Assembly (NCBI GenBank): GCA_003024175.1
Contig: MDYQ01000002.1
Location: forward strand, 62,001-126,000
Length of the DNA: 64,000 bases
Direction of reading: 5' to 3'
Origin: Planoprotostelium fungivorum
Lineage: Eukaryota; Evosea; Variosea; Cavosteliida; Cavosteliaceae
Part shown: positions 1 through 64,000 of the stretch, in pieces
Layout: each line of letters opens with the position of its first letter
How positions within the stretch are numbered: position 1 is the first letter of the stretch
Notes under the pieces: model-generated
Database searches by the model: none
Told to the model about the DNA's origin: nothing
Seen by the model: only the letters and a program-made list of their open reading frames with translations
Made by a program: the position numbers and the translations under genes

Positions 1-1518
1 AAGACGGAACAACACCGGAGGATCTTCAACTGGCACGTCGCGAACCTCGAATACGCCTGCGGAACTCACCTACAGAACGTGAGAACTCCCGCCCTCTTTC
101 GATTTTGAATTTTGAATTCCAGCTTTCCCGCCGCGAGTGGGACCAGGATGATGCGGAAGAGTGGGAGGGAGACCACTGTCTACCTGAAGGAGGTTACGGT
201 GTCGTCACTCAGCTGCTGTCCGAGAGGCTGGACGTCAGTCTGGGCCGAGCCGTACACTCGATCGATTACCGAAAGGTATGTACCGTTGTAGATGGAAGAT
301 CCTGAGAAGCACAGGACAAAGTCCAAGTGGAGACGTCGAAAGGAAATGTAGAGTGTGACGCGGCCTTGGTCACCGTATCTCTCGGTGTATTGAAGAGTCG
401 GTGCGTTGTAGATGGTCTCCATCACCTGCGATTCATCTCTGTACAGGACGATCAAATTCGAACCCCCTCTACCTCCCTGGAAGGAGGCTGTCATCGATGA
501 TTTGGGTTTCGGTCTTCTGAACAAGGTGGTCCTCTGCTTTCCTTTTGTCTTCTGGAACGAGAACATGAGTTGGTACGGCATCACTCAGGAGGACGAAGAG
601 AATAGGGGCGAATTGTACATGTTGTGGAATCTGTACAAGTGGGTGATCGTCTACAACGTTGTAGATTGACGTCTGCAGGGTCTGTGGGAAGCCAGTGCTG
701 GTCGGATTGATCGCAGGGGATGCGGCCTACGAGTCAGAAAAAGAGACGTCTGACGCGATGGTGGAGAAGATGATGAAGAAACTCAGGAGGTGAGAGAATG
801 GCGCGTTGTAGATGGCTGATAACCTCATCAGTCACTTTGGAGAGAATATTCCGGCACCATTGAACCAGCAGGTAACCCGTTGGGGTTCCAATCCTTACAT
901 CCGAGGCTCTTACAGTTACGTCGGTACGTATCCCATCCATCACCCGCTCGTCAAAGCGTAACATACGTACACACACAGTGATACGGTGACAGGTGTCAAT
1001 TGTACCGGGCAGGATTACGACACCCTCTCCCTCCCCCTGGACAACAAACTCTTCTTCGCAGGCGAAGCCTGCAGCCGTTACCACCCCGCCACGGCGGCAG
1101 GTCTCGTTGTAGACGGACGTTCGACACCATTGACTCGATCTAGGTGCCTACGCCACTGGGCTGAGAGCTGCTGGGAAGATGGCCGACGCCTTGTTGGGAC
1201 CCATTTCGATGAAGTGCGACCACAAACAACTGGGCCACGTCTTCGACGTTGAGAGCCAGAAGGGAGTCTTCCCGGATATCGCACGCCTGCCGCCGACGCC
1301 GACACCACCGGCTACGAATCAGTGAGTTCTTCTCATCTTCTCCATCATACATCATCTCATTTCATCACATTCCATCGTGCTTCATCGTGGAAAGAGACTG
1401 AAGGTCTTTTAGAGAAGTCAACGTGAAGACGAACGGTAAGGCCACACAGAAGCGACCGCTGATGTCAGGAACGGGGCCAGATAGGAAAGTATCCAAGTGG
1501 CTGAGGGACTTGATCTGA
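1..1518 (+). CDS. LSD1/KDM1-like flavin amine oxidase, C-terminal part (5' partial)
   Basis: C-terminal half of a FAD-dependent amine oxidase of the lysine-specific histone demethylase type; the SWIRM and FAD-binding N-terminus lie before the window. Exon 1 (1-78) reads RRIFNWHVANLEYA, exon 2 (123-275) has EWDQDD and EGGYG, and the next exon ends LVTVSLGVLKS; all align by eye with the KDM1A catalytic tower region. Later exons carry PPLPPWKEAVIDDLGFGLLNKVVL and NPYIRGSYSYV, and the FAD-contacting C-terminus reads LFFAGEACSRYHPATAAGAY. The last intron (1322-1412) keeps the frame and leads to a final exon ending at a TGA at 1516-1518. At least seven introns are short (44 and 39 nt for the first two) and several contain CGTTGTAGATGG. 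Expected role: nuclear H3K4me1/2 demethylation. It could instead be a polyamine oxidase, but the tower-flanking similarity favours LSD1. Confidence 0.9.
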
Positions 1519-1667
1519 TGTCCTCTTTGAATATAGACGAGAGTGTTCTTCTGTGTGATGGAAAGAGATGCAATGCGCTCGTGTCGGTGATAATTCGGAT
1601 TTATTCAGTTTGACACTTTGTGGATCATATCATCGTGAGCGGAGAGCGGACGATTACCTCTACCCCG

Positions 1668-2295
1668 ATGAATCAAGAACTTACTGTGCAACAGAATGGA
1701 AGAGGTGAAACCTCTCTAGAGGATCGGCTGTGGCCCATCGTCGATTATCTCAATAGCATCAAGTTTGATTCTGCAGCTAGAGAGTAAATTCACCTTTCTA
1801 ACGTTATTTTGAACACGTCTAAAGGATAGGTATACAGAGTAGACTCTACTTCGATATGGATTATTGGAGACGAATTCTTCACGCCAATGATTGGCACAAG
1901 CTATCTTCATACACGAGGGAGTTCATACATTGGCACGATGGCGATCAGGGAGACGAAGTTTTATTTCGTATCACCCTTTACAAATTCCTCTCCTCGATGG
2001 ACAAAGAGTGAAGAGATCATCTCAGTCGATTCACATCATGTTCAGAGAGAAAGTCAATTCAATGGTAATCAAAGGATTGTTGGAAGATACGAAGGGATTA
2101 GATAGCACCAGAAACGATTTTTTTAAATTGAGTGTGACCTATCTCATCCGAGAGTGAGTTTGCCCAACCATCTTCCATTCTGACCCTCCCAGTGAAGAGC
2201 GATTGAAAGAGGTGATCCATCATCCTCTCACACGACACAGAATCCATGACCACCTTCGTGCGACCATCACCCATCTGACATCGTCCATCAGATGA
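1668..2295 (+). CDS. TOPLESS-like LisH/CTLH domain protein (possibly the 5' part of the next gene)
   Basis: Spliced reading from ATG 1668: MNQELTVQ..., then LWPIVDYLNSIKFDSAARE, a phase-matched intron (GTAAAT...AAAG, ending about 1826), and a second exon with LYFDMDYWRRILHANDWHKL and LFRITLYKFLSSMDKEK. This matches the LisH-CTLH layout of the TOPLESS/Groucho-like corepressor N-terminus (short hydrophobic helix, then FxMxYW, then LHANDW, then RxxLYKFL). The segment after the third intron reads RDEERLKEVIHHPLTRH, like the CRA part of the same fold. No WD40 repeats follow. The reading ends at TGA 2293-2295, which overlaps the next ORF's ATG by ATGA; a phase-0 intron from GAG|GTGATC (about 2210) to CATCAG (2291) would instead fuse the two. 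Role: protein-protein interaction and oligomerisation, probably transcriptional corepression or RNA regulation. Confidence 0.6.
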
Positions 2296-4226
2296 AATCG
2301 TTCCAAGAGTTCTCCCAGAACAACGAACAGAGAGTCGAATTGTGGAGGAGCCTCGAACAGCAGCTGACATCACAGCTGAGAAATATTCCAAGGCTACAGA
2401 AATCGATATACATATCAGAGCAGGGAAATGAAGACTTTTATCGCCTCACCCAGCCCATGGTGAGCGTTGTAGATCGAATCTCCTCGAAATTGACTGGCGC
2501 GTTGTAGAATGCGGTGGACGAGATGATCAAGAGCATTCGAGAGAACGGAGGGAGGGTGACGAGATTCCAGGAAAATAATCACAATCAAGAGAGTCACGGT
2601 AGAGTGGAATCCATGCTGGCCGAAATCAAACACTTGAGAAGAATGTGAGACATCTCGCGAGGCATCGTCCATTCATGCGTGATGGTGTCACTCACATCTT
2701 CCAGTTTGAACGAGAAGGATGAAACGATCGAGACATTGAAAGCCAAAGTCCAATTCGAAGAAGAAAAGTGAGACGATGATCTATTCTATTCCCTCAACTC
2801 TCACAGAGTCGAACTGCAGAAGAAGAGGGCACAATTGGAAATCGATCGAACCGTCTTTGAGAAAGAGAAGGCGGCGAGATTGGAAAAAGACAAAGAGGTG
2901 GGAGGGTGAGGCGTCTATCGATGACGTGAGCAGGAACTGGAGAGACAGTTGAAAGTGGAGAGGGAGAAGGAGATCATGAGCTCGTGGAACCCATCGATAT
3001 TCAAACAGGTGCGGAGTTTCCGCGGATTTTCCGAGGAATTCCGATGTCACTGACGCGGTACAACAGTTGACGGAGATCGGACGGCTGGTCCCTCCGACCC
3101 CGATGCCGAACCCGATCTTGACTTCAATGCCACAGTCGATGCAGAATCCGATACCATCCCCGATGCAGAGTTCAATGCCGACTCCGATGCCGATGCAAAA
3201 TCCGATGCAGAACCCAATGGCAAATATAACGCGACCCTCCATGCAGAACAACATGCAAAATCCAACACAAACATTACCCTCCTTCTCATTACCCCCAGCA
3301 TCCATCCCATACATCCCTCCAACCTCCGTGGAATTTTCACAGAGGATTCCATCTACAACGCCCCTCACTCGTGCACCCCACACGGGGTTGACTGTGGTGA
3401 CGTCATACGATCAACCTCTCAGCAGAACTTCGATCACTCCCACAAAGTTGGATTCTCCAGTGAATTCTATTTCTCAGGAACCCATCAAATTCCCGGTGAT
3501 GAACACGACGCTGTCTACAACGCCACCGGTGGTATCACCTACCAACCATTCCATCCCTTCCAGAATATCAGATAAGAGAGAAGATAAGAGAGATGACAAG
3601 AGAGAAGATAAGAGAGATGACAAGAGAGATGACAAGAGAGATGAAAAGAGAGATGAAAAGAGAGAAGATAAGAGAGATGATAAGAGAGATGAAAAGAGAG
3701 ATGAAAAGAGGGATACGGATAAGAGGAAGAATTCGATCGATATCTCCCCCAACTCGCAAGCCAAGAAGATGAAGGTGAGTGGACCACTCTGGCGAAACAT
3801 TGATGGAGGACAGATCCATATCCCTCCACCACCTCAACTTCAAGGTGAGATCCATCTACAACCCACCAGAGATCTCGACTGAAACCACGACAGAAGAGAA
3901 GAAGAGACGCAGCCGAGAGAGGGAGAGAGAAAACGATCACAGGTGATCCATCTACAACGCTGTAGACCAACTCACCATCCTCAGCGCCAAATCACCCACC
4001 AAGAGAACGATCTCCCTCCATCCATTGGACAGAGACCCCGGCAGAGAAGGTGGTCAGTTGAGAGAGTTGAGAGAGAGAGGTAAACCAGCCTGCACTCACT
4101 GGTTGAACCGAGGTGACTTCTCCACGTGGAATGGAATGTCTTAATGCTTCTTCAGGTAAATGCAGTTGGGGAGAATTGTGCAATTTCAGACACGACGCGC
4201 AGGACAGAGCGAGAAACGCTCGATAA
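2292..4226 (+). CDS. Coiled-coil, low-complexity protein with C-terminal CCCH zinc finger
   Basis: Exons from 2292 encode charged helices (NNEQRVELWRSLEQQL; LNEKDETIETLKAKVQFEEEK; KEKAARLEKDKE; ELERQLKVEREKE), consistent with coiled coils. A large exon (about 3067-3774) has a Met/Pro/Asn/Gln-rich stretch (repeats of QNPM and PTPM) and then about 25 copies of a K-R-D/E-D/E-K basic-acidic repeat. The C-terminus, spliced across 4113-4155, gives C-THWLNRGK-C-SWGEL-C-NFR-H, an exact C-x8-C-x5-C-x3-H zinc finger of the RNA-binding type. The stop is TAA 4224-4226. The protein probably binds RNA and may form a low-complexity assembly. It follows the TOPLESS-like domain with no gap and may be the same gene. 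Introns at 2461-2507 and 3947-4000 hold the CTACAAC/GTTGTAG motif; the first uses GTTGTAG as its acceptor. Confidence 0.7.
3571..3717 (+). repeat. Coding minisatellite of AAGAGAGATGA/GATAAGAGAGAAG units
   Basis: About 147 bp of 12-15-base purine-rich units (GATAAGAGAGAAGATAAGAG variants) encode alternating KREDKRDDKRDEK. The purine/pyrimidine strand asymmetry also opens long spurious Leu/Ser-rich frames on the minus strand. Confidence 0.85.
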
Positions 4227-5062
4227 AACGATAATTCTCTTTTATTCTTCAGACAAAGATTTTTAGAATTTGGAAGGCTGTAAAATCAGTTGATACTACG
4301 AGTAAGAAGGATCTGCTTGGACATTGCACGTAGAGCGACGGCGTCAGCAGAAGTTGATGGTGAAGAGGTGAGATGTTGCAGCTGTGGGGGAGGTGACGAC
4401 GCGGAATTATTCTCGTGTCTGTGAAATGTTCGTGTCACATTCTACAAGGCATCGATTTTCACCTAACATTGAAGCAAACTAGCCATTGAAATTTTAAAAG
4501 GTACATTGGGGATGCTGTCAAAGCCACAGATGGAAGTGTGATTATTTAGAAAAACTCATCGTGGTGCGACGACCCATAATTATGATGTGCATCGGACATG
4601 TTGAATCGAAGGCAGAGGCGTCTGTAAAAGTATCTTTGCGCTTGGGGCAGTACTTCTTCAGTGACGTGTAAACAGAGACGAAGTTATTGCTAATTGAAAA
4701 CTACATCCAAGCCACGCGTATACCACTGGTATACGCAATTTTTGGAAAAAACTCCCCCTATAATACAAAAGAAATCATCTGAAACATGATTCGGTTTTTC
4801 CGGTTGGTGGTCAAATGGTGCATTGAAAATGGATCACTTCTCTCCCGACTACTGGAATATGCACGACGAAAAAATTAGTGATCCAAATGCATGGACACCA
4901 ACCAGAAAAACCAAATCACATGTCCACACAAGACACTCACAGCTTTATCTTCTGCTCTAAGACGCAGCTCTCAACCAATGAAATCCGGAACCCATTCCGC
5001 GTTCCGTCTGTTCCTCGAACTGCCAGATGTCTCGCGCTGGCCTGAGAAATTCTAACCCCAAC
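4227..5062. other. Intergenic region with a MITE and a short palindrome
   Basis: No convincing coding exon seen. It holds a 132-bp inverted-repeat element (4787-4918, listed separately) and a 21-bp palindrome GCGTATACCA-C-TGGTATACGC at about 4716-4736. The base composition is more AT-rich than in the flanking genes. The last part should hold the promoter of the oxidoreductase starting at 5063. Confidence 0.5.
4787..4918 (-). mobile_element. MITE family A, copy 1
   Basis: A 132-bp element with about 23-bp terminal inverted repeats. The left end is TGATTCGGTTTTTCCGGTTG and the right end, read on the other strand, is TGATTTGGTTTTTCTGGTTG. Its reverse complement matches 41079-41207 across the whole length, including the internal words GTCCATGCATTTGGATCACTAA, GTGCATATTCCAGT and AAGTGATCCATTT. 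There is no coding capacity. The TIRs differ from each other at three positions, all transitions. It is too short to assign a superfamily, and I see no clear target-site duplication. Confidence 0.75.
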
Positions 5063-6571
5063 ATGCATGACAAGTCTAATGTGATCGTTTTAGGAGGGTC
5101 CTATGCAGGTAATCATCGTCATGTCTCAGAGTTGATGATCTTCAGGTGCCAGAGCGGCTAGAGTCTTGGCAAAAGAGCTGCCATCTTCGCATCGTGTTAT
5201 CTTGATAGAGAAGAACAGCCACATGCAGCACCTCTATGTTCTTCCTCGCTATTTATTATTGAGTGGTACGTGGTCCTCAGTGATGGTTCTCATACATCGC
5301 AGGTCACGATCACAAAGCGTTCATTCCCTACAACGATCTCTTCACAGAATTCTCTCACAATTCAGCGGAAGTCATACAAGCCAGAGTGGTATGCATATGA
5401 TAACAGCGATCTCTCACGTGAGCTCAGGATCGCATCACACCAACACACATTGAGATCACACGGCTACCTTCTGACACGACAGATCGCATCCCGTACAGCC
5501 ATCTCATCTATGCACTGGGATCTCACCTCCCATCACCTCTCAAGGGTATGCATGAGGAGATCGTAGGCAGCATGAAATGGATGGAAGAATACAGGAAGAA
5601 GGTGAGTGCCTCTCGTGGCACTTGTGTTCAACTGAGCAGGTGTCCAATGCGAGAGACATCATCTTGGTGGGTGGGGGTGCTCTGGGCATACGTGAGTCCT
5701 TCAATATCTCGTAGATCTTTACCGTGCATAGAATTCGCAGGAGACATCGCTGAGATCTTCCCCGACAAACGAGTGAGACAATCAATCATGATACGTCCAT
5801 ACCGATGAGTCATCAGGTGACTCTCTTCCACTCTAGACATCAGCTATTACCCAAGTATGATCCAAAGATGCACGAACTCATCTACGATCGATTGAGACGT
5901 CTCAACGTGGACGTCGTTGCCGGGCAACGAGTTACGATCACAAGGGAGGGAGACGGAGACGCCGGCACGGTAACCACCGCAGACGGTCGCGTTAGTGCCA
6001 GCGGCGATCTCCTCATCACCTGCACGGGTCAAAAGTGAGACCAACCGTGATTCTCTACACACACCGACACCCAACAGATACAATTCCAGCCTCCTCTCTA
6101 GTTTATCCCCTTCTTCTGTCCATCCATCGAATGACTCAGTCCTCGTCAGGGACACACTACAACTCGCCGATGAGATATTTTCCAACGTCTACGCCGTGGG
6201 AGACGTTGCGGATACGGGAGCACCTAAGACAGGCAACGCTGGGTACTGGCAGGCAGAGGTGAAGAGGAGAGGTCATAAGGACTGAAGGGAGACAGACGGC
6301 AGCTCGGAACGTGATCAGATCGATACGTGAGGAAGCAATGGTGCCTTACGTGATGACACCCCCCATCATCAAAGTGTCTGTAGGTCTGGTAGGCGATCAT
6401 CATCATTAGAGGGAAGTGACTGAAGAATATCAGAGATATAGAGTCACGCAGCAGCCCGATGAGAACGGAGCGGTCAGGGTGTGGGACGATGAGGAAGGGA
6501 GAGACGATTTAGACGCTCATCTCATGTGGCCCCTCTTTGGGGCGAAAGCGGTCGACATTCTGAATGGATGA
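5063..6571 (+). CDS. FSP1/AIFM2-like NAD(P)H:quinone oxidoreductase
   Basis: Pyridine nucleotide-disulphide oxidoreductase fold. The N-terminus reads SNVIVLGGSYAGARAARVLA (the dinucleotide-binding beta-alpha-beta for FAD), followed by VILIEKNSHMQHLYVLPRYL. The second Rossmann motif, ARDIILVGGGALGI, lies at about 5648-5692 for NAD(P)H. Then come FPDKRVTLFHSRHQLLPKY and GDLLITCTGQK, and the FAD-closing motif NVYAVGDVADTG at about 6185-6220. There are around eight short introns, and the stop is TGA 6569-6571. The size (about 380 residues after splicing) and motif order match AIFM2/FSP1 and the plant/fungal Aif1-like proteins, which reduce ubiquinone at membranes and protect against lipid peroxidation. 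An N-myristoylation site is not obvious (MHDKS). A type II NADH dehydrogenase is the alternative. Confidence 0.8.
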
Positions 6572-6611
6572 ATAGACGAAATCTTTTTCGAACTTCTTTT
6601 TTATCTATATC

Positions 6612-7358
6612 TTAACAATCTTGTACCAGGAGGTCACAGCTGCGATTCATCTCGTTAGAAATGAAATGTGATGCGGGGTAGTCGTTCGATGTCTCATCAT
6701 CTAGGCTCTCCGAAGACAAGAAGAGTTCGTCTTTGAATTGCTTGTCGTCCCAGACCAGCACCTCCACTTTCTCTGGTAGCATGAGAGGCATCATTTCGGT
6801 TCCATCGGGTGCCACCGTCACTTCATCTTCGATGAAAGAGTCAGTCCATTCTTCCTTGATTTCGTCATTCATGACCTCCCACTCTTCATTCTAATCATCA
6901 TCAACATCGGTTCTCGATTACACAATACCTCGAATGAGTGGATGGTAAACTCTGAATCCACATCTTGTGATCTGGGGGTGCTATTCCATGACTGGCATAA
7001 TTCTGAAGAGGCCGTGGGGGACAATAGACTGCTAGAGTCCACGTCGAATGAGTCTTCCTCTTCGATGTCATCGAGCGTATGAGGGATCTGAACGTATGAG
7101 CCGTCCGCAGCTACGCCCAGGCCCCAGTCTTCTCTTAACCTCTTTCTGTACCTGCTCATCGATTCGTGGGATCTGCTTGCTCTGAAATATTCCACGCCGC
7201 AAGGCTGTCGTTGATCAAGCTCCGTCTCTTCGTTACGGACTCACATTACACAGGGTGGCACTACCTCCAGGGCCTTTCCTCCACACGGTGGACTTACGGT
7301 TGCATCTGAGGCATCGTCTGGATGCTCTTCCCCTCGCCTTCTTCCTCGCTTTTCTCAT
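6612..7358 (-). CDS. GATA-type zinc-finger transcription factor
   Basis: On the minus strand ATG 7358 starts MRKARKKARGRASRR and then a GATA finger spliced across one intron: C-LR-C-(17 residues, with VWRKGPGG)-C-NP-C-G. This C-x2-C-x17-C-x2-C spacing with W-R-x-GP and LCN is diagnostic. The rest is acidic and Ser-rich (IEEEDSFDVDSSSLLSPT), probably an activation region. A 38-nt intron near 6884-6921 joins HSFE to NEEWEVMNDE; the stop is at 6612-6614. A second upstream ATG (7399, MSESLIRPRPSSSE) is in another frame and stops, so the true N-terminus could include an unseen exon. It should bind HGATAR-like sites. The gene is divergent from CMTR1 at 7683, leaving about 325 bp of shared promoter. 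Confidence 0.8.
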
Positions 7359-7682
7359 TCAGAAGACGATGGACGGGGACGTATGAGACTCTCACTCATG
7401 GTGGATGGTTTGATCTTGATAGAAAGTAGATATAGGTGATAAGCTCTTCTGATGGTGTTGTGGCCGTGAGAAATCTGGCTGCCCAGAAAATCGCAACTTG
7501 TCTAAATTCCGTGAATAAGTTCAGAACCTGAACAGCTATTGGAAATCTGTAGATTTATTGTCTAGAGAAGAGGAACCTGCTTTACGTTAAGAGGGTGAGT
7601 ACTGAGGACTCGCGAGTGGCGTCTGGTGGCTGACTACAACGCAAAGATCAGATCGTGCATCCCAAATTTCATCAAAGTCAGC
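7359..7682. promoter_or_regulatory. Divergent promoter region between GATA factor and CMTR1
   Basis: No exon can be supported here. Two head-to-head genes flank it, so both promoters must lie within this stretch. I see no clear TATA box or repeated operator-like site. Confidence 0.4.
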
Positions 7683-10280
7683 ATGCAAACGTGGACTGTG
7701 AAAGATGAAGACCTGTATACATCGGCAGACTCTTTGGGGAGGTTGATGTCCTTTGAAACGACGCCGACAGCAATCAATCCTCCCCCGACCTTAGATTCCA
7801 TCCGTCGACGTGCGTTATCATCCTGATAGATCGTCTTTTCTTGATGACGAATCTCTCGTTCGAATGATGTAACCGTTTGGCATTATCGTCTAAACTAAAC
7901 CACAGCAATCTTCAAGAGAGACAGAGAGGAAGATAACAACAGAGGTAACGTTCTTCGTATATATCCTTACTGAAGATCTCAGATCACGATAACAGAAGGG
8001 CTAGGCTCAACCCCGATCCATCCGACCAATCCCCCAACAACAGAGGTATCTCCTTCTTCACCTTCAAATCATCTTCCAACGCTCTATCATCACCTCCAAA
8101 CTGCTCCATCTTTCTCTTCTGATTCGATCAGGCGCCAAATCAGGAAAAGGAGCTGGAACCACGGGCTGGGCCCCCAACGAGAGCAGCGGAAGAGATAACG
8201 GAGGTCACACTGAAGAAGACAACATGCCGAGGCAGACGCATTCCAACCAGGTGAGTGGAAATGTGGAGGAAATCTCGTGAGCGTTGTAGAGCGTGAGAGA
8301 TTGGCCGCACCATCAAGAGGCGGACATGCTGAGGGGATCGGGGCTTACGGACGAAATTCCGTTGAAATTTCAGATCGAAGAGGGAGTTGTGAGTGCTACC
8401 CTCGTATGTACACTGAAATTTCCCAGAAAAGTGCCGCCAGCGGACAGTACAACGACATCTTCTGCTCTAACGATCTCATCCAAAAACTTCACGCATACAA
8501 GGTGAGGAGATCCAGATTCGTTCGAAATTCAAACTTCCCACCAGAATAAACTGGAGCACATACCAAAGGAGTCGTACTACAAGGCGAGATCAAAAGCGAA
8601 CGCATACGAAGGATTAGGCAAGCACATCTTCATTAACCGTGCTGCCATCAAAATGGCCAACATGGACGCCATCTTCTCCTTCACTCGTCCCAAACACCCA
8701 GAATCTGTAATGTCTCGTTGTAGAATGACGTGTGATGACGTCATCAGGATAACCGTCTTCACTTTGCCGACGTTTGTGCTGGACCGGGAGGATTCAGTGA
8801 ATATATTCTGTGGAGGAAGAGAAGAGATGCGAGGGGGTGGGGACTTACTCTGAGAGGAAAGGTATTGTAGATGGGACGTACGAAATCTCAATGAAATTTC
8901 AGGAGGATTTCCGAGTATTCTCTTTCTGCCCCGAGGCTCCGAGGGAGAACTTCACGGCGGTGTACGGAGTGGATGATACGGGTGACGGTTATTTCGGCGG
9001 GAGATTTGAAATTCAAACCGTACAGGCGACGTGACGGTCACCGATAACATCAGAAATTTCTCGGAAACAGTGAGGCGGGATTCATCCGTAAGAGGTGTCA
9101 GCCTCTTCATAGGTGATGGTGTAAGTGAAGGATGATATCATAAGAGAGAGTATGACATCATGAAAGGGCCTCGATGTCACGGGAGATGAGAACAATCAAG
9201 AGACGAGGTCCAAACAATTGATCCTCTGCCAGATTGCTACCATGCTGTGTACCCTGAGAGAGCGTGAGTGGTGTAGATGAAAGAAAACTCACGGACAATA
9301 GACGGAAATTTCTTCTGCAAGATATTCGACGTCTTCACACCATTCACCGTGGGATTGTTGTACATATTGTACAGAAGTTTCGAGGAAATTTCCATCATCA
9401 AGCCCTACACCTGCCGACCAGCTAACTCTGAGAGGTGAGACCGATATTTTAATTCATTTTATTTCGCATTTAATCATTTTATCAGATACATCGTCGGTAT
9501 GAATCTCGTGAGGAGAGACAATTTGAAAGTGAGAAATTCAGATGAAAATTCGACTGATACATTGTAGATCGCCGAGCACCTCCTGACCATCAATGACTTG
9601 CTGAACAGGATGAAAAAGGGTGAAGACGATGTGACACACATCATAGAAGAGGAAATCTACTCCCGTGACGAGAAGTTCATGGAATACATCAGACGATCGA
9701 ATCTAAAGTGAGAGACGCAATACATGACATCATCATCGTCATCTCATCACACCGTCAGCATCATCAAGGAGCAATTAGAAGGTCTGTCCACCTTCTTCAA
9801 ATTCATCGACGACTCGTGAGTCCTTCACCATCACGATGATGATCGTCATCACCGACATGCATCATCAGGAGCCTCCTTGGTTTCAGTGAACAGACGGACG
9901 TTGCCAGACGCTGCTTCAAAGAATGGAACTTGACGGACGATTCCAGAGTGAGTTCAATTCATCCTGCATTCTTCTGATGCTCTTAGCGTGGACGACCTCC
10001 TTCCAACTCAGGCAAGTCCAATTCCCACGGTTACAACCGTGAATCGAGCCAACCTTACCGTGATTCGAACCAACCTTACCGTGATTCGAACGTCTACCAG
10101 AGAGATCAAGAGACGAGACCGCGTCAGCAAGAGATGTACGAGCCTGTGATCGAAGACGTGAGGCAGAAGAGACAAGTGAAGGTGGCATCACAGAAGAGGG
10201 AGACACCAGCCGAGGAAGAACCAAAGTTTGCGCTGAATGCAATGACCATGGCTGCCCTCGCGAAATACAAGAAGAGGTAG
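7683..10280 (+). CDS. Cap-specific mRNA 2'-O-ribose methyltransferase 1 (CMTR1-like)
   Basis: Methylates the first transcribed nucleotide of capped mRNA in the nucleus. Exon 1 from ATG 7683 ([12 protein letters not shown]) splices at CGAC|GTGCGT into a disordered Arg/Asn-rich region. The catalytic domain then reads [38 protein letters not shown] (SAM-binding FtsJ motif, about 8757-8830), [20 protein letters not shown] (with the catalytic Asp region), [20 protein letters not shown] (catalytic Lys) and RPANSERY (catalytic Glu region); all follow human CMTR1 order. The C-terminus is a charged Arg/Gln/Ser tail with a [13 protein letters not shown] duplication and ends at TAG 10278-10280. There is no sign of the WW domain or guanylyltransferase-like module of animals. 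About fourteen short introns are present, several with GAAATTTC or GTTGTAG motifs. Confidence 0.92.
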
Positions 10281-10582
10281 CTCTTTCTGGATCGAACTCT
10301 TTCATCTTCTATCGGCGACATCCATCATCGCTCGATGGAACATCACCGATCGAGTTGCGGATGAAAACTCTGTTGGCAGACCTCTACAAAGTAACTTCTG
10401 GTCACAGCTCTCAGTGCAGGGACCCAATCGCACTGACGTCGCACACTGGGAACTCTCGCTTTCACCTCACACGGAGTGTGAAACTGGACGATTTCTCTCG
10501 ATCTCTTGTCAATTTGTTTCTCCGTTTCCACCAAATCCACACCGGTGTCTGTCCGATGGGAGCCATAACAGCGACGCGAACC

Positions 10583-11679
10583 ATGAAGACAATCACGACA
10601 ACCTGTATCATCCTCTTATTTGCTTGTCTGAGTGGTGCCTCGACTGTGTACGAGAAGACGAAGAGAGACGAACAGCATTTCACATTGGAAGCTGCCAAGC
10701 CCGCATTGATGCTGGCATACGCCCCGTATTGTAAACAATCCACGATCCAAGATTGGTGGGTGTCCTTGTGTGGTGACACCTTTGACAATGGCACAGGAGC
10801 TGCTATTGGTGTTCTCACCAAGATGCACCCGATCATTTTCAAGTGACTCACTTTTTCGACGGGAAAGACAAGGCTACCCTGTTTGGATTCGCCGGATTCA
10901 CTCAGACACAGAGTGAGATCGACATCGACACCATCTTCTCATCCTCTTTCAGTCGTCTTCTCGTTCCGAGGAACACGTTTAGGTGTTCTGAAAGACATTC
11001 TGGCCGATCTAGACATCTTCCCCGCCACTCCATTTCGCGATGCCATACCAGGAGCCCATGTTCATCGTGGCTTCTTAGACATGTACATGTCCGTCCGCGA
11101 TGATGTCATTCGATCGGGCATAGAGCTATCTAACAAGTTCCCCAATCATACACTGATCGTCACCGGTCATTCTCTAGGAGGAGCTATCTCCACACTCGTT
11201 GCTGCAGATCTGGCCATAGAGGGTGAGTTGTCACCACGTACGCGACTTCTCATCGTCTAAGCCCAAGTGAAGAACCCCGTCCAACTGTGGACTTTCGGTT
11301 CACCCAGGTCAGACATCATCTCACTTTCGATCGTCTTCTCATCTTCTAAACAGGGTGGGCAACGAGGTCTTCGCTCGTTATCTAGACGATCACTATTTGG
11401 ACAAGTCATTCCGCGTCACTCACAATCGTGATCCCGTGCCTCGATTACCTCCTCGACTCTTGGGATTAGAGCATGTGGACACAGAATACTGGTTCACAAA
11501 CGGAGAATCGTGGACTAAATGCGAGAGAGAAGGTGAAGAGGAAGATGATGGAATGACGATGCTGATGGCGTTCAGATGCGAGCTGCAGCAGTGGAAACTG
11601 GATCGTCAACTTCTTTGACCACGGCGGCTACCTGGGTTACAACTACTTTGGTGCTCTCGCTTACGGATGTGTCTTTTGA
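10583..11679 (+). CDS. Secreted class 3 (fungal-type) lipase
   Basis: Alpha/beta-hydrolase of the lipase_3 family, acting on triacylglycerols or other esters outside the cell or in digestive vacuoles. ATG 10583 starts MKTITTTCIILLFACLSGAS, a signal peptide; an in-frame ATG at 10556 would add nine residues. Then AYAPYCKQSTIQDW, TLFGFAG and VVFSFRGT (oxyanion strand), and the nucleophile elbow HTLIVTGHSLGGAISTLVAA at about 11148-11207. The catalytic Asp sits in NRDPVPRLPP (about 11437) and the likely His in NFFDHGGYLGYNYFG near the end. The stop is TGA 11677-11679. All three triad residues appear present. The 3' neighbour converges, with only 106 bases between stop codons. Confidence 0.85.
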
Positions 11680-11785
11680 TAAAACTAGAGTAGAACCTCT
11701 CTTCATGTAATCTCAAGTGTACCGAGTAAACAATAAAATCGAATAAAACACAATTGAAATTGCGACCTTTATGGATGTCTTACAC
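11680..11785. terminator. Shared 3' region of convergent lipase and ATP synthase gamma genes
   Basis: Two AATAAA hexamers at about 11732-11737 and 11742-11747 lie 50-70 bases after the lipase stop and are likely polyadenylation signals for the plus-strand transcript. The two 3' UTRs probably overlap. Confidence 0.5.
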
Positions 11786-12968
11786 TTAACCCTCAACAGC
11801 AGCAGCTCCCGAGATAATCTGAAGCCATCAGCGACACCCTCTATACCACACTCACCTCAGTCAGCTCGGTGGTAATGGCAGCCTGTCTGGCTCTGTTGTA
11901 CGTGATGTTGAGCTTCTTGATCATCTCTCCGGCGTTCTTCGTGGCGTTGTCCATGGCGCTCATTCTGGATCCCAACTCTACACCGCTTCAGTCATCTACA
12001 ACCCGCCATTTCTTCTCACCGGCGGCAGAGTTCTCAGTGGAGGCTTGGTAGAGAAGAGAGGACAGCTGGAACTCTAAGAGGTCGCGGACATGAGTGAGTC
12101 TGTCCTCTTCCTCGAACTCGTACTCGGTCAAGGCCTCGGTGGACTCTGCGAGAGGAGCGGGACCAGCCAAGTTTTTGCTGACGGTCTCGTTGGCGAGGGC
12201 AGAGACGAACTGGTTGAAGACAACGGTGATCTTGTCATAGTCCTTCTCTAATACGCGGTCGGCGATGACGGCGGCGGTGTGCCAGTTGAGGGCTCTCTTG
12301 CTGGCACCTCCGGCGGAGAAGTGGATTCTGTTTCCTGGAAGGAAATGAGTGGGAGATATGGAGGATATGGAGGATGGATAATGGAGACGAATCGCACCGT
12401 AACCTCTGGCCAGTTGGGCATTACCCTTGTCTCCGAAGACGACGATGGAAGAGTTGTCGTCGTTGCTGAGGGTCTTGACTGTCTTGACCACAGAGGAGTT
12501 GAGACCACCGCACAGACCCTTGTCGGTGCAGATGGGGAGGATAATAGTCTTTCCTCCCTCTGGAGCGGGGGCAGTCACGTCCTCGAGAGATAATTAGACT
12601 CGATGTGATGTGATATGGACCTACCTGAGAGGTTCTAGAGAAGGGACGAGAGGACTCCATGCGGTTCTGTGCCTCTCTGAGACGAGAAGAGGCAATCATC
12701 TTCATGGTCTTAGTGATCTTTTGGATAGAGCCGACAGACTTGATACGACGACGAACTGTAGGGAGTCAGAGAGGACCTTGACTCGACCTGACTCACTCTC
12801 TTTCAGATTTCCTCCGTTACGGGCACCTCCGAGTTGGAGGGTGCTCTCTGGGTGAGCACTAAAGAGGTCAGAAATGCATTGAAAAGTAGATTAGAAGATA
12901 AATAGAGAGACATACTTGAGAGTAGTGGTGGGGAGCTTGGTTAAACCTTGTCTAAGAGCGAGAGCCAT
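11786..12968 (-). CDS. Mitochondrial ATP synthase F1 gamma subunit
   Basis: Central rotor shaft of F1-ATPase in the mitochondrial matrix. Minus-strand ATG 12968 gives [21 protein letters not shown], a basic Ser/Thr/Leu-rich presequence, followed by [20 protein letters not shown] (the conserved N-terminal helix). Then come [48 protein letters not shown], and the C-terminal helix [20 protein letters not shown] followed by [26 protein letters not shown]. The stop is at 11786-11788. The reading frame stays open upstream of the chosen ATG through an exon reading FAQATSVDEIRAK, so a longer 5' exon is possible. No unusual residues seen. Confidence 0.93.
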
Positions 12969-13829
12969 CTTCGCGCGGATCTCGTCAACTGATGTGGCCT
13001 GAGCGAAATCTACAATTTTAACTATTTATTTTATTTTTATTCTCAATTCCTTTTTTGTGGTCTCACTTTCGTATTGGCCGAGAACAGTAGCGCTCTCTTG
13101 CCCTCGTGAAAGACAAGTACACTATCTTATTGCATCGCACAATTTATCACGCCAAGAAAGATTGTTATCCGCTTCGGTTATTATCTGATACTGGATATAC
13201 TCTATATCCAGTCCTCTGTTAGCAATTACATTGGTCCTAGCTGATCATCTGACGGTGTCTTCAACACCTTTCATTGAATTTAAAATCGCGAAATGTGCGT
13301 TCCTTTCTTCGCTGAGCAAACTTCCAAGCGACAGCGACACCACCCAGATCCAATAGACACAAGGCCCAGATAGAACCACGAAAGGATACCTAAGGAGATC
13401 TAAACACAGCCTCGCGCCCTTGTCCACCCTCTCTCTCAGCTGTCCCCACACACCAGCCACCGAAGAGCATCTGTTCCGTTCGAGAGAGTGGATGTTGCTG
13501 TTCAATTTCCGACTCCGAGTGCTTGTTGGATGCGTCTGAGAGACAGGAGATAGCGTGTCGCGTCTACCTTTGCAGAGTTTAAGGGTCGCGCGCAGATGAA
13601 ACACGTTAACAGCCGTGACAGGAATTTTCGCGTTTTGTGCGCAGGGTCCCGACGAAGGCGGCGGACAGCTGCTCATTCATCTTCACACGCAGCAAGCAGT
13701 AGCAGTCGAGCGCAATCATTTGCCTCTGTATCATCACACTTGTGTACTATTCCAACACACGTGAGTGTTGCGATGGAGGTGATATAGAATGCTGAAGGGA
13801 AGATAGTGACTGCTTAATTTATTGATAAG
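12969..13829. promoter_or_regulatory. Long divergent intergenic region with a 23-bp palindrome
   Basis: Separates the minus-strand ATP synthase gene from the plus-strand F-box gene. It contains the palindrome ACTGGATATA-CTC-TATATCCAGT at about 13185-13207. An unspliced 143-codon minus-strand ORF with a true ATG (13676 down to 13245) overlaps this; see the separate entry. Confidence 0.4.
13245..13676 (-). CDS. Possible small protein, unrecognised
   Basis: An ATG-initiated 143-codon frame without introns. The product is Ser/Arg-rich with a hydrophobic stretch near its C-terminal half (FVVLSGPCVYWIWVVSLSLG) that could be one membrane helix. Nothing in it resembles a family I know, and single-exon ORFs of this length can arise by chance here. 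It sits in an otherwise empty divergent promoter region, which argues against it. Confidence 0.2.
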   Translation of the reverse strand: MSSCPPPSSGPCAQNAKIPVTAVNVFHLRATLKLCKGRRDTLSPVSQTHPTSTRSRKLNSNIHSLERNRCSSVAGVWGQLRERVDKGARLCLDLLRYPFVVLSGPCVYWIWVVSLSLGSLLSEERNAHFAILNSMKGVEDTVR

Positions 13830-15212
13830 ATGAAATCAAATAGATCAACGAATGCTGCTTTAACTTTGACTACTCTTCCCGAAGAGGTGACCTCCGACTC
13901 TGATAGATCGACCCACTCCACCCAAATCTCATCCGATGCATCCTCTAAACATTGCAGCTCATCATGGAGATTTTGACCAAGTTGGCTCTTCCAGAACTTA
14001 GACAGATGACTTTGGTTTCCCGACTCTTTGGAAGGTTGGCCCGTGATACTCATCTGTGGAAAGGTCTCTTCTTCACCGTCCCTCCTTCCACCGGAGTTCC
14101 AAATTCTAGACTTTGGTGCACCACCGTCGTCGTCAACTGTGAGGATAACTCGAAGTGTTCCACCTTCTCATCCCAACAGCCAAGATGTACCTCTTTGGAG
14201 GCCACACGACGCAAGAGTCTACCAATCTCATCTCCGATGTAAAGAGTGACTTGTATGAATACGATTTCGAGACCCGCGTATGGACACCCCTCGATCACGA
14301 GATGGGAGGGAAGACCGAGCACAAGTGTGTACCCTACAACAACTGCCTCTGGTTCACCGGCGGATACAATGGTCACGATTACACCAACGATACATACACA
14401 TTCGACCCCATCACCCGCACATCCGCTATCGTCCAAACGACTGGCGAGCGCTTCTCACCCCGTTCGGCCCTGACTGTGGGCATCTGGGTCGGAAAGATGT
14501 ACACCTTTGGAGGATGGAATGGGTTCACACGAAAATGGTTCAATGATGTTCACGAGTTGGACCTCGAGACGAAGACGTGGAGACACATCAACCCACGCGG
14601 AGTCCCTCCCGTCCAGAGAACCAGTCATGCATCCGTCATTCGAGATGGAAAGATGTACATCTTTGGAGGCTTCTCCGGAGAGAACTACCTCAACGACCTG
14701 TGGGAGCTCGACATCGGTGAGTCCATCATCTCTCCTCCCCGTTTTCCATCATCATCCAATGTCCATCGTCTCACCTTCCATCAGCCACCGAGACGTGGAC
14801 AGACATCTCTGAAGACTCTTACGGACAACGTCCTGCCCCTCGATCTCGCTTCTGTGCCGCCGTCTACGGCGACTGCATGTACATACTGGGCGGCTGGAAC
14901 AAAGTCGGATATTTTGAAGACCTCCACTCGTTCAACTTTGTCACAAAGATGTGGACCAAGATCGACAACCTCCTAGGAGGACCTCCATCCATCTCACAGT
15001 ACTCCTTCTCTATCCACAAGAACCTCCTCTACGTCTTTGGAGGTTACTGCTCGAAGAGGAAGGAGTGTGTCAACGACCTGCTTGTCTATCGATTCCCCGA
15101 AGATGAGGGGCGTGGGGAGGCGGCAGCGGAGGAGCCACCCAAGAAGAGAAGTCGGGAGGCTTCTATCTCCATGCCGAGAAAGATGTTCGAAGAGGTCGTC
15201 TCTTCATGCTAG
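13830..15212 (+). CDS. F-box and Kelch-repeat protein (SCF substrate adaptor)
   Basis: Exon 1 (ATG 13830) ends TTLPEE and joins LIMEILTKLALPELRQMTLV, giving a clear F-box (LPxELIxxILxxL). Kelch repeats follow: AKMYLFGGHTTQ, NNCLWFTGGYNGHDYTNDTY, GKMYTFGGWNG, GKMYIFGGFSGENYLNDLWE, DCMYILGGWNKVGYFEDLHS and NLLYVFGGYCSKRKECVNDL, making five or six blades of a beta-propeller. The C-terminus is Glu-rich with PPKKRSRE, a likely nuclear localisation signal, and ends ...EEVVSSC at 15212. It probably recruits a nuclear substrate to an SCF ubiquitin ligase. AATAAA at 15302 may be its polyadenylation signal. Confidence 0.88.
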
Positions 15213-15359
15213 ATGGAGGACGTGTGGACATGGATGGATGAAAGATGGAGGCTGAACTGGAGAATTGTCTGATGAGACGTCCTGTGGGCTTGTGGCCTCG
15301 AAATAAAGAACAGGCCAGAACTTTTCATTTTATTTCGTATGTACATCGCAGCAGCTCAT

Positions 15360-15554
15360 CTAATGTTGTTTCATCTCGTGCAACTTCTCTTTTGGAACGT
15401 GAAGTCCGGCTTTGACTCTCGTGCTCAACTTCTTATCGTCATCGTGCATTACGGCTCTGTCCTCTAGTTTCCTCTCGGTTGGATCCACCTTGGCTGGGGC
15501 TTGTGTCGGTCCACCCTGCTCATCTGCGCTGCTGTTGGCGTCTGGGTACATCAT
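15360..15554 (-). CDS. Small hydrophilic protein, unrecognised
   Basis: Minus-strand frame from ATG 15554 (MMYPDANSSADEQGG) to 15360, about 64 residues, ending KEKLHEMKQH. It is polar and charged with no membrane segment. The frame is open farther upstream without an ATG, and a second frame starting at ATG 15618 (MFLAQIFTATSTATK) overlaps it, so an upstream exon is likely. It converges with the F-box gene. No family recognised. Confidence 0.35.
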   Translation of the reverse strand: MMYPDANSSADEQGGPTQAPAKVDPTERKLEDRAVMHDDDKKLSTRVKAGLHVPKEKLHEMKQH

Positions 15555-15833
15555 TTTTTTGTCGTCTGTTCGTCTTTGTAGCTGTCGAGGTTGCTGTGAA
15601 GATCTGGGCCAGAAACATTCCAATTCCAATTTTCGTGTGTTTCACACGAGTTTTCCTTACTCTTTCAGACTTCGCCGTTTTGCTCCTTAAGATTCAAAGC
15701 ACTCACCTCATAGGCCTATCTTCACGTTCTGGGCAGTATTTCTGTCTACCTGGCTGTCTTTTTATTGAGTATAAGGTTCCTGCGAGTCCCTTCGGAGGAA
15801 CGCCGATCACATTCACACAGAACGAGCGAGAGC

Positions 15834-18739
15834 ATGAGGTTGGTCCTTCTATTGCTGACAGTGATATCTGTTGCACATGGTATTCAGGTCTTGTTCAATA
15901 GCCAGAACATCACGAACGCTCCAGATGTCCCTGAGGAGTATCATTCTCTAACATCCCTAAATAAGAATTGGAATCTACTTGTGAGGCTCTCTGCCTATTT
16001 CTGTCACCTGATTAGGAGTCAGATCACAAACGATAGTTGGTTACAAGTCACTAAAGGCTCTTCTATGTGGTATTGGCGGGTGAATGCAACAGATGGTACG
16101 GTGAATCGCACACTTTTCGTCCAAGTTGGTGAGTTCTTCTGCTTTGATTCGAGAGTGACCCCGCACAGATGGGAATGTAGCTCTATACGGAACTAAAAAC
16201 TCTTCGGTCGGCTTCTGGTCTACCAACACTCAAGAAGGGGGATATTTCGAAAAAGGAAACCAGTATAATCTCACCATCAACAACCAGGGACAAGTCATTC
16301 ATTACAACATGAATACAAGTCAAATCAAGTGGAACAGTTCCATCATCAAAACGACACGTCCCCTAAACATCACGTCGACCGACGGAGGTCAGCTCTTCAT
16401 AGGTGGTTCTTTCAATCTACAAGAAGAAATTCCAACCGCCAGCCTTGAAGATCGACCCATCATTGTGACGGGCCATCATTCCAATCAGATCAACGTGACG
16501 ATTCCACCCGGTACTGGCCTGGGCCTCAGTCTGAAGATCTTCATACGAAACACCATCGTTCAGACTCTCTTCGATTATCCACCCACCCTGTCTGTCTCTT
16601 CATCTCTGGGAAGCATCACTGTCAATGGTGAGTTCCATCACGATGAATCGACAGTGAGCCGACGTTCCATCAGCGACGAGCGTGAAAAGTGGAAGCACAC
16701 TGCGGCTCTACGGATCAGCCTTCTCCTTGCAATCACCTGAGTTTACCTCCTTCAGCTCCGATCTCACCTACGTATTCTCACTCCCCACCTCCACTCTCTC
16801 TGGCAACTTGACCGTTCGGCTCTCCTTCAATATTAATACCCTCTTAGAGACGACCATCTACTACCGAGGCTATCTACAATCCATCGAGACGCTGGATGCC
16901 ACGAACACATCACTCTCTCACTTGTTCACCACAATAGAGGAAGCGGTCAGACAGGTCTTGTCTACTTCAGATACCTTCACCATCTACAACGCAGGGGGCA
17001 TCTCTGTACAAGCATCGAACATACTGAAGGTGATAGAGAGGTGTGAAGTGTCGATTTACAACGTTGTAGAACAGCAGCGTGGTTGTGGGAAATTTGAATG
17101 GGACCCAATTTTCCATTCCATCGACGATCGTGGAGTCATTGTCCGACGAGAACGACACAAGGCTATCGTACATCTTCAGTACCTTGTCCAATGACCTCTT
17201 TCCTCACGACAAAGAGTACAACGTGTGAGTGATGATGATGATGATCTCGATGACGATCACGACTGACATTCAGAGTAGGACTGGACAAGTCGTTGGATTA
17301 AGTCTGTACGGTAACGGTACGTACCTCAGCGTAAGTGATACCACATCCACCATCGACATCATCATACCCTCGATCGACCGAACGGGTGAGAAATCTCGAT
17401 GAAATCTCGCGATGACAGGTGACAGACGTGGTGTGTCTCTTCTGGTCTCAGATGACGTCATCATGGAAGAGAGATGGATGTGAGACGATATTGGGTATCG
17501 GCAGTGTGACGTGCAGGTGCAATCATCTCACCAACTTCACATTGGGTGCACTTCGAAGAGAGGAGAGAACTTCATTCAACAAGTTGTACCTCTTGGCCAT
17601 TGTGGGCATCATACCTGTCATACGTACGTAACGTACATATGAGTTTCGATTGAAATGTCTCGCAGTCATCGTGGTAGTCCTCTCCGTGTTGGTCATGAAG
17701 AGAAGAGAGGATGGGTATCACACGGAGGTGAATTTGGAAGCCAACAGAGTGAAAATCGAATGTCACAACCTCTTCTCACGGATACAGGACGTTGTTGTAG
17801 AGAGAGAGATCGGTAGAGGTAGAGACACAATCATCTATTTGGGTACAAAGAGTGGAACCACAAGGATTGCTGTGAAGAAGTCGAGAAATGACAAGAGAGG
17901 AGTACAGCTAATCAAGGAGTACAATCTTCTAAAGGTAAAGATGTCGAGACATCTCATAGAGATGTCACGACTGATGTGTGGGTAGGACATCCATCACCCT
18001 CACATCCTCTTGGCATTCGAAAATTACGTGGAAGATAAGATGACGTGTCTCGTTGTAGAATACATGGAATGTGGCACCCTCGAGCAAGTCATGAAGGACG
18101 ACGTCACGTATGACAATGAGCAGATCGATAGCATGTGAGTTCATCTCATCTGACCAAGAGCTGAAGACATACAGCATGGGACAGATCTGTTCTGCACTGA
18201 TCTACCTGCACGACAAGGGAATCGTCCACGGAAGAATCTGTACCAAGAAGATCTACATGTCGACACACGTCGACATTAAGTTATCAGTGAGGGGTACAGA
18301 TGCGTGGGAAGATGTGTCGGATGACATGAGGGAATATCTCGTGGGTGGTCGTCTACAACGCATCCTCTGACGTCATCAGGCGCCCGAGATACCTAAGAAG
18401 AGAGCGTACACCACGGAGGGAGACGTGTGAGTCACCATCATCACTCATCATCAGCAAGACTGATCGTTCACACAGATACTCTTACGGCGTCTTGTTCGAC
18501 CGATTGAGACGAACGAGAGGGGAGAAAGAGGAAGATCCTGCTGTGTGGAACGACATCGTAAGCATGTGGTGAGATAGATGGATGTGTCACTGTATGAGAC
18601 AGAGAGATTGAGTGATCGCAGTACGGATGAGTCTGCAGTGAAGAGACCGAACATGAAGGCAGTGGGGAAGATGCTGAGGCCGGTGAATGGAAATGTACCT
18701 CACGTCCAAAGGATGGATAATGTCTATGTCGAACAATAA
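15834..18739 (+). CDS. Bulb-lectin-like / GPS-motif receptor with cytoplasmic pseudokinase
   Basis: Signal peptide MRLVLLLLTVISVAHG (15834). The ectodomain has WSTNTQEGG and YNLTINNQGQVIHYN (about 16220-16310), close to the QxDxNxVxY pattern of bulb-type lectins, then several N-glycosylation sites and a long beta-rich region. At about 17430-17560 lies a GPS motif: CLFWSQMTSSW, GCETI, then C-R-C-NHLTNF, with the His-Leu-Thr autoproteolysis triad. A membrane helix follows (LYLLAIVGIIPV joined to LIVVVLSVLVM, about 17586-17697), then a kinase-like domain: IGRGRDTIIYLG, IAVKKS, VVEYMECGTLEQV and LIYLHDKGIVHGRICTKKIY. The HRD Asp is replaced (HGRIC) and no DFG is present, while APE remains (APEIPKK), so it should be a pseudokinase. 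The stop TAA lies inside an AATAAA (18735-18740). Confidence 0.8.
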
Positions 18740-18855
18740 AGTCTGTCTGCTCCAGTCCTTTCATAAAGGCCTCCAAAAAAACCGTATTGACTTGTAGAAC
18801 GTCACGAATATTTGATCCTTCCGTTACCCGCCAAAATCGAGACACATCAGACAAC

Positions 18856-21648
18856 ATGGCAAGAAAGAAGACCAGTAGAACCAAGGGTTCGAGCGCTTCT
18901 GCGAAGAAGACTGTCTCTTCTGTTCAAGTGCCATCCAGAAAGGCTGTTAGTTTGGATGAAAATCAGAAGAGAGCCACAGAATCATCGACTCCAAATCTCG
19001 CACAAGAGATGGGTCCTACACCGGAAGACGTTCTCGTCCAAACACAATCTGAGGGTGATTCGAAGATTCATCACTCGTGTGAACACATTGAACAGAAAAT
19101 CCTCACAAAGAAGGCGATCAACTCGATTCCGAACCCGAAGAAAGTCAAAATACTAAAGGTGATATGGTGAAATCAGCTGTGACGTATCTGATCCATTGGA
19201 AGGACAACACTTTCCTTGGAACAAGAAGCAACAAGTGATATCGCCTCATTATCATCTCTTCTGAACAGGAACAGGTTTTGATTCGTGTTCGTGATGATCT
19301 ACAGTACAGACTCACAGATCTCTTGGAGGAGAAACCAATGTATCGATTATACAGAGGAGAAGAAGCCTCCTCTGCCAATGGAAATTCTGTCATCATCAAG
19401 GTGACCACCACTCCTGCATCATCACCCTTAACTCGAAGCATCATGAACTTAACTCGTTCAGATCTATCACTCCGCTCATCAAGCCACGGCCACCAAGGTG
19501 AGTGACACCCTTCCAGTTCTCTCACTGATTTCGATCAGGAAGTTCAACTGTACGCGTCACTGAAGGAGAGACCCAACTACAACCGATTCCACGTGGCTTT
19601 TCCCATTCACCAGGCCGCCTGCGAGAGCGAGAAGAGGGACCGAGCCTTCGATCACTCGTGTCTCATCTACAAGGGCTCTTCCATCTTATCCAAGGTCTTC
19701 CGTCTCATCATCCATCCTCATTGAACTTGTGCAGGCCGATCTCAACGTCGATATTTCAACCATGAAGAACATATCCGTACAGGTGACATACACTTGTCAT
19801 ACGACAATTCTCACCGTGTGACAGCTGCTGACTTCCTTGGTGCTGTTGAGACAGTCATCCATCGTCCACGGTAACATTCGCCCTTGGACCATTCTCGTGC
19901 AAGAAGAGTCCACCGACGGCATCCGTGAGTTCTCCACGAAATTTCAACATTGACGGACCTCCAGCGAACGTTCAACTGATGGGCTTCGAGTCCGCCACAC
20001 TCTTGGAGGAGTCTCAATCGATCGTGCCCATGGACAACTACACTTCCCCCGAGGTCCTCTTAGGTTTCAACGCGGGCATAGAGAACGACGTGTGGGCCCT
20101 TGGATGTCTCTTGGCGGAGCTCAAATTGGGACACGCCCTCTTACCGGTCAGAAACACGAACGAACTCTTCTCCCGGCTGGATTCTCTTTTGGGACCGGCA
20201 CCCGACATCTACAAGGAGGGAAAATATTACGACATGTACCTCGATGAGAGCGGTCACCCCGTCGAGTGAGTGTGAGATTTCGAGGAAATTTCGTGACGAT
20301 GGACAGTCAAGACCAGACGCAGGTGATGGACGAGGGGGTCTCTCATCCATTACCCACACTCTTGAGCACCCCCGGTGAAGCTCATTTCGGTACATTTATG
20401 GAGGGAGTGCTGCACTACAACCGTAACGAGAGATTCTCACCCGAGAACGCTCTCACTCATCCCTTCTTATTCCCAATGGTGAGAAAGTTGGGGAAATTTC
20501 ACCTGACAAGCACAGACTTTTCCCGGAAATAGTTCGGCAGGAACGGCCGACGACGCCGAGATCGTGATGACCATCAACCAACTGAAGCAAGAAGTGGAGA
20601 GGGTGACTAAACCTTAAACCCCTGTACGAACCTCACCCCACCAGTTGACCAACGAGCGCGCCCACGACGCCGCCTCGGCCGAGAAGAATCGAGAGAAATT
20701 CCAGAGAAAACTGAAAGAATTAGAAGAGAAGAAGAGAGAAGAAGTGGAAGATGCCATCAGAGAACACGAGTTGACAACTGCAAAGAGGACGGAAGATATA
20801 GAGAGGCAGATGACTCGATTAGGACAGCAGCTGGCTTCAGCGGAAGAGAGGTGCGAGAGGATAAAGGAGACGGAAGAGGAGGAGAAGAGGAGGCTGACGG
20901 AGGGGGAGGAGAAGGTGTGGCTCGTTGTAGATGGGGTCTGATGGGAACAGTTGAGGGAGATGGAGACGGTGCTGGCGAGGAAGGAAGAGGAAATGGTGTC
21001 TTTACGCAAAGTCATCGAAGAACATCAGGCAGAGGTAGAGAGTCATCCATCTACAACGCTATCTTATTCATCTACAACGACATTCATCCATCTACAACGC
21101 TGATCCCTACAGATCCAACAATTGACTGAGAGCACATCCCATACAAAAGAAGAACTGAGAGAGAGCAAGAAGAGAGTGAAAGAACTAGAGAAGGAGAACA
21201 AGAGACTCAGAGACAAGAGAGACAAGGACAGTGACAAGGACAGAGAGGGTGATGGAATGCAGGCCATCAACGAACTGGTGGCTCAGGCGAAGGCGGCCGC
21301 AGAGAGAGCAGAAGCGGCAGCCAAGGCACTGCAGGTGAGATGACGTGTGATGACGTATGATGACGTCATCAGGAGGAGAAGAGCGGGAAGGTGAGGAGAG
21401 GGTGGGGGTGTAGGTGAATTGGGACAGGGAAAGAAGAGAGGAGGCGGGAAAGAGAAGAGTCCCAAAGAGGTGACGTCATCGCAACGGGGACAGTCGAGCA
21501 AGAGGGACAGAGAGGAAGATTCCGCGGAGATTCCGGCCAAGAGACCCCGAGAGGTGAGGGGAGAAGGAGGGAGAGACTGAGGGGACACAGGGTCTCAAGA
21601 AGACAACGATGCATCACTTGAGGTCACTGAGAGATTACTTTGAATAGA
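18856..21648 (+). CDS. CMGC-like pseudokinase with C-terminal coiled coils
   Basis: The N-terminus is basic and Ser-rich (MARKKTSRTKGSSASAKKT, 18856), then DDLQYRLTDLLEEKPMYRLY and a degraded kinase N-lobe (EVQLYASLKERPNYNRFHVA). The catalytic-loop position reads SSIVHGNIRPWTILVQ, with HGNIRP in place of HRDLKP, and the metal-binding position reads LMGFES in place of DFG. The C-lobe is well kept: YTSPEVLLGFNAGIENDVWA followed by LGCLLAELKLGHALLP, as in CMGC kinases, and HPFLFPM. After about 20530 come long heptad-like charged helices (KNREKFQRKLKELEEKKREE; KEELRESKKRVKELEKENK) and basic tails (PAKRPRE). It is probably a nuclear scaffold. An intron at about 21035-21113 has three copies of the CTACAACG motif. 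Confidence 0.75.
21036..21113 (+). repeat. Intron with three CATCTACAACG copies
   Basis: Within one intron the word CATCTACAACG (or TCATCTACAACGA) occurs at about 21048-21058, 21068-21079 and 21089-21099, spaced about 20 bases apart. It is the densest local cluster of the motif in this window. Confidence 0.8.
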
Positions 21649-21890
21649 CGTCCTTGTTCCTTCTCTTCTGTTGTGCGTGCTCTCGTCGGATGGATGTGTG
21701 TTCCCTCTCATCTGATTGATGAGCGTTGTGTGTTCTCTTCTCTCGTCGGATGGATGTGTTCTCTCATCTGATGGATGAACCTATGATCATCTGTAGAGTG
21801 TATTCTCATCTGTTGGATGTCTACAGAACAAGACAAGAGAGAGTGAAGAGAGGCAAGAGAGTGGATGAAGAAGAGGAAGGACAGATACAT
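21649..21890. repeat. Convergent 3' intergenic with a 60-bp tandem repeat
   Basis: The word TCTCGTCGGATGGATGTGT occurs at 21681 and again at 21741, a 60-base period, followed in both copies by a CTCTCATCTGATNGATGA-like segment. A third diverged copy (CTCATCTGTTGGATG) lies near 21803. The region lies between the convergent pseudokinase and SAC genes and shows no coding signal. Confidence 0.7.
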
Positions 21891-24800
21891 TTATTTCTTA
21901 GGAGAGGGTAAGATGAGTAGAGTACCCGATATCTTGCAGACGTACTCATCATCACACGTCACGTCCATGAGGAATTCGGTGGATTTTCCGTGAGATCCCT
22001 CCAGAGGAATGACTCCCGTTCCCATCACAGTCGTGTCCTTAAAGTCCACCTGAACCTTCTCAGAATCTTCCATCTACAACGTTGTAGACTCACCAATACG
22101 TTGACGCACGATTTCTCCTGGTATTCTGCGTTATCGAAGACGCAAGGGATCTGAAATTTGCTCCACTCTAATTTCTTCTGAGGTGGTAGCCTGCCTTCAC
22201 TCAACAGCAGAGCGTTGTAGAACGTCAGACCGACGTCACCCTGCGGTCGTCAGTGAAATGTTGGTGAATCTTCGACTCACTCTTCCCGCCACGAGATTCG
22301 ATAGATCCGTTAACTTCAAATTTGAAATTTGAATGATGGTGGTTCCTTTGCCCTCGATCGAACTGGGAGCACGCAAGGTGGAGATCTTGAACTGAGTGTA
22401 GAAGGAGTTGTAGATCGACGGTTTCGCACTGTCTCGCTTCAGCGATCGCAGACGGATTCGGTACTCACTCGATGGAGGCGGGAGGTCCCAATTGGATCTG
22501 TCCCAACTGGAACTCGGAAGCCATGCATCTGATCTTACAGTACGCCGATCCGTACAGATCTGAATCTCGTGAGTCATCGAATTCTCCGCAGAATTTCCAC
22601 TCACGGTGATTGTTGTCGTTCAGATCGTCCAAGGAGAGGGCAGACTGCCCCGTCTTACCCTTACTGACCTTCCTGGGTGTCACGTGTGTGCTGTACAGCT
22701 GGTGGTACCTCTCGGAGATCAACATCGAGTTGATGCAACCCGACATGAAGATGTACTGGAAATCGACGTCCATCTTCAATTGTCCCTGAAAAGGTGAGCG
22801 TCTACAACGTTGTAGATGGACGCACCTTCATGCACATGAGAGCATCCGAAGGCATATCGTGACTGTGGTTGAGATCGACAAAGCACACCGGTGTGTCCAT
22901 TACCTGCTTCCATCAATGACGTGTGATGACGTCATCACATCACGTTGAAGTGTACGGCAGTTCCAATCGTCCTCGAGTGATCCGTGGTCGACACGTTCGT
23001 CGACGATTTGCTCTGTGGCATCAACTTTGATCGAATCTTGCTGAAGGAGAGGATGTCATTGTTTGGCTTCTCACGGATGCGGTAGTGGATCTTGCTGGCG
23101 TTGACGTTGGACACCTGAAGGGTGAGTGATGACGTGTGATGACGTCATCACCTTGTGATACACGTCGGCGTGGACTAGAACGATGAGGTGGGTGGTCTGA
23201 AGTGTCCCAGTCTCCATCTTCGATCTACAACGGTCGGTCATGACGTGTGATGACGTCATACCTGATCTCGTTCATGTCTGCTTCCTTCGAGCCGTTGTTG
23301 GATGTAGAAGTCATGATGCACTGGTAGTCTCTTCCCAAGTGTTTCTGAACTAAATAAAACAAGTGGTGGTCTGGTCTGTGAATCGATTGGAATTCGTCTG
23401 GCACGTTGTAGACGCAATTCTGCACGGCGACGGCGATGATATCGTGTCTCTGTGTTTTTGGGATCCATTGCTCCATGATCGCTTCGCTGGGTGGTTCGGT
23501 GTTGTAACCTGGTCCCAATTCAGTTTTCCCGCCAAAATCTCCCGCTCACGCATGTTCCATGTTGCGTAGAATACGCCGGCTGGCTCCACCAGTGCTCCAC
23601 TGGCTGCATACTCTGGATTGTGCTTTGCGTACTCTGTGTGTATTCTATCGTAGCACTCTTGTCTGTCTTCCATTCTCTTGCACAGATAGAATCTTCTCGT
23701 CGAGCTGGAATATTCTCAATTCCCACGTACATTCGGAATACTACAATCGAATTCGGAATACTACAACTCACTTGGACTGATACAAGACGCTGAATAATTT
23801 GGAGTTAAAGTTGGAACGCTCCATGTGCTTGATGGAAGAGAAGGGGAAGACAGTACGCTCTCCAGATTCCGTAGAAAACTCGGTGATATTTCCGGACCGA
23901 GTGTCCACGATGAGGTGGGTCTTCATGCCGTTCTCTTCCGTGAAATTTCTGTGCCTCCAATCCATCGATTGATATTCATCGATCAAATAAGATTCGTAGA
24001 AATAAACTCCATCTACACTCATCTGTCGCGAATGAGTGGTTCGTTGTAGATGATCTGAAAATATCTCACGAAATCGAACTTTCCAACGGAGAATTTTCCG
24101 AGAAAAACGTCGACTGACATCTGCCTCTGCTCGTCGTACTGGAACGTCTTGTTGATGTACCTAACCCATTCAGTCCATCTACAACGAGCCACTCACCGTT
24201 TCATCGAATTGAGACCATCGGTGGCCATGCCCTTCACGCTCCTCTTTCCAGTTCTCGTGAAATCATTCTTTAGAGCTCCCGTGCCGGTGTACTGCTCACT
24301 CATGACATCCGCGTTATCAGCCCAAGCTGTTGACGACGTCATCGATCGAAATCTCGCAGAAATCCCACCGTTCTGGAAAACGACGTAGAATTTTCCAAAG
24401 ATCTCGTTGTACTCGTCGGGGTCGGCGGCGATTCCTGGAAATTTCTCAGAAATGGTAGACGTACCGAGACGTACCGAGGTGGGCGAATTGTGTTCTCAGT
24501 TGGTACTTTGCAAATAGAGTCTGTACCACATTCGTGCGATCTAAACAGTCGATGCAATTGGTCCTGATGATTCCCTTCTGCTGAATGATGGGTCTTCCGT
24601 TCGTATCTTGCAGGTAGTACCTGCATACAAGTCGGTGAAATTTCGATGAAATTTCGTCTCACCGGTGAGAGTCTAACAGGGGAGATATCTCTTCCAAGAG
24701 TGTGGACATCTGATCGTATCGGTTGTTCTTACACTTGACGTGGAAGTCGAAGGCAATGTACTTGACGTTCTCGTTATTGTACAGTTTCACCTGTCCTTCG

Positions 24801-26829
24801 TCTACAACGCTTCAACTTGGTGAAACTCACCAGTGTCTCAAAATGATCTCCCAAATCTGCCTCGATTCCAAGGCGATCGACCAGATTGACCACTACAACG
24901 GGCCCGTACAATTGATTCAATTCCTCGAAATGGAGACGCAGTGACTGCATGCTGAAGGCAGAATATTCCGGCTTCGGTTTCGGTTTGTACTCTTTCGAGA
25001 TCTGATGCCAGATGCATGGAATGCTGCCCCTGATCTCGACGTACGAAGAGGCGTTGCCTGAGTCCCAATGAGAATGGCGGGAGATCAAATTGGGACCGTT
25101 CACCTCGGTTGATGAGGATCTGCTCGCTCTCGACGAAATTGGCCGTACGCCCGGATGGGTCGGCTCCGCGAGTGTGGTACCTCGCTCCCGTTCTGTGACA
25201 CGATCTATGACGTCATCATTCCCACGGATTCTCCATCATCTGATCTCACCTCCTCGATATGAGTGCGTAAGTGATCTGTTCAGATAAGATCTCCACCGTG
25301 GAGAGTGAAAAGACTGTCACAATTGAGCCGAGGAGAACGTCAAACGGAACATCTCACAGCCATCCATGACAGGTAAGATCCACTCGTGGAGATTATTTTG
25401 GATGAGATCGCTGCAGATGAACTTGTTCCAGAAGAACCTCTCGTCTACCTGATTTTCATCAGAATGAAATCCATCTACAACGCTCTCACCCTCTTCCAAA
25501 GTGGCTCGCGCATTTCTTCTTCGGAGAATGCGGAGATTCTCTGCAGGGTGTGCGTGACGTCATAATTGTAAGAGAAATAAAAGTTGCTGGATTCCAGGAA
25601 TTGGCTGAGAAGGGACAAATACTCCTTCTCTTCTCTCTTCTCTTCTTCTCTCAAGTGTGTGTCATCAACGGACACGGTGACGATTCTTGTCTCCACGATC
25701 TGGATGATGTCATGATGATGTCATGATGACGTCACGAAACCTTGAAGATGTCTCTACCGAGGATGGACCCCACGCGGTTCCTCTTCGTGATGACGATCAA
25801 GTGTCTCCCTTGAATATGTGTCAATCTACAACTCGCCATATCGTGATCTACAATGAGACGATCTCTCACCCGATAAGAGAGGTATGATGCCCAACACACC
25901 GAAGATGATCTCCACCTGTACTCATCAGTCTCGATGATGATGATGATGTTCTTTCTTACCTGTGTGTTCACTGGCATGTGCGTCGTACTCTCAGGTGACT
26001 GTACTACTGTCACGAAGATTCCATGAAATCTCTCGAGAAGATTCTGGGAAAAGTCCTCACCGTGATGGAACCCTCTCCAGAGACTTGACCGTTGGAGCTG
26101 ATGGTGTGTAGACCGTAATCAATTCGATTGATGACGAGAGTCCTGGATTGCATGCCCTCCGACACGGACAGAGGTTGAATGACGATGGAGGATGGTTCGA
26201 CTCTCAATAGCATCCTGACGTACATCTGAGGCGTGCCGCTTGGGTCTCCTACAGCATCTGTGGAGGTGAGGATGATGAGAAGGAGGTGATGGTGATATGA
26301 TGATGTGTCTCACCCTTGCTGGGAGAAGTAGTGAGATTGATGGAAGAATTACGCTTGTCGAAGACGTTGGAAGAGACCTTGGCCAAGAGAGGTTCTTCTT
26401 TCAGAATGGGACTGCAGAGGGTGAGTTACCAATCCTCATACAATCACGTCGGTGTATTGCTCGATCGAATGTGTAGGTTACAACGAGAAAGAGGGTGAAA
26501 ATGACAGAGAGGTAGTGCCCAGAATATCATCTTACCTCGGGGTGGTCAAACCGACAAAATCGCTGAGAGATTTTCCCTCCTCATCTTCTTCTTCATCGTG
26601 GTCGGGAAGATCTACCTTCGACGCCGTCGATCTCCTCGAATTAGTCGAAGATTTGGGAGAGCCTGCACTACCGGTAGAGGATGTCAGTGATCGACTGTTC
26701 CGAAGTAGTCCTGTTAGCCCGGACCTCCTCTTTTTGTCGCGACCTGTATCATATGAGAACGACTTGAATGAACATCGAGATGGGATAACCTGGCGTTTCA
26801 GGTGAAGTTGGGGGACTGTCTCCCTCCAT
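21891..26829 (-). CDS. SAC-domain phosphoinositide phosphatase with decayed 5-phosphatase-like domain
   Basis: Minus-strand ATG 26829 ([20 protein letters not shown]), then a disordered acidic N-terminus. SAC domain: [48 protein letters not shown], and the catalytic loop [15 protein letters not shown] (about 24510-24560), the exact C-x5-R-T/S signature. Then [20 protein letters not shown] and [12 protein letters not shown]-like stretch follows, and then a domain in the order of inositol 5-phosphatases: [32 protein letters not shown] and [12 protein letters not shown]. The metal-binding Glu of QE is Asn here, and the GDLNYR and PAWCDRIL motifs are absent, so this part looks inactive. The overall plan resembles synaptojanin. 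It should act on membrane PI phosphates in endocytic traffic. The C-terminus ends LPSPKK, with the stop at 21891-21893. Confidence 0.8.
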
Positions 26830-26948
26830 CTGATGTTGTATGAGGTCCGCTCTGTGCGCTGCACTCTTTTTGCGGTAAATTTACACTACAACGCGCAGTC
26901 ACGCACCACACCAGATCACATCACACAATCATATTCGAATAGACGCAC

Positions 26949-27216
26949 ATGGGAGCCTTAGATTTCGTATTCAGAGGAACAGTTACGTTCTTGGCAATAT
27001 CGACGGTCGTGTTGAGTGCTAATCTTGTCTATATGGGAGCTACGAGATATAAGGTCATCAGCCAGAGAAAGCATGTAAGAGATTCGCTCTATTGGAGTCA
27101 TAAACACACGTCCAAAGATGATGATTGATCATGGCATGTAGGATATCGAGGCCAAGCGGGAAGCCGATAGACAGAACAGACAGGCCGAGCTGTCCGCCAA
27201 GAAGGAGAACCATTAA
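26949..27216 (+). CDS. Small single-pass membrane protein
   Basis: Two exons encode about 66 residues. MGALDFVFRGTVTFLAISTV leads into VLSANLVYMGA, one N-terminal membrane helix, followed by a basic segment and a charged helical tail (DIEAKREADRQNRQAELSAKK). The intron begins GTAAGA after KH and ends CATGTAG. This short TM-plus-charged-helix layout is common in small mitochondrial inner-membrane assembly factors, but I do not recognise the family. It is divergent from the SAC gene, 120 bp away. Confidence 0.6.
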
Positions 27217-27486
27217 ATAGCTATTCTCCAGTTTGTTCGCCATCATCCAATCTCATCTCATTCGCCATCGTGTTCACTCCACTGTAACCTCTTTCGAATT
27301 TGACGAAGAACGTTCAGCACCCAGACATAGACGTGTTAGCCGACTGAATGGTGAAGACCTTCATCGAGGCATCACCAAGTGATTGGAAGAGGTTGGCAGC
27401 GGAGTGACCAGTTTCAGATACACATGATGCGGCGCTGATGACCGGTCTGATGATGAATATCGTAAAGTCAAACCAAAGTGAGGTAT

Positions 27487-27857
27487 CTATGAAGAGATAG
27501 TGGCCGATTCCAAGGCTGTCTGTCCAAATGGTTCACCACTGCATCACCATGAAGCTTACGATCAGTAACTCCTGCTCGAGTGAGATATAGAACGAAGTTC
27601 CAATGATCACAATACCATTTTTCACGGAACGATCTAAGTGCATCACGTGCTCAGTTGGGGGCGGTGACACCTCCAAAGACGAAATCTCCCGTATTGATCC
27701 TCTGTGAGAGGTCGACTCCCGGCCCTGATCGTGATGTGAGCGTGTTGGACGCGGGATGGTAGCGTGACATGTCATACGTCCGACAGTAACGCTCGAGAAG
27801 GATCACAGTCCACGAGAGAAGCGAGCGACGGTGATCACCCCACGTGATCGAGTCCAT
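27487..27857 (-). CDS. Possible short protein, unrecognised
   Basis: Minus-strand ATG 27857 starts MDSITWGDHRRSLLSWTVIL. A phase-matched intron (GTGTCACC...ACTTAG) joins DFVFG to DRSVKNGIVIIGTSFYI, and a second (GTAAGC...GGACAG) leads to TALESATISS and a stop at 27487-27489. Splice signals and frame agree at both junctions, which supports a real gene, but no family is recognised. It could be the fragment of a larger or dying gene. About 300 bp on either side (27217-27486 and 27858-28173) hold nothing I can support. Confidence 0.35.
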
Positions 27858-28173
27858 TCACCATCACTGCTAGACATCTGTTGACAGAGAATACTCCAAC
27901 GAAGAGTGAAGGGGAGATCATTTCGAATGCTCCCGTGCCGTTTTGTCACCCTGCCGAGAATCCTGGCAGTTTTCTGCGAGTTTCACATAGTATGGGGTTT
28001 ACGCTGGAGGGTGATCAACGCGGGAAGCCCTGGGACCAGCATAACTTTTCCCATATATTGAAATTTCGTGTGGTCCATTAGTTTTTCCGCCCTCCATAGG
28101 TCACCAGGTGAGCAACGGAGATAAGGCAACCAGATTCATCACACGCAGCAACAGACACGGACGAGACGACAAC

Positions 28174-28504
28174 ATGCAACGAACCAACAACATCTTAAAG
28201 GTCAGCGACGGTTTCATGAAGCTTCAGCAGGAGACGGAGAAATTGGCCTTCGATCTGAGAGCGTGAGTGAGCGGATGTGGATGTCCTCTAATTGCAATGC
28301 AGGTCGATGGAGAGGAGAGGACTTAAGATGAGAACTTCAAGTGAGAACATCCACAGGCATTCGTGGTGTCTGGGTAGCGAAGAACAGTGGCACAAGGGTA
28401 TGTCAATAGAAGCATATTTTCAATGTCTGATGCATTTCACAGGACAGATCTCTTCTCGTTCGATGAGAGCACCAACGTTCCTCACCACTCCAAGGGCCAT
28501 ATGA
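28174..28504 (+). CDS. Small basic protein, unrecognised
   Basis: Three exons join in frame: MQRTNNILKVSDGFMKLQQE with TEKLAFDLRA; then SMERRGLKMRTSSENIHRHS and WCLGSEEQWHK; then GQISSRSMRAPTFLTTPRAI. Both introns have GTGAGT or GTATGT donors and a CAG acceptor. The product, about 82 residues, begins with a helix and ends in a basic tail. No homologous family is evident to me. Confidence 0.5.
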
Positions 28505-28693
28505 ATTCAGACTAAACGTTTCGTCATTTGAGATCCAGCACCATCGCCGCCCTGCCATCGAAGAACACGATCGCACGCGAAGAAATAAATAGAGTATCGA
28601 AATCCTTATCGCGTTCATTTCTTCATCTTCTCACATCACAAGATACATCATCCATTGGTGATACAGGTACATTTTATAAATAAACGTGCGTCC

Positions 28694-29694
28694 TCACAAG
28701 TGGTGTGTCTGGCAATAGGCGGTTCTGGCTGCGCTGGTCGATCCCAACAATCCGAAGCGATTGGTCTCGAAGGTCACAGCGCCCACGCTCGTGAGAGTCT
28801 CTAAAACCTTCAACTGTCCATTCCTCGCCACTTGGTTGGGAGCGGCGATGAGTCCGAGACCGTTGGTGTATGAGCCCACTCTCTGGGCCACGATCGCATC
28901 GACAGCTAGTGGAGTCGTAGCGACAGTAAGGGGGTTCGTCAGAGTGCCGGTGGGATCGTAGCGGTAGCCCGCCTCAGTGTTCGATGGCGCAGCGACATTG
29001 AAGAGGATGTCATTCACTCGATTGTAATCGATCTGAAGTCGATCAGAGCTGATCATTTCGATGAAAATACGCACCGCGTCGGTCGGGCTAATGTATGTGA
29101 GATTATACACAATGATGCCGAGGTCAAAGTTGATGTGAGCGTTGATGCCTTGAAGGAGATTCTCCAAGACGGATGACCTGCCACTGTCCGCGTAGCGGAA
29201 GGCCTCTTTCCATGGAGCAGAAGGGCTGACACCCTGAACATAGTATTGATCGTAAGCGTTCAGGTAACGACGGGCGAAGATCAGGATGAAGTCGATCTGC
29301 GAGACAGTAAGTCGAAGGAGTGGAATGTGAGAGCGTGAGAGGTGACGAGAGAGGGTGATCTCACCAGACGGTTTCCATCATCAAAGTATCCATTCTGGAT
29401 GGCCACGATGGATGCATTCGTGATGTTGAGATAGAGGAAGGCGAACGGTGCGTTAGGGCTGCAAGCTTGATCGAGAACTGTCCATCTCTGAACCATCTGT
29501 GTCGGTGTCAACAATGCATCCCGTGATGGTCTGTTCACCTCGTCCACGAGGGCAAAACCTCTGTCCACTTGGGCTACCGAGACCGGCTGAGGGTTAGCCG
29601 AAGGACCGATAGGTACGTAGAGTACGTCCAGTGGGTTGCTCTGAGCCACGACGGCGGAGAAGAAGATGACACAGAGGAGGAGGCTGCGGCTCAT
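28694..29694 (-). CDS. Secreted DUF5995-like protein
   Basis: Minus-strand ATG 29694 starts MSRSLLLCVIFFSAVVAQSN, a signal peptide. Then PFAFLYLNITNASIVAIQNG, DFILIFARRYLNAYDQYY and the conserved-looking block NLLQGINAHINFDLGIIVYN, which I associate with the DUF5995 family; the C-terminus ends AARTAYCQTHHL. One intron lies at about 29282-29364. There are N-glycosylation sites (NIT, NAS, NLT). The function of the family is not known to me; the INAHINFDLG block with its His suggests a buried active or metal site, but that is inference. Confidence 0.65.
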
Positions 29695-30344
29695 GGTGCT
29701 CGTCTGTCGCTGCTGTTGCTGCGCTGAAAATGAGTCGAAGGCCAGCCATTCCTCCACAGACGCCTGTACGGTGAGGTGCCTGGATCAGGATCACCTCAGA
29801 GAGGCGTTAGCTCCTGTTAGGTCGGAACGTAGACGAGCTACCCACGGGGGCTGCACAGTCGACAGCGAGAGTTGTCTCGCGACACCTAAAGACACTCGCG
29901 AAATTTCATCTCTCTGTGTTATTCCCATTAACGAATCCTCTGGGAGACTCTTAAATGTCGTCGCAAGCTAGCGGAGCATATATTGTGACAAAAAATCAAC
30001 GTGGTCGAGTGGTAAAGCAGTTCCTCAGGGACAGGTCATCCAGCGCTTGGGCGCTGTTACGCTAATGCCTCTATAAAATCCCTGGGTGGGTGGTGATTGC
30101 GACATCATGGATGGAGAATTGGTTACATCCGATGCCCACACGTGCATATGTGGTATCAGCTGCTATTAATTCATTCCATCCTTTCTATAACAGGCCGAAC
30201 AGCGACATCACATCGCACGGCATGTGATGTTCCAAAGGTCGTGGGCACACTAATAGGTTGTAAATCGGATGGAATTCACGACCAATTTTAGGTCACATCA
30301 TCACACCCCGAAGCCGCTCTCTCCTCTCATGCCATTCTGAGATT
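29695..30344. other. Intergenic, no supported gene
   Basis: No coding exon supported. At about 30000-30080 there is a structured-looking stretch (CGTGGTCGAGTGGTAAAGCAG and the hairpin AGCGC-TTGG-GCGCT), discussed under rejected items. Confidence 0.35.
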
Positions 30345-30629
30345 ATGTATGGAAGGCAAAATCCTGCCTTCAAGAGTCATCAGCCGAAGAGCCTGACGGA
30401 AATGTGGGCATCTCAGAAGAACACCAAGTGAGCAGGCGCCGTACAGACATCTTGCACCGTTGGTCTGATCATTGTCTTCAGAAATGGTGCCTGGGTGGCA
30501 TCCGATGTGACTCAGAGCCTGAAATCAACAGACGTCCAACAGGACCAATTGAAAGCAAAGAGACAAATACAATTGGGCTTCAGAGAAGCACCCGAAGAAG
30601 AGAAGAGGCGGGTGTTCTGTTGCTGTTGA
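30345..30629 (+). CDS. Small protein ending in Cys-Cys-Cys
   Basis: Two exons joined by a phase-2 intron (GTGAGC...TTCAG): MYGRQNPAFKSHQPKSLTEM, then WASQKNTKNGAWVASDVTQS, with the C-terminus EAPEEEKRRVFCCC followed by TGA 30627-30629. It is about 76 residues, hydrophilic and basic. A run of terminal cysteines is typical of palmitoylated or geranylgeranylated small proteins (CC and CXC ends in Rabs). It is not a Rab, and I recognise no family. AATAAA occurs about 50 bases downstream. Confidence 0.45.
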
Positions 30630-30978
30630 ATGCACAGATGTCTGTCATTCATGTCTTTCGGTTCGTTTCTCATCATCAATAAAGCGGTAGAGTGTATTTG
30701 TAATACAACGCCTTGCTCTATAATATATGAGACGATGGACCACGAAGCACAATGGCTACAAAGCACATGGCTACGAGTCAACACTACATCACCGTACAAG
30801 ATGAGATCCTTCACAGCTACATACAAGATGAAGTCGTTCAAGCTCTTAGAACTGGTTTATTATTATACATCGAGTGTGTTTTGTTCCTTTCCTCAAAATT
30901 ATTGTTCGCCTTGGAAAAATGGTTGTCTCATGCTCTTGTGAGAGTCAAAAATGTCTGTTGGTACGGTTTGTCTGATCA

Positions 30979-31888
30979 TCATGGTGAAGCTGAGGGCTCT
31001 TCGGGGCCACAGAGCTCATCGAACCACGGGTGGAGGACGATCTGACGGAGGTCGAGTCTCTTGTCTGGGTCCACTTCTATCATCTTGGAAAGCAGATCCA
31101 CTGCATCCGACGATACCACGACGTCTTCGGGAAAAGTGGGGGAGGGGTGTCGACCGGACGAGATCATCTCCTCTGCCGTCTTCGTATCGAAGCCAAATGG
31201 AAAACAGCCGTAGAGGAGAGCATATAGTGTTACACCCAGACTCCAAACGTCGGCCTTGGTCGCAGAGAAGGGGCCGTAAGTCAAGAGGAGCTCTGGTGGG
31301 GAGTACTCTCTCGAGCCAGCAAAGTCTTTGCAGAGGTGGTCTTTACCCTTAGAAAATGAGTAGCAGAGCCCGAAGTCCAGGATGGAAATGAGCCCGGTGG
31401 TGGTGTCCAAGATCAGATTCTCCAACTTGATGTCCTTGTGAGAGATACCACGAGAATGGACGTGGTCCAGAGTGTGAATAATCTGGAGGGCGATCTGTCG
31501 GACGGTGTGCTCCTCTACGGGTTCGAAGTTGAAGTCCTCCATCCATGTTAAGAGATCGACTCCATCGACAAAATCGAATATCAGCCACTACATCAAGGAT
31601 CAGAACTTGACTCAATCCTATGGAGGGTGACGACGAAAGACTCACCGTATGTTCCTCCGTTTCCATGTGTCTGTGAAAGAATGGGACCTGTGGTATCCCT
31701 CTCAGACGGATACCCGCTTCTATTTCGTTCCTGATCCTCTGCTTTCCAGCCCCATTCTTTGCCAGTCTCTTCAAAATGAGTTTCTCGCCAGCTTCTCCTG
31801 TCGCCAGGAAGATGGTACCGTGCGTACCATTCGAGAACGGTCTAGCGTCTGGATATAGAGTGTCAGGCAGCATGAGCTGCTGCTGCAT
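30979..31888 (-). CDS. CAMK-like serine/threonine protein kinase
   Basis: A compact kinase with little outside the catalytic domain. Minus-strand ATG 31888 gives MQQQLMLPDTLYPDARPF, a glycine loop NGTHGTIFLA and the ATP Lys in KLILKRL. After one intron: HTLDHVHSRGISHKDIKLEN (active, HKD variant of HRD), SILDFGLCYS (DFG), SREYSPPELLL (APE as PPE), KADVWSLGVTLYALLYGCFP and DLLSKMIEVDPDKRLDLRQI followed by LHPWF. All catalytic residues are present. The S/T type is shown by HKDIKLEN; the C-lobe is closest to CAMK/SNF1-type kinases. The substrate is unknown. Confidence 0.85.
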
Positions 31889-32299
31889 CCGTCCTCTCTC
31901 TGGTTGGTACTTTGTGAAACTTCCCGAAGGTGGTCCCCTTCGCAGCCGATCTCCTCTTAAGCACCTTAATCTACTCCTATGAAAACCACAGGCTCCACTT
32001 AGAGGCTCCTAAGTCGCCAGATTCCATGCCCGCGGGCAGTGTCGCCCGGGTTTTCCGCTTATTTCTTACCATCTCTATGGATGTCTATCTCGTTAAGTCG
32101 TTGTCACCTCTTTCGGCGAGCTCATTTAGCTGCGCCACATGGTGCTCAGCCCAGCTCGGACGTTCCGTTGCGGTCGTGAATTCTAAACATAGGCTGCCGA
32201 TAAGTTTTGATTGGGGTGGAGTACTCTACGGTTTCCACATACGCACGTGACTTGTAGCACGTGAGCCAGATGATGTGACGAAGTTTGAGAATTACGAAC
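31889..32299. promoter_or_regulatory. Divergent promoter between kinase and DNA glycosylase
   Basis: The two flanking genes are head to head. An open frame on the plus strand (31930-32250) lacks an ATG start and looks like chance. No repeated site is obvious. Confidence 0.35.
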
Positions 32300-33565
32300 A
32301 TGACAAAGGTGAGCAGTTTTAACTGTCGAGACTGAATACGTCGAGGTGAGCGTGAAGGTAGAGAAGTTGGAGGTGGATGATAAAGAGAATGTGGAGAATC
32401 AGAAAGGTCTGTGAAGCAGTCGACCGATTACGACGCTGGATTGAATAGCCAACAGCACCCATTTCTGCCAGGAGGCGAAAATCACCCATCAAGATCGAAT
32501 ATGATGAGGAACCAGACGTGAAGACGCTCCACAAAGACGTGAAGAAGGCCGTCAAACGCATCAAGAAAGATGGTGCGTTGCATCGTACATCACATCTGAC
32601 GTCACCAGAGTGGGAGGATAAATCGACAGAAGAAGAGATGAGAGAGGTGTGTCACCTGCTCAGCGAGTACTACGGTATTCCAAGGAAGAGAACACAGGGA
32701 GACAGCAAGAACGCCTGCGGCAGGAAGAGAAGCATATTGGACGCATGCATCGCGGTCATCTTATCACAGAACACATCGTGAGTACGACATCATCACGACT
32801 CGACGCTAAAGAAGACGAACAGAAACAAGAACTCTTCACGTGCATCTGCGGCACTGAGGGCCGCCTACCCCGACCTCAATGACGTACGTCACGCTATATC
32901 GTCGATCATCTGATGCAAGTATCAGATGAGAGAAGCAGACCCTTCAGACATAGAAGAAGTCATCAGGAGTGGAGGCCTCGCCAAGATCAAAGCAGGAAGA
33001 ATCCACAACCTTCTCACGAAAGTTCACGAAGATTACGGGGAAACTTCGTTGGAATTTCTGAGGGACAAGAGCGTCGAAGAAGTGAAAGAGGTGAGAGTTC
33101 GTCTACAACGAGCCGAGGTTGCTGAGCTGTACAGACTCTCGGTCGGTATAAAGGTTTAGGACCCAAGACGATCTCTTGTGTCCTTCTCTTCACTCTGGAC
33201 AAGGAAGATCTTCCTGTTGATACACACGTACACAGAGTCTCTGGAAGGTAATCATCACATCCATCATTCACATCATTCGCAACCATAACACCACTCCATC
33301 ATCGTGCCGCGATGACTCAGATTCTCACAGAATCGGCTGGGCTCCACCGACGAACTCGAGAGAGAAGACTTACAACTATCTCAACAAGACGATACCACCC
33401 GATCTCAAATACGACACGCACGTCCTCTTCTTCAAGCACGGCCAGCAAGTGTGCCAGTCTCAGACTCCAAAGTGCGGCTCCTGCCCCATCCGCCACTTGT
33501 GCCGTTATCCAGAGAAGACAAACACCGTTGTCAAGGTTGAAATAAAGGAGGATAAAGACATCTAA
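32300..33565 (+). CDS. Endonuclease III-like HhH-GPD DNA glycosylase with FeS cluster
   Basis: Removes damaged or modified bases and can cut the abasic site. Short first exon ATG 32300 (MTK), then lysine-rich N-terminal exons (VSVKVEKLEVDDKENVENQK; ARRRKSPIKIEYDEE). The glycosylase core reads ILDACIAVILSQNTS (like LLSAQATD in Nth) and GGLAKIKAGRIHNLL, then the helix-hairpin-helix YKGLGPKTISCVLLFTL with the catalytic-Lys position (GPKT) and VDTHVHRVSGR with the catalytic Asp. RIGWAPP follows, then C-QSQTPK-C-GS-C-PIRHL-C, the C-x6-C-x2-C-x5-C [4Fe-4S] ligands. The stop is TAA 33563-33565. It is nuclear or mitochondrial. The PVDTHV-RIGW wording resembles plant-type Nth/DML glycosylases, but the plant-specific extra domains are absent. 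Confidence 0.85.
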
Positions 33566-33682
33566 AGTAGGAAGGAAATGAGAACCTTTTCATCTCTTTC
33601 CACAGAAACAAAGTAACTGAGTTCAATCCCGACGTCAGCGCATTTTGTAGGAGGTGTGACACGTCGGACGAATCGTGATCCT

Positions 33683-34801
33683 CTAACGCTTTATCCTGGC
33701 GGTTCGATGCATCGTCACTTGCTTGGCGACGAGCTCCTCCTCTTTCTCGCGGAGCTGTCTTCTCTCTTCCTCCATTCTCACGAGCATCGGCCCCGATCGA
33801 AGGTAAGCCTCGGGCTTGTCTTTCGTTTCTAGCTCGTGTTGCCATCGCTGTAGGGATTTCTTCTTCTCAAATATCTCCTTCTGTTTCCGCTGGAGGGCGT
33901 CGGTGATGGAAGAGGTGATCTGACGATGGAGAGAAATACCTCGAATCTATCATTCCAAGTTAGATCTCTCTCGGGGGATGATATGCTATTGCTGAATGCG
34001 GGTCCGCTTTCCGTTGAGTTTTCTTCGTCTCGCGTGCACACGTGGTGTGATTGCGTGGTATGGGTGTGTCTGTGGGTTTTCGTCTTACTAACCAGCAGCA
34101 GGATCTCTCGCTCGATCTGATCTTCCGTATAATGGTCGGTCTCTGTACTGTCGACAATCGAAGTCTCTGCATGGAGCGGGGTGGTAGGAGGGGGAGGGTC
34201 TGGTGGCTCGATCTTTTGGTCCGTCAGGGATATGGCTTCCAGCAGATCGTGCGGTCGCTGTGCAGCATGACGCTTGTGTCGCTCCACCATCTCTTCGAAT
34301 CTTTCTCTCTGGATCCTCTGCTCTGTTTGTGGAGACAAGATTCGGTCGGTTGTGTTCTGAAGATGAGACGATGCACGATCTCCATCTATTTACAAATGAG
34401 GCGTCATGTTACGATGTGAGCTCACTTATGGCTTCACGCTTTGGAGATACCACATAAGTCTTGGAGCTCGTGGTGGGATTCATCTTAAAAGGTCCCTTCT
34501 TCTCGTAGAGATTGACAACAAGAACAGGAATGCTCGAGCATCGATCTGCTGTCGTTTTGCTGTTGCTTCTATGGCTATTAGAGGGCGGACGGCCACGTGA
34601 TCGGTCGATCTTACGCGTTGTCTGAGCATGATCTGTTGATCAATTCATCCGCAAGTGATGGATATTCTCCTCCTCACCTTTAGGTGTGGCGGGACTCTTG
34701 ATTGGTGATGGCATTCTTCTTTCTACACCTATTTTCTCAACTCGGTTTCTCTCGTCACCCACAGCCTTGGCGTCGCTATCTCGTGCTTGTGAGGGCAACA
34801 T
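33683..34801 (-). CDS. Charged coiled-coil protein, unrecognised
   Basis: Minus-strand ATG 34801 starts MLPSQARDSDAKAVGDERNR; spliced exons give a Ser/Arg-rich region ([19 protein letters not shown]) and a conserved-looking stretch KKGPFKMNPTTSSKTYVVSP. Then RILSPQTEQRIQRERFEEMV with ERHKRHAAQRP, a Pro-rich linker, and a C-terminal helix pair (ALQRKQKEIFEKKKSLQRW; ELETKDKPEAYLRSGP; RMEEERRQLREKEEELVAKQ), ending TARIKR at 33683. All junctions agree in phase. The helix-PEAYLRSGP-helix end suggests a cytoskeletal or ciliary adaptor, but I cannot name the family. Confidence 0.55.
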
Positions 34802-35069
34802 GTTGAAGATCGTGTCATCTGTCGGTTGAGCTCAGGTGTCAGAAAAATGGAGCGCGCATCATCAAATAACCGAGTACTTCTACACGAGAGGTGCATCTCG
34901 AGCAGCATGAGCCACGCGACTCTACGCGGTTCGACAGAATTGGCCACTCATCGCTTGTCTCCTCCCACGAGTGCGGCAGGCACACCACTCAAAATAGGAA
35001 GTTGGTTGGAATCATCGGGTATACAGCTGCCAAGCGTTTTCGACGATCATCTGATAAACGATAGGTGGT

Positions 35070-37059
35070 ATGGAAGAGGAGACCGCACCACCGCGAATCA
35101 CAGTGTATGAACGGAGGTCATCGAAAGAGGAGCAGATTCGTTGGTTGAGAGCGCAATCGAACGATGTGTCAGAGAGTGAGTATAACTTGTAATCGTGAAT
35201 GATTGTAATTCTCTATCAGCTATTGCATACAACGTACTTAAGTGTTTTTCCAATCCTCTCAAGGGAAAACGCCCTCGGATTTTAAAATTGACCGAGTGAG
35301 ACCTCACATCTCATTCCAGATGGAATCGAACATTGACATCACCAACAGCGTCGGCATCGAGAACTGTAAAGCGAAAACCGGATTACCTTCCAGCGTTCGC
35401 GCTTATTCGTCGGTCACCACCGTCAACCTCAAGAACATCGACACCATTGCCATCACATATGACGGTGACACCTCCATTCACCTCCATCATCTGATCGAGA
35501 AAAGACGGAAATCATCAATACGTCTACGAGAGTCCTCAGGCTCTTGAGATCTCCCAAGAGATCGTCTGTCGTGCCGCCATCCGCAGGACCGTCGCCCGCC
35601 ACCGCGTCTTAGTCGAAGAGGTGACGATCTACAACGCTCCGATCCACGGAACGACGTCGTTTCCACGGAATTCACGCCTTTCCAGGAAATCGAGAAGGAA
35701 GAATTGAGACCCAGGAGCAGACCCGTCAACATTAGAAGGAGCGCGAGATCTCAGCCGGGGAACATCATCCACGAAGAATTATTTAACCACGTGATGAAGT
35801 GAGTGCACGATTCATCGAAGGAAACTGAAGACATCAGGATCTTAACGATGAAAGACTCGTTAGAAAACCAAGCGATCACGCGGTACGTCAACAAGTTTGA
35901 CGTCATCATGCGTAATCCCAAGATGGCCACCACGAACTGTCGCAGCTTTATGGGTGGGTCGAACTACAACGAGACAATTGGTTGACGGGGGACAGATGGA
36001 ATCAAAAATAATTTTGAAAAGCAACACATGGATCAGTTCTGCCAGCTGCAGAGCCGGTTGGCTGAGGTGAGGAGATTTACTCGAATTTTCACTGAATCAT
36101 GCAGAGTCTTCCTAATCAGAATTCACTCATCGATCTGGAGACTGTGATCGAGCGGGCTATACAACAGGTGAGAAGTCATCGAAATTTCAACTGAATCTCT
36201 TTCAGTTGATCATCCAACCCCTACAAGACAAATTGATCCAATGCACGAAACACACAACGCGGGAAACGGGTGAGCACCCTCTACGATGCCTATCATACGT
36301 CCTCTCATCATCATCATGATCATGACAAAGACATCGTCATCGTGACACGTCACAGACGAGATCATCCAAGCGAAGGTGGCCACCTTATCCAAATATCCAC
36401 AAGAAGTCTTCGGCGTTCCCACCGGCCTCGCTTCCCTCCAGATCAATTGGCAGAGAGCAGTGACACACATGGACAACGTGACGAAACGCAACCTCTTACC
36501 CATCGATCGCATCGCTGCCATCGTCAAGGCATCTGAGATGATCGCTGAGATCATGAAATCGAACGCAGACGATCCAATGTCTTTCGTGCCCGCCGACGAG
36601 TTCTTACCGGTGAAGCGTCTCGTCTCGTTGTAGACTGACGGACGTCATCAGATCATGATCTACGTCCTGTGTCAGTCGAGGCTGACGGAGATGGAGACAC
36701 TGTGCGAGTACCTCTACTCGACTTGTGATGCAGAGACTCTGGCCGGTGAGATGAGAAGAATTTCATCGTCTCACATTCTACAGGAGAATACGGCTATTAC
36801 CTCACGACGTTCGTCAGCGCAGTCTCTTACATCAAGAAGGTGGACCCCGCCGAGTTTGGAGAGAGGGAGGAGGACAGGAAGCGAGGGTGAGTGGAGCTGC
36901 AGCTCCATCGCGGCCGGCTCAACGCAGACAGGATGAAGAAGGCCGCGAGCGATTACTCCTTGTCGCAAAAGTGAGTCGCAAGAAAAAAAGATTTCTAAAG
37001 AATACAGACTGGAGAGACTGACCATGACGCGAGTGAAACCGAGTAGGACGTTGGGGTGA
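35070..37059 (+). CDS. VPS9-domain Rab5-family guanine nucleotide exchange factor
   Basis: ATG 35070 (MEEETAPPRITVYERRSSKE). An intron at 35175-35240 creates MFFQSSQGKTP. The N-terminal half has a beta-rich domain (TVNLKNIDTIAITYDDGNHQ; ALEISQEIVCRAAIRRTVAR) that could be a PH/FERM-like lipid- or protein-binding fold. The VPS9 domain reads RNLLPIDRIAAIVKASEMIA, SFVPADEFLPIMIYVL, MIYVLCQSRLTEMETLCEYL and GEYGYYLTTFVSAVSYIKKV; the DEFLP and GEYGYYLT blocks are diagnostic, with the Asp that drives nucleotide exchange. A short helical tail ends SRTLG (37059). Expected role: activation of Rab5 on endosomes or phagosomes. Confidence 0.8.
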
Positions 37060-37365
37060 GGTCAACACATCATCTGGACGAGCTGAACGAAGAAGGTCAA
37101 TTGGATGATGGGACGATGAGGGAGGGGAGCTGTTTTTTTTTTGAATCGAAAGAGAGTCTGTGAAGGCTGAGCCTGTTGTGATAAAGTTTTGAACAACAAG
37201 GGGATCGCATGTTTTGCTTGATTGATACTGTATAACGACTGAACAAGCAATTGTCGAGCAGCGAATAAGGTTTAACGTGGAAGAGAACGAGGGAGGAATG
37301 TGAAGCATTATACAAATGGTAGAAGATGATTCAGCCCTTCACAACAAAACGTTTTGTTCGATATT
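37060..37365. other. Convergent 3' intergenic
   Basis: Between two convergent genes (VPS9 plus, SH3BGR-like minus). It contains a run of T (about 37132-37141). No gene or repeat is supported. Confidence 0.35.
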
Positions 37366-37676
37366 TCACTGGAAGAGGGAGTCGAAGATCTCGTCTTCCT
37401 CGGCCATCTGGAGCTCGTCTTGTCCTATAACATGTGAGTCACGAGCAGAGGGATACGTCATTCACCCCCGATGTACTTTCCGTTGTGGAAGACCATGGGG
37501 ATAATACGGACGTTGGCCTTGGCGTAGAGCTCGTCACGCTGTGGCTTCTCCATCTGTGCGAGGTCCTCCATTGTGTATTGTCTCTTCTTCTTGTCCAAAA
37601 GGAACTGAAGGCTCTGCTGTCTCTTCTTGACGGCGAGATCAGAGGTGGCGGAGGAGTAGTATACAATGGTGCTCAT
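37366..37676 (-). CDS. SH3BGR-like thioredoxin-fold protein
   Basis: Minus-strand ATG 37676: MSTIVYYSSATSDLAVKKRQ, ANVRIIPMVFHNGKYIGG, and after one intron GQDELQMAEEDEIFDSLFQ. A beta-alpha start, a central IP-x-VFHNGKYIGG block and a length of about 90 residues match the glutaredoxin-like SH3-binding glutamic-acid-rich (SH3BGRL) family. The CxxC redox motif is absent (SSATSD), as is usual there, so it is a binding rather than redox protein. Cytosolic. Confidence 0.75.
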
Positions 37677-37941
37677 GATCGATGGTTGTATGGAATATTA
37701 TGAACCGATAGACGGCAGACATCCGAAATTCTCAAAGCAATAAAACGATGTCTTTGTGTTCGAGGGGACCACTTATTCGCTTGCTTCATCTCCTGCTCTC
37801 TCCTAGCCCATTCACATCACAGAGCAGAGCGGACCCTCTCGTCTCTCATTCTTTTATCTCAACACAAGAACGCGAACTTACCGCGAAAATAGATTCCCAA
37901 TTTTAAACCGGATTGTGACTCAGAATCTAAGAGCGACCAAG

Positions 37942-39799
37942 ATGTTAACACGCATCTCTATCTTATTGGCCCTGACATTGGCCCTATCAGGGGCCCTGAC
38001 CTTGGAGTATGGTATCATCATGGTGAACCACTCCCTCCTCGCGATGCGCTGTGGTGGCTAAGCTTTTTTCAGGACGCAGGTTCTTCTGGCACTCGTATCT
38101 ACGTTTATCAGTGGTTCAAAGAGAATCGTCCCACGCTCTTTGTGTACCAGGAGATATCACCTCTTAATGCCACAGTCAGCAACCTCAAGACCACACCTGG
38201 AGTCTCTTCTTTTTACAACAATCCTACCGGCCTGAATGCATCTCTGGCTCCACTGATTTCATTCGCTCAGAAAAACATCCCACCCACATCCTGGAACAGC
38301 ACCATCTTATTTTTCAAGGCGACCGCAGGTGAGAGATGGGATCTCCCGCCATCACGAACCAACATTGCATCGTAGGAATGAGACTGCTCCCACAGTACCA
38401 ACAGGACAGCATCTTGAACGACATAAGAACCATCTTGAACGGCTCTGGTTTCCTCTTCCGTCCGGAATGGGCCCGTGTCATTACCGGCGATGAGGAAGGT
38501 GAGCCGACGCCCTGCATCTCGCTCCACGATCGAGTCTCACTCCACGATCGAGTCTCACTCCATCAGGCATCTACGGTTGGGTCGCCGTCAACTATCTAGA
38601 GAGCACCTTGGCCAACCTTACGGCCGGTTCATATGGTGCACTGGGTGAGTCCATCTACAACCGACCCGAATTGACCACCCTAGACCTGGGAGGAGCATCG
38701 ACTCAGGTTGCATTCATCGTGCCCAACGATTACACCGGGCCAGACACAACGAAGGTTACTTTCGGAAAGTCAGTCGATTTCACGCTGTACAGCAAGTCTT
38801 ACCTGGGCCTCGGTGTAGACCAGGTGTACCTTAGCGTACAGAACCTGTTGATTTCCCGCGCAAATTTTTCCACGAACGTGAACAACCCGTGCAACCCATC
38901 GAATTACTCTGAGATTGCCAAGATCAACGGTGATGGCGTTGTAGATGGTCGATATCTCTGACGAAATTTCGCAGGTACGGCATATAACTTCACCGGTACT
39001 GCTGATTATGCCGGTACGTACATTACGTTTGCCACTAGCTGATGATTGGCAGGTTGTAGAGAAGTCGTGTCCACCTTCCTCAAGAATTTCACTGGAGGAC
39101 CCATCGGAGCAAATAAGCCGGCCATTCCCCAGACCCTGAACTTTGTCGGATTTTCTGCCTTCTACTACACCTTCTCCTTCTACAACATATCTGGGCTGAA
39201 CAACAATCCCACACTGGTGATCCATTATGACATCACGCGAGCCTGAGACACTGACACCATGACAGGGTCACCTCTACAACTTGACGGGAGAGATCTGTCC
39301 GTTGAGCTTCTCGCAGGTCGTTGCTGCCGCCGCCGCCACAGGTTCGACCGCAAATTTCGCAAACAAATATTGTTTCTACGGAGTCTTCTCTTCCGAGGTG
39401 AAGTCACGCGTTACAGTCCCATCTGATGAGGATCGACAGCTTCTGATCAGTTACGGCTTTGACAACAACACGGCTCAGATCAACGCGCAGCAGTCTATTG
39501 GAGGTACTGAGGTATCGTACGCACCAGGAGCCATGGTCTACGAGGCAAATGAATACTACAACTGTGAGGGAGCTTCTGTGCTGCATTGATCTGACACAAC
39601 TGCAGCCAATCTGATGCCAACAATCACGTCATCTGCTTCTTTGTCACAGACTTCTGCGTTGGCGTCAACCTCTGCCTTGTCAAGTGGATCAGCCACTGGA
39701 TCTTCCACCAGCAGTCAGCCCACACCCACTAATGGTGCCAGTGTAAACAGATTATCCCTCCCTATTGGCATAATGGTATTGCTGTGTCTTGCATTCTAA
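37942..39799 (+). CDS. Ecto-apyrase (CD39/GDA1 family NTPDase), likely GPI-anchored
   Basis: Hydrolyses nucleoside tri- and diphosphates outside the cell. Signal peptide MLTRISILLALTLALSGALT (37942). The first intron joins YGIIM to DAGSSGTRIYVYQW, apyrase conserved region 1. Further regions are FFKATAGMRLLP (ACR2), GIYGWVAVNYL (ACR3; the Glu lies in the preceding GDEEG) and TTLDLGGASTQVAFIV (ACR4). Several N-glycosylation sites follow, then a Ser/Thr-rich stalk and a hydrophobic C-terminal end (LSLPIGIMVLLCLAF), as in GPI-anchored or tail-anchored surface enzymes. The stop is at 39797-39799. An intron near 38937 holds GCGTTGTAGATGG. Likely role: purine salvage or extracellular ATP signalling. 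Confidence 0.87.
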
Positions 39800-40166
39800 T
39801 GAACAACTTTACATTGCAATGATTTCTTCACAAGAAAGAGCAGATGATCACCAATGCCACTGACAGAAACAACTGACTGGATAAGGGGGATATACTAGCA
39901 GAGAATTTGCATCAAACCAGCAGAGAGATTGGAACTCTTCTCAACAGGCAGTAATGCAAGGGTAACATTGCTGTTTGCAGGATCACAGCAAAGAGAGGCA
40001 AATGGAATAGTGAGGAAATCAAGAGGAGGCTTTGGAATAGCCTTCAGAAATAATTTGGTTTTTTCTGGATGTTCAATGGACATATCATGCATTTGGTCAC
40101 ACTTTTTTTTGTGAAGTCAGAATAGAAGTGATCCATCTTCAATGTACCATTTGACTACCAACTGGA

Positions 40167-40775
40167 AAGGGTGGTGGCTAAGAGGCAGGAATTATACGCA
40201 ACATTTTCTAAATTGCATTTTGGTCTCTGAACACTATAGGATGATGCACTGTGCTCTCAAAGTGCTCTATGTGCGGTTGGATCGATTTTTCAAAAAAATT
40301 TTGGTACCTTTGGTGATGATTTTGTCCAAAAGCTAAACAGCAGAAGCAATTTTAACGCCAACTTGACGAAAAAGAGAGAACACGGAGCAAATGAGAGACA
40401 TGTATTTTCTCTTTATTTCCCAACTACTTCTAAGTGATGAGACGAGGTTCTCACAACTGATAGCACTTACAGTCAGACACCTTCAGTAGGATAATGGTCA
40501 TCATATTGAAGCAGAGAATGGAGAAATTCAATAAAATATTTCGCAAATGAGGGGCAGTGATCTCTCTTTTTTGTCAGGTTGGCGTTTTTTGCTGTGTTGC
40601 ACATAGTGCTACTGCTGTTTCGCTCATTGCATTAATTTAGTCAATGAAAATGCTACGTAGGTATGGTCACATATTGATGGTATAGTTGCTCAAAACGCTA
40701 AAGCAATTTAGCTGAATAAGAGAAAGTGATTTAGCTGAAACTTGCGTATAATTCATGCCTCTTAGCCACCACACC
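40167..40775 (+). mobile_element. Element B, about 609-bp non-autonomous DNA transposon inserted in MITE A
   Basis: The ends are inverted repeats of about 33 bp: left GGTGGTGGCTAAGAGGCAGG with AATTATACGCAA, right (other strand) GGTGTGGTGGCTAAGAGGCA with TGAATTATACGCAA. The 8-base word CAACTGGA flanks both sides (40159-40166 and 40776-40783), a target-site duplication of hAT-like length. Inside lie two further inverted segments (see the inner element). No coding capacity. Confidence 0.7.
40337..40597 (+). mobile_element. Inner inverted-repeat element within element B
   Basis: Left ACAGCA...ACGCCAACTTGACGAAAAAG (about 40337-40380) pairs with the reverse complement of 40555-40597 (ACAGCA...ACGCCAACCTGACAAAAAAG). 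This is about 260 bp with 35-40-bp imperfect TIRs. It is either a third, younger insertion or the folded core of element B. No clear target-site duplication. Confidence 0.5.
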
Positions 40776-41078
40776 CAACTGGAGACACCAAACTCAAAGC
40801 AGATTTCAAAATGAAGTTTTTTGATATATATATGCAACAATTCAGAGATTTGGACAAATATCCATTTTCCACTTTTCAAGCAAGTGGCTGCAATTGCAGT
40901 TGAAAAATCATTTGAAAAGATTGAGTTGTAAGGAATAAATCTACATATCAAATGACATCATTTAAGTTGATGAAATCTGCTCAATAATTGAGTGGACATC
41001 TCATATGCCAACATCAGCATACAATCATTGATTCTATCTCAAAATTTTTGTGTTCACAGACAAGAATATTTGTCCATT

Positions 41079-41207
41079 TGATTTGGGGTTTCTGGTTGGT
41101 GTCCATGCATTTGGATCACTAACTTTTTGTTGTGCATATTCCAGTGGTCAGGAAAGAAGTGATCCATTTCAAGGCACCATTTGGCTACCAACAAGAAACC
41201 CAAATCA
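41079..41207 (+). mobile_element. MITE family A, copy 2 (intact)
   Basis: 129 bp. Left TGATTTGGGGTTTCTGGTTG, right (other strand) TGATTTGGGTTTCTTGTTGG. The internal sequence matches the reverse complement of 4787-4918 throughout. Confidence 0.75.
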
Positions 41208-41921
41208 TTTACCCAAATTATTGTATATGAAGAATTGCCAATATTTTGAAATACATCATCAATGATGTGAGATGAATAACAATCACCCAAAAGATCCTTC
41301 CTTGTGTGTAAAGGAGTAGAACGCTGATGACCACCACTCATCTTTGACACAGAAAACTGCCCATGAGTGATTGAGATTTTGAGATACATTTGAACCACAA
41401 GCATAATCATACCCAAGCATGAACACCATAACACCCAAATGTACAAAATAGCGCCTTTGCCAAAATAGGAGAAAAGTCAAATATGAAATGACTAAGTGAC
41501 TTTTGCATGATGTGCATTTGAATATTTCTAAAAGTCAAACGGTATCTACTGTGTTTCCTGCATGACATCACATACAAACTCCTTAGCATCTCAAGTGAAC
41601 AGCAAGAAGATATCATGTTGATGGTTCTTTCACCAAACAATAATAGGGACTACTGTTCATCATCTTGAAACAATGTGCAAGATGGATGGTGAATAAGAAA
41701 GATTGAGGTCACTGTGCCTTTCAGGCCATATGAAGCCTTGACAAAGTTATCAAGAATCACCTTGAATAGTTTTCCTTATATGTCTTTCAACAATATTGGT
41801 GGAATGTTGGCCTGAATGCGGCAATTCACTCATCGCGAGGGCGATGTTTTTCACCAAAATATGAGAGGACGTCGTTGTAGATCACACCGTATCCGAAGAA
41901 AGCATCTTTTACATCCCGAAG

Positions 41922-43923
41922 ATGAATCGTCTGTCGGCAGGGTTGAAAGTCGCTCACTGCTCCACCTTCCAAAGGACCAGACCCATCACCCTTCTTCGTA
42001 CTCACAAGAACATGTCTACGGTTGGCATCAACATTGGCAGCCGTCCAGAAGATGAAGCGCGCGCCGTTGGCTCACGCGTCAAGAAGTTTCTTACGGTCGA
42101 GAACTTGAACCCTCGTGTAGTAGAGGCCGAGTATGCTGTCAGAGGAGAGCTCGTCATTCGAGCGGAAGAACATCAAAAGACGTTGAAAGAGCAACAGGTG
42201 CGGACATTCTCGTTCGAGTTCTGATGGATGACAGACTTCCGGCGTTAGAAAGCTTCCTTTCGATGATCTCGTCTTCTGTAACATTGGAAACCCACAGTCA
42301 TTGCAGCAGAAACCGTTGACGTTCTTCAGACAATATCTGTCTTTGATGGAAAATCCAGATCTCTTAAAAGAACCTCTCATCGAGAAGATCTATCCCGCCG
42401 ATGTGAGGACGCATCCAACACCCTTCCTCTTCTTCCATCCATCGACATCACATCGTCTCACATACACATCAGGTCATTCGAAGGGCCAAAGATCGTATCT
42501 CCAAATTCCCAGGCACCGGTGCTTACTCTCACAGCAAGGGCCTCCCCTTCGTTCGCAACGCCATCGCTCAATTCCTCCACAAGCGAGACGGCATCCCTGC
42601 CAACCCAGAGGACTTGTACCTCTACAACGGTGCCTCACCCGCCGTACAGAACGCTCTCAGATTATTTGTCAAGGGAGAAGAAGACGGAGTGAGATTTCGA
42701 CGGAATTTCAAATGCTGATCTTCATGCAGATCATGATCCCCATTCCACAGTATCCACTGTACTCTGCATCTATCAAGTTGCTGGGAGGAACACAGTTGGG
42801 ATATTACCTCGACGAAGAGAAAGAATGGTCCACAGACATCTCCGAGCTGGAAAGGTGACGTTCTACACCGTTGTAGATGGAATATTCACCGGAAGCAGAG
42901 TCTACAACGACAGCGTGTCGAGGGGCGTCACCCCACGCGCCCTCGTGGTCATCAACCCTGGTAACCCCACCGGTCAGGTCCGTCTACAACGCGCCGCTCT
43001 CGTTCACCCCCCACAGGTACTCAGCGAGGCCAGCATGCAGGCCGCCATTCGATTCTGTCAAGAGAAGAAGGTCGTCCTGATGGCTGATGAAGTGTACCAA
43101 GAGAACGTGTACATCAAGAAGGACAGACCCTTCAACTCTTTCAAGAAGGTGATGACGTGTTATGACGTCATTTAATAAGTTAGGTGATGTACAATATGGA
43201 AGAGAGATTTCACGGGTTGGAGTTGTTCAGTTTCCACTCCATATCCAAGGGCTTCCTGGGAGAGTGTGGTCACCGCTGCGGTTACGTGGAGGTACGTACG
43301 ATCACGTGATCAGATCACGTGACACATACAGATCACAAACGTCGACGAAGAAGTGAAGGCACAGATGTACAAGCTGTCTTCCATCCTTCTCTGCCCCAAC
43401 ACCTCCGGTCAATTACTGGTGAGTCCATCGCCCTCACTTCTCACAAATGTCGACACAATTGTAGATGGAGTGCATGGTCGATCCACCGAAAGAAGGAGAC
43501 GAATCCCACTCTCTCTACGTCAAGGAGAGAGATGACATCTACGATTCTTTAAAGAGGAGAGCTCAGAAGCTTACAAACTTCCTCAACACCTTGGAAGGAG
43601 TCACGTGTAACTCTGCAGAAGGTGATGGAATTCTATAGAAGACGATTGATGGTGGTGTAGGTGCCATGTATGCCTTCCCCCAGATCAGACTGCCCGACAA
43701 GGCCGTCGCCGCCGCGAAAAAGGTGGGAAAAAAACCGGACGATTTCTACGCCATCCGTCTTCTAGACGCAGCCGGTGTGGTCGTGGTGCCTGGATCGGGT
43801 TTCGGACAGAAGGACAACACACTCCACTTTAGAACTACCTTCTTACCCCCCGAGAGCCAGATCGAGGGTGTCATGAAGAGATTGGGAGAATTCCACAAGA
43901 AGTTTATGGATGAATACAGATGA
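41922..43923 (+). CDS. Alanine aminotransferase
   Basis: PLP enzyme: L-alanine + 2-oxoglutarate to pyruvate + L-glutamate. ATG 41922 starts MNRLSAGLKVAHCSTFQRTR, basic and Ser-rich like a mitochondrial presequence; an internal Met (MSTVGINIG) could give a cytosolic form. Then NPRVVEAEYAVRGELVIRA, FCNIGNPQSLQQKPLTFFRQ, GAYSHSKGLPFVRNAIAQFL, MIPIPQYPLYSASIKLLGGT, ALVVINPGNPTGQ (Asn that binds PLP), VVLMADEVYQENVY (Asp/Tyr) and SFHSISKGFLGECGHRCGY with the PLP Schiff-base Lys. ILLCPNTSGQ and VVVVPGSGFGQ follow; it ends MDEYR. Full length, about 480 residues after splicing. Around nine introns, some with GTTGTAG or TGACGTCAT motifs. Confidence 0.95.
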
Positions 43924-44211
43924 TCGAGTCGATGAAGATGATGATGTCCTTTCATGTGTGGAACGATTTGGGAGATGACGATCGTCTGTTTCAGAGAAGA
44001 TTCTCTTTCATCTCTCCACCGTGGTAGTGAAGGGAGCGTCAGACTGGTTCGTTGCCATTGAACAATATCGGGATCCCGAAAGTGAATTGCCGATGAAGAA
44101 ACATTATCCGCGCGACGCACGACAACCCCGCTGAATGTGCCCGAAAGATTGTCAAGCTCGGGCGGCACATTATAGACACTCCCCAACTACTCACAGTCCT
44201 CACACGACAGG
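43924..44211. promoter_or_regulatory. Intergenic between ALT and Stealth genes
   Basis: A short head-to-tail gap carrying the ALT 3' UTR and the Stealth gene promoter. No repeat or exon supported. Confidence 0.35.
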
Positions 44212-46152
44212 ATGACACCTAACTCACAACGTCTCACGCTTCACCTGGCCCTGCTATGTACGATCGTCGCCGCATCATTGCCTTTCCAAGATGATGGAAA
44301 GTGCACCGAGGCGAAGGAGATGAAATTGGACGATGTCAGATACGTTCGTATGGAAGAGGCCATAAAGGGGATGAAGTTGGATGGATGGGAGGAAGAATGG
44401 ATCTCTTCCGGGCGGACTTCCCACAAGTTTCAGAAAGTACCAAAGATCGATTTTGTTTACACGTGTGAGTGAGGCGAAATCGTACTGCATAGATGATCAA
44501 GACGTATCTGCATGACATCATGAAGAAATGTGAAATGTGCAACGATGGACTGACGGATCGTAACAGGGGTCAACGGATCAGACCCTTATTTTACGGAAAC
44601 AGAATCGGCCTATGCCGGCGTCTATTCAAAAGACCGCAGATGGCAGAAGAACCACAAAAACCACCGGTGGAACGAGTTAGACGAACTCCGCTATGGAATT
44701 CGTTCTGTCTGGTCGTTCGCGCAAGACTTTCTCAACAACCTCTTCATTATTGTCAATGAGGTGATCCCCGTCACGAAACATCGGGTCTAAACCCAGTTGT
44801 TGAAGACATAATGACAGGTTTGGGACGGAGAAAAATGGATCGATCAAGTGCCATCATGGTTCAACTCGGAGAAGGATAATGAGAGGGTCAAGATCATCGG
44901 AACCAAACAGATCTTCCGCGAAGAAGCGAAAGATTGTCTGCCGACCTTCAACAGCAACACCATCGAGACTCAACTCCACAACACACGCTCATCGGTCGAC
45001 ATCGTGAGCTCCCATCTTCCTCCTCCACCTCATTTCCATCAGTTTGTGGCCCTGTCGAACGACATGATGCTGGGGACAGACCACTCCGCTTCAGATTTCT
45101 ACTCTCCTCTCTTTGGTCTCACTCTTGGTTTCGGCTACGAGACACCACCCAACAGACAAGTGCCATTCTCAGAATCCGAAATCAGCTCCCTTCCCGCCAA
45201 CGACATCGCAATTGGGACGTCCAGCTTCATGCTGTCCAGATTATTTGGAATTCGAACCCGGCTGACACCCTACCACTTTGGTCACGTGATGTCGAGGTCA
45301 CTCACACACGAGGCCTTTCACAGCTTCCCTCAACTATCACTCACTTCCTCCTTGTCCAGATATAGAAACGATGCGACCCAAATGGACACGTGGTTCCTGA
45401 CTTCCCACTACGTCATGGAGCGTTTCAGGGAAGCCCTCCTCTGGTCTTACTTATCGCTACGCATGGACTCGGACGGTAACGGCATCATCGACTTGATGGA
45501 GAGAAAGGCCATCATCAAAGACATCATCAAAGTCAAGTACCAACCGGGCTACATGCGAACCCACCGACAGCTCCACTTCGAGATGGATGAGGTGCTCCAC
45601 GGTGCAGACCTTCCTCCCACCATGGCTGAGACCATCCGCTGGACCTCCATGGACGGCCCGGTCGGCATGGACGTTCAGTGTCAGTGGTTCAACCCAGAGA
45701 CCTGCTTCTCACACTCTGACGTACCTGGAAACATCACGATCGAACGAGCTCTCGACAATTTCGTGCGATCGAACACGCAGTGCGGAGACTGTACCATTCA
45801 GAGGCTGCTGCAAGATCATCCAAGGGGATACGAACCACTCTTACCCCCACGAGAGAAGGTGCAAGAGAGAGATATGGCCATCAAGGCCATACGTCGCTAT
45901 CAGTACTCGGTTGTACCCAACAGCATGTCTCGATTTGTCTCTCTGAAGGGGGAGATGGATGTACCTCTCCTGAAGAAGAGAGGAGGAGACATTAAGGATA
46001 GTTTACATTCACCGGTAGTACCGCAGTACTGCTTCAACGATGACCTGAACGAGAAATTGACGGAGGAGATGGTAGAGAGGACGAAACAAAATTTGTGGCA
46101 TTTTTATGAATCGATCGCCAGCGTCCCGACACCATTCGAGAAGAGAGAATAA
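44212..46152 (+). CDS. Stealth-family phosphosugar transferase (GNPTAB-like) with EF-hand
   Basis: ATG 44212 with a hydrophobic N-terminal anchor (LHLALLCTIVAASL). Stealth CR1: KIDFVYTWVNGSDPYFTETE (spliced across 44467-44570). CR2: DELRYGIRSVWSFAQDFLNN and FIIVNE. CR3-like: DCLPTFNSNTIETQLHN and FVALSNDMMLG. Then an EF-hand-like DSDGNGIIDLMERKAI at about 45466-45513, placed as in the animal lysosomal GlcNAc-1-phosphotransferase. Length is about 580 residues. Family role: transfer of a phosphosugar from UDP-GlcNAc to glycoprotein mannose or to surface glycans in the Golgi; in amoebae this would fit lysosomal enzyme tagging. The NDD motif of CR3 reads NDM here, so activity should be tested before it is assumed. 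Confidence 0.82.
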
Positions 46153-46215
46153 ATGTACAGAGAATCGGCTCTTCTCATCCCCTCATCGATCACATCACAT
46201 GAAACATCATCATCG

Positions 46216-47949
46216 TCATCGAGTGTCCAAGTTCGAATGTCCATTCTGGCCGCTCTTGTGAGTTCTCAAGCTATCGAAACCATTCTTCGGTCGTGGCGGT
46301 ACGGTCGGTGGCTCTTGCCTCGTCGGATTTGATTCAGTGCGAAAATCTCGATTCAATTCTGGATTTTCTGGTGGTAAGAGAGAAGTGTAGAGAGGTCGTG
46401 GAGGGTCACTGACAGACCTCATCCTGGAGAGAGCGTGAGTTTTCATCGAGATTTCACACCTCACCGCATGGGTGTGTGATCGAGGTCGGGGGGTGCTGAT
46501 GGTCTCAAAGTTTTGTGCCGCAGGGATGCCTCGGGGAGTGTACAGTCGTCGACAGATATCGATGTCGATGATGACACGTGATTGAAATCTGATGACGAAT
46601 GATGATGTCATCACCTCGATAACTTACTCACCCTTACCGTGACCTGACACAGTACCTAACGTGAAGGGAACGCAGACCTTGAAACGAGACGAAGTCCACA
46701 GCTCCAACTGTAATAGGTAGGAGACCTGAAGAATCAGCCTCGTCCGAGGCTATTTTCAGCTTCACCTGGAGGATCTTACAGTGATGAGGCGCTATATTGG
46801 GAATAAGGTGTGACGGTGTCTGCAGCATGAATCTCCGCTGAAAATTCGACGTACGCTTTTTAACTTTGACTTGATCCAATTCGTTGGACACGTGCACCGT
46901 TTTTTTCTTCTCCTTCGTTCTGTCATCACATCAACCGAGACATCATCGAGATGATGTCATCGTTCATCACTCACCCTCCCTCCACCGTGTGGGTGATCCT
47001 CTGGATGATTGACAGCTCCATCTTCTTTACCTTCGAACTGCTCTTGTTGTCCACGCTCACGCTGCCGTCAAGATATTCTCCTGATAACGTTCATCTACAA
47101 CGGAGATCACGTGACTCACCCCTGCATACGTAATCTCGCACGAGGTCCAATCGAACGTCTACACCTCCAGAGTGGAGCAGCTGATGCCACGGTTTCTTTT
47201 GATGATCTACAACGGAGAGAGAGGAAGATCTGACGCTGTGACCTACAGCAGCCACCACGGTGATATCCTTGGATACTTTGACTGATGTAGGATGAGTCCA
47301 GCATCGTAGGATGATGATGCAGATGAGGGATCGTGTGGTGGGTGATGCTGTATGGATGTGAAGATGAGATGCACCTGATTTCCATTGTCTCTTGAGTTTG
47401 GCGATGAAGGTGTAGCGGATGTAGCCGTGGGTCGTCTGGAGATGGTGAGATGTGTGCGTGTCATGTTAAACGTCTCACTTCGAAGGAAGAAGGGAGATCA
47501 GGTCTCAATCGGAGAGTGAAAGGATAATGATGTTCTCCAGGTGGTAGTGTCTTGCGTTCGTGTGCACTTTCCCACAAAATCATCTGAAGAATATTACTCG
47601 TGGTCGAATGATGTTCAAGAGATTGAAAATGGGGTATGTATGTGATGGTCTTCGAGATTGATGGAAGCACCTGTTCATCTGATAAGATTTGATTCTCTTC
47701 ATATATTTTGGAATGTTTGGTGTCATCATTGGTTGTCAATCCAGATATATACGTCCATTTACTGTGAGCTCTTCCATTCAAAAAGAGACGAAGTGACTTC
47801 GCTTTCTTTTCCTTCGTAAATCGTGTGACTACGATACCTGAATGGAGTCAATGAAATCATCACATCATACACTCACCACTGATCAGTTGACCAGCTTGAA
47901 ATGTGTCTGTAGCATCATGGAACAGTATCGTAATCTTGGGTAAACTCAT
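46216..47949 (-). CDS. Alpha-arrestin-like protein
   Basis: Minus-strand ATG 47949 starts MSLPKITILFHDATDTFQAG with QLISG, then VVTRFTKEKKAKSLRLFLNG and RAHSKWTYISG, the typical arrestin N-domain order. Next ETTHGYIRYTFIAKLKRQWK, then the C-domain (HHCKILQVKLKIASDE; VGAVDFVSFQGLRSLHVRYC). The C-terminal tail is Pro/Arg-rich (DPPRPLYTSLLPPENPEL; VPPRPKNGF) and could bind SH3 or WW domains, though no exact PPxY is seen. Expected role: adaptor in receptor endocytosis and ubiquitination. Introns are frequent, with CATCTACAACGG at about 47092 and 47204. Confidence 0.75.
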
Positions 47950-48586
47950 GACACAGATAAAACTCTTTGGTGGTGTGAGTCATTCGATGGAGGAAACAAT
48001 CATCCGTTTTATTTGAAAAGAAGACTTTCCGTCAATGCCGAGGCGATCATCTCGTTCTCACGCACAGGCCAAAAGGAGCAAACTTCTATTGAGCATCGAA
48101 GTGCTCTACTACTAGTAGCTATCGAGCCAAAGTGGACGTTCGAATTGCGAACTCCACCTCATCACCATGAATGACAGACAAATCCCAGACTAATGTTCGT
48201 ATGATAGCCGTCTTGATCATCGGTCGGACAACTGCCGTTATACATTGACAGCTCGCCGTTTAATCAGCTTGCGAGTTGAGAAGTCTTCCAAGTTCACGGC
48301 TGACCCGAACACATGTGAGCTCAACAGCAAAGCTGGAATTTTGGTCATCCTCGTTGTTTGTTGTTCACTTTTCTGAACTTTCCCATTTTCTTCCACGGCT
48401 GTTGTGAAGATAGCAAATCCAATACATCACTCGGGATGTCGGTGAGTGGAAATCTCTGAAACATCTATCCTCGAGCACGATCGCGATGGCGCTTAGAATT
48501 CTCATATTCTCGGTATCTTAGGATACCGAGAATGATGCTCTCACACATTGCTCGTTATTGTCTCTGAATGAAGAGAATGTAAATTG
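47950..48586. promoter_or_regulatory. Divergent intergenic with a 28-bp palindrome
   Basis: No coding exon supported. A near-perfect stem-loop ATTCTCGGTATC-TTAG-GATACCGAGAAT lies at 48506-48533, about 55 bases before the next ATG, so it would fall in the promoter or 5' UTR of the following gene. Confidence 0.45.
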
Positions 48587-49247
48587 ATGCTCGAGCAGCG
48601 AAAGAACAGCATGAAGGCCAGAAAGGCCAGACACGAGTTTAACGTTTCCCTAGAGAAGGCAGCAGACCAAAAGCAAGCCGAAAAATTGGCCAGAAAGAGA
48701 CAGGTGATGCACAGCCTCTGTATGAGGTCTCACATATGTGACAGCGTCAAGAAACAGAGGAGGCCCACACGACATCCGCTCTGTTAAATCCTCACAAACA
48801 ACGAAGAACGGACAAGCAGACCTCTGTCTCGACCACCGATCGTGCCGACACCTTCATGGTGGACGTTGACAACTCCGTCTACGCCTCTGGAATCGAAAAC
48901 GCCAAGCCCGTTCGCAAGGTGATCTTCAATCATGGAACCCCTCTCCTCTCATCGATTGCATTCAACCACTATGTTCCATCCATCTTTTCTCATCCATCTC
49001 CTCATTGTTCTCACTCTTCGTACAGGTCAGAAAATACAAGTTGAAGGCCGCACGTAAAGCCGAGAAGGAGAATGAGATGCAGGAGGAGGAAGAGACCATC
49101 GTAGAGAAGCTCGCCAGAACCACTCCAGATCTCGTCGACCCAGAAGTCAAGCCAAAGCCTCCTTCAGCAGCCGCGGCTGCCATCAAGAACTCGAGGAAGA
49201 GAGGAGGAAACAAGGAACAGAAGAAAGCGGATGCCATGGACGAATAA
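48587..49247 (+). CDS. Small basic Lys/Glu-rich protein, unrecognised
   Basis: Three exons: MLEQRKNSMKARKARHEFNV with SLEKAADQKQAEKLARKRQ; then ETEEAHTTSALLNPHKQRRT with DTFMVDVDNSVYASGIENAK; then VRKYKLKAARKAEKENEMQE and KPPSAAAAAIKNSRKRGGNK, ending AMDE (49247). The product is about 165 residues with alternating basic and acidic helices and a KRGGNKEQKK tail, suggesting a nucleolar or ribosome-associated protein. No named family is recognised. Confidence 0.5.
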
Positions 49248-49386
49248 ATAGAGGATGTATCGAGTGATGGACGTTACACTTGAAGAGGAGATGATGAACC
49301 CAGTTTGGCGAAATTTCAACCTTTCCATTCCAATCAATCTGTCGAACACGAAGGTCGACGTCGCATGCGGCAATATCGGTTGAAAC

Positions 49387-50080
49387 ATGGAGAGGAAGAA
49401 GGAAAACAAGGTGAAGATTGAGGGTCGACGTCTGGAGAGTGAGCATCCGACTGATCTTTCGCTCACATCAGCTCAATCAAATGAGGACAGTGACGATGAA
49501 TACTCGGTGAGACTGAGCAGCAAAGACTTTTTCTTACTTCCGTAAGCAGCTACCGAGAAGCATCACACTCATCGCGTCTCCCTTCGTCGACAAACGGAAT
49601 CAAAATTAAGATGAAGTGGGTGCGTCATCCCTTCTCGCATTAAACCGTTCAGAGACCATCAAAATGCAAAAGACATCACTGAGATGTTACTCGATGCATC
49701 CACCACGACTGTGATAGGTCACGTATCAGCCAACGATCTTTTCTCGAATCAGAACGACTGTAGCTCTCTCACGCCAGCTGCCAAGCCTGGTAAAAAGAAG
49801 AGACGGAGATCTAAAAAGCACATCATCGTATGTGAGGAATGTAAAGATGGTGGAACACCATGCGATAAAGGTGGTGAATTGATCGAAGGTTCCAACACTG
49901 AACATCGTCACAGGACAGATTTGTAGATCCTGTTATGAAAGAGGCACGATGTGCATCCGCCAGCGATTGGCGATGAGTCGTCAAACAAGCGAAGCTCCAC
50001 AGAGAAAGAAGATCAAGGAGGAAGGACCAACAGGGAAGATCTCACCATCCGAGTTACATGAGCCTCCTCCTCTAATTTGA
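49387..50080 (+). CDS. Zn(II)2Cys6-type transcription factor
   Basis: ATG 49387 (MERKKENKVKIEGRRLESEH). A later exon has KPGKKKRRRSKKHIIV followed by C-EE-C-KDGGTP-C-DKGQI-C-RS-C-YERGTM-C, an exact C-x2-C-x6-C-x5-C-x2-C-x6-C binuclear zinc cluster formed across an intron (about 49870-49913). A basic tail (RKKIKEEGPTGK) ends EPPPLI at 50080. About 150 residues, with no room for the fungal middle homology region. The junction between the first and second exons is not fully certain. It should bind CGG-type half sites in the nucleus. Such fingers are common in fungi and also occur in dictyostelids. Confidence 0.7.
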
Positions 50081-50267
50081 ACGTTCGCACAGACACGAAT
50101 ACATGCTTACTGTGGACTCTCCCCTGACTTTTGTATCTCTTGCTCCATTCAATTCGTTTCGTTGAATTTGTCTTGAGTAGGAACAATTATGTCAATCCTT
50201 GTCGTACAGCGGGTCATTTCTGAATCGTTCGGGTCAATTTCAACGTAGAGGCGTCCAGATCAACCGC

Positions 50268-53200
50268 ATGGGGAGTATCCTCTGTTTGGTATTACTCCTC
50301 TCTCTCATCGGGGCGGCCATCGCCTCGACGGGAAGAGATGCAGCCTGTCTATCGGATCGATTGATGGATGTGAAGGCGGGAAAGACTCCTGTAAGAGGTG
50401 TGAACCTGGGATCATGGTTGGTGGTAGATTATAGGACGGTACCTCAGCTGTGGGATGATAATGGATGTAATCATACAATCTACCCTGAACAACAAGGACT
50501 CGAGAGATGTCTCGGCTCTCGTGCCTCTGTGGTGAGATGAGGTTTCTGAAGCAAAGGGATTAAGAAGCGATAGGTATTGGAAGGACACTGGTCTAGTTTC
50601 ATCACAGAGGTGGACTTTGAGAAGATGTCGGTGCAGGGAGTTAATTCGGTCCAACTTCCTATCGGTTGGTGGCAGATCTACGAGTCGGTATGTATCATAT
50701 AAATCATCTCACCGTTAGATGTTGACTTGAAATCCAGGACAGAGTGAAAGAGAACCCCCTAGTCCAAATCGATCACGTTCCAGGTGCCCTCTATTATCTT
50801 GAGAAGGCATTTCAATGGGCGGAGTCCAATGGCATCGGTACGCTTGCATCGTCCCTCCAATTTCTGACGTTTGAATACAGCCATCACACTGGAATTGGGT
50901 GCTCTCAAGGCTGTTGAGAAGTCACAAATCAAGGCTTCCTTCAATCTCTTCACGTCTCTGTATGTTTCATCAAAGGGCTTTGTGGAGGTTTTATTGGAAG
51001 AGGACCCAACTTTCGAGTGGGCTCATTCCGATCGGTCATCGTACTCATAAACCTCAGATACCCCCTCTACGATGGACACTCCAACAGCTGGCACCCCCAC
51101 GAGAACCCTCTCCTTCTCTCCTGTGAGGCAGAGAAATCCCATCTCACTCCCATCATGTGAGATCATCTCCACCTCCGCCCTTCGATTGAAAGACATCTGC
51201 AGGAACTTCGTGCCCCACATCAATCTCACAGACATACCACCCGAGCCTCTATGCATTCACGATCGCCTGAAGTCAGTCCGAAACGGCTCTATCCCCCTGA
51301 GAGGTGAACTCTCTCATTTGAACGCGACAGTTCACTCCATACAATACGTATTCACCATCACGACAGGTGCGAGTTTACACGGATGGCTCCTACTGGAGAG
51401 CTTCTTCACTTCTTATCTGTGGAAAGACAACAACTGCGACTCTTCCCTCAATCCGGGCACTTGGCTCTTCCAAAAGGTCCCTCCTTTTCAAGTCATTTCA
51501 TCTTTTTCTCAATCCATTCCAGAATTGTTTCGGGGACGATCCATCGGGTGAAAAGGCTGCCAAGGTCTTCAGACAACATTGGGACACCTTCGTCACCGAG
51601 AAGGACTTTGAGAAGATGTTTCGCCTGGGTCTCAATTCCGTTAAACTCCCAATTCCGTGGTGGAGCATCTACGATGACATCGGTGGAGCCGTCAACAACG
51701 GTCCTTATGTCGATCCCAATCGATTCGTCCTCGGTTCACTCGAATACATCGACAATGCATTCAGGTGGGCCGAGAAGTGGGGAATCGGTGGGAACGATGA
51801 CGCGTGATGACGTCACTGATGTTCCCAGGAATTCTCCTCGATTTCCACGCGGCTCCCGCCTCACAGAATGGAAAGGAAGGGTCTGCACCACCGGGTGTCG
51901 ATCAAAACTATTGGGCACAATGGCCAAACAACGTGGCGAGAGGTGTAGATGCTGTGACGAGGTACGTGGCTAGATATTCTGGCAGCATCGCCTTCCTTGG
52001 AATGTCCGTTGTAGATGCACCGGATAATTCGTATCTTGGGAGTTATCAGCAGGCGGCCGAGAGCAATCGACCCGGGTGAGTTGAAACTTCTGTGGAAATT
52101 CGGGATAACGAGGGCAGGTATTTCAACACGACATACTATATTATCAAGAAGGCGTGTCCAGATTGTATCGTCATCTACAATTTCCCACCCAATGTGGACA
52201 GAGACAACCAGCCGTGGAAAGATATCGTTCATCAAAACAACTATCATTTCGGTCAACACACTTACTTCTGTTGGGTGAGTCATCCGATCTACACCAATGT
52301 AGATTGATGACCCCGCAGAACGACGGCTCAGATCAACACATCCTCGGCGATATCAAGAATAACGTTGCGAATAACATTTTGAACACACGGAAGTATTGGG
52401 GAAGGAATGTCATCATCGATGAATTCTCCGGATGCAGCAAATACCAAAACCGTACGAGAGACTACCTCCGTGCCCAGCTGGACGTGAGATTTCCCCGAAA
52501 TTTCGGGGGAAACTCAACGATTCCAGGCGTACAAAGCTGCCGGTGTGGGCTGGTTCTTCTGGATCTGGTCGTACAACGACCAAGACGAGTGGAGCATGCA
52601 GACAGCTGTCGACAAGGGGTACATACTCCCCTCAGACATGCAGACCATCACCTGTCCCATATCAAATATCTCAGCCGAACGACCCTGTCAACACTGTCAG
52701 GCTTTGACAGATATATTCAATAATGCCGGGGGAATCAGCTGGAAGAGCATGATGGGGTGGTACCTACCCATCACCAGCCATCTACAGTATTGTAGATTCA
52801 GAAATATCGAATGTGATCCAGTCACGAACGACATAGTGGGAATCGAATTCGTCGATAACGATCTGACCGGTGAGTGATGACGTAGTGTGACGCGTGATGA
52901 TGTCATCAGGATCTATCGACGCCATCTGCAGCCTGACGGGATTGAGGCGGCTGAATATCTCCGGAAACGTTGGTTTGACTGGAAATATTCCGGTAGATAT
53001 CGGCCGTCTACAACGATTAGAGACGTTGAACCTCAGCTCGAACTCGTGGGTTGATCGAAATTTCGCATTACGTTGACCGTTGTAGTTTGACGGGAACCAT
53101 ACCCCACTCTCTCACCAACATCACCACTCTCAAGTACGTCTATCTATCCTGGAACAACTTCAAAGGTGAGACGTCTTTTCACGCCCCGTCTGATATCATA

Positions 53201-56200
53201 CCCAGGGGAAATTCCAAGAACTTTCTCGAATCTGCTTCGTCTGAGGGAAATAGATATCAGTTACAATCAATTCTCCGGAGATCTTCCGGACCTCAGTAAT
53301 TTGGTGAATCTGACGGTGATCACTTGACTTTCGTTGTAGATGGATGACATCCTCACAGACAGTGGACGTCAGCAGGAACGATTTTTCCGGTGATTTTCCG
53401 AGGCTAGACAATTGTACGCGCCTGGATACGCTTCACGTGGAGATCAACCGACTCGATGGGTATGTGACATCGAAATTTCTCCGAAAACTCATCGAAAACT
53501 CAGTGTCATACCGGACACTCTGTGTCAGGCGAGATCTCTGAAGATATTATATTTTCACACGAATCAACTGAAGGGCTCCATTCCTCAATGCTTTGGATTT
53601 TCACTTCCGAACCTAACGCAGATCATGGGCAGTAATAATGCTTTATCTGGAGCGGTGAAGGAGATTTCATCGAATTTTCTCTCAACAGCCTGTTGTAGAT
53701 ACCTAAAAAGACGGTGTGTCCATCGTTGGTCTTTGTGTGGATGGGGCAGAATCGGTTCACGGGCAACATTCCAGACTTTTCGGCTTGCTCTTCTCTGACC
53801 ATATTGAACATCCCCGACAATCGATTCGGAGGTGGTATTCATCATCTACAACGAGCCATTCACCCCGACAGGTACCATTCCCGAGTGGCTGGGTAACCTC
53901 AAGAGCATCTCTGAGATCGATTTGGGGTGAAATTTCACGCAATTTTCCGTGGCTGACAGGTCGTGATAGGAACACGGGCCTCACGGGTACAATTCCGGCT
54001 TCCCTGGGAAACGCACCGAACGTTGCCATCTTAGCTCTCCCCTCGAATAATCTTCAAGGAACAGTGAGTGTGACGTGTGATGACCTGTGATGACGTCATC
54101 AGCTTCCCAACATATTTGGTAATTGGTCTAAACTGAATACGATCAACGTGCAATCGAACCAACTAGAAGGAGTCGTACCCACAGCTTTGTTCCAGGGGTC
54201 ACAGATCACCACCATCAAGTGATTCCACTTGAGATTTCCAACTCATCTACAACGAACACAGGTTGAGCTTCAACAAATTTTCCGGTACTATTCCCGTCAG
54301 CCTGGGGAGCGATTCCACCAACAACATTCAGACGTTCATGCTGTCCAACAACAACTTCACCGGTCTATTTCCCGCCCAACCCAACATGTACGCTCTATCC
54401 GTGCTAGACATCAGCAACAACAGCTTCACGGGCAATCAGTGGGGTTGGATGGTCACTCTCAATGCCGTGCAATACATCGGTGATTTTATTCTATTTTATT
54501 GTTCGTTGAAGATCGACAGACCTATCGGGCAATCAGTTCAGTGGAGTCCTTCCCCCCCTGGACGGTCTGAAGCTCATCACGAGGTTCGTTGTAGATGGAT
54601 AAAATTTCATCTCATTTTCGCAGATTCATCGTGCGTAACAACAGTTTCACGGGTAGATTTCCCGTCTTCAACACACAGGCACCTCTCGATTACATCGATT
54701 TGGTGAGTTGTAGACGGTCGATTTTCCTCACCTCTCTGCAGTCTCACAACGCGTTCTACGGAACACTCGATTCGATCACAGGGAAACCCTCTCAAGTCCA
54801 AACCCTCCTGCTGAATAACAACAAGTGAGTTCTCGGTGAAATTTCATCTGACGCGTACAGTTTCACCGGAGTATTACCCCCTCAGGTTCAGAACTTACCC
54901 CTCCTGCAGACACTACAATTGCAAAATAACGAGCTATACGGTATATCATCGTCTCATTGTCTTAGATGACACAGACAGGTCTCCTACCACAGACCATCTC
55001 TACACTCACTCGTCTCATTTCTCTCAAGTTGGATAACAACAGGTGATGACGGAAATCTCATTGAAATTCCGCTCAATTCTCACAGTATCGACGGACTGAT
55101 ACCCAGCATGGACCCCCTGGTCAATTTAGAGGTGGCGCAGATTCGCAAACTGCGACTGAAATTTCCAGGAGTTTACCGCGGCGAACAACAACATCGTATC
55201 TGATATCACAGGTCTGACTCGTTTGCCCAAACTTCAGGTGATCGTGACTACGAAATTTCTCTGACTTCTCCCAGATCATCGATCTGTCCTACAATCATAA
55301 CTTGAACGCTACGATCCCAGAAGCCATACGTAACCTGACGTACTTGTCTATTTTTAGACTCTCCGGGTGCAACATGACCGGGAGAATACCCAATCTAAAG
55401 GGCCTCCGACAATTATCCGACCTATGTCTCGACGACAACGATTTCGAGGGAGATTTTCCACCCCACTCGGTTCGTTGTAGATCGATGACGTCATCTGACG
55501 TCACGACCAGGCTAATCCCATTCGTTTGTTACTGTCGAAAAATCGACTCACTGGCCCACTTGACTTCCTCTCTTCGATGACTTCCATCACGGAACTGCGG
55601 GTAAACCACAACCAATTCTCCGGCAATTTCCCGGATTTATCCGGTAAGAAGGCATTGAGAGTGGTGGACACGTCGTACAATCAACTGACCGGTGAGTCGA
55701 GTGAAAATTCACGGAAAACTCACGACGAAAAGGAAATGCGTACGCTTTTGAAGGCATGAATAATCTCGTGTCGGTCAATCTGGTGAGTTCCTCCGATAGA
55801 TTCGAATTTTGAATTTCGAAAAAGGAGGGAAATCAGCTGTCGGGTAATCTACCTTCCGTACGTGGCAGTGAATCTCTCGAGGTGAAGATTTATATTTATC
55901 ATTTCATGAAAAGACATTTCATTCATCACATCCAGACCCTGAAATTATCCAACAATCAATTCTCCGAAGCTTCTCAATGGCCCTCCATACCCTCCAGCAT
56001 CAGAGTGAGTCGTAACGAGATTTCCCTCACATTCCAACGGATTCCCTCAGCATTGTGACTTGACGGGCAATTCCTTCTTGTGTCCCGTGGCCTGGGACGC
56101 CATTACGCAGTGTAACGCCACCTGCAAAGTAGAAGACGAGAACTCGGGACAATTTGAGATGAGAATCCAGGGCAGTCTCGATACCTTTGACGGTACAAAT

Positions 56201-58326
56201 TTCATCCGTATCTTAGCCAAGGTGAGAGGAAGAGAACAAGGAGAGAGTGATACAATGCAGGTGGCCAACGTGAGTGAGACGAGATTGCACTACGTGCATC
56301 CACCGAGAGCGGGGAGTGTCATTGTAGATGTGGGAGTCGATGCGCCACCACAAGGGTATGCTGTTATACGTCATCACACGTCATCCAGTAGGAGTGACAG
56401 TGAACAGGAGTGTAAACGAAGGGTCTTCCGCCAGAGTCCTCAGCTTCTTAGGCACACCCCTCGCTGCGTCATCTCTTCTCAACAACAGCATCACCGTCTT
56501 GAACTACACCAACTACATCCCCACGCCAGGTAAATCCCATCGAAAAGTCATCGAATGACATCGTACAGTGACATCGAAGCAAGACAAGGCACAAATCGGT
56601 TGGATCGTCGGTGCAATCGTGGGAGGTATTCTCATCTTATCTCTATTGGTTCTCGTCGTCTATCTCTTCAGAAGGAAGAGGTGAGTCGTTGTCGCTGTCT
56701 GTTGGGTGATTCACCATGGATAGGCACACGAAGGTCATCATGCCACAGACCATCGATATGACTGGTATCAATCTGGGCGTGGCAAAGAAATCATTGGTGA
56801 GTGACAGACTACAACGAGGCAGAAACTGAAGCGAGACAGATCAACTATGATGAATTAACAGACATGATTGTGAGAGGAGAGAGAATGTGAGGGGAGATTG
56901 ACAGAGAATAGGAAGTAGGATCGGGTGCCTATGGAATTGTATTCAAGGCCGTGTGGAGAGAGCTGAACGTGGCTGTCAAGCAGGTGAGATGTCGTAGATA
57001 TCTTGTGGAAGTGCCGAGGACTGAAATTCACGTAGATTCGATCGGAACATGTCTGCCGAGAGCAATTGGAGGATTTCTTGAAAGAGGTATGACATCGTGT
57101 GACGTCACATGACATGTCTGATATGATATGACAGGTAGCCATCTTGCAAGGACTGAGACCCCATCCCAACGTAGTCATGTTCATGGGTGAGATGAGACAA
57201 GAGAAAGAGAAAGAGAGGCTGACAGAGACAGGAATGACGATACCACCACAACCACTGACTATGATCACGTGAGAGATGACATGAGATGGTGTAGAGGTGG
57301 TATGACTGATGAGAGACAGTGAGTACTGCGAGGGAGGAAGTCTGTATCATTATCTGAGAGAGAACAATTTGAACTTAGATCACAAGATCAAGTTGATCGT
57401 CGGTATCGGTGAATTACAAATGTGAGATGACTATATAGTGACGTGATACAGCACTGGGCATGTTACATCTGCACAAAGAGGGCATCGTGCACAGAGATCT
57501 TGCAGCCAGAAACATCTTGCTGACAAAGTTCTTGGAGCCAAAGGTGTCCGACTTTGGACTGAGCAGAGAGACGACAGCGTCAGAGAACAGTGGGGCAAGG
57601 ACAGCACGCAGAATAGGACCGATCAAGTGGATGCCGCCTGAGGGTGAGCGAAAGAGAGAGAAGGAGTGAGATGATGCTGACGTGAGAGACAGCACTGCGA
57701 GACTTGATCTACTCGCACAAGTCAGACGTGTGGTCGTTTGGTGTTGTCATATGGTGAGGCTGATCTTCTTCTCTTTTGACATGGACAGGGAGATCGTCAC
57801 CGTGGATGAACCTTACGGAGAGATGGCACCGGTGGAAGCTGCACTTGCCATTGTAGAGGGTACGTCAACGTCTTCATCGTCCATCACATCACGATCGTCA
57901 ATCAGATGATGATGTCTAACTCAACATCTTGTCCGACTCATGACAGGTCGACGTCTACACATTCCAGAGACCGAAGAGACCCTCCAGATGCTCATGAGAG
58001 GTAGTCCCAAACATTGAAATGTCGCTGACTTCCACAGCCTGCTGGGCCACCGAGCCCGAGCACCGTCCCAATTTCGCCACCATCAATCGGATGCTGTCGC
58101 CACAGGATGACTTCTCATCGACTCACACGGGCAGCATGCGACTCGGAGGATTCACAAAGTCCATGGATGAAGATCACGTTCTGACGGAGCCCTATCACGA
58201 TCAGGTGAAGGTCATTTGAGATGGATGAGAGCTGAGATGAAGTAGGGATACAGCCAAAGTCAATACGCCGACGTCATGTTTTCGGATGAAGAGGATGATG
58301 ACGCGCCTCTTCTAAATCGGGGTTAA
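50268..58326 (+). CDS. Receptor kinase: truncated GH5 + degenerate GH5 + LRR array + TM + tyrosine-kinase-like domain
   Basis: Signal peptide MGSILCLVLLLSLIGAAIAS. The first GH5 module starts normally (GVNLGSWLVVDY; VNSVQLPIGWWQIYE; FQWAESNGI) but then runs into AITLELGALKAVEKSQIKAS and a Ser/Thr/Pro linker, lacking DLHAAPGSQNG, NEP and DEW. A second module (about 51380-52740) has GLNSVKLPIPWWSIYD, LLDFHAAPASQNG, FLGMSVVDAPDNS (NEP lost) and IIDEFSGC (nucleophile Glu kept). Then an LRR array (about 52780-56040) with NNxFTGxxP repeats. TM: QIGWIVGAIVGGILILSLLV then LVVYLF and RRKR (56589-56682). Kinase (56900-58110): GSGAYGIVFKAVW, VAVKQI, EGIVHRDLAARNILLT, VSDFGLSRE, PIKWMPPEA, with all catalytic residues present; HRDLAARN is the tyrosine-kinase form. 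It ends DDAPLLNRG. Around forty introns. Confidence 0.88.
56589..58110 (+). other. TM helix and active TK-like kinase domain of the GH5-LRR receptor
   Basis: Subfeature. The helix is followed by basic RRKR (stop-transfer), a short juxtamembrane segment NYDELTDMI and then the kinase. The catalytic loop at about 57489-57512 and DFG at about 57553 are intact, so this receptor should signal by phosphorylation, unlike the GPS receptor at 15834-18739. Confidence 0.85.
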
Positions 58327-58590
58327 CAAAGCTTGAGAAGTCAGTTCTCTCTTTGGAGATGTAGCAACACAATAGAATAAAGTAAAGAAGGAAAGGTAGA
58401 TCCACAGAGGTCGAGTCCTTCTAAGTCCTCTATAGAAGTGTGGCTGTGCTTCACACGAGGAGATCCTTCTCGACGAACCCTGAACATGCGTGCCCTTCAG
58501 ATGTGTTTCTTTCTTAGATTCACATCAAACCTGACTACCCGTCACACCTGCCAGACCGCAGTTGAGAGGGTTCACACAAACATCAATCAG
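58327..58590. promoter_or_regulatory. Intergenic between tandem receptor genes
   Basis: A 264-bp gap with AATAAA near 58375, likely the polyadenylation signal of the upstream receptor. The promoter of the second copy must lie here or in the upstream gene's 3' end. An in-frame upstream ATG at 58438 could start a longer 5' leader. Confidence 0.45.
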
Positions 58591-61500
58591 ATGGCAGCAA
58601 TCACCTCTCTGGTGTTCTTCCTTCTGGTGTCTATAGCTGTCGCCCTCACCGACCCGGGGGATGCATCGTGTCTGTCAGCTCGTCTGAATGATGTGAAGGC
58701 GGGAAAGACTCCTGTAAGAGGAGTGAACCTGGGGTCATGGCTGGTGGTAGAATACTGGATGGTACCTCAGCTGTGGGATGATAACGGATGTAATCATACC
58801 ATCTACTTTGGACAACAAGGACTCGAGAGATGTCTCGGTTCCAATGCCTCTTTGGTGAGAGGATGAGACGGAGGAAGGAGATTGAAGAGAGTAGGTATTG
58901 GAGGGACACTGGTCTAGTTTCATCACAGAGACAGACTTTCAACAGATGTCGGTGCAGGGAGTCAATTCAGTACGGCTTCCTATCGGTTGGTGGCAGATCT
59001 ACGAGGTGACAACACGATTTGACGACAACCCCATTCTGATTTACGAAGGATATCACGGACGCACCTCTCATTCCTCACAATTACACGACAGGTGCCTTTA
59101 AATACATCAAGAGTGCATTCAAATGGGCCAAGATCAATGGAATCGGTAATGTAACCCCAACCCCCATACATTGACATCATACAGCCGTCACGTTAGACCT
59201 TCACGCTGCTCCTGGGAGCCAGAACGGGAATGAGGACAGTTCTCCCCTCAATGCGGGTGACATGCGATTCGACCAAGGCGATGTGTACGTCTCTCAAGCC
59301 GTCGCCTCCGTCTACAATTTCACACGTCGCTTCGCCTCTCACGACTCCTTCTTGGGATTCGCCCTCCTCAATGAGCCCGCATCGAACATCAATCAGACGC
59401 GATTGATCGAGTGAGATCGATCGTCTTCTCATCTTACACCTGATGGTCGCTCAGGTATTACGAGAGAGCTTATACCGCCATTCGCAGTGTCCGAGATGAT
59501 CTCATCGTGATCATCTCACCTCCCATCAACCAAGATGGGACGGAGGCAACGTGGATCAACGCTCTCGCCTCTCCTTCCTTCACCAACGTGTGGCTGTCTA
59601 GACACTATTACACTTGCAAAGTGAGTGACACAAATGAAGCGGGAGAGTCACTGAAACTATTAGATGTACCAGGACTATGTGGCAGCCGGTGATAGTGACA
59701 GGATCAACAACATATTGGTCGACGGTCAACAGAAATTGAACAATTACAAACAAGTGACATGAGAATGATCGTTGTAGATGGATGACGTCATCAGGTCAAC
59801 GGTAAACCTCTCGTTGTAGATGAATGGTCTCTCTGTGGAATTTCCCTGAGAAATTCGAAAGAATTGGCAGACGCCATGTCTCAGGTACCCTCCCCTCCTC
59901 TCACTCTTTTTCTGACCTCTGACCGAAGGTACTCTCCACGGCAACAGGAGGTTGGAACTTCTGGAGCTGGAGGACTTTTGGAAATTTCTCACAATATTCC
60001 ATGCTCGACGCGTACAGTAACGATTGGTTCTCGTCCGATTTCACGTCCATCACTCCTTGTCACGACAATTCTTCCAGTCTCATCACCACACAGACCAATA
60101 CCTTCCCCAGCAGGTGTGATGACGTCACGATCTGTCACGCTGACGAATAGTCCCCCGATGTCGCAGTTTGTACCTCCCAGCAGTACGTCAGAGATTCCAC
60201 CGCAGCTGACCTGCACCTACGATCGTCTCAGGGCCGTAAGGAATGGTACCGTTCCTCTCCGAGGTAGGTTTCATTGCATTGTTACTGTTTCATTGAAATA
60301 CGACTGTTCCATTCAAATGTGACACGTACAATTTTGTCGTGTGACCTTGTGCAGGTGGTGGGTTACACGGTTGGATTCTCGTGGAAGAATATTTCACACC
60401 CCAACTGTGGACGGATAATTTCTGCAATTCTTACGATTTCCCCGGAAGTTGGCTGCTCCAAGTGAGTCGATCCTCTTCTGAGAAAACTCACGGAAAACTC
60501 GCAGAAATGTCTGGGTGACAGGGCCTTCGGCGTGTTCGACCAACACTGGAACACTTTTGTCACTGAGAGAGACTTTCAAAAGATGTTTCAATTGGGTCTC
60601 AATTCTGTCAAATTGTCCGTTCCCTGGTGGAGCATCTACGACACGGTGGGTGGAGCTGTCAACAGTGGAGACCCTTACGTAGATCCCAACACGTTCGTCC
60701 TCGGTTCACTCGAGCACATCGACAACGCATTCAGATGGGCGGAGATCTGGGGAATCGGTGGGTGTGATGACGTCATCACACGTCACTCATTACGTCAGGT
60801 GTACTGCTCGACATGCACGCCGCACCGGGATCGCAGAATGGACAATCAGGCTCGGCTCCAGCTCAACCACGTTCGAACTTTTGGGCATCGTACCAGAATA
60901 ACATCGATAAGACATTAATCGCCCTCGATCTATATTTGGATCGCTATTCGCAGAATTCAGTCTTCTTGGGTGTCTCCATGCTGGACAATCCATCCGGTAT
61001 GGATACTCGCGTGTTGATCGGACAGTGAGCAGAAATTTCATCGGGATATCAGATTGACAGGAGTAGATATTACAAACCGGCATACAACAAAGTGAAAGCG
61101 AAATGCCCGGAGTGTATGGTCATCTACAACGCACAGAACGGTGAGACGGGAACCGAGGACAATTGGAAGAAATTTCTACCAGACGCCCGCGATCTCTATT
61201 ACGGTCAACACACGTACCACTGCTACGTGAGTTTTGACATCATCTACAACGTTGTAGATCGACTCACTCCACCAGGACAACTCTTACGGAACGACCGACG
61301 ACGAGAAGATCGCCAACATCAGAACCAAGAGGAAACAACAGATCATAGATGTACAAGCGGCAACGAAACGTAAGATGATCATCGATGAATGGACCGGTTG
61401 TGGTGTATCCCCCGAACGCACCGGTGACGTCATTCAAGCCCAGCTCGAGGTGAGATTCCATCGAAATTTCCGCGAGATCTCACACGAACAGGCGTACAAA

Positions 61501-64000
61501 TCGGCTCAGGGAGGGTGGTTCTTCTGGATATGGTCGTACAACTTTCGCGATCAGTGGAGTTTGCAGAGAGCCTTTGACAACAACTACATCACCACAGACA
61601 ACGTCACAACGATATCTTGTCCACTCATCGTCAACACGCCCGATCCCAACTGTGTTCACTGTCAGTCTCTCACGGAGATCTACCAGAATACTTCCGGTGA
61701 GAGGATTCGCGGAGAACTCGTGGAGAACTCGTGGGTGACGTATACAGGGCACGCCTGGAAGAGTATCATGGGGTGGTACCTCCCGATCACCAGCTCGCAG
61801 CAGTATTGTCAGTTTAAGAACATCATCTGTGCGAATGGAACGAACGACATCTTAGAGATGAGTTTCGTCGATAATGGTCTGTCCGGTGAGTACGGGACGT
61901 ATCGTACGTATCATGACGTCATCAGGGAATTTTCCCGCCTCTTTTTCCAAGATTACGACCTTGAAGAGGTTGGTCATCACGAGGAACAGTGATCTGACGG
62001 GTGGTCTTCCCTCTGATATCGGCAATCTACAACGCTTGCAAGTGTTGGATCTATCTTTCAACTCGTGGGTGAAATGAAATTTTGAGCTACGCTGACTCGT
62101 TGTAGTTTGACAGACAGCATACCGAGGAGCATCGGATCGTTATCCTCTCTGACTTATCTTAACCTCACCAACAATCAATTCACGGGTGAGAAAATTCGTG
62201 AAATCTTGGACTGAAGATTCCAGGAAAAATACCGAGAGAAATGTCAAAATTGTCCAAGAAAATTCGAACGATCTCCCTCAGTCAAAACCACTTCACCGGC
62301 CCCCTCCCTGACATCAGCAGTATGTCCCTCCTGCAGGTGATCATCCGTCGAGCGTTGTAGATGGTGAAATTTCATCAGCGTTTCCACGCTCGCTCCAATT
62401 CTTTTTCGGGAGATTTTCCCAGCCTGGATAACTGTACATCCCTCGTAGAGATCCACTTGGAAGTCAACCTGCTCGACGGGTAGAACTCGATGAGAATTCG
62501 CGTAGAACTGACGGAAATTTCAGAATCGTACCACAAGGTACGTGCGGAGCGGTCAACCTGAGCGGACTGTACTTCCACACGAATCAATTGACCGGATACT
62601 TACCCCAATGCCTGGGAAATCTCAACAACTTGTCCATTATCATGGGCAGCAACAACATTCTGGAGGGCCCCGTGAGCGAAATTTCAAGTAGATCTATCTG
62701 ACATCTGTCAGATCCCCTCCATGATCGACTGTCCACGTCTCGAGCGAGTCTTTCTCGGTCAGAATCACTTCACAGGAGGAGTTCCTGATTTTTCCGCCTG
62801 CAGTCGGTTGAACTCCTTCCAAATACCGGATAATCCGCTGGGAGGTGAACCGATCTACAACGTTGTAGACGAGCTGATCGTGCGTCGCAGGAACGATACC
62901 CGATTGGTTGGGCACCATGAAGAACCTCGTATCACTCGATTTGGGGTGAGAGAATTCGGTGAAATATGGAGTTGACGTGTCTAGTAATAATATGCTGGAG
63001 GGCGGTGTACCCATTACATTGGCCAACATCACTAAATTAGAAATGTTATCTCTACCTTCGAACAACCTGAACGGAACGGTGATGTGACGTGTGATGACGT
63101 CATCTGACGTCATCAGCTCCCCGAGATCTTTTTGAACATGCCGAATCTGAAGACCATCGATCTACAATCGAATCAGCTGTCCGGACAATTACCCAATGGT
63201 TTGTTTCAGATCGGCTCGCTGGTCGTCATGAGGTGAAATGTCATCGAAATTCCTCGATCTACAACGTTGTAGATTGAGCTTCAATCAATTCTCCGGGTCC
63301 ATTCCTGCGAACATTGGTGGAGGCCCGTCGAACAACCTGGCCACTTTCATGATCGATCACAACAATTTCTCTGGGATATTCCCAGCACTGCCCAATCTGT
63401 GGAACTGCTCCGTATTTGTCATCGGCGACAACAATTTCGTAGGAAGCGAATGGAGGTGGCTGGCGTCTGTCAAGAAGCTGCAGTACTTGGGTGAGATGAC
63501 GTGTACGGTGGAAAACTGAATGAAAATTTGTAGATCTATCGTACAATATGTTCAGTGGAACGTTACCCTCCCTGGTCAATCTGAAGTCTCTCACGGGGTG
63601 AGTAGAATCATTCGTTCATCTTCTCACTTTTTTCACAGATTCATCGTACGTAACAACAGTTTTACGGGAAAATTCCCAGAATTGAACCCTTCTGCCCCCA
63701 TTGACTACATCGATCTGGTTCGTTGTAGATGACTGTCACTCTCACTCACCTTTCCAGTCTTGTAATGCATTCTACGGAACATTGGACTCCGCAGTACAAT
63801 ATCAATCACAAGTACAGACCCTCCTGCTCAACAATAACAGGTGAAATTTCATCGGATATTCTCCACTCACTCGACAGTTTCTCCGGTGTTATTCCACCCC
63901 AGATAAAAAATCTGATCATCCTACAAAACTTGGACGTACGGAGCAATGACCTATACGGTATGTCGCGTTGTAGATGTAGATCTGACCTACCGACAGGGTT
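58591..64000 (+). CDS. GH5-GH5-LRR receptor paralogue, first GH5 apparently active (3' partial)
   Basis: Tandem paralogue of the preceding gene, running past the window end before its TM and kinase. ATG 58591: MAAITSLVFFLLVSIAVALT. First GH5: GVNLGSWLVVEYWMVPQLWD, VNSVRLPIGWWQIYE, VTLDLHAAPGSQNGNEDSS, FLGFALLNEPASN (acid/base Glu), LSRHYYTC (His-Tyr) and LVVDEWSLCG (nucleophile Glu), then GGWNFWSW; this follows exo-beta-1,3-glucanase (GH5_9) wording with both catalytic Glu. A Ser/Thr/Pro linker (about 60010-60200) leads to the second GH5: LLDMHAAPGSQNG, FLGVSMLDNPSG (acid/base lost) and MIIDEWTGCG. An LRR array starts near 61860 (FVDNGLSG; LTGGLPSDIGNLQRLQVLDL; NNSFTGKFPELN). Introns carry many CTACAACGTTGTAG and TGACGTCATCA motifs. 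Confidence 0.87.

Follow-up and report, generated by a model that had tools for sequence, protein, structure and literature searches.

Plants possess GH18-kinase proteins, such as tobacco CHRK1, which are represented by 91 plant sequences and whose ectodomain is predicted to be an active enzyme (PMC5485988). In animals, alpha- and beta-Klotho, the FGF co-receptors, bear tandem GH1 domains that have lost catalytic Glu and bind the FGF tails, the catalytic Glu in beta-Klotho being replaced by Asn and Ala (PMC10628560). The LRR receptor kinases of plants and oomycetes combine a signal peptide, LRRs, one transmembrane (TM) helix and a kinase (oomycetes: PMC10390575). In Amoebozoa, single-TM kinases are described in Acanthamoeba (PTKs with a TM helix), Physarum (RTK-like) and Dictyostelium (GDT, DRK); TK-type kinases are known in Acanthamoeba and Physarum, and the nine classic Dictyostelium receptor kinases carry GDT, DRK or TIG ectodomains, with GH5 unmentioned in the available parts of the sources.

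Here we analyse a 64-kb stretch of Planoprotostelium fungivorum DNA (the window), which bears a putative receptor kinase gene (gene 1) and its tandem paralog (gene 2). Just as the plant GH18 receptor-like kinases, gene 1 would combine a glycosidase-family ectodomain with an intracellular kinase; the plant proteins differ in their GH18 family, their predicted active ectodomain and an LRR array that goes unmentioned in the available text (PMC5485988). Like Klotho, gene 1 carries a tandem pair of glycosidase-fold domains on the outer side of a single TM helix, has lost a catalytic Glu and would signal via a receptor kinase, whereas Klotho is an animal GH1 protein without LRRs, and its kinase, FGFR, is a separate protein (PMC10628560). 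Membership of gene 1 in either family was rejected: its GH regions match only PF00150 and, weakly, DUF4434, so that the modules are GH5 by Pfam. The layout of the plant and oomycete LRR receptor kinases is present in gene 1, which is unlike them in the GH5 pair preceding the LRRs and in a kinase with the TK-like motifs HRDLAARN and PIKWMPPE. Its single TM helix and TK-like motifs recall the amoebozoan receptor kinases, while its ectodomain differs from those of the nine Dictyostelium proteins. In PDB sequence comparisons, the fungal exo-beta-1,3-glucanases (Candida Exg, 1cz1/1eqp; yeast, 1h4p) rank among the best matches both for module 2 of gene 1 and for module 1 of gene 2. They share the DLHxAPGSQNG region with these two modules and the catalytic Glu with the latter. 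The solved enzymes are devoid of receptor parts, whereas the gene 1 module belongs to a predicted membrane receptor and, unlike them, is without the acid/base Glu. No GH5-LRR-kinase or GH5 receptor kinase was present among the matches listed for titles and abstract openings of open-licence PMC articles. The contrast drawn in the original prediction, that plant receptor kinases sense glycans by LRR or LysM and not by GH5, proved too strong, since GH18-kinases such as CHRK1 exist (PMC5485988).

Results

The curated splice model of gene 1 comprises 51 exons encoding 1953 aa, with the sole stop codon at the end; all 50 introns (35-87 nt, median 43) are bounded by GT..AG. The unedited automatic model, with 53 exons and 1867 residues (stop counted), has the same domain order. 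A 39-nt intron of that model (52757-52795) was taken out of the curated one, given that the reading frame stays open through it and that the sequence is retained in the paralog. Exons 4-5 are the least certain stretch of the model. The gene finder applied to 50001-58600 returned 1867 residues on the plus strand, none on the minus strand and none in any of 60 dinucleotide shuffles, a weak control given that the finder was trained on the same window including gene 1 and that its entry penalty suppresses short models.

The GH5 and LRR parts are not separate genes, since exon 12 (52527-52869) joins the end of GH5 module 2 and the LRR cap in one open frame (52488-52877) and the neighbouring gene repeats the same order. 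A scan of 49000-64000 found AATAAA only twice, at 49243, where it overlaps the stop codon of the predicted gene upstream of gene 1, and at 58376, 50 nt past the gene 1 stop; none lies inside gene 1. The signal after gene 1 is only suggestive, because AATAAA occurs within -200..+300 of six of the eight examined predicted plus-strand gene ends (downstream of the stop in three). The possibility that module 2 begins a gene of its own, equipped with a signal peptide, was likewise rejected: of the four candidate Met codons upstream of it, one belongs to gene 1 and three to gene 2, and none shows a hydrophobic peak above 0.88, vs. 3.1 at the true starts. A chimeric assembly was rejected, as the GH5-GH5-LRR order recurs in the paralog and the window is free of N letters. 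The join of LRR to kinase is visible in gene 1 alone, gene 2 ending at the window edge. Taken together, the data argue with high confidence for a single predicted gene of GH5-GH5-LRR-TM-kinase architecture (Table 1).

Table 1. Features of gene 1 and gene 2 (positions within the window)
Feature	Position	Strand	Basis
Gene 1, predicted receptor kinase gene	50268..58326	+	Curated splice model, automatic model, shuffle control, AATAAA at 58376
Signal peptide, aa 1-19	50268..50324	+	KD hydrophobicity maximum 2.52 (19 residues) and 3.11 (12 residues)
GH5 module 1, truncated remnant (first barrel half, then short tail)	50325..51156	+	Alignment with paralog
GH5 module 2, full-length pseudo-exoglucanase	51203..52733	+	PF00150; PDB 1eqp
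Ala codon (VDAP) replacing catalytic acid/base Glu (NEP), module 2	52017..52019	+	Module alignment
Kept nucleophile Glu (IIDEF), module 2	52421..52423	+	Module alignment
LRR N-terminal cap, same open frame as GH5 module 2 end	52734..52869	+	Exon table
LRR array (end approximate)	52910..56100	+	LRR_8, LRR_1, LRR_4 matches; motif count
Cys-containing cap and membrane-proximal module (borders approximate)	56101..56603	+	Exons 35-38
Single TM helix, aa 1586-1604	56604..56660	+	KD 3.04
Protein kinase domain	56840..58110	+	PK_Tyr_Ser-Thr 1.8e-74 (Pfam); motif table
Gene 2, tandem paralog, runs off window end	58591..63957	+	Curated model: 30 exons, 1371 aa visible
Gene 2 GH5 module 1 (intact)	58660..60113	+	PF00150 2.4e-23, 83.4 bits
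GH5 module 2 of gene 2 and LRR cap	60151..61885	+	Module alignment

As expected of an LRR receptor kinase, the gene 1 protein has a signal peptide, LRRs in its ectodomain, a single TM helix and a predicted cytoplasmic kinase; no hydrophobic peak other than those of the signal peptide and the TM helix exceeds the threshold applied. The LRR array contains 21 NxLxGxxP motifs (aa 745-1405) and gives an LRR_8 match of 2e-52 (Pfam). Some of the motif spacings suggest further unmatched repeats. No Pfam family was found for the membrane-proximal module: the piece from the LRRs to the TM helix matched only LRR families, and no Pfam family matched a version of the module whose N-terminus had been altered. 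The kinase has a complete motif set, i.e., the Gly loop, VAVK, HRDLAARN (57490-57513, aa 1759), DFG and PIKWMPPE (aa 1802). Kinases of the TK group are marked by HRDLAARN plus P-[IV]-[KR]-W, and the gene 1 kinase has both. Among the best 60 of 818 PDB matches, however, the top single-domain score was that of a TKL kinase, CTR1 (181 bits), against 157 for ABL and 155 for EPHA5.

The original prediction of one continuous gene thus stood as regards the signal peptide, the LRRs, the single TM helix and the HRDLAARN kinase, while its double GH5, if taken as two complete modules, did not: module 2 alone is full length. Module 1 of gene 1 is without the second half when aligned with gene 2 module 1 (50881-51240 in gene 1 vs. 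59185-60231 in gene 2), gives no Pfam match at E <= 0.01 and reads EDP at the position of the acid/base motif. Module 2 matches PF00150 (8.3e-07, 29.2 bits; curated cut-off 23.5) and the exo-beta-1,3-glucanase 1eqp (4.1e-27), and it keeps the sugar-cleft motifs HAAPxSQNG and GW-F-WIW.

The visible part of gene 2 has the order GH5-GH5-LRR, as in gene 1, and its TM helix and kinase would lie past the window end; the automatic model of gene 2 has 34 exons and 1288 residues. Gene 2 module 1 aligns with PDB 8z2w (2.8e-35) at both catalytic Glu, the acid/base in NEP (codon 59373-59375) and the nucleophile in VVDEW (codon 59822-59824). In gene 2 module 2, which alone gave no Pfam match, the acid/base Glu is replaced by Asn (LDNP, codon 60987-60989) and the nucleophile in IIDEW is kept. 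Unlike gene 1, gene 2 has an intron (61697-61747) between the GH5 tail and the LRR cap. The matches to 1eqp and 8z2w bear out the likeness to beta-1,3-glucanases proposed originally, and GH5_9 (GH5 subfamily 9) would be the putative subfamily label.

The curated PF00150 cut-off is passed by two of the four modules, namely module 2 of gene 1 and module 1 of gene 2; the two others do not reach it on their own, yet can be aligned with them. Only gene 2 module 1 has both catalytic Glu. In module 2 of both paralogs the acid/base Glu is gone (Ala in gene 1, Asn in gene 2) and the nucleophile Glu is kept, as are HAAPxSQNG and GW-F-WIW; the loss of the acid/base alone need not abolish all GH5 activity. 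Module 1 is 68% identical between the paralogs over exons 1-3, and past exon 3 the identity is 37% over 78 aligned residues (Ka 0.68 for exons 4-5). For module 2, Ka of 0.40 and Ks of about 2.3 (saturated) indicate purifying selection, which is about equal in the LRRs (Ka 0.41, Ks 2.1, likewise saturated). From GH5-2 to the LRRs, gene 1 has 20 introns and gene 2 has 21, and 18 of them are common to both, though these are not fully independent evidence, since part of the intron curation was guided by comparison of one gene with the other.

Relatives were sought with two short peptide patterns: tblastn gave 0 relatives from 120 matching stretches among bacterial and archaeal contigs, and IMG/VR gave 0 from 196 stretches; with patterns so short and a first collection confined to bacteria and archaea, this absence says little.

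Discussion

We favour, with a probability of roughly 55%, the reading that gene 1 encodes a receptor kinase in which a pseudo-glucanase serves as a glycan-binding part of the ectodomain. The encoded protein would span the membrane once, and the N-terminal ectodomain of this receptor kinase would have arisen by tandem duplication of an exo-beta-1,3-glucanase-like GH5 module. Module 1 would then have decayed to a fragment, and module 2 would have lost its acid/base while keeping its fold (as judged by sequence), nucleophile and sugar-cleft motifs. Read from this combination of loss and retention, the likeliest function of module 2 is binding of a beta-glucan-like chain, with no efficient cutting, and a lectin-like role for it is somewhat more plausible than its absence. 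Such a beta-glucan ligand might come from fungal prey or from the cyst or stalk wall, the candidate sources named in the original prediction. Judging from LRR receptor kinases generally, the LRR solenoid probably adds contacts with a ligand or co-receptor; ligand binding would gather the kinase domains, leading to trans-phosphorylation, and the TK-like motifs suggest that tyrosine may be a substrate. The idea that a catalytic fold was recruited as a sugar sensor thus gains from the lost acid/base, the kept cleft motifs and the purifying selection on module 2. Nevertheless, "sensor instead of enzyme" may fail for the family as a whole, because module 1 of the paralog has both catalytic Glu.

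This latter fact leads to a possible division of labour, which we regard as unlikely: gene 2 module 1 would trim surface beta-glucan, pseudo-module 2 and the LRRs would sense the product, and gene 1 would be a non-cutting partner or decoy. The strong PF00150 match of gene 2 module 1, the alignment of both its Glu with a solved exo-beta-1,3-glucanase and the inactive look of module 2 in both genes are consistent with this, but the TM helix and kinase of gene 2 would fall past the window, and the activity of module 1 is only predicted. In a broader and similarly tentative form, the family would possess its own glycosidase, whose exo-glucanase module cuts glucan of prey or of the own wall; the pseudo-copy and the LRRs would read the product, the tyrosine-type kinase would signal, and the tandem sister, gene 1, would have lost its cutting module and only sense. 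It is rather improbable that the GH5 pseudo-glycosidase fold binds no sugar at all and is instead a scaffold for a protein ligand or co-receptor. LRRs often bind peptides or proteins, which would suit such a role, but module 2 retains HAAPxSQNG, GW-F-WIW and the nucleophile. The model for such a scaffold is Klotho, where tandem GH1 domains devoid of catalytic Glu bind FGF tails (PMC10628560).

Two further explanations compete with the pseudo-glucanase receptor that we favour. Since module 1 and exons 4-5 look degraded, gene 1 may be turning into a pseudogene, and the incomplete catalytic residues fit a decaying copy as well; that no working receptor is made is, however, very unlikely in view of 51 exons without an internal stop, intact borders of every intron, complete kinase motifs and purifying selection on GH5-2 and the LRRs between the paralogs. 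Even less probable, to the point of being hardly credible, is an artefact in which separate genes or an assembly chimera were taken for one gene. The model was derived from the DNA of one contig, and AATAGA, a variant poly(A) signal, lies within gene 1 at 53249, but the open frame through the GH5 end and the LRR cap, the same order in the paralog and the absence of internal AATAAA and of N letters all speak against it.

If our reading is true, a Klotho-type move, i.e., the use of dead glycosidase domains as receptor parts, would have taken place outside animals and plants, and a parallel to the plant GH18-kinases, with a glycosidase ectodomain on a kinase, would exist outside plants. Gene 1 would also be a possible concrete candidate for the recognition of glucan walls by amoebae. 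The tandem paralog starting at 58591 was absent from the original prediction. Gene 2 unites an enzyme-like and a presumably dead copy in one gene, adjoining a sister, gene 1, predicted to be fully non-cutting, and because these copies lie side by side, the step from enzyme to sensor would be directly testable.

Gene Model of the Receptor Kinase

The DNA of the window is intron-dense and eukaryotic (GC 48.5%, free of N). The gene finder was self-trained on 16 models from the window itself. The models it kept contain 284 introns, of median length 42 nt and with a strong GTGAG donor. Without hand edits, the finder returned the receptor kinase gene at 50268-58326 (gene 1) as one gene with 53 exons, coding for 1867 residues if the stop is counted; applied to 50001-58600, it gave these 1867 residues on the plus strand and nothing on the minus strand, and its output was empty in 60/60 dinucleotide shuffles of the same stretch. 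This shows that the gene 1 signal is far from random sequence, without implying that each exon is correct, since the finder was trained on the window. Several exons were changed by hand where conserved sequence had been skipped or spliced over, the guides being the neighbouring tandem paralog (gene 2) and the kinase motifs. The curated model comprises 1953 aa in 51 exons with no internal stops; all 50 introns (35-87 nt) are bounded by GT..AG, and retention of 45 of them would break the frame or introduce a stop.

One open frame, 52488-52877, runs from the end of GH5 module 2 (GVGWFFWIW...) into the N-terminal LRR cap (WKSMMGWYLP...YCRFRNIEC), and both share an exon, 52527-52869, in the curated model, where a 39-nt piece of the cap spliced out by the automatic model was restored because gene 2 retains that sequence. 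In gene 2 the two are separated by a 51-nt intron, and the domain order from 58591, GH5-GH5-LRR, is that of gene 1. From module 2 through the LRRs, 18 introns are common to both genes by place and phase (20 in gene 1, 21 in gene 2), a count leaning slightly to agreement because each gene served in part as a guide for curating the other. Upstream of module 2, neither gene has a start codon with a signal-peptide-like stretch in the same frame (four candidate Met checked). Within 49000-64000, AATAAA occurs only at 49243 and 58376, hence not within gene 1, which contains the variant motif AATAGA at 53249. The LRR-to-kinase join is visible in gene 1 alone, as gene 2 leaves the window.

The LRR region of gene 1 strongly matches LRR_8, LRR_1 and LRR_4 and bears 21 NxLxGxxP motifs (aa 745-1405). 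The membrane-proximal module at 56101-56603 (FEMRIQGSLDTFDGTNFIRILAKVANVS...RAGSVIVDV) matched no Pfam family, one of the queries having an altered N-terminal end. A single TM helix is present, and the kinase contains 5/5 motifs sought, with HRDLAARN and PIKWMPPE, which we take to be tyrosine-kinase-like. Among the best 60 of 818 PDB matches, the highest single-domain score belongs to CTR1 (TKL; 181 bits vs. 157 for ABL), and an EGFR entry ranks over CTR1 as a two-domain construct, at about 124 bits per domain.

State of the GH5 Modules

For gene 1 module 2, Pfam gives PF00150 (8.3e-07) and the PDB search finds exo-beta-1,3-glucanases (1eqp, 4.1e-27); the 16 distinct PDB sequences at E <= 0.001 include some that are not glucan 1,3-glucosidases. 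The matches of gene 2 module 1 are stronger (PF00150, 2.4e-23; 8z2w, 2.8e-35; 27 distinct PDB sequences). Pfam gave no match for gene 1 module 1, nor for gene 2 module 2 taken alone, and both were assigned to GH5 by alignment with the other two modules. At the acid/base site, gene 2 has NEP in module 1 and LDNP in module 2; gene 1 has VDAP in module 2 and EDP in its module 1 remnant. The nucleophile Glu is present in all three full-length modules (DEW, DEW, DEF). In this family the acid/base Glu sits in NEP, where strand 4 ends, and the nucleophile Glu in DEW or DEF.

By coordinates, gene 1 module 1 lacks about 650-690 bp relative to gene 2, and in the protein alignment its NEP-like site is directly followed by the last part of the module. 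The "two GH5-like modules" of the original prediction are therefore true of ancestry, but not as two complete modules; the single open model with GH5, LRR, TM and kinase stands.

The stretch 58591-64000 holds the paralog, with an intact GH5 carrying a complete-looking catalytic set, then a pseudo-GH5 and LRRs, cut by the window end. Owing to this paralog with its competent-looking enzyme, the locus is somewhat richer than first described.

Proposed Function and Known Systems

The best supported reading of gene 1 is a receptor kinase in which a pseudo-exoglucanase, module 2, would serve to bind glycan. Module 2 has lost the acid/base residue and kept the cleft motifs, as would be expected if it were a binder. 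Purifying selection on module 2 is similar to that on the LRR, which suggests that the dead-looking enzyme is retained for some role. The proposed sugar sensor is supported in part. In gene 2, the competent-looking module ahead of the pseudo-copy allows a cut-and-sense arrangement.

Among known systems, plant GH18-kinase proteins are reported as 91 sequences, including CHRK1, with the ectodomain taken as predicted active (PMC5485988). Klotho has two GH1 domains, whose catalytic Glu are replaced by Asn and Ala in beta-Klotho, and it partners a receptor tyrosine kinase (PMC10628560). Acanthamoeba is reported to have 22 PTKs, seven with a predicted TM (PMC4053784), Physarum four TKs whose signatures are complete, three of them single-TM proteins (PMC4758236), and Dictyostelium nine classic receptor kinases with ectodomains of other kinds (PMC1420674). 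Judged by titles and abstract openings, no GH5 receptor kinase was recognised among the papers listed in literature searches; this does not prove absence, and eukaryotic genomes lay outside the comparison.

Origin of the Modules and Paralogs

Module 1 of gene 2 has two introns in common with module 2 of its own gene and three with gene 1 module 2 (7 and 6 introns present in each comparison; match, <=2 residues apart in the same phase), against about 0.2 expected by chance from rough arithmetic. The shared positions suggest that a GH5 unit already bearing introns was duplicated internally before the genes diverged. Their 5′ ends (50268-50687 vs. 58591-59005) show 68% protein identity, Ks 0.62 and 85% DNA identity over 50337-50684, and module 2 with the LRR shows 52-54% protein identity and Ks >2 (saturated). 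The closer 5′ ends suggest a later exchange or gene conversion.

Other Features in the Window

Other features in the window, with positions and supporting matches
Feature	Position	Strand	Observation
Second predicted single-TM kinase gene	16065 to ~18500		Pkinase 5.9e-26; cut out of merged model
Predicted secreted DUF5995 protein	28694-29784	-	DUF5995 4.1e-35
Stealth-domain protein	41922-46152		Stealth_CR2 6.6e-18, at end of merged finder model
Short intron-bearing gene	49387-50080		Paired CxxC-type motifs, zinc-cluster-like (VCEECKDGGTPCDKG ... CYERGTMCIR)
Dispersed repeat	4786-4922, 40086-40168, 41075-41208	some copies inverted	Copies 76-87% identical

The merged Stealth model is probably two genes, the partner being presumably aminotransferase-like. 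The hand-joined version of the short intron-bearing gene had no Pfam match, and the dispersed repeat is possibly a mobile element. The second kinase gene may encode a pseudokinase, because HGR stands where HRD is expected; its ectodomain is unrelated and sequon-rich.
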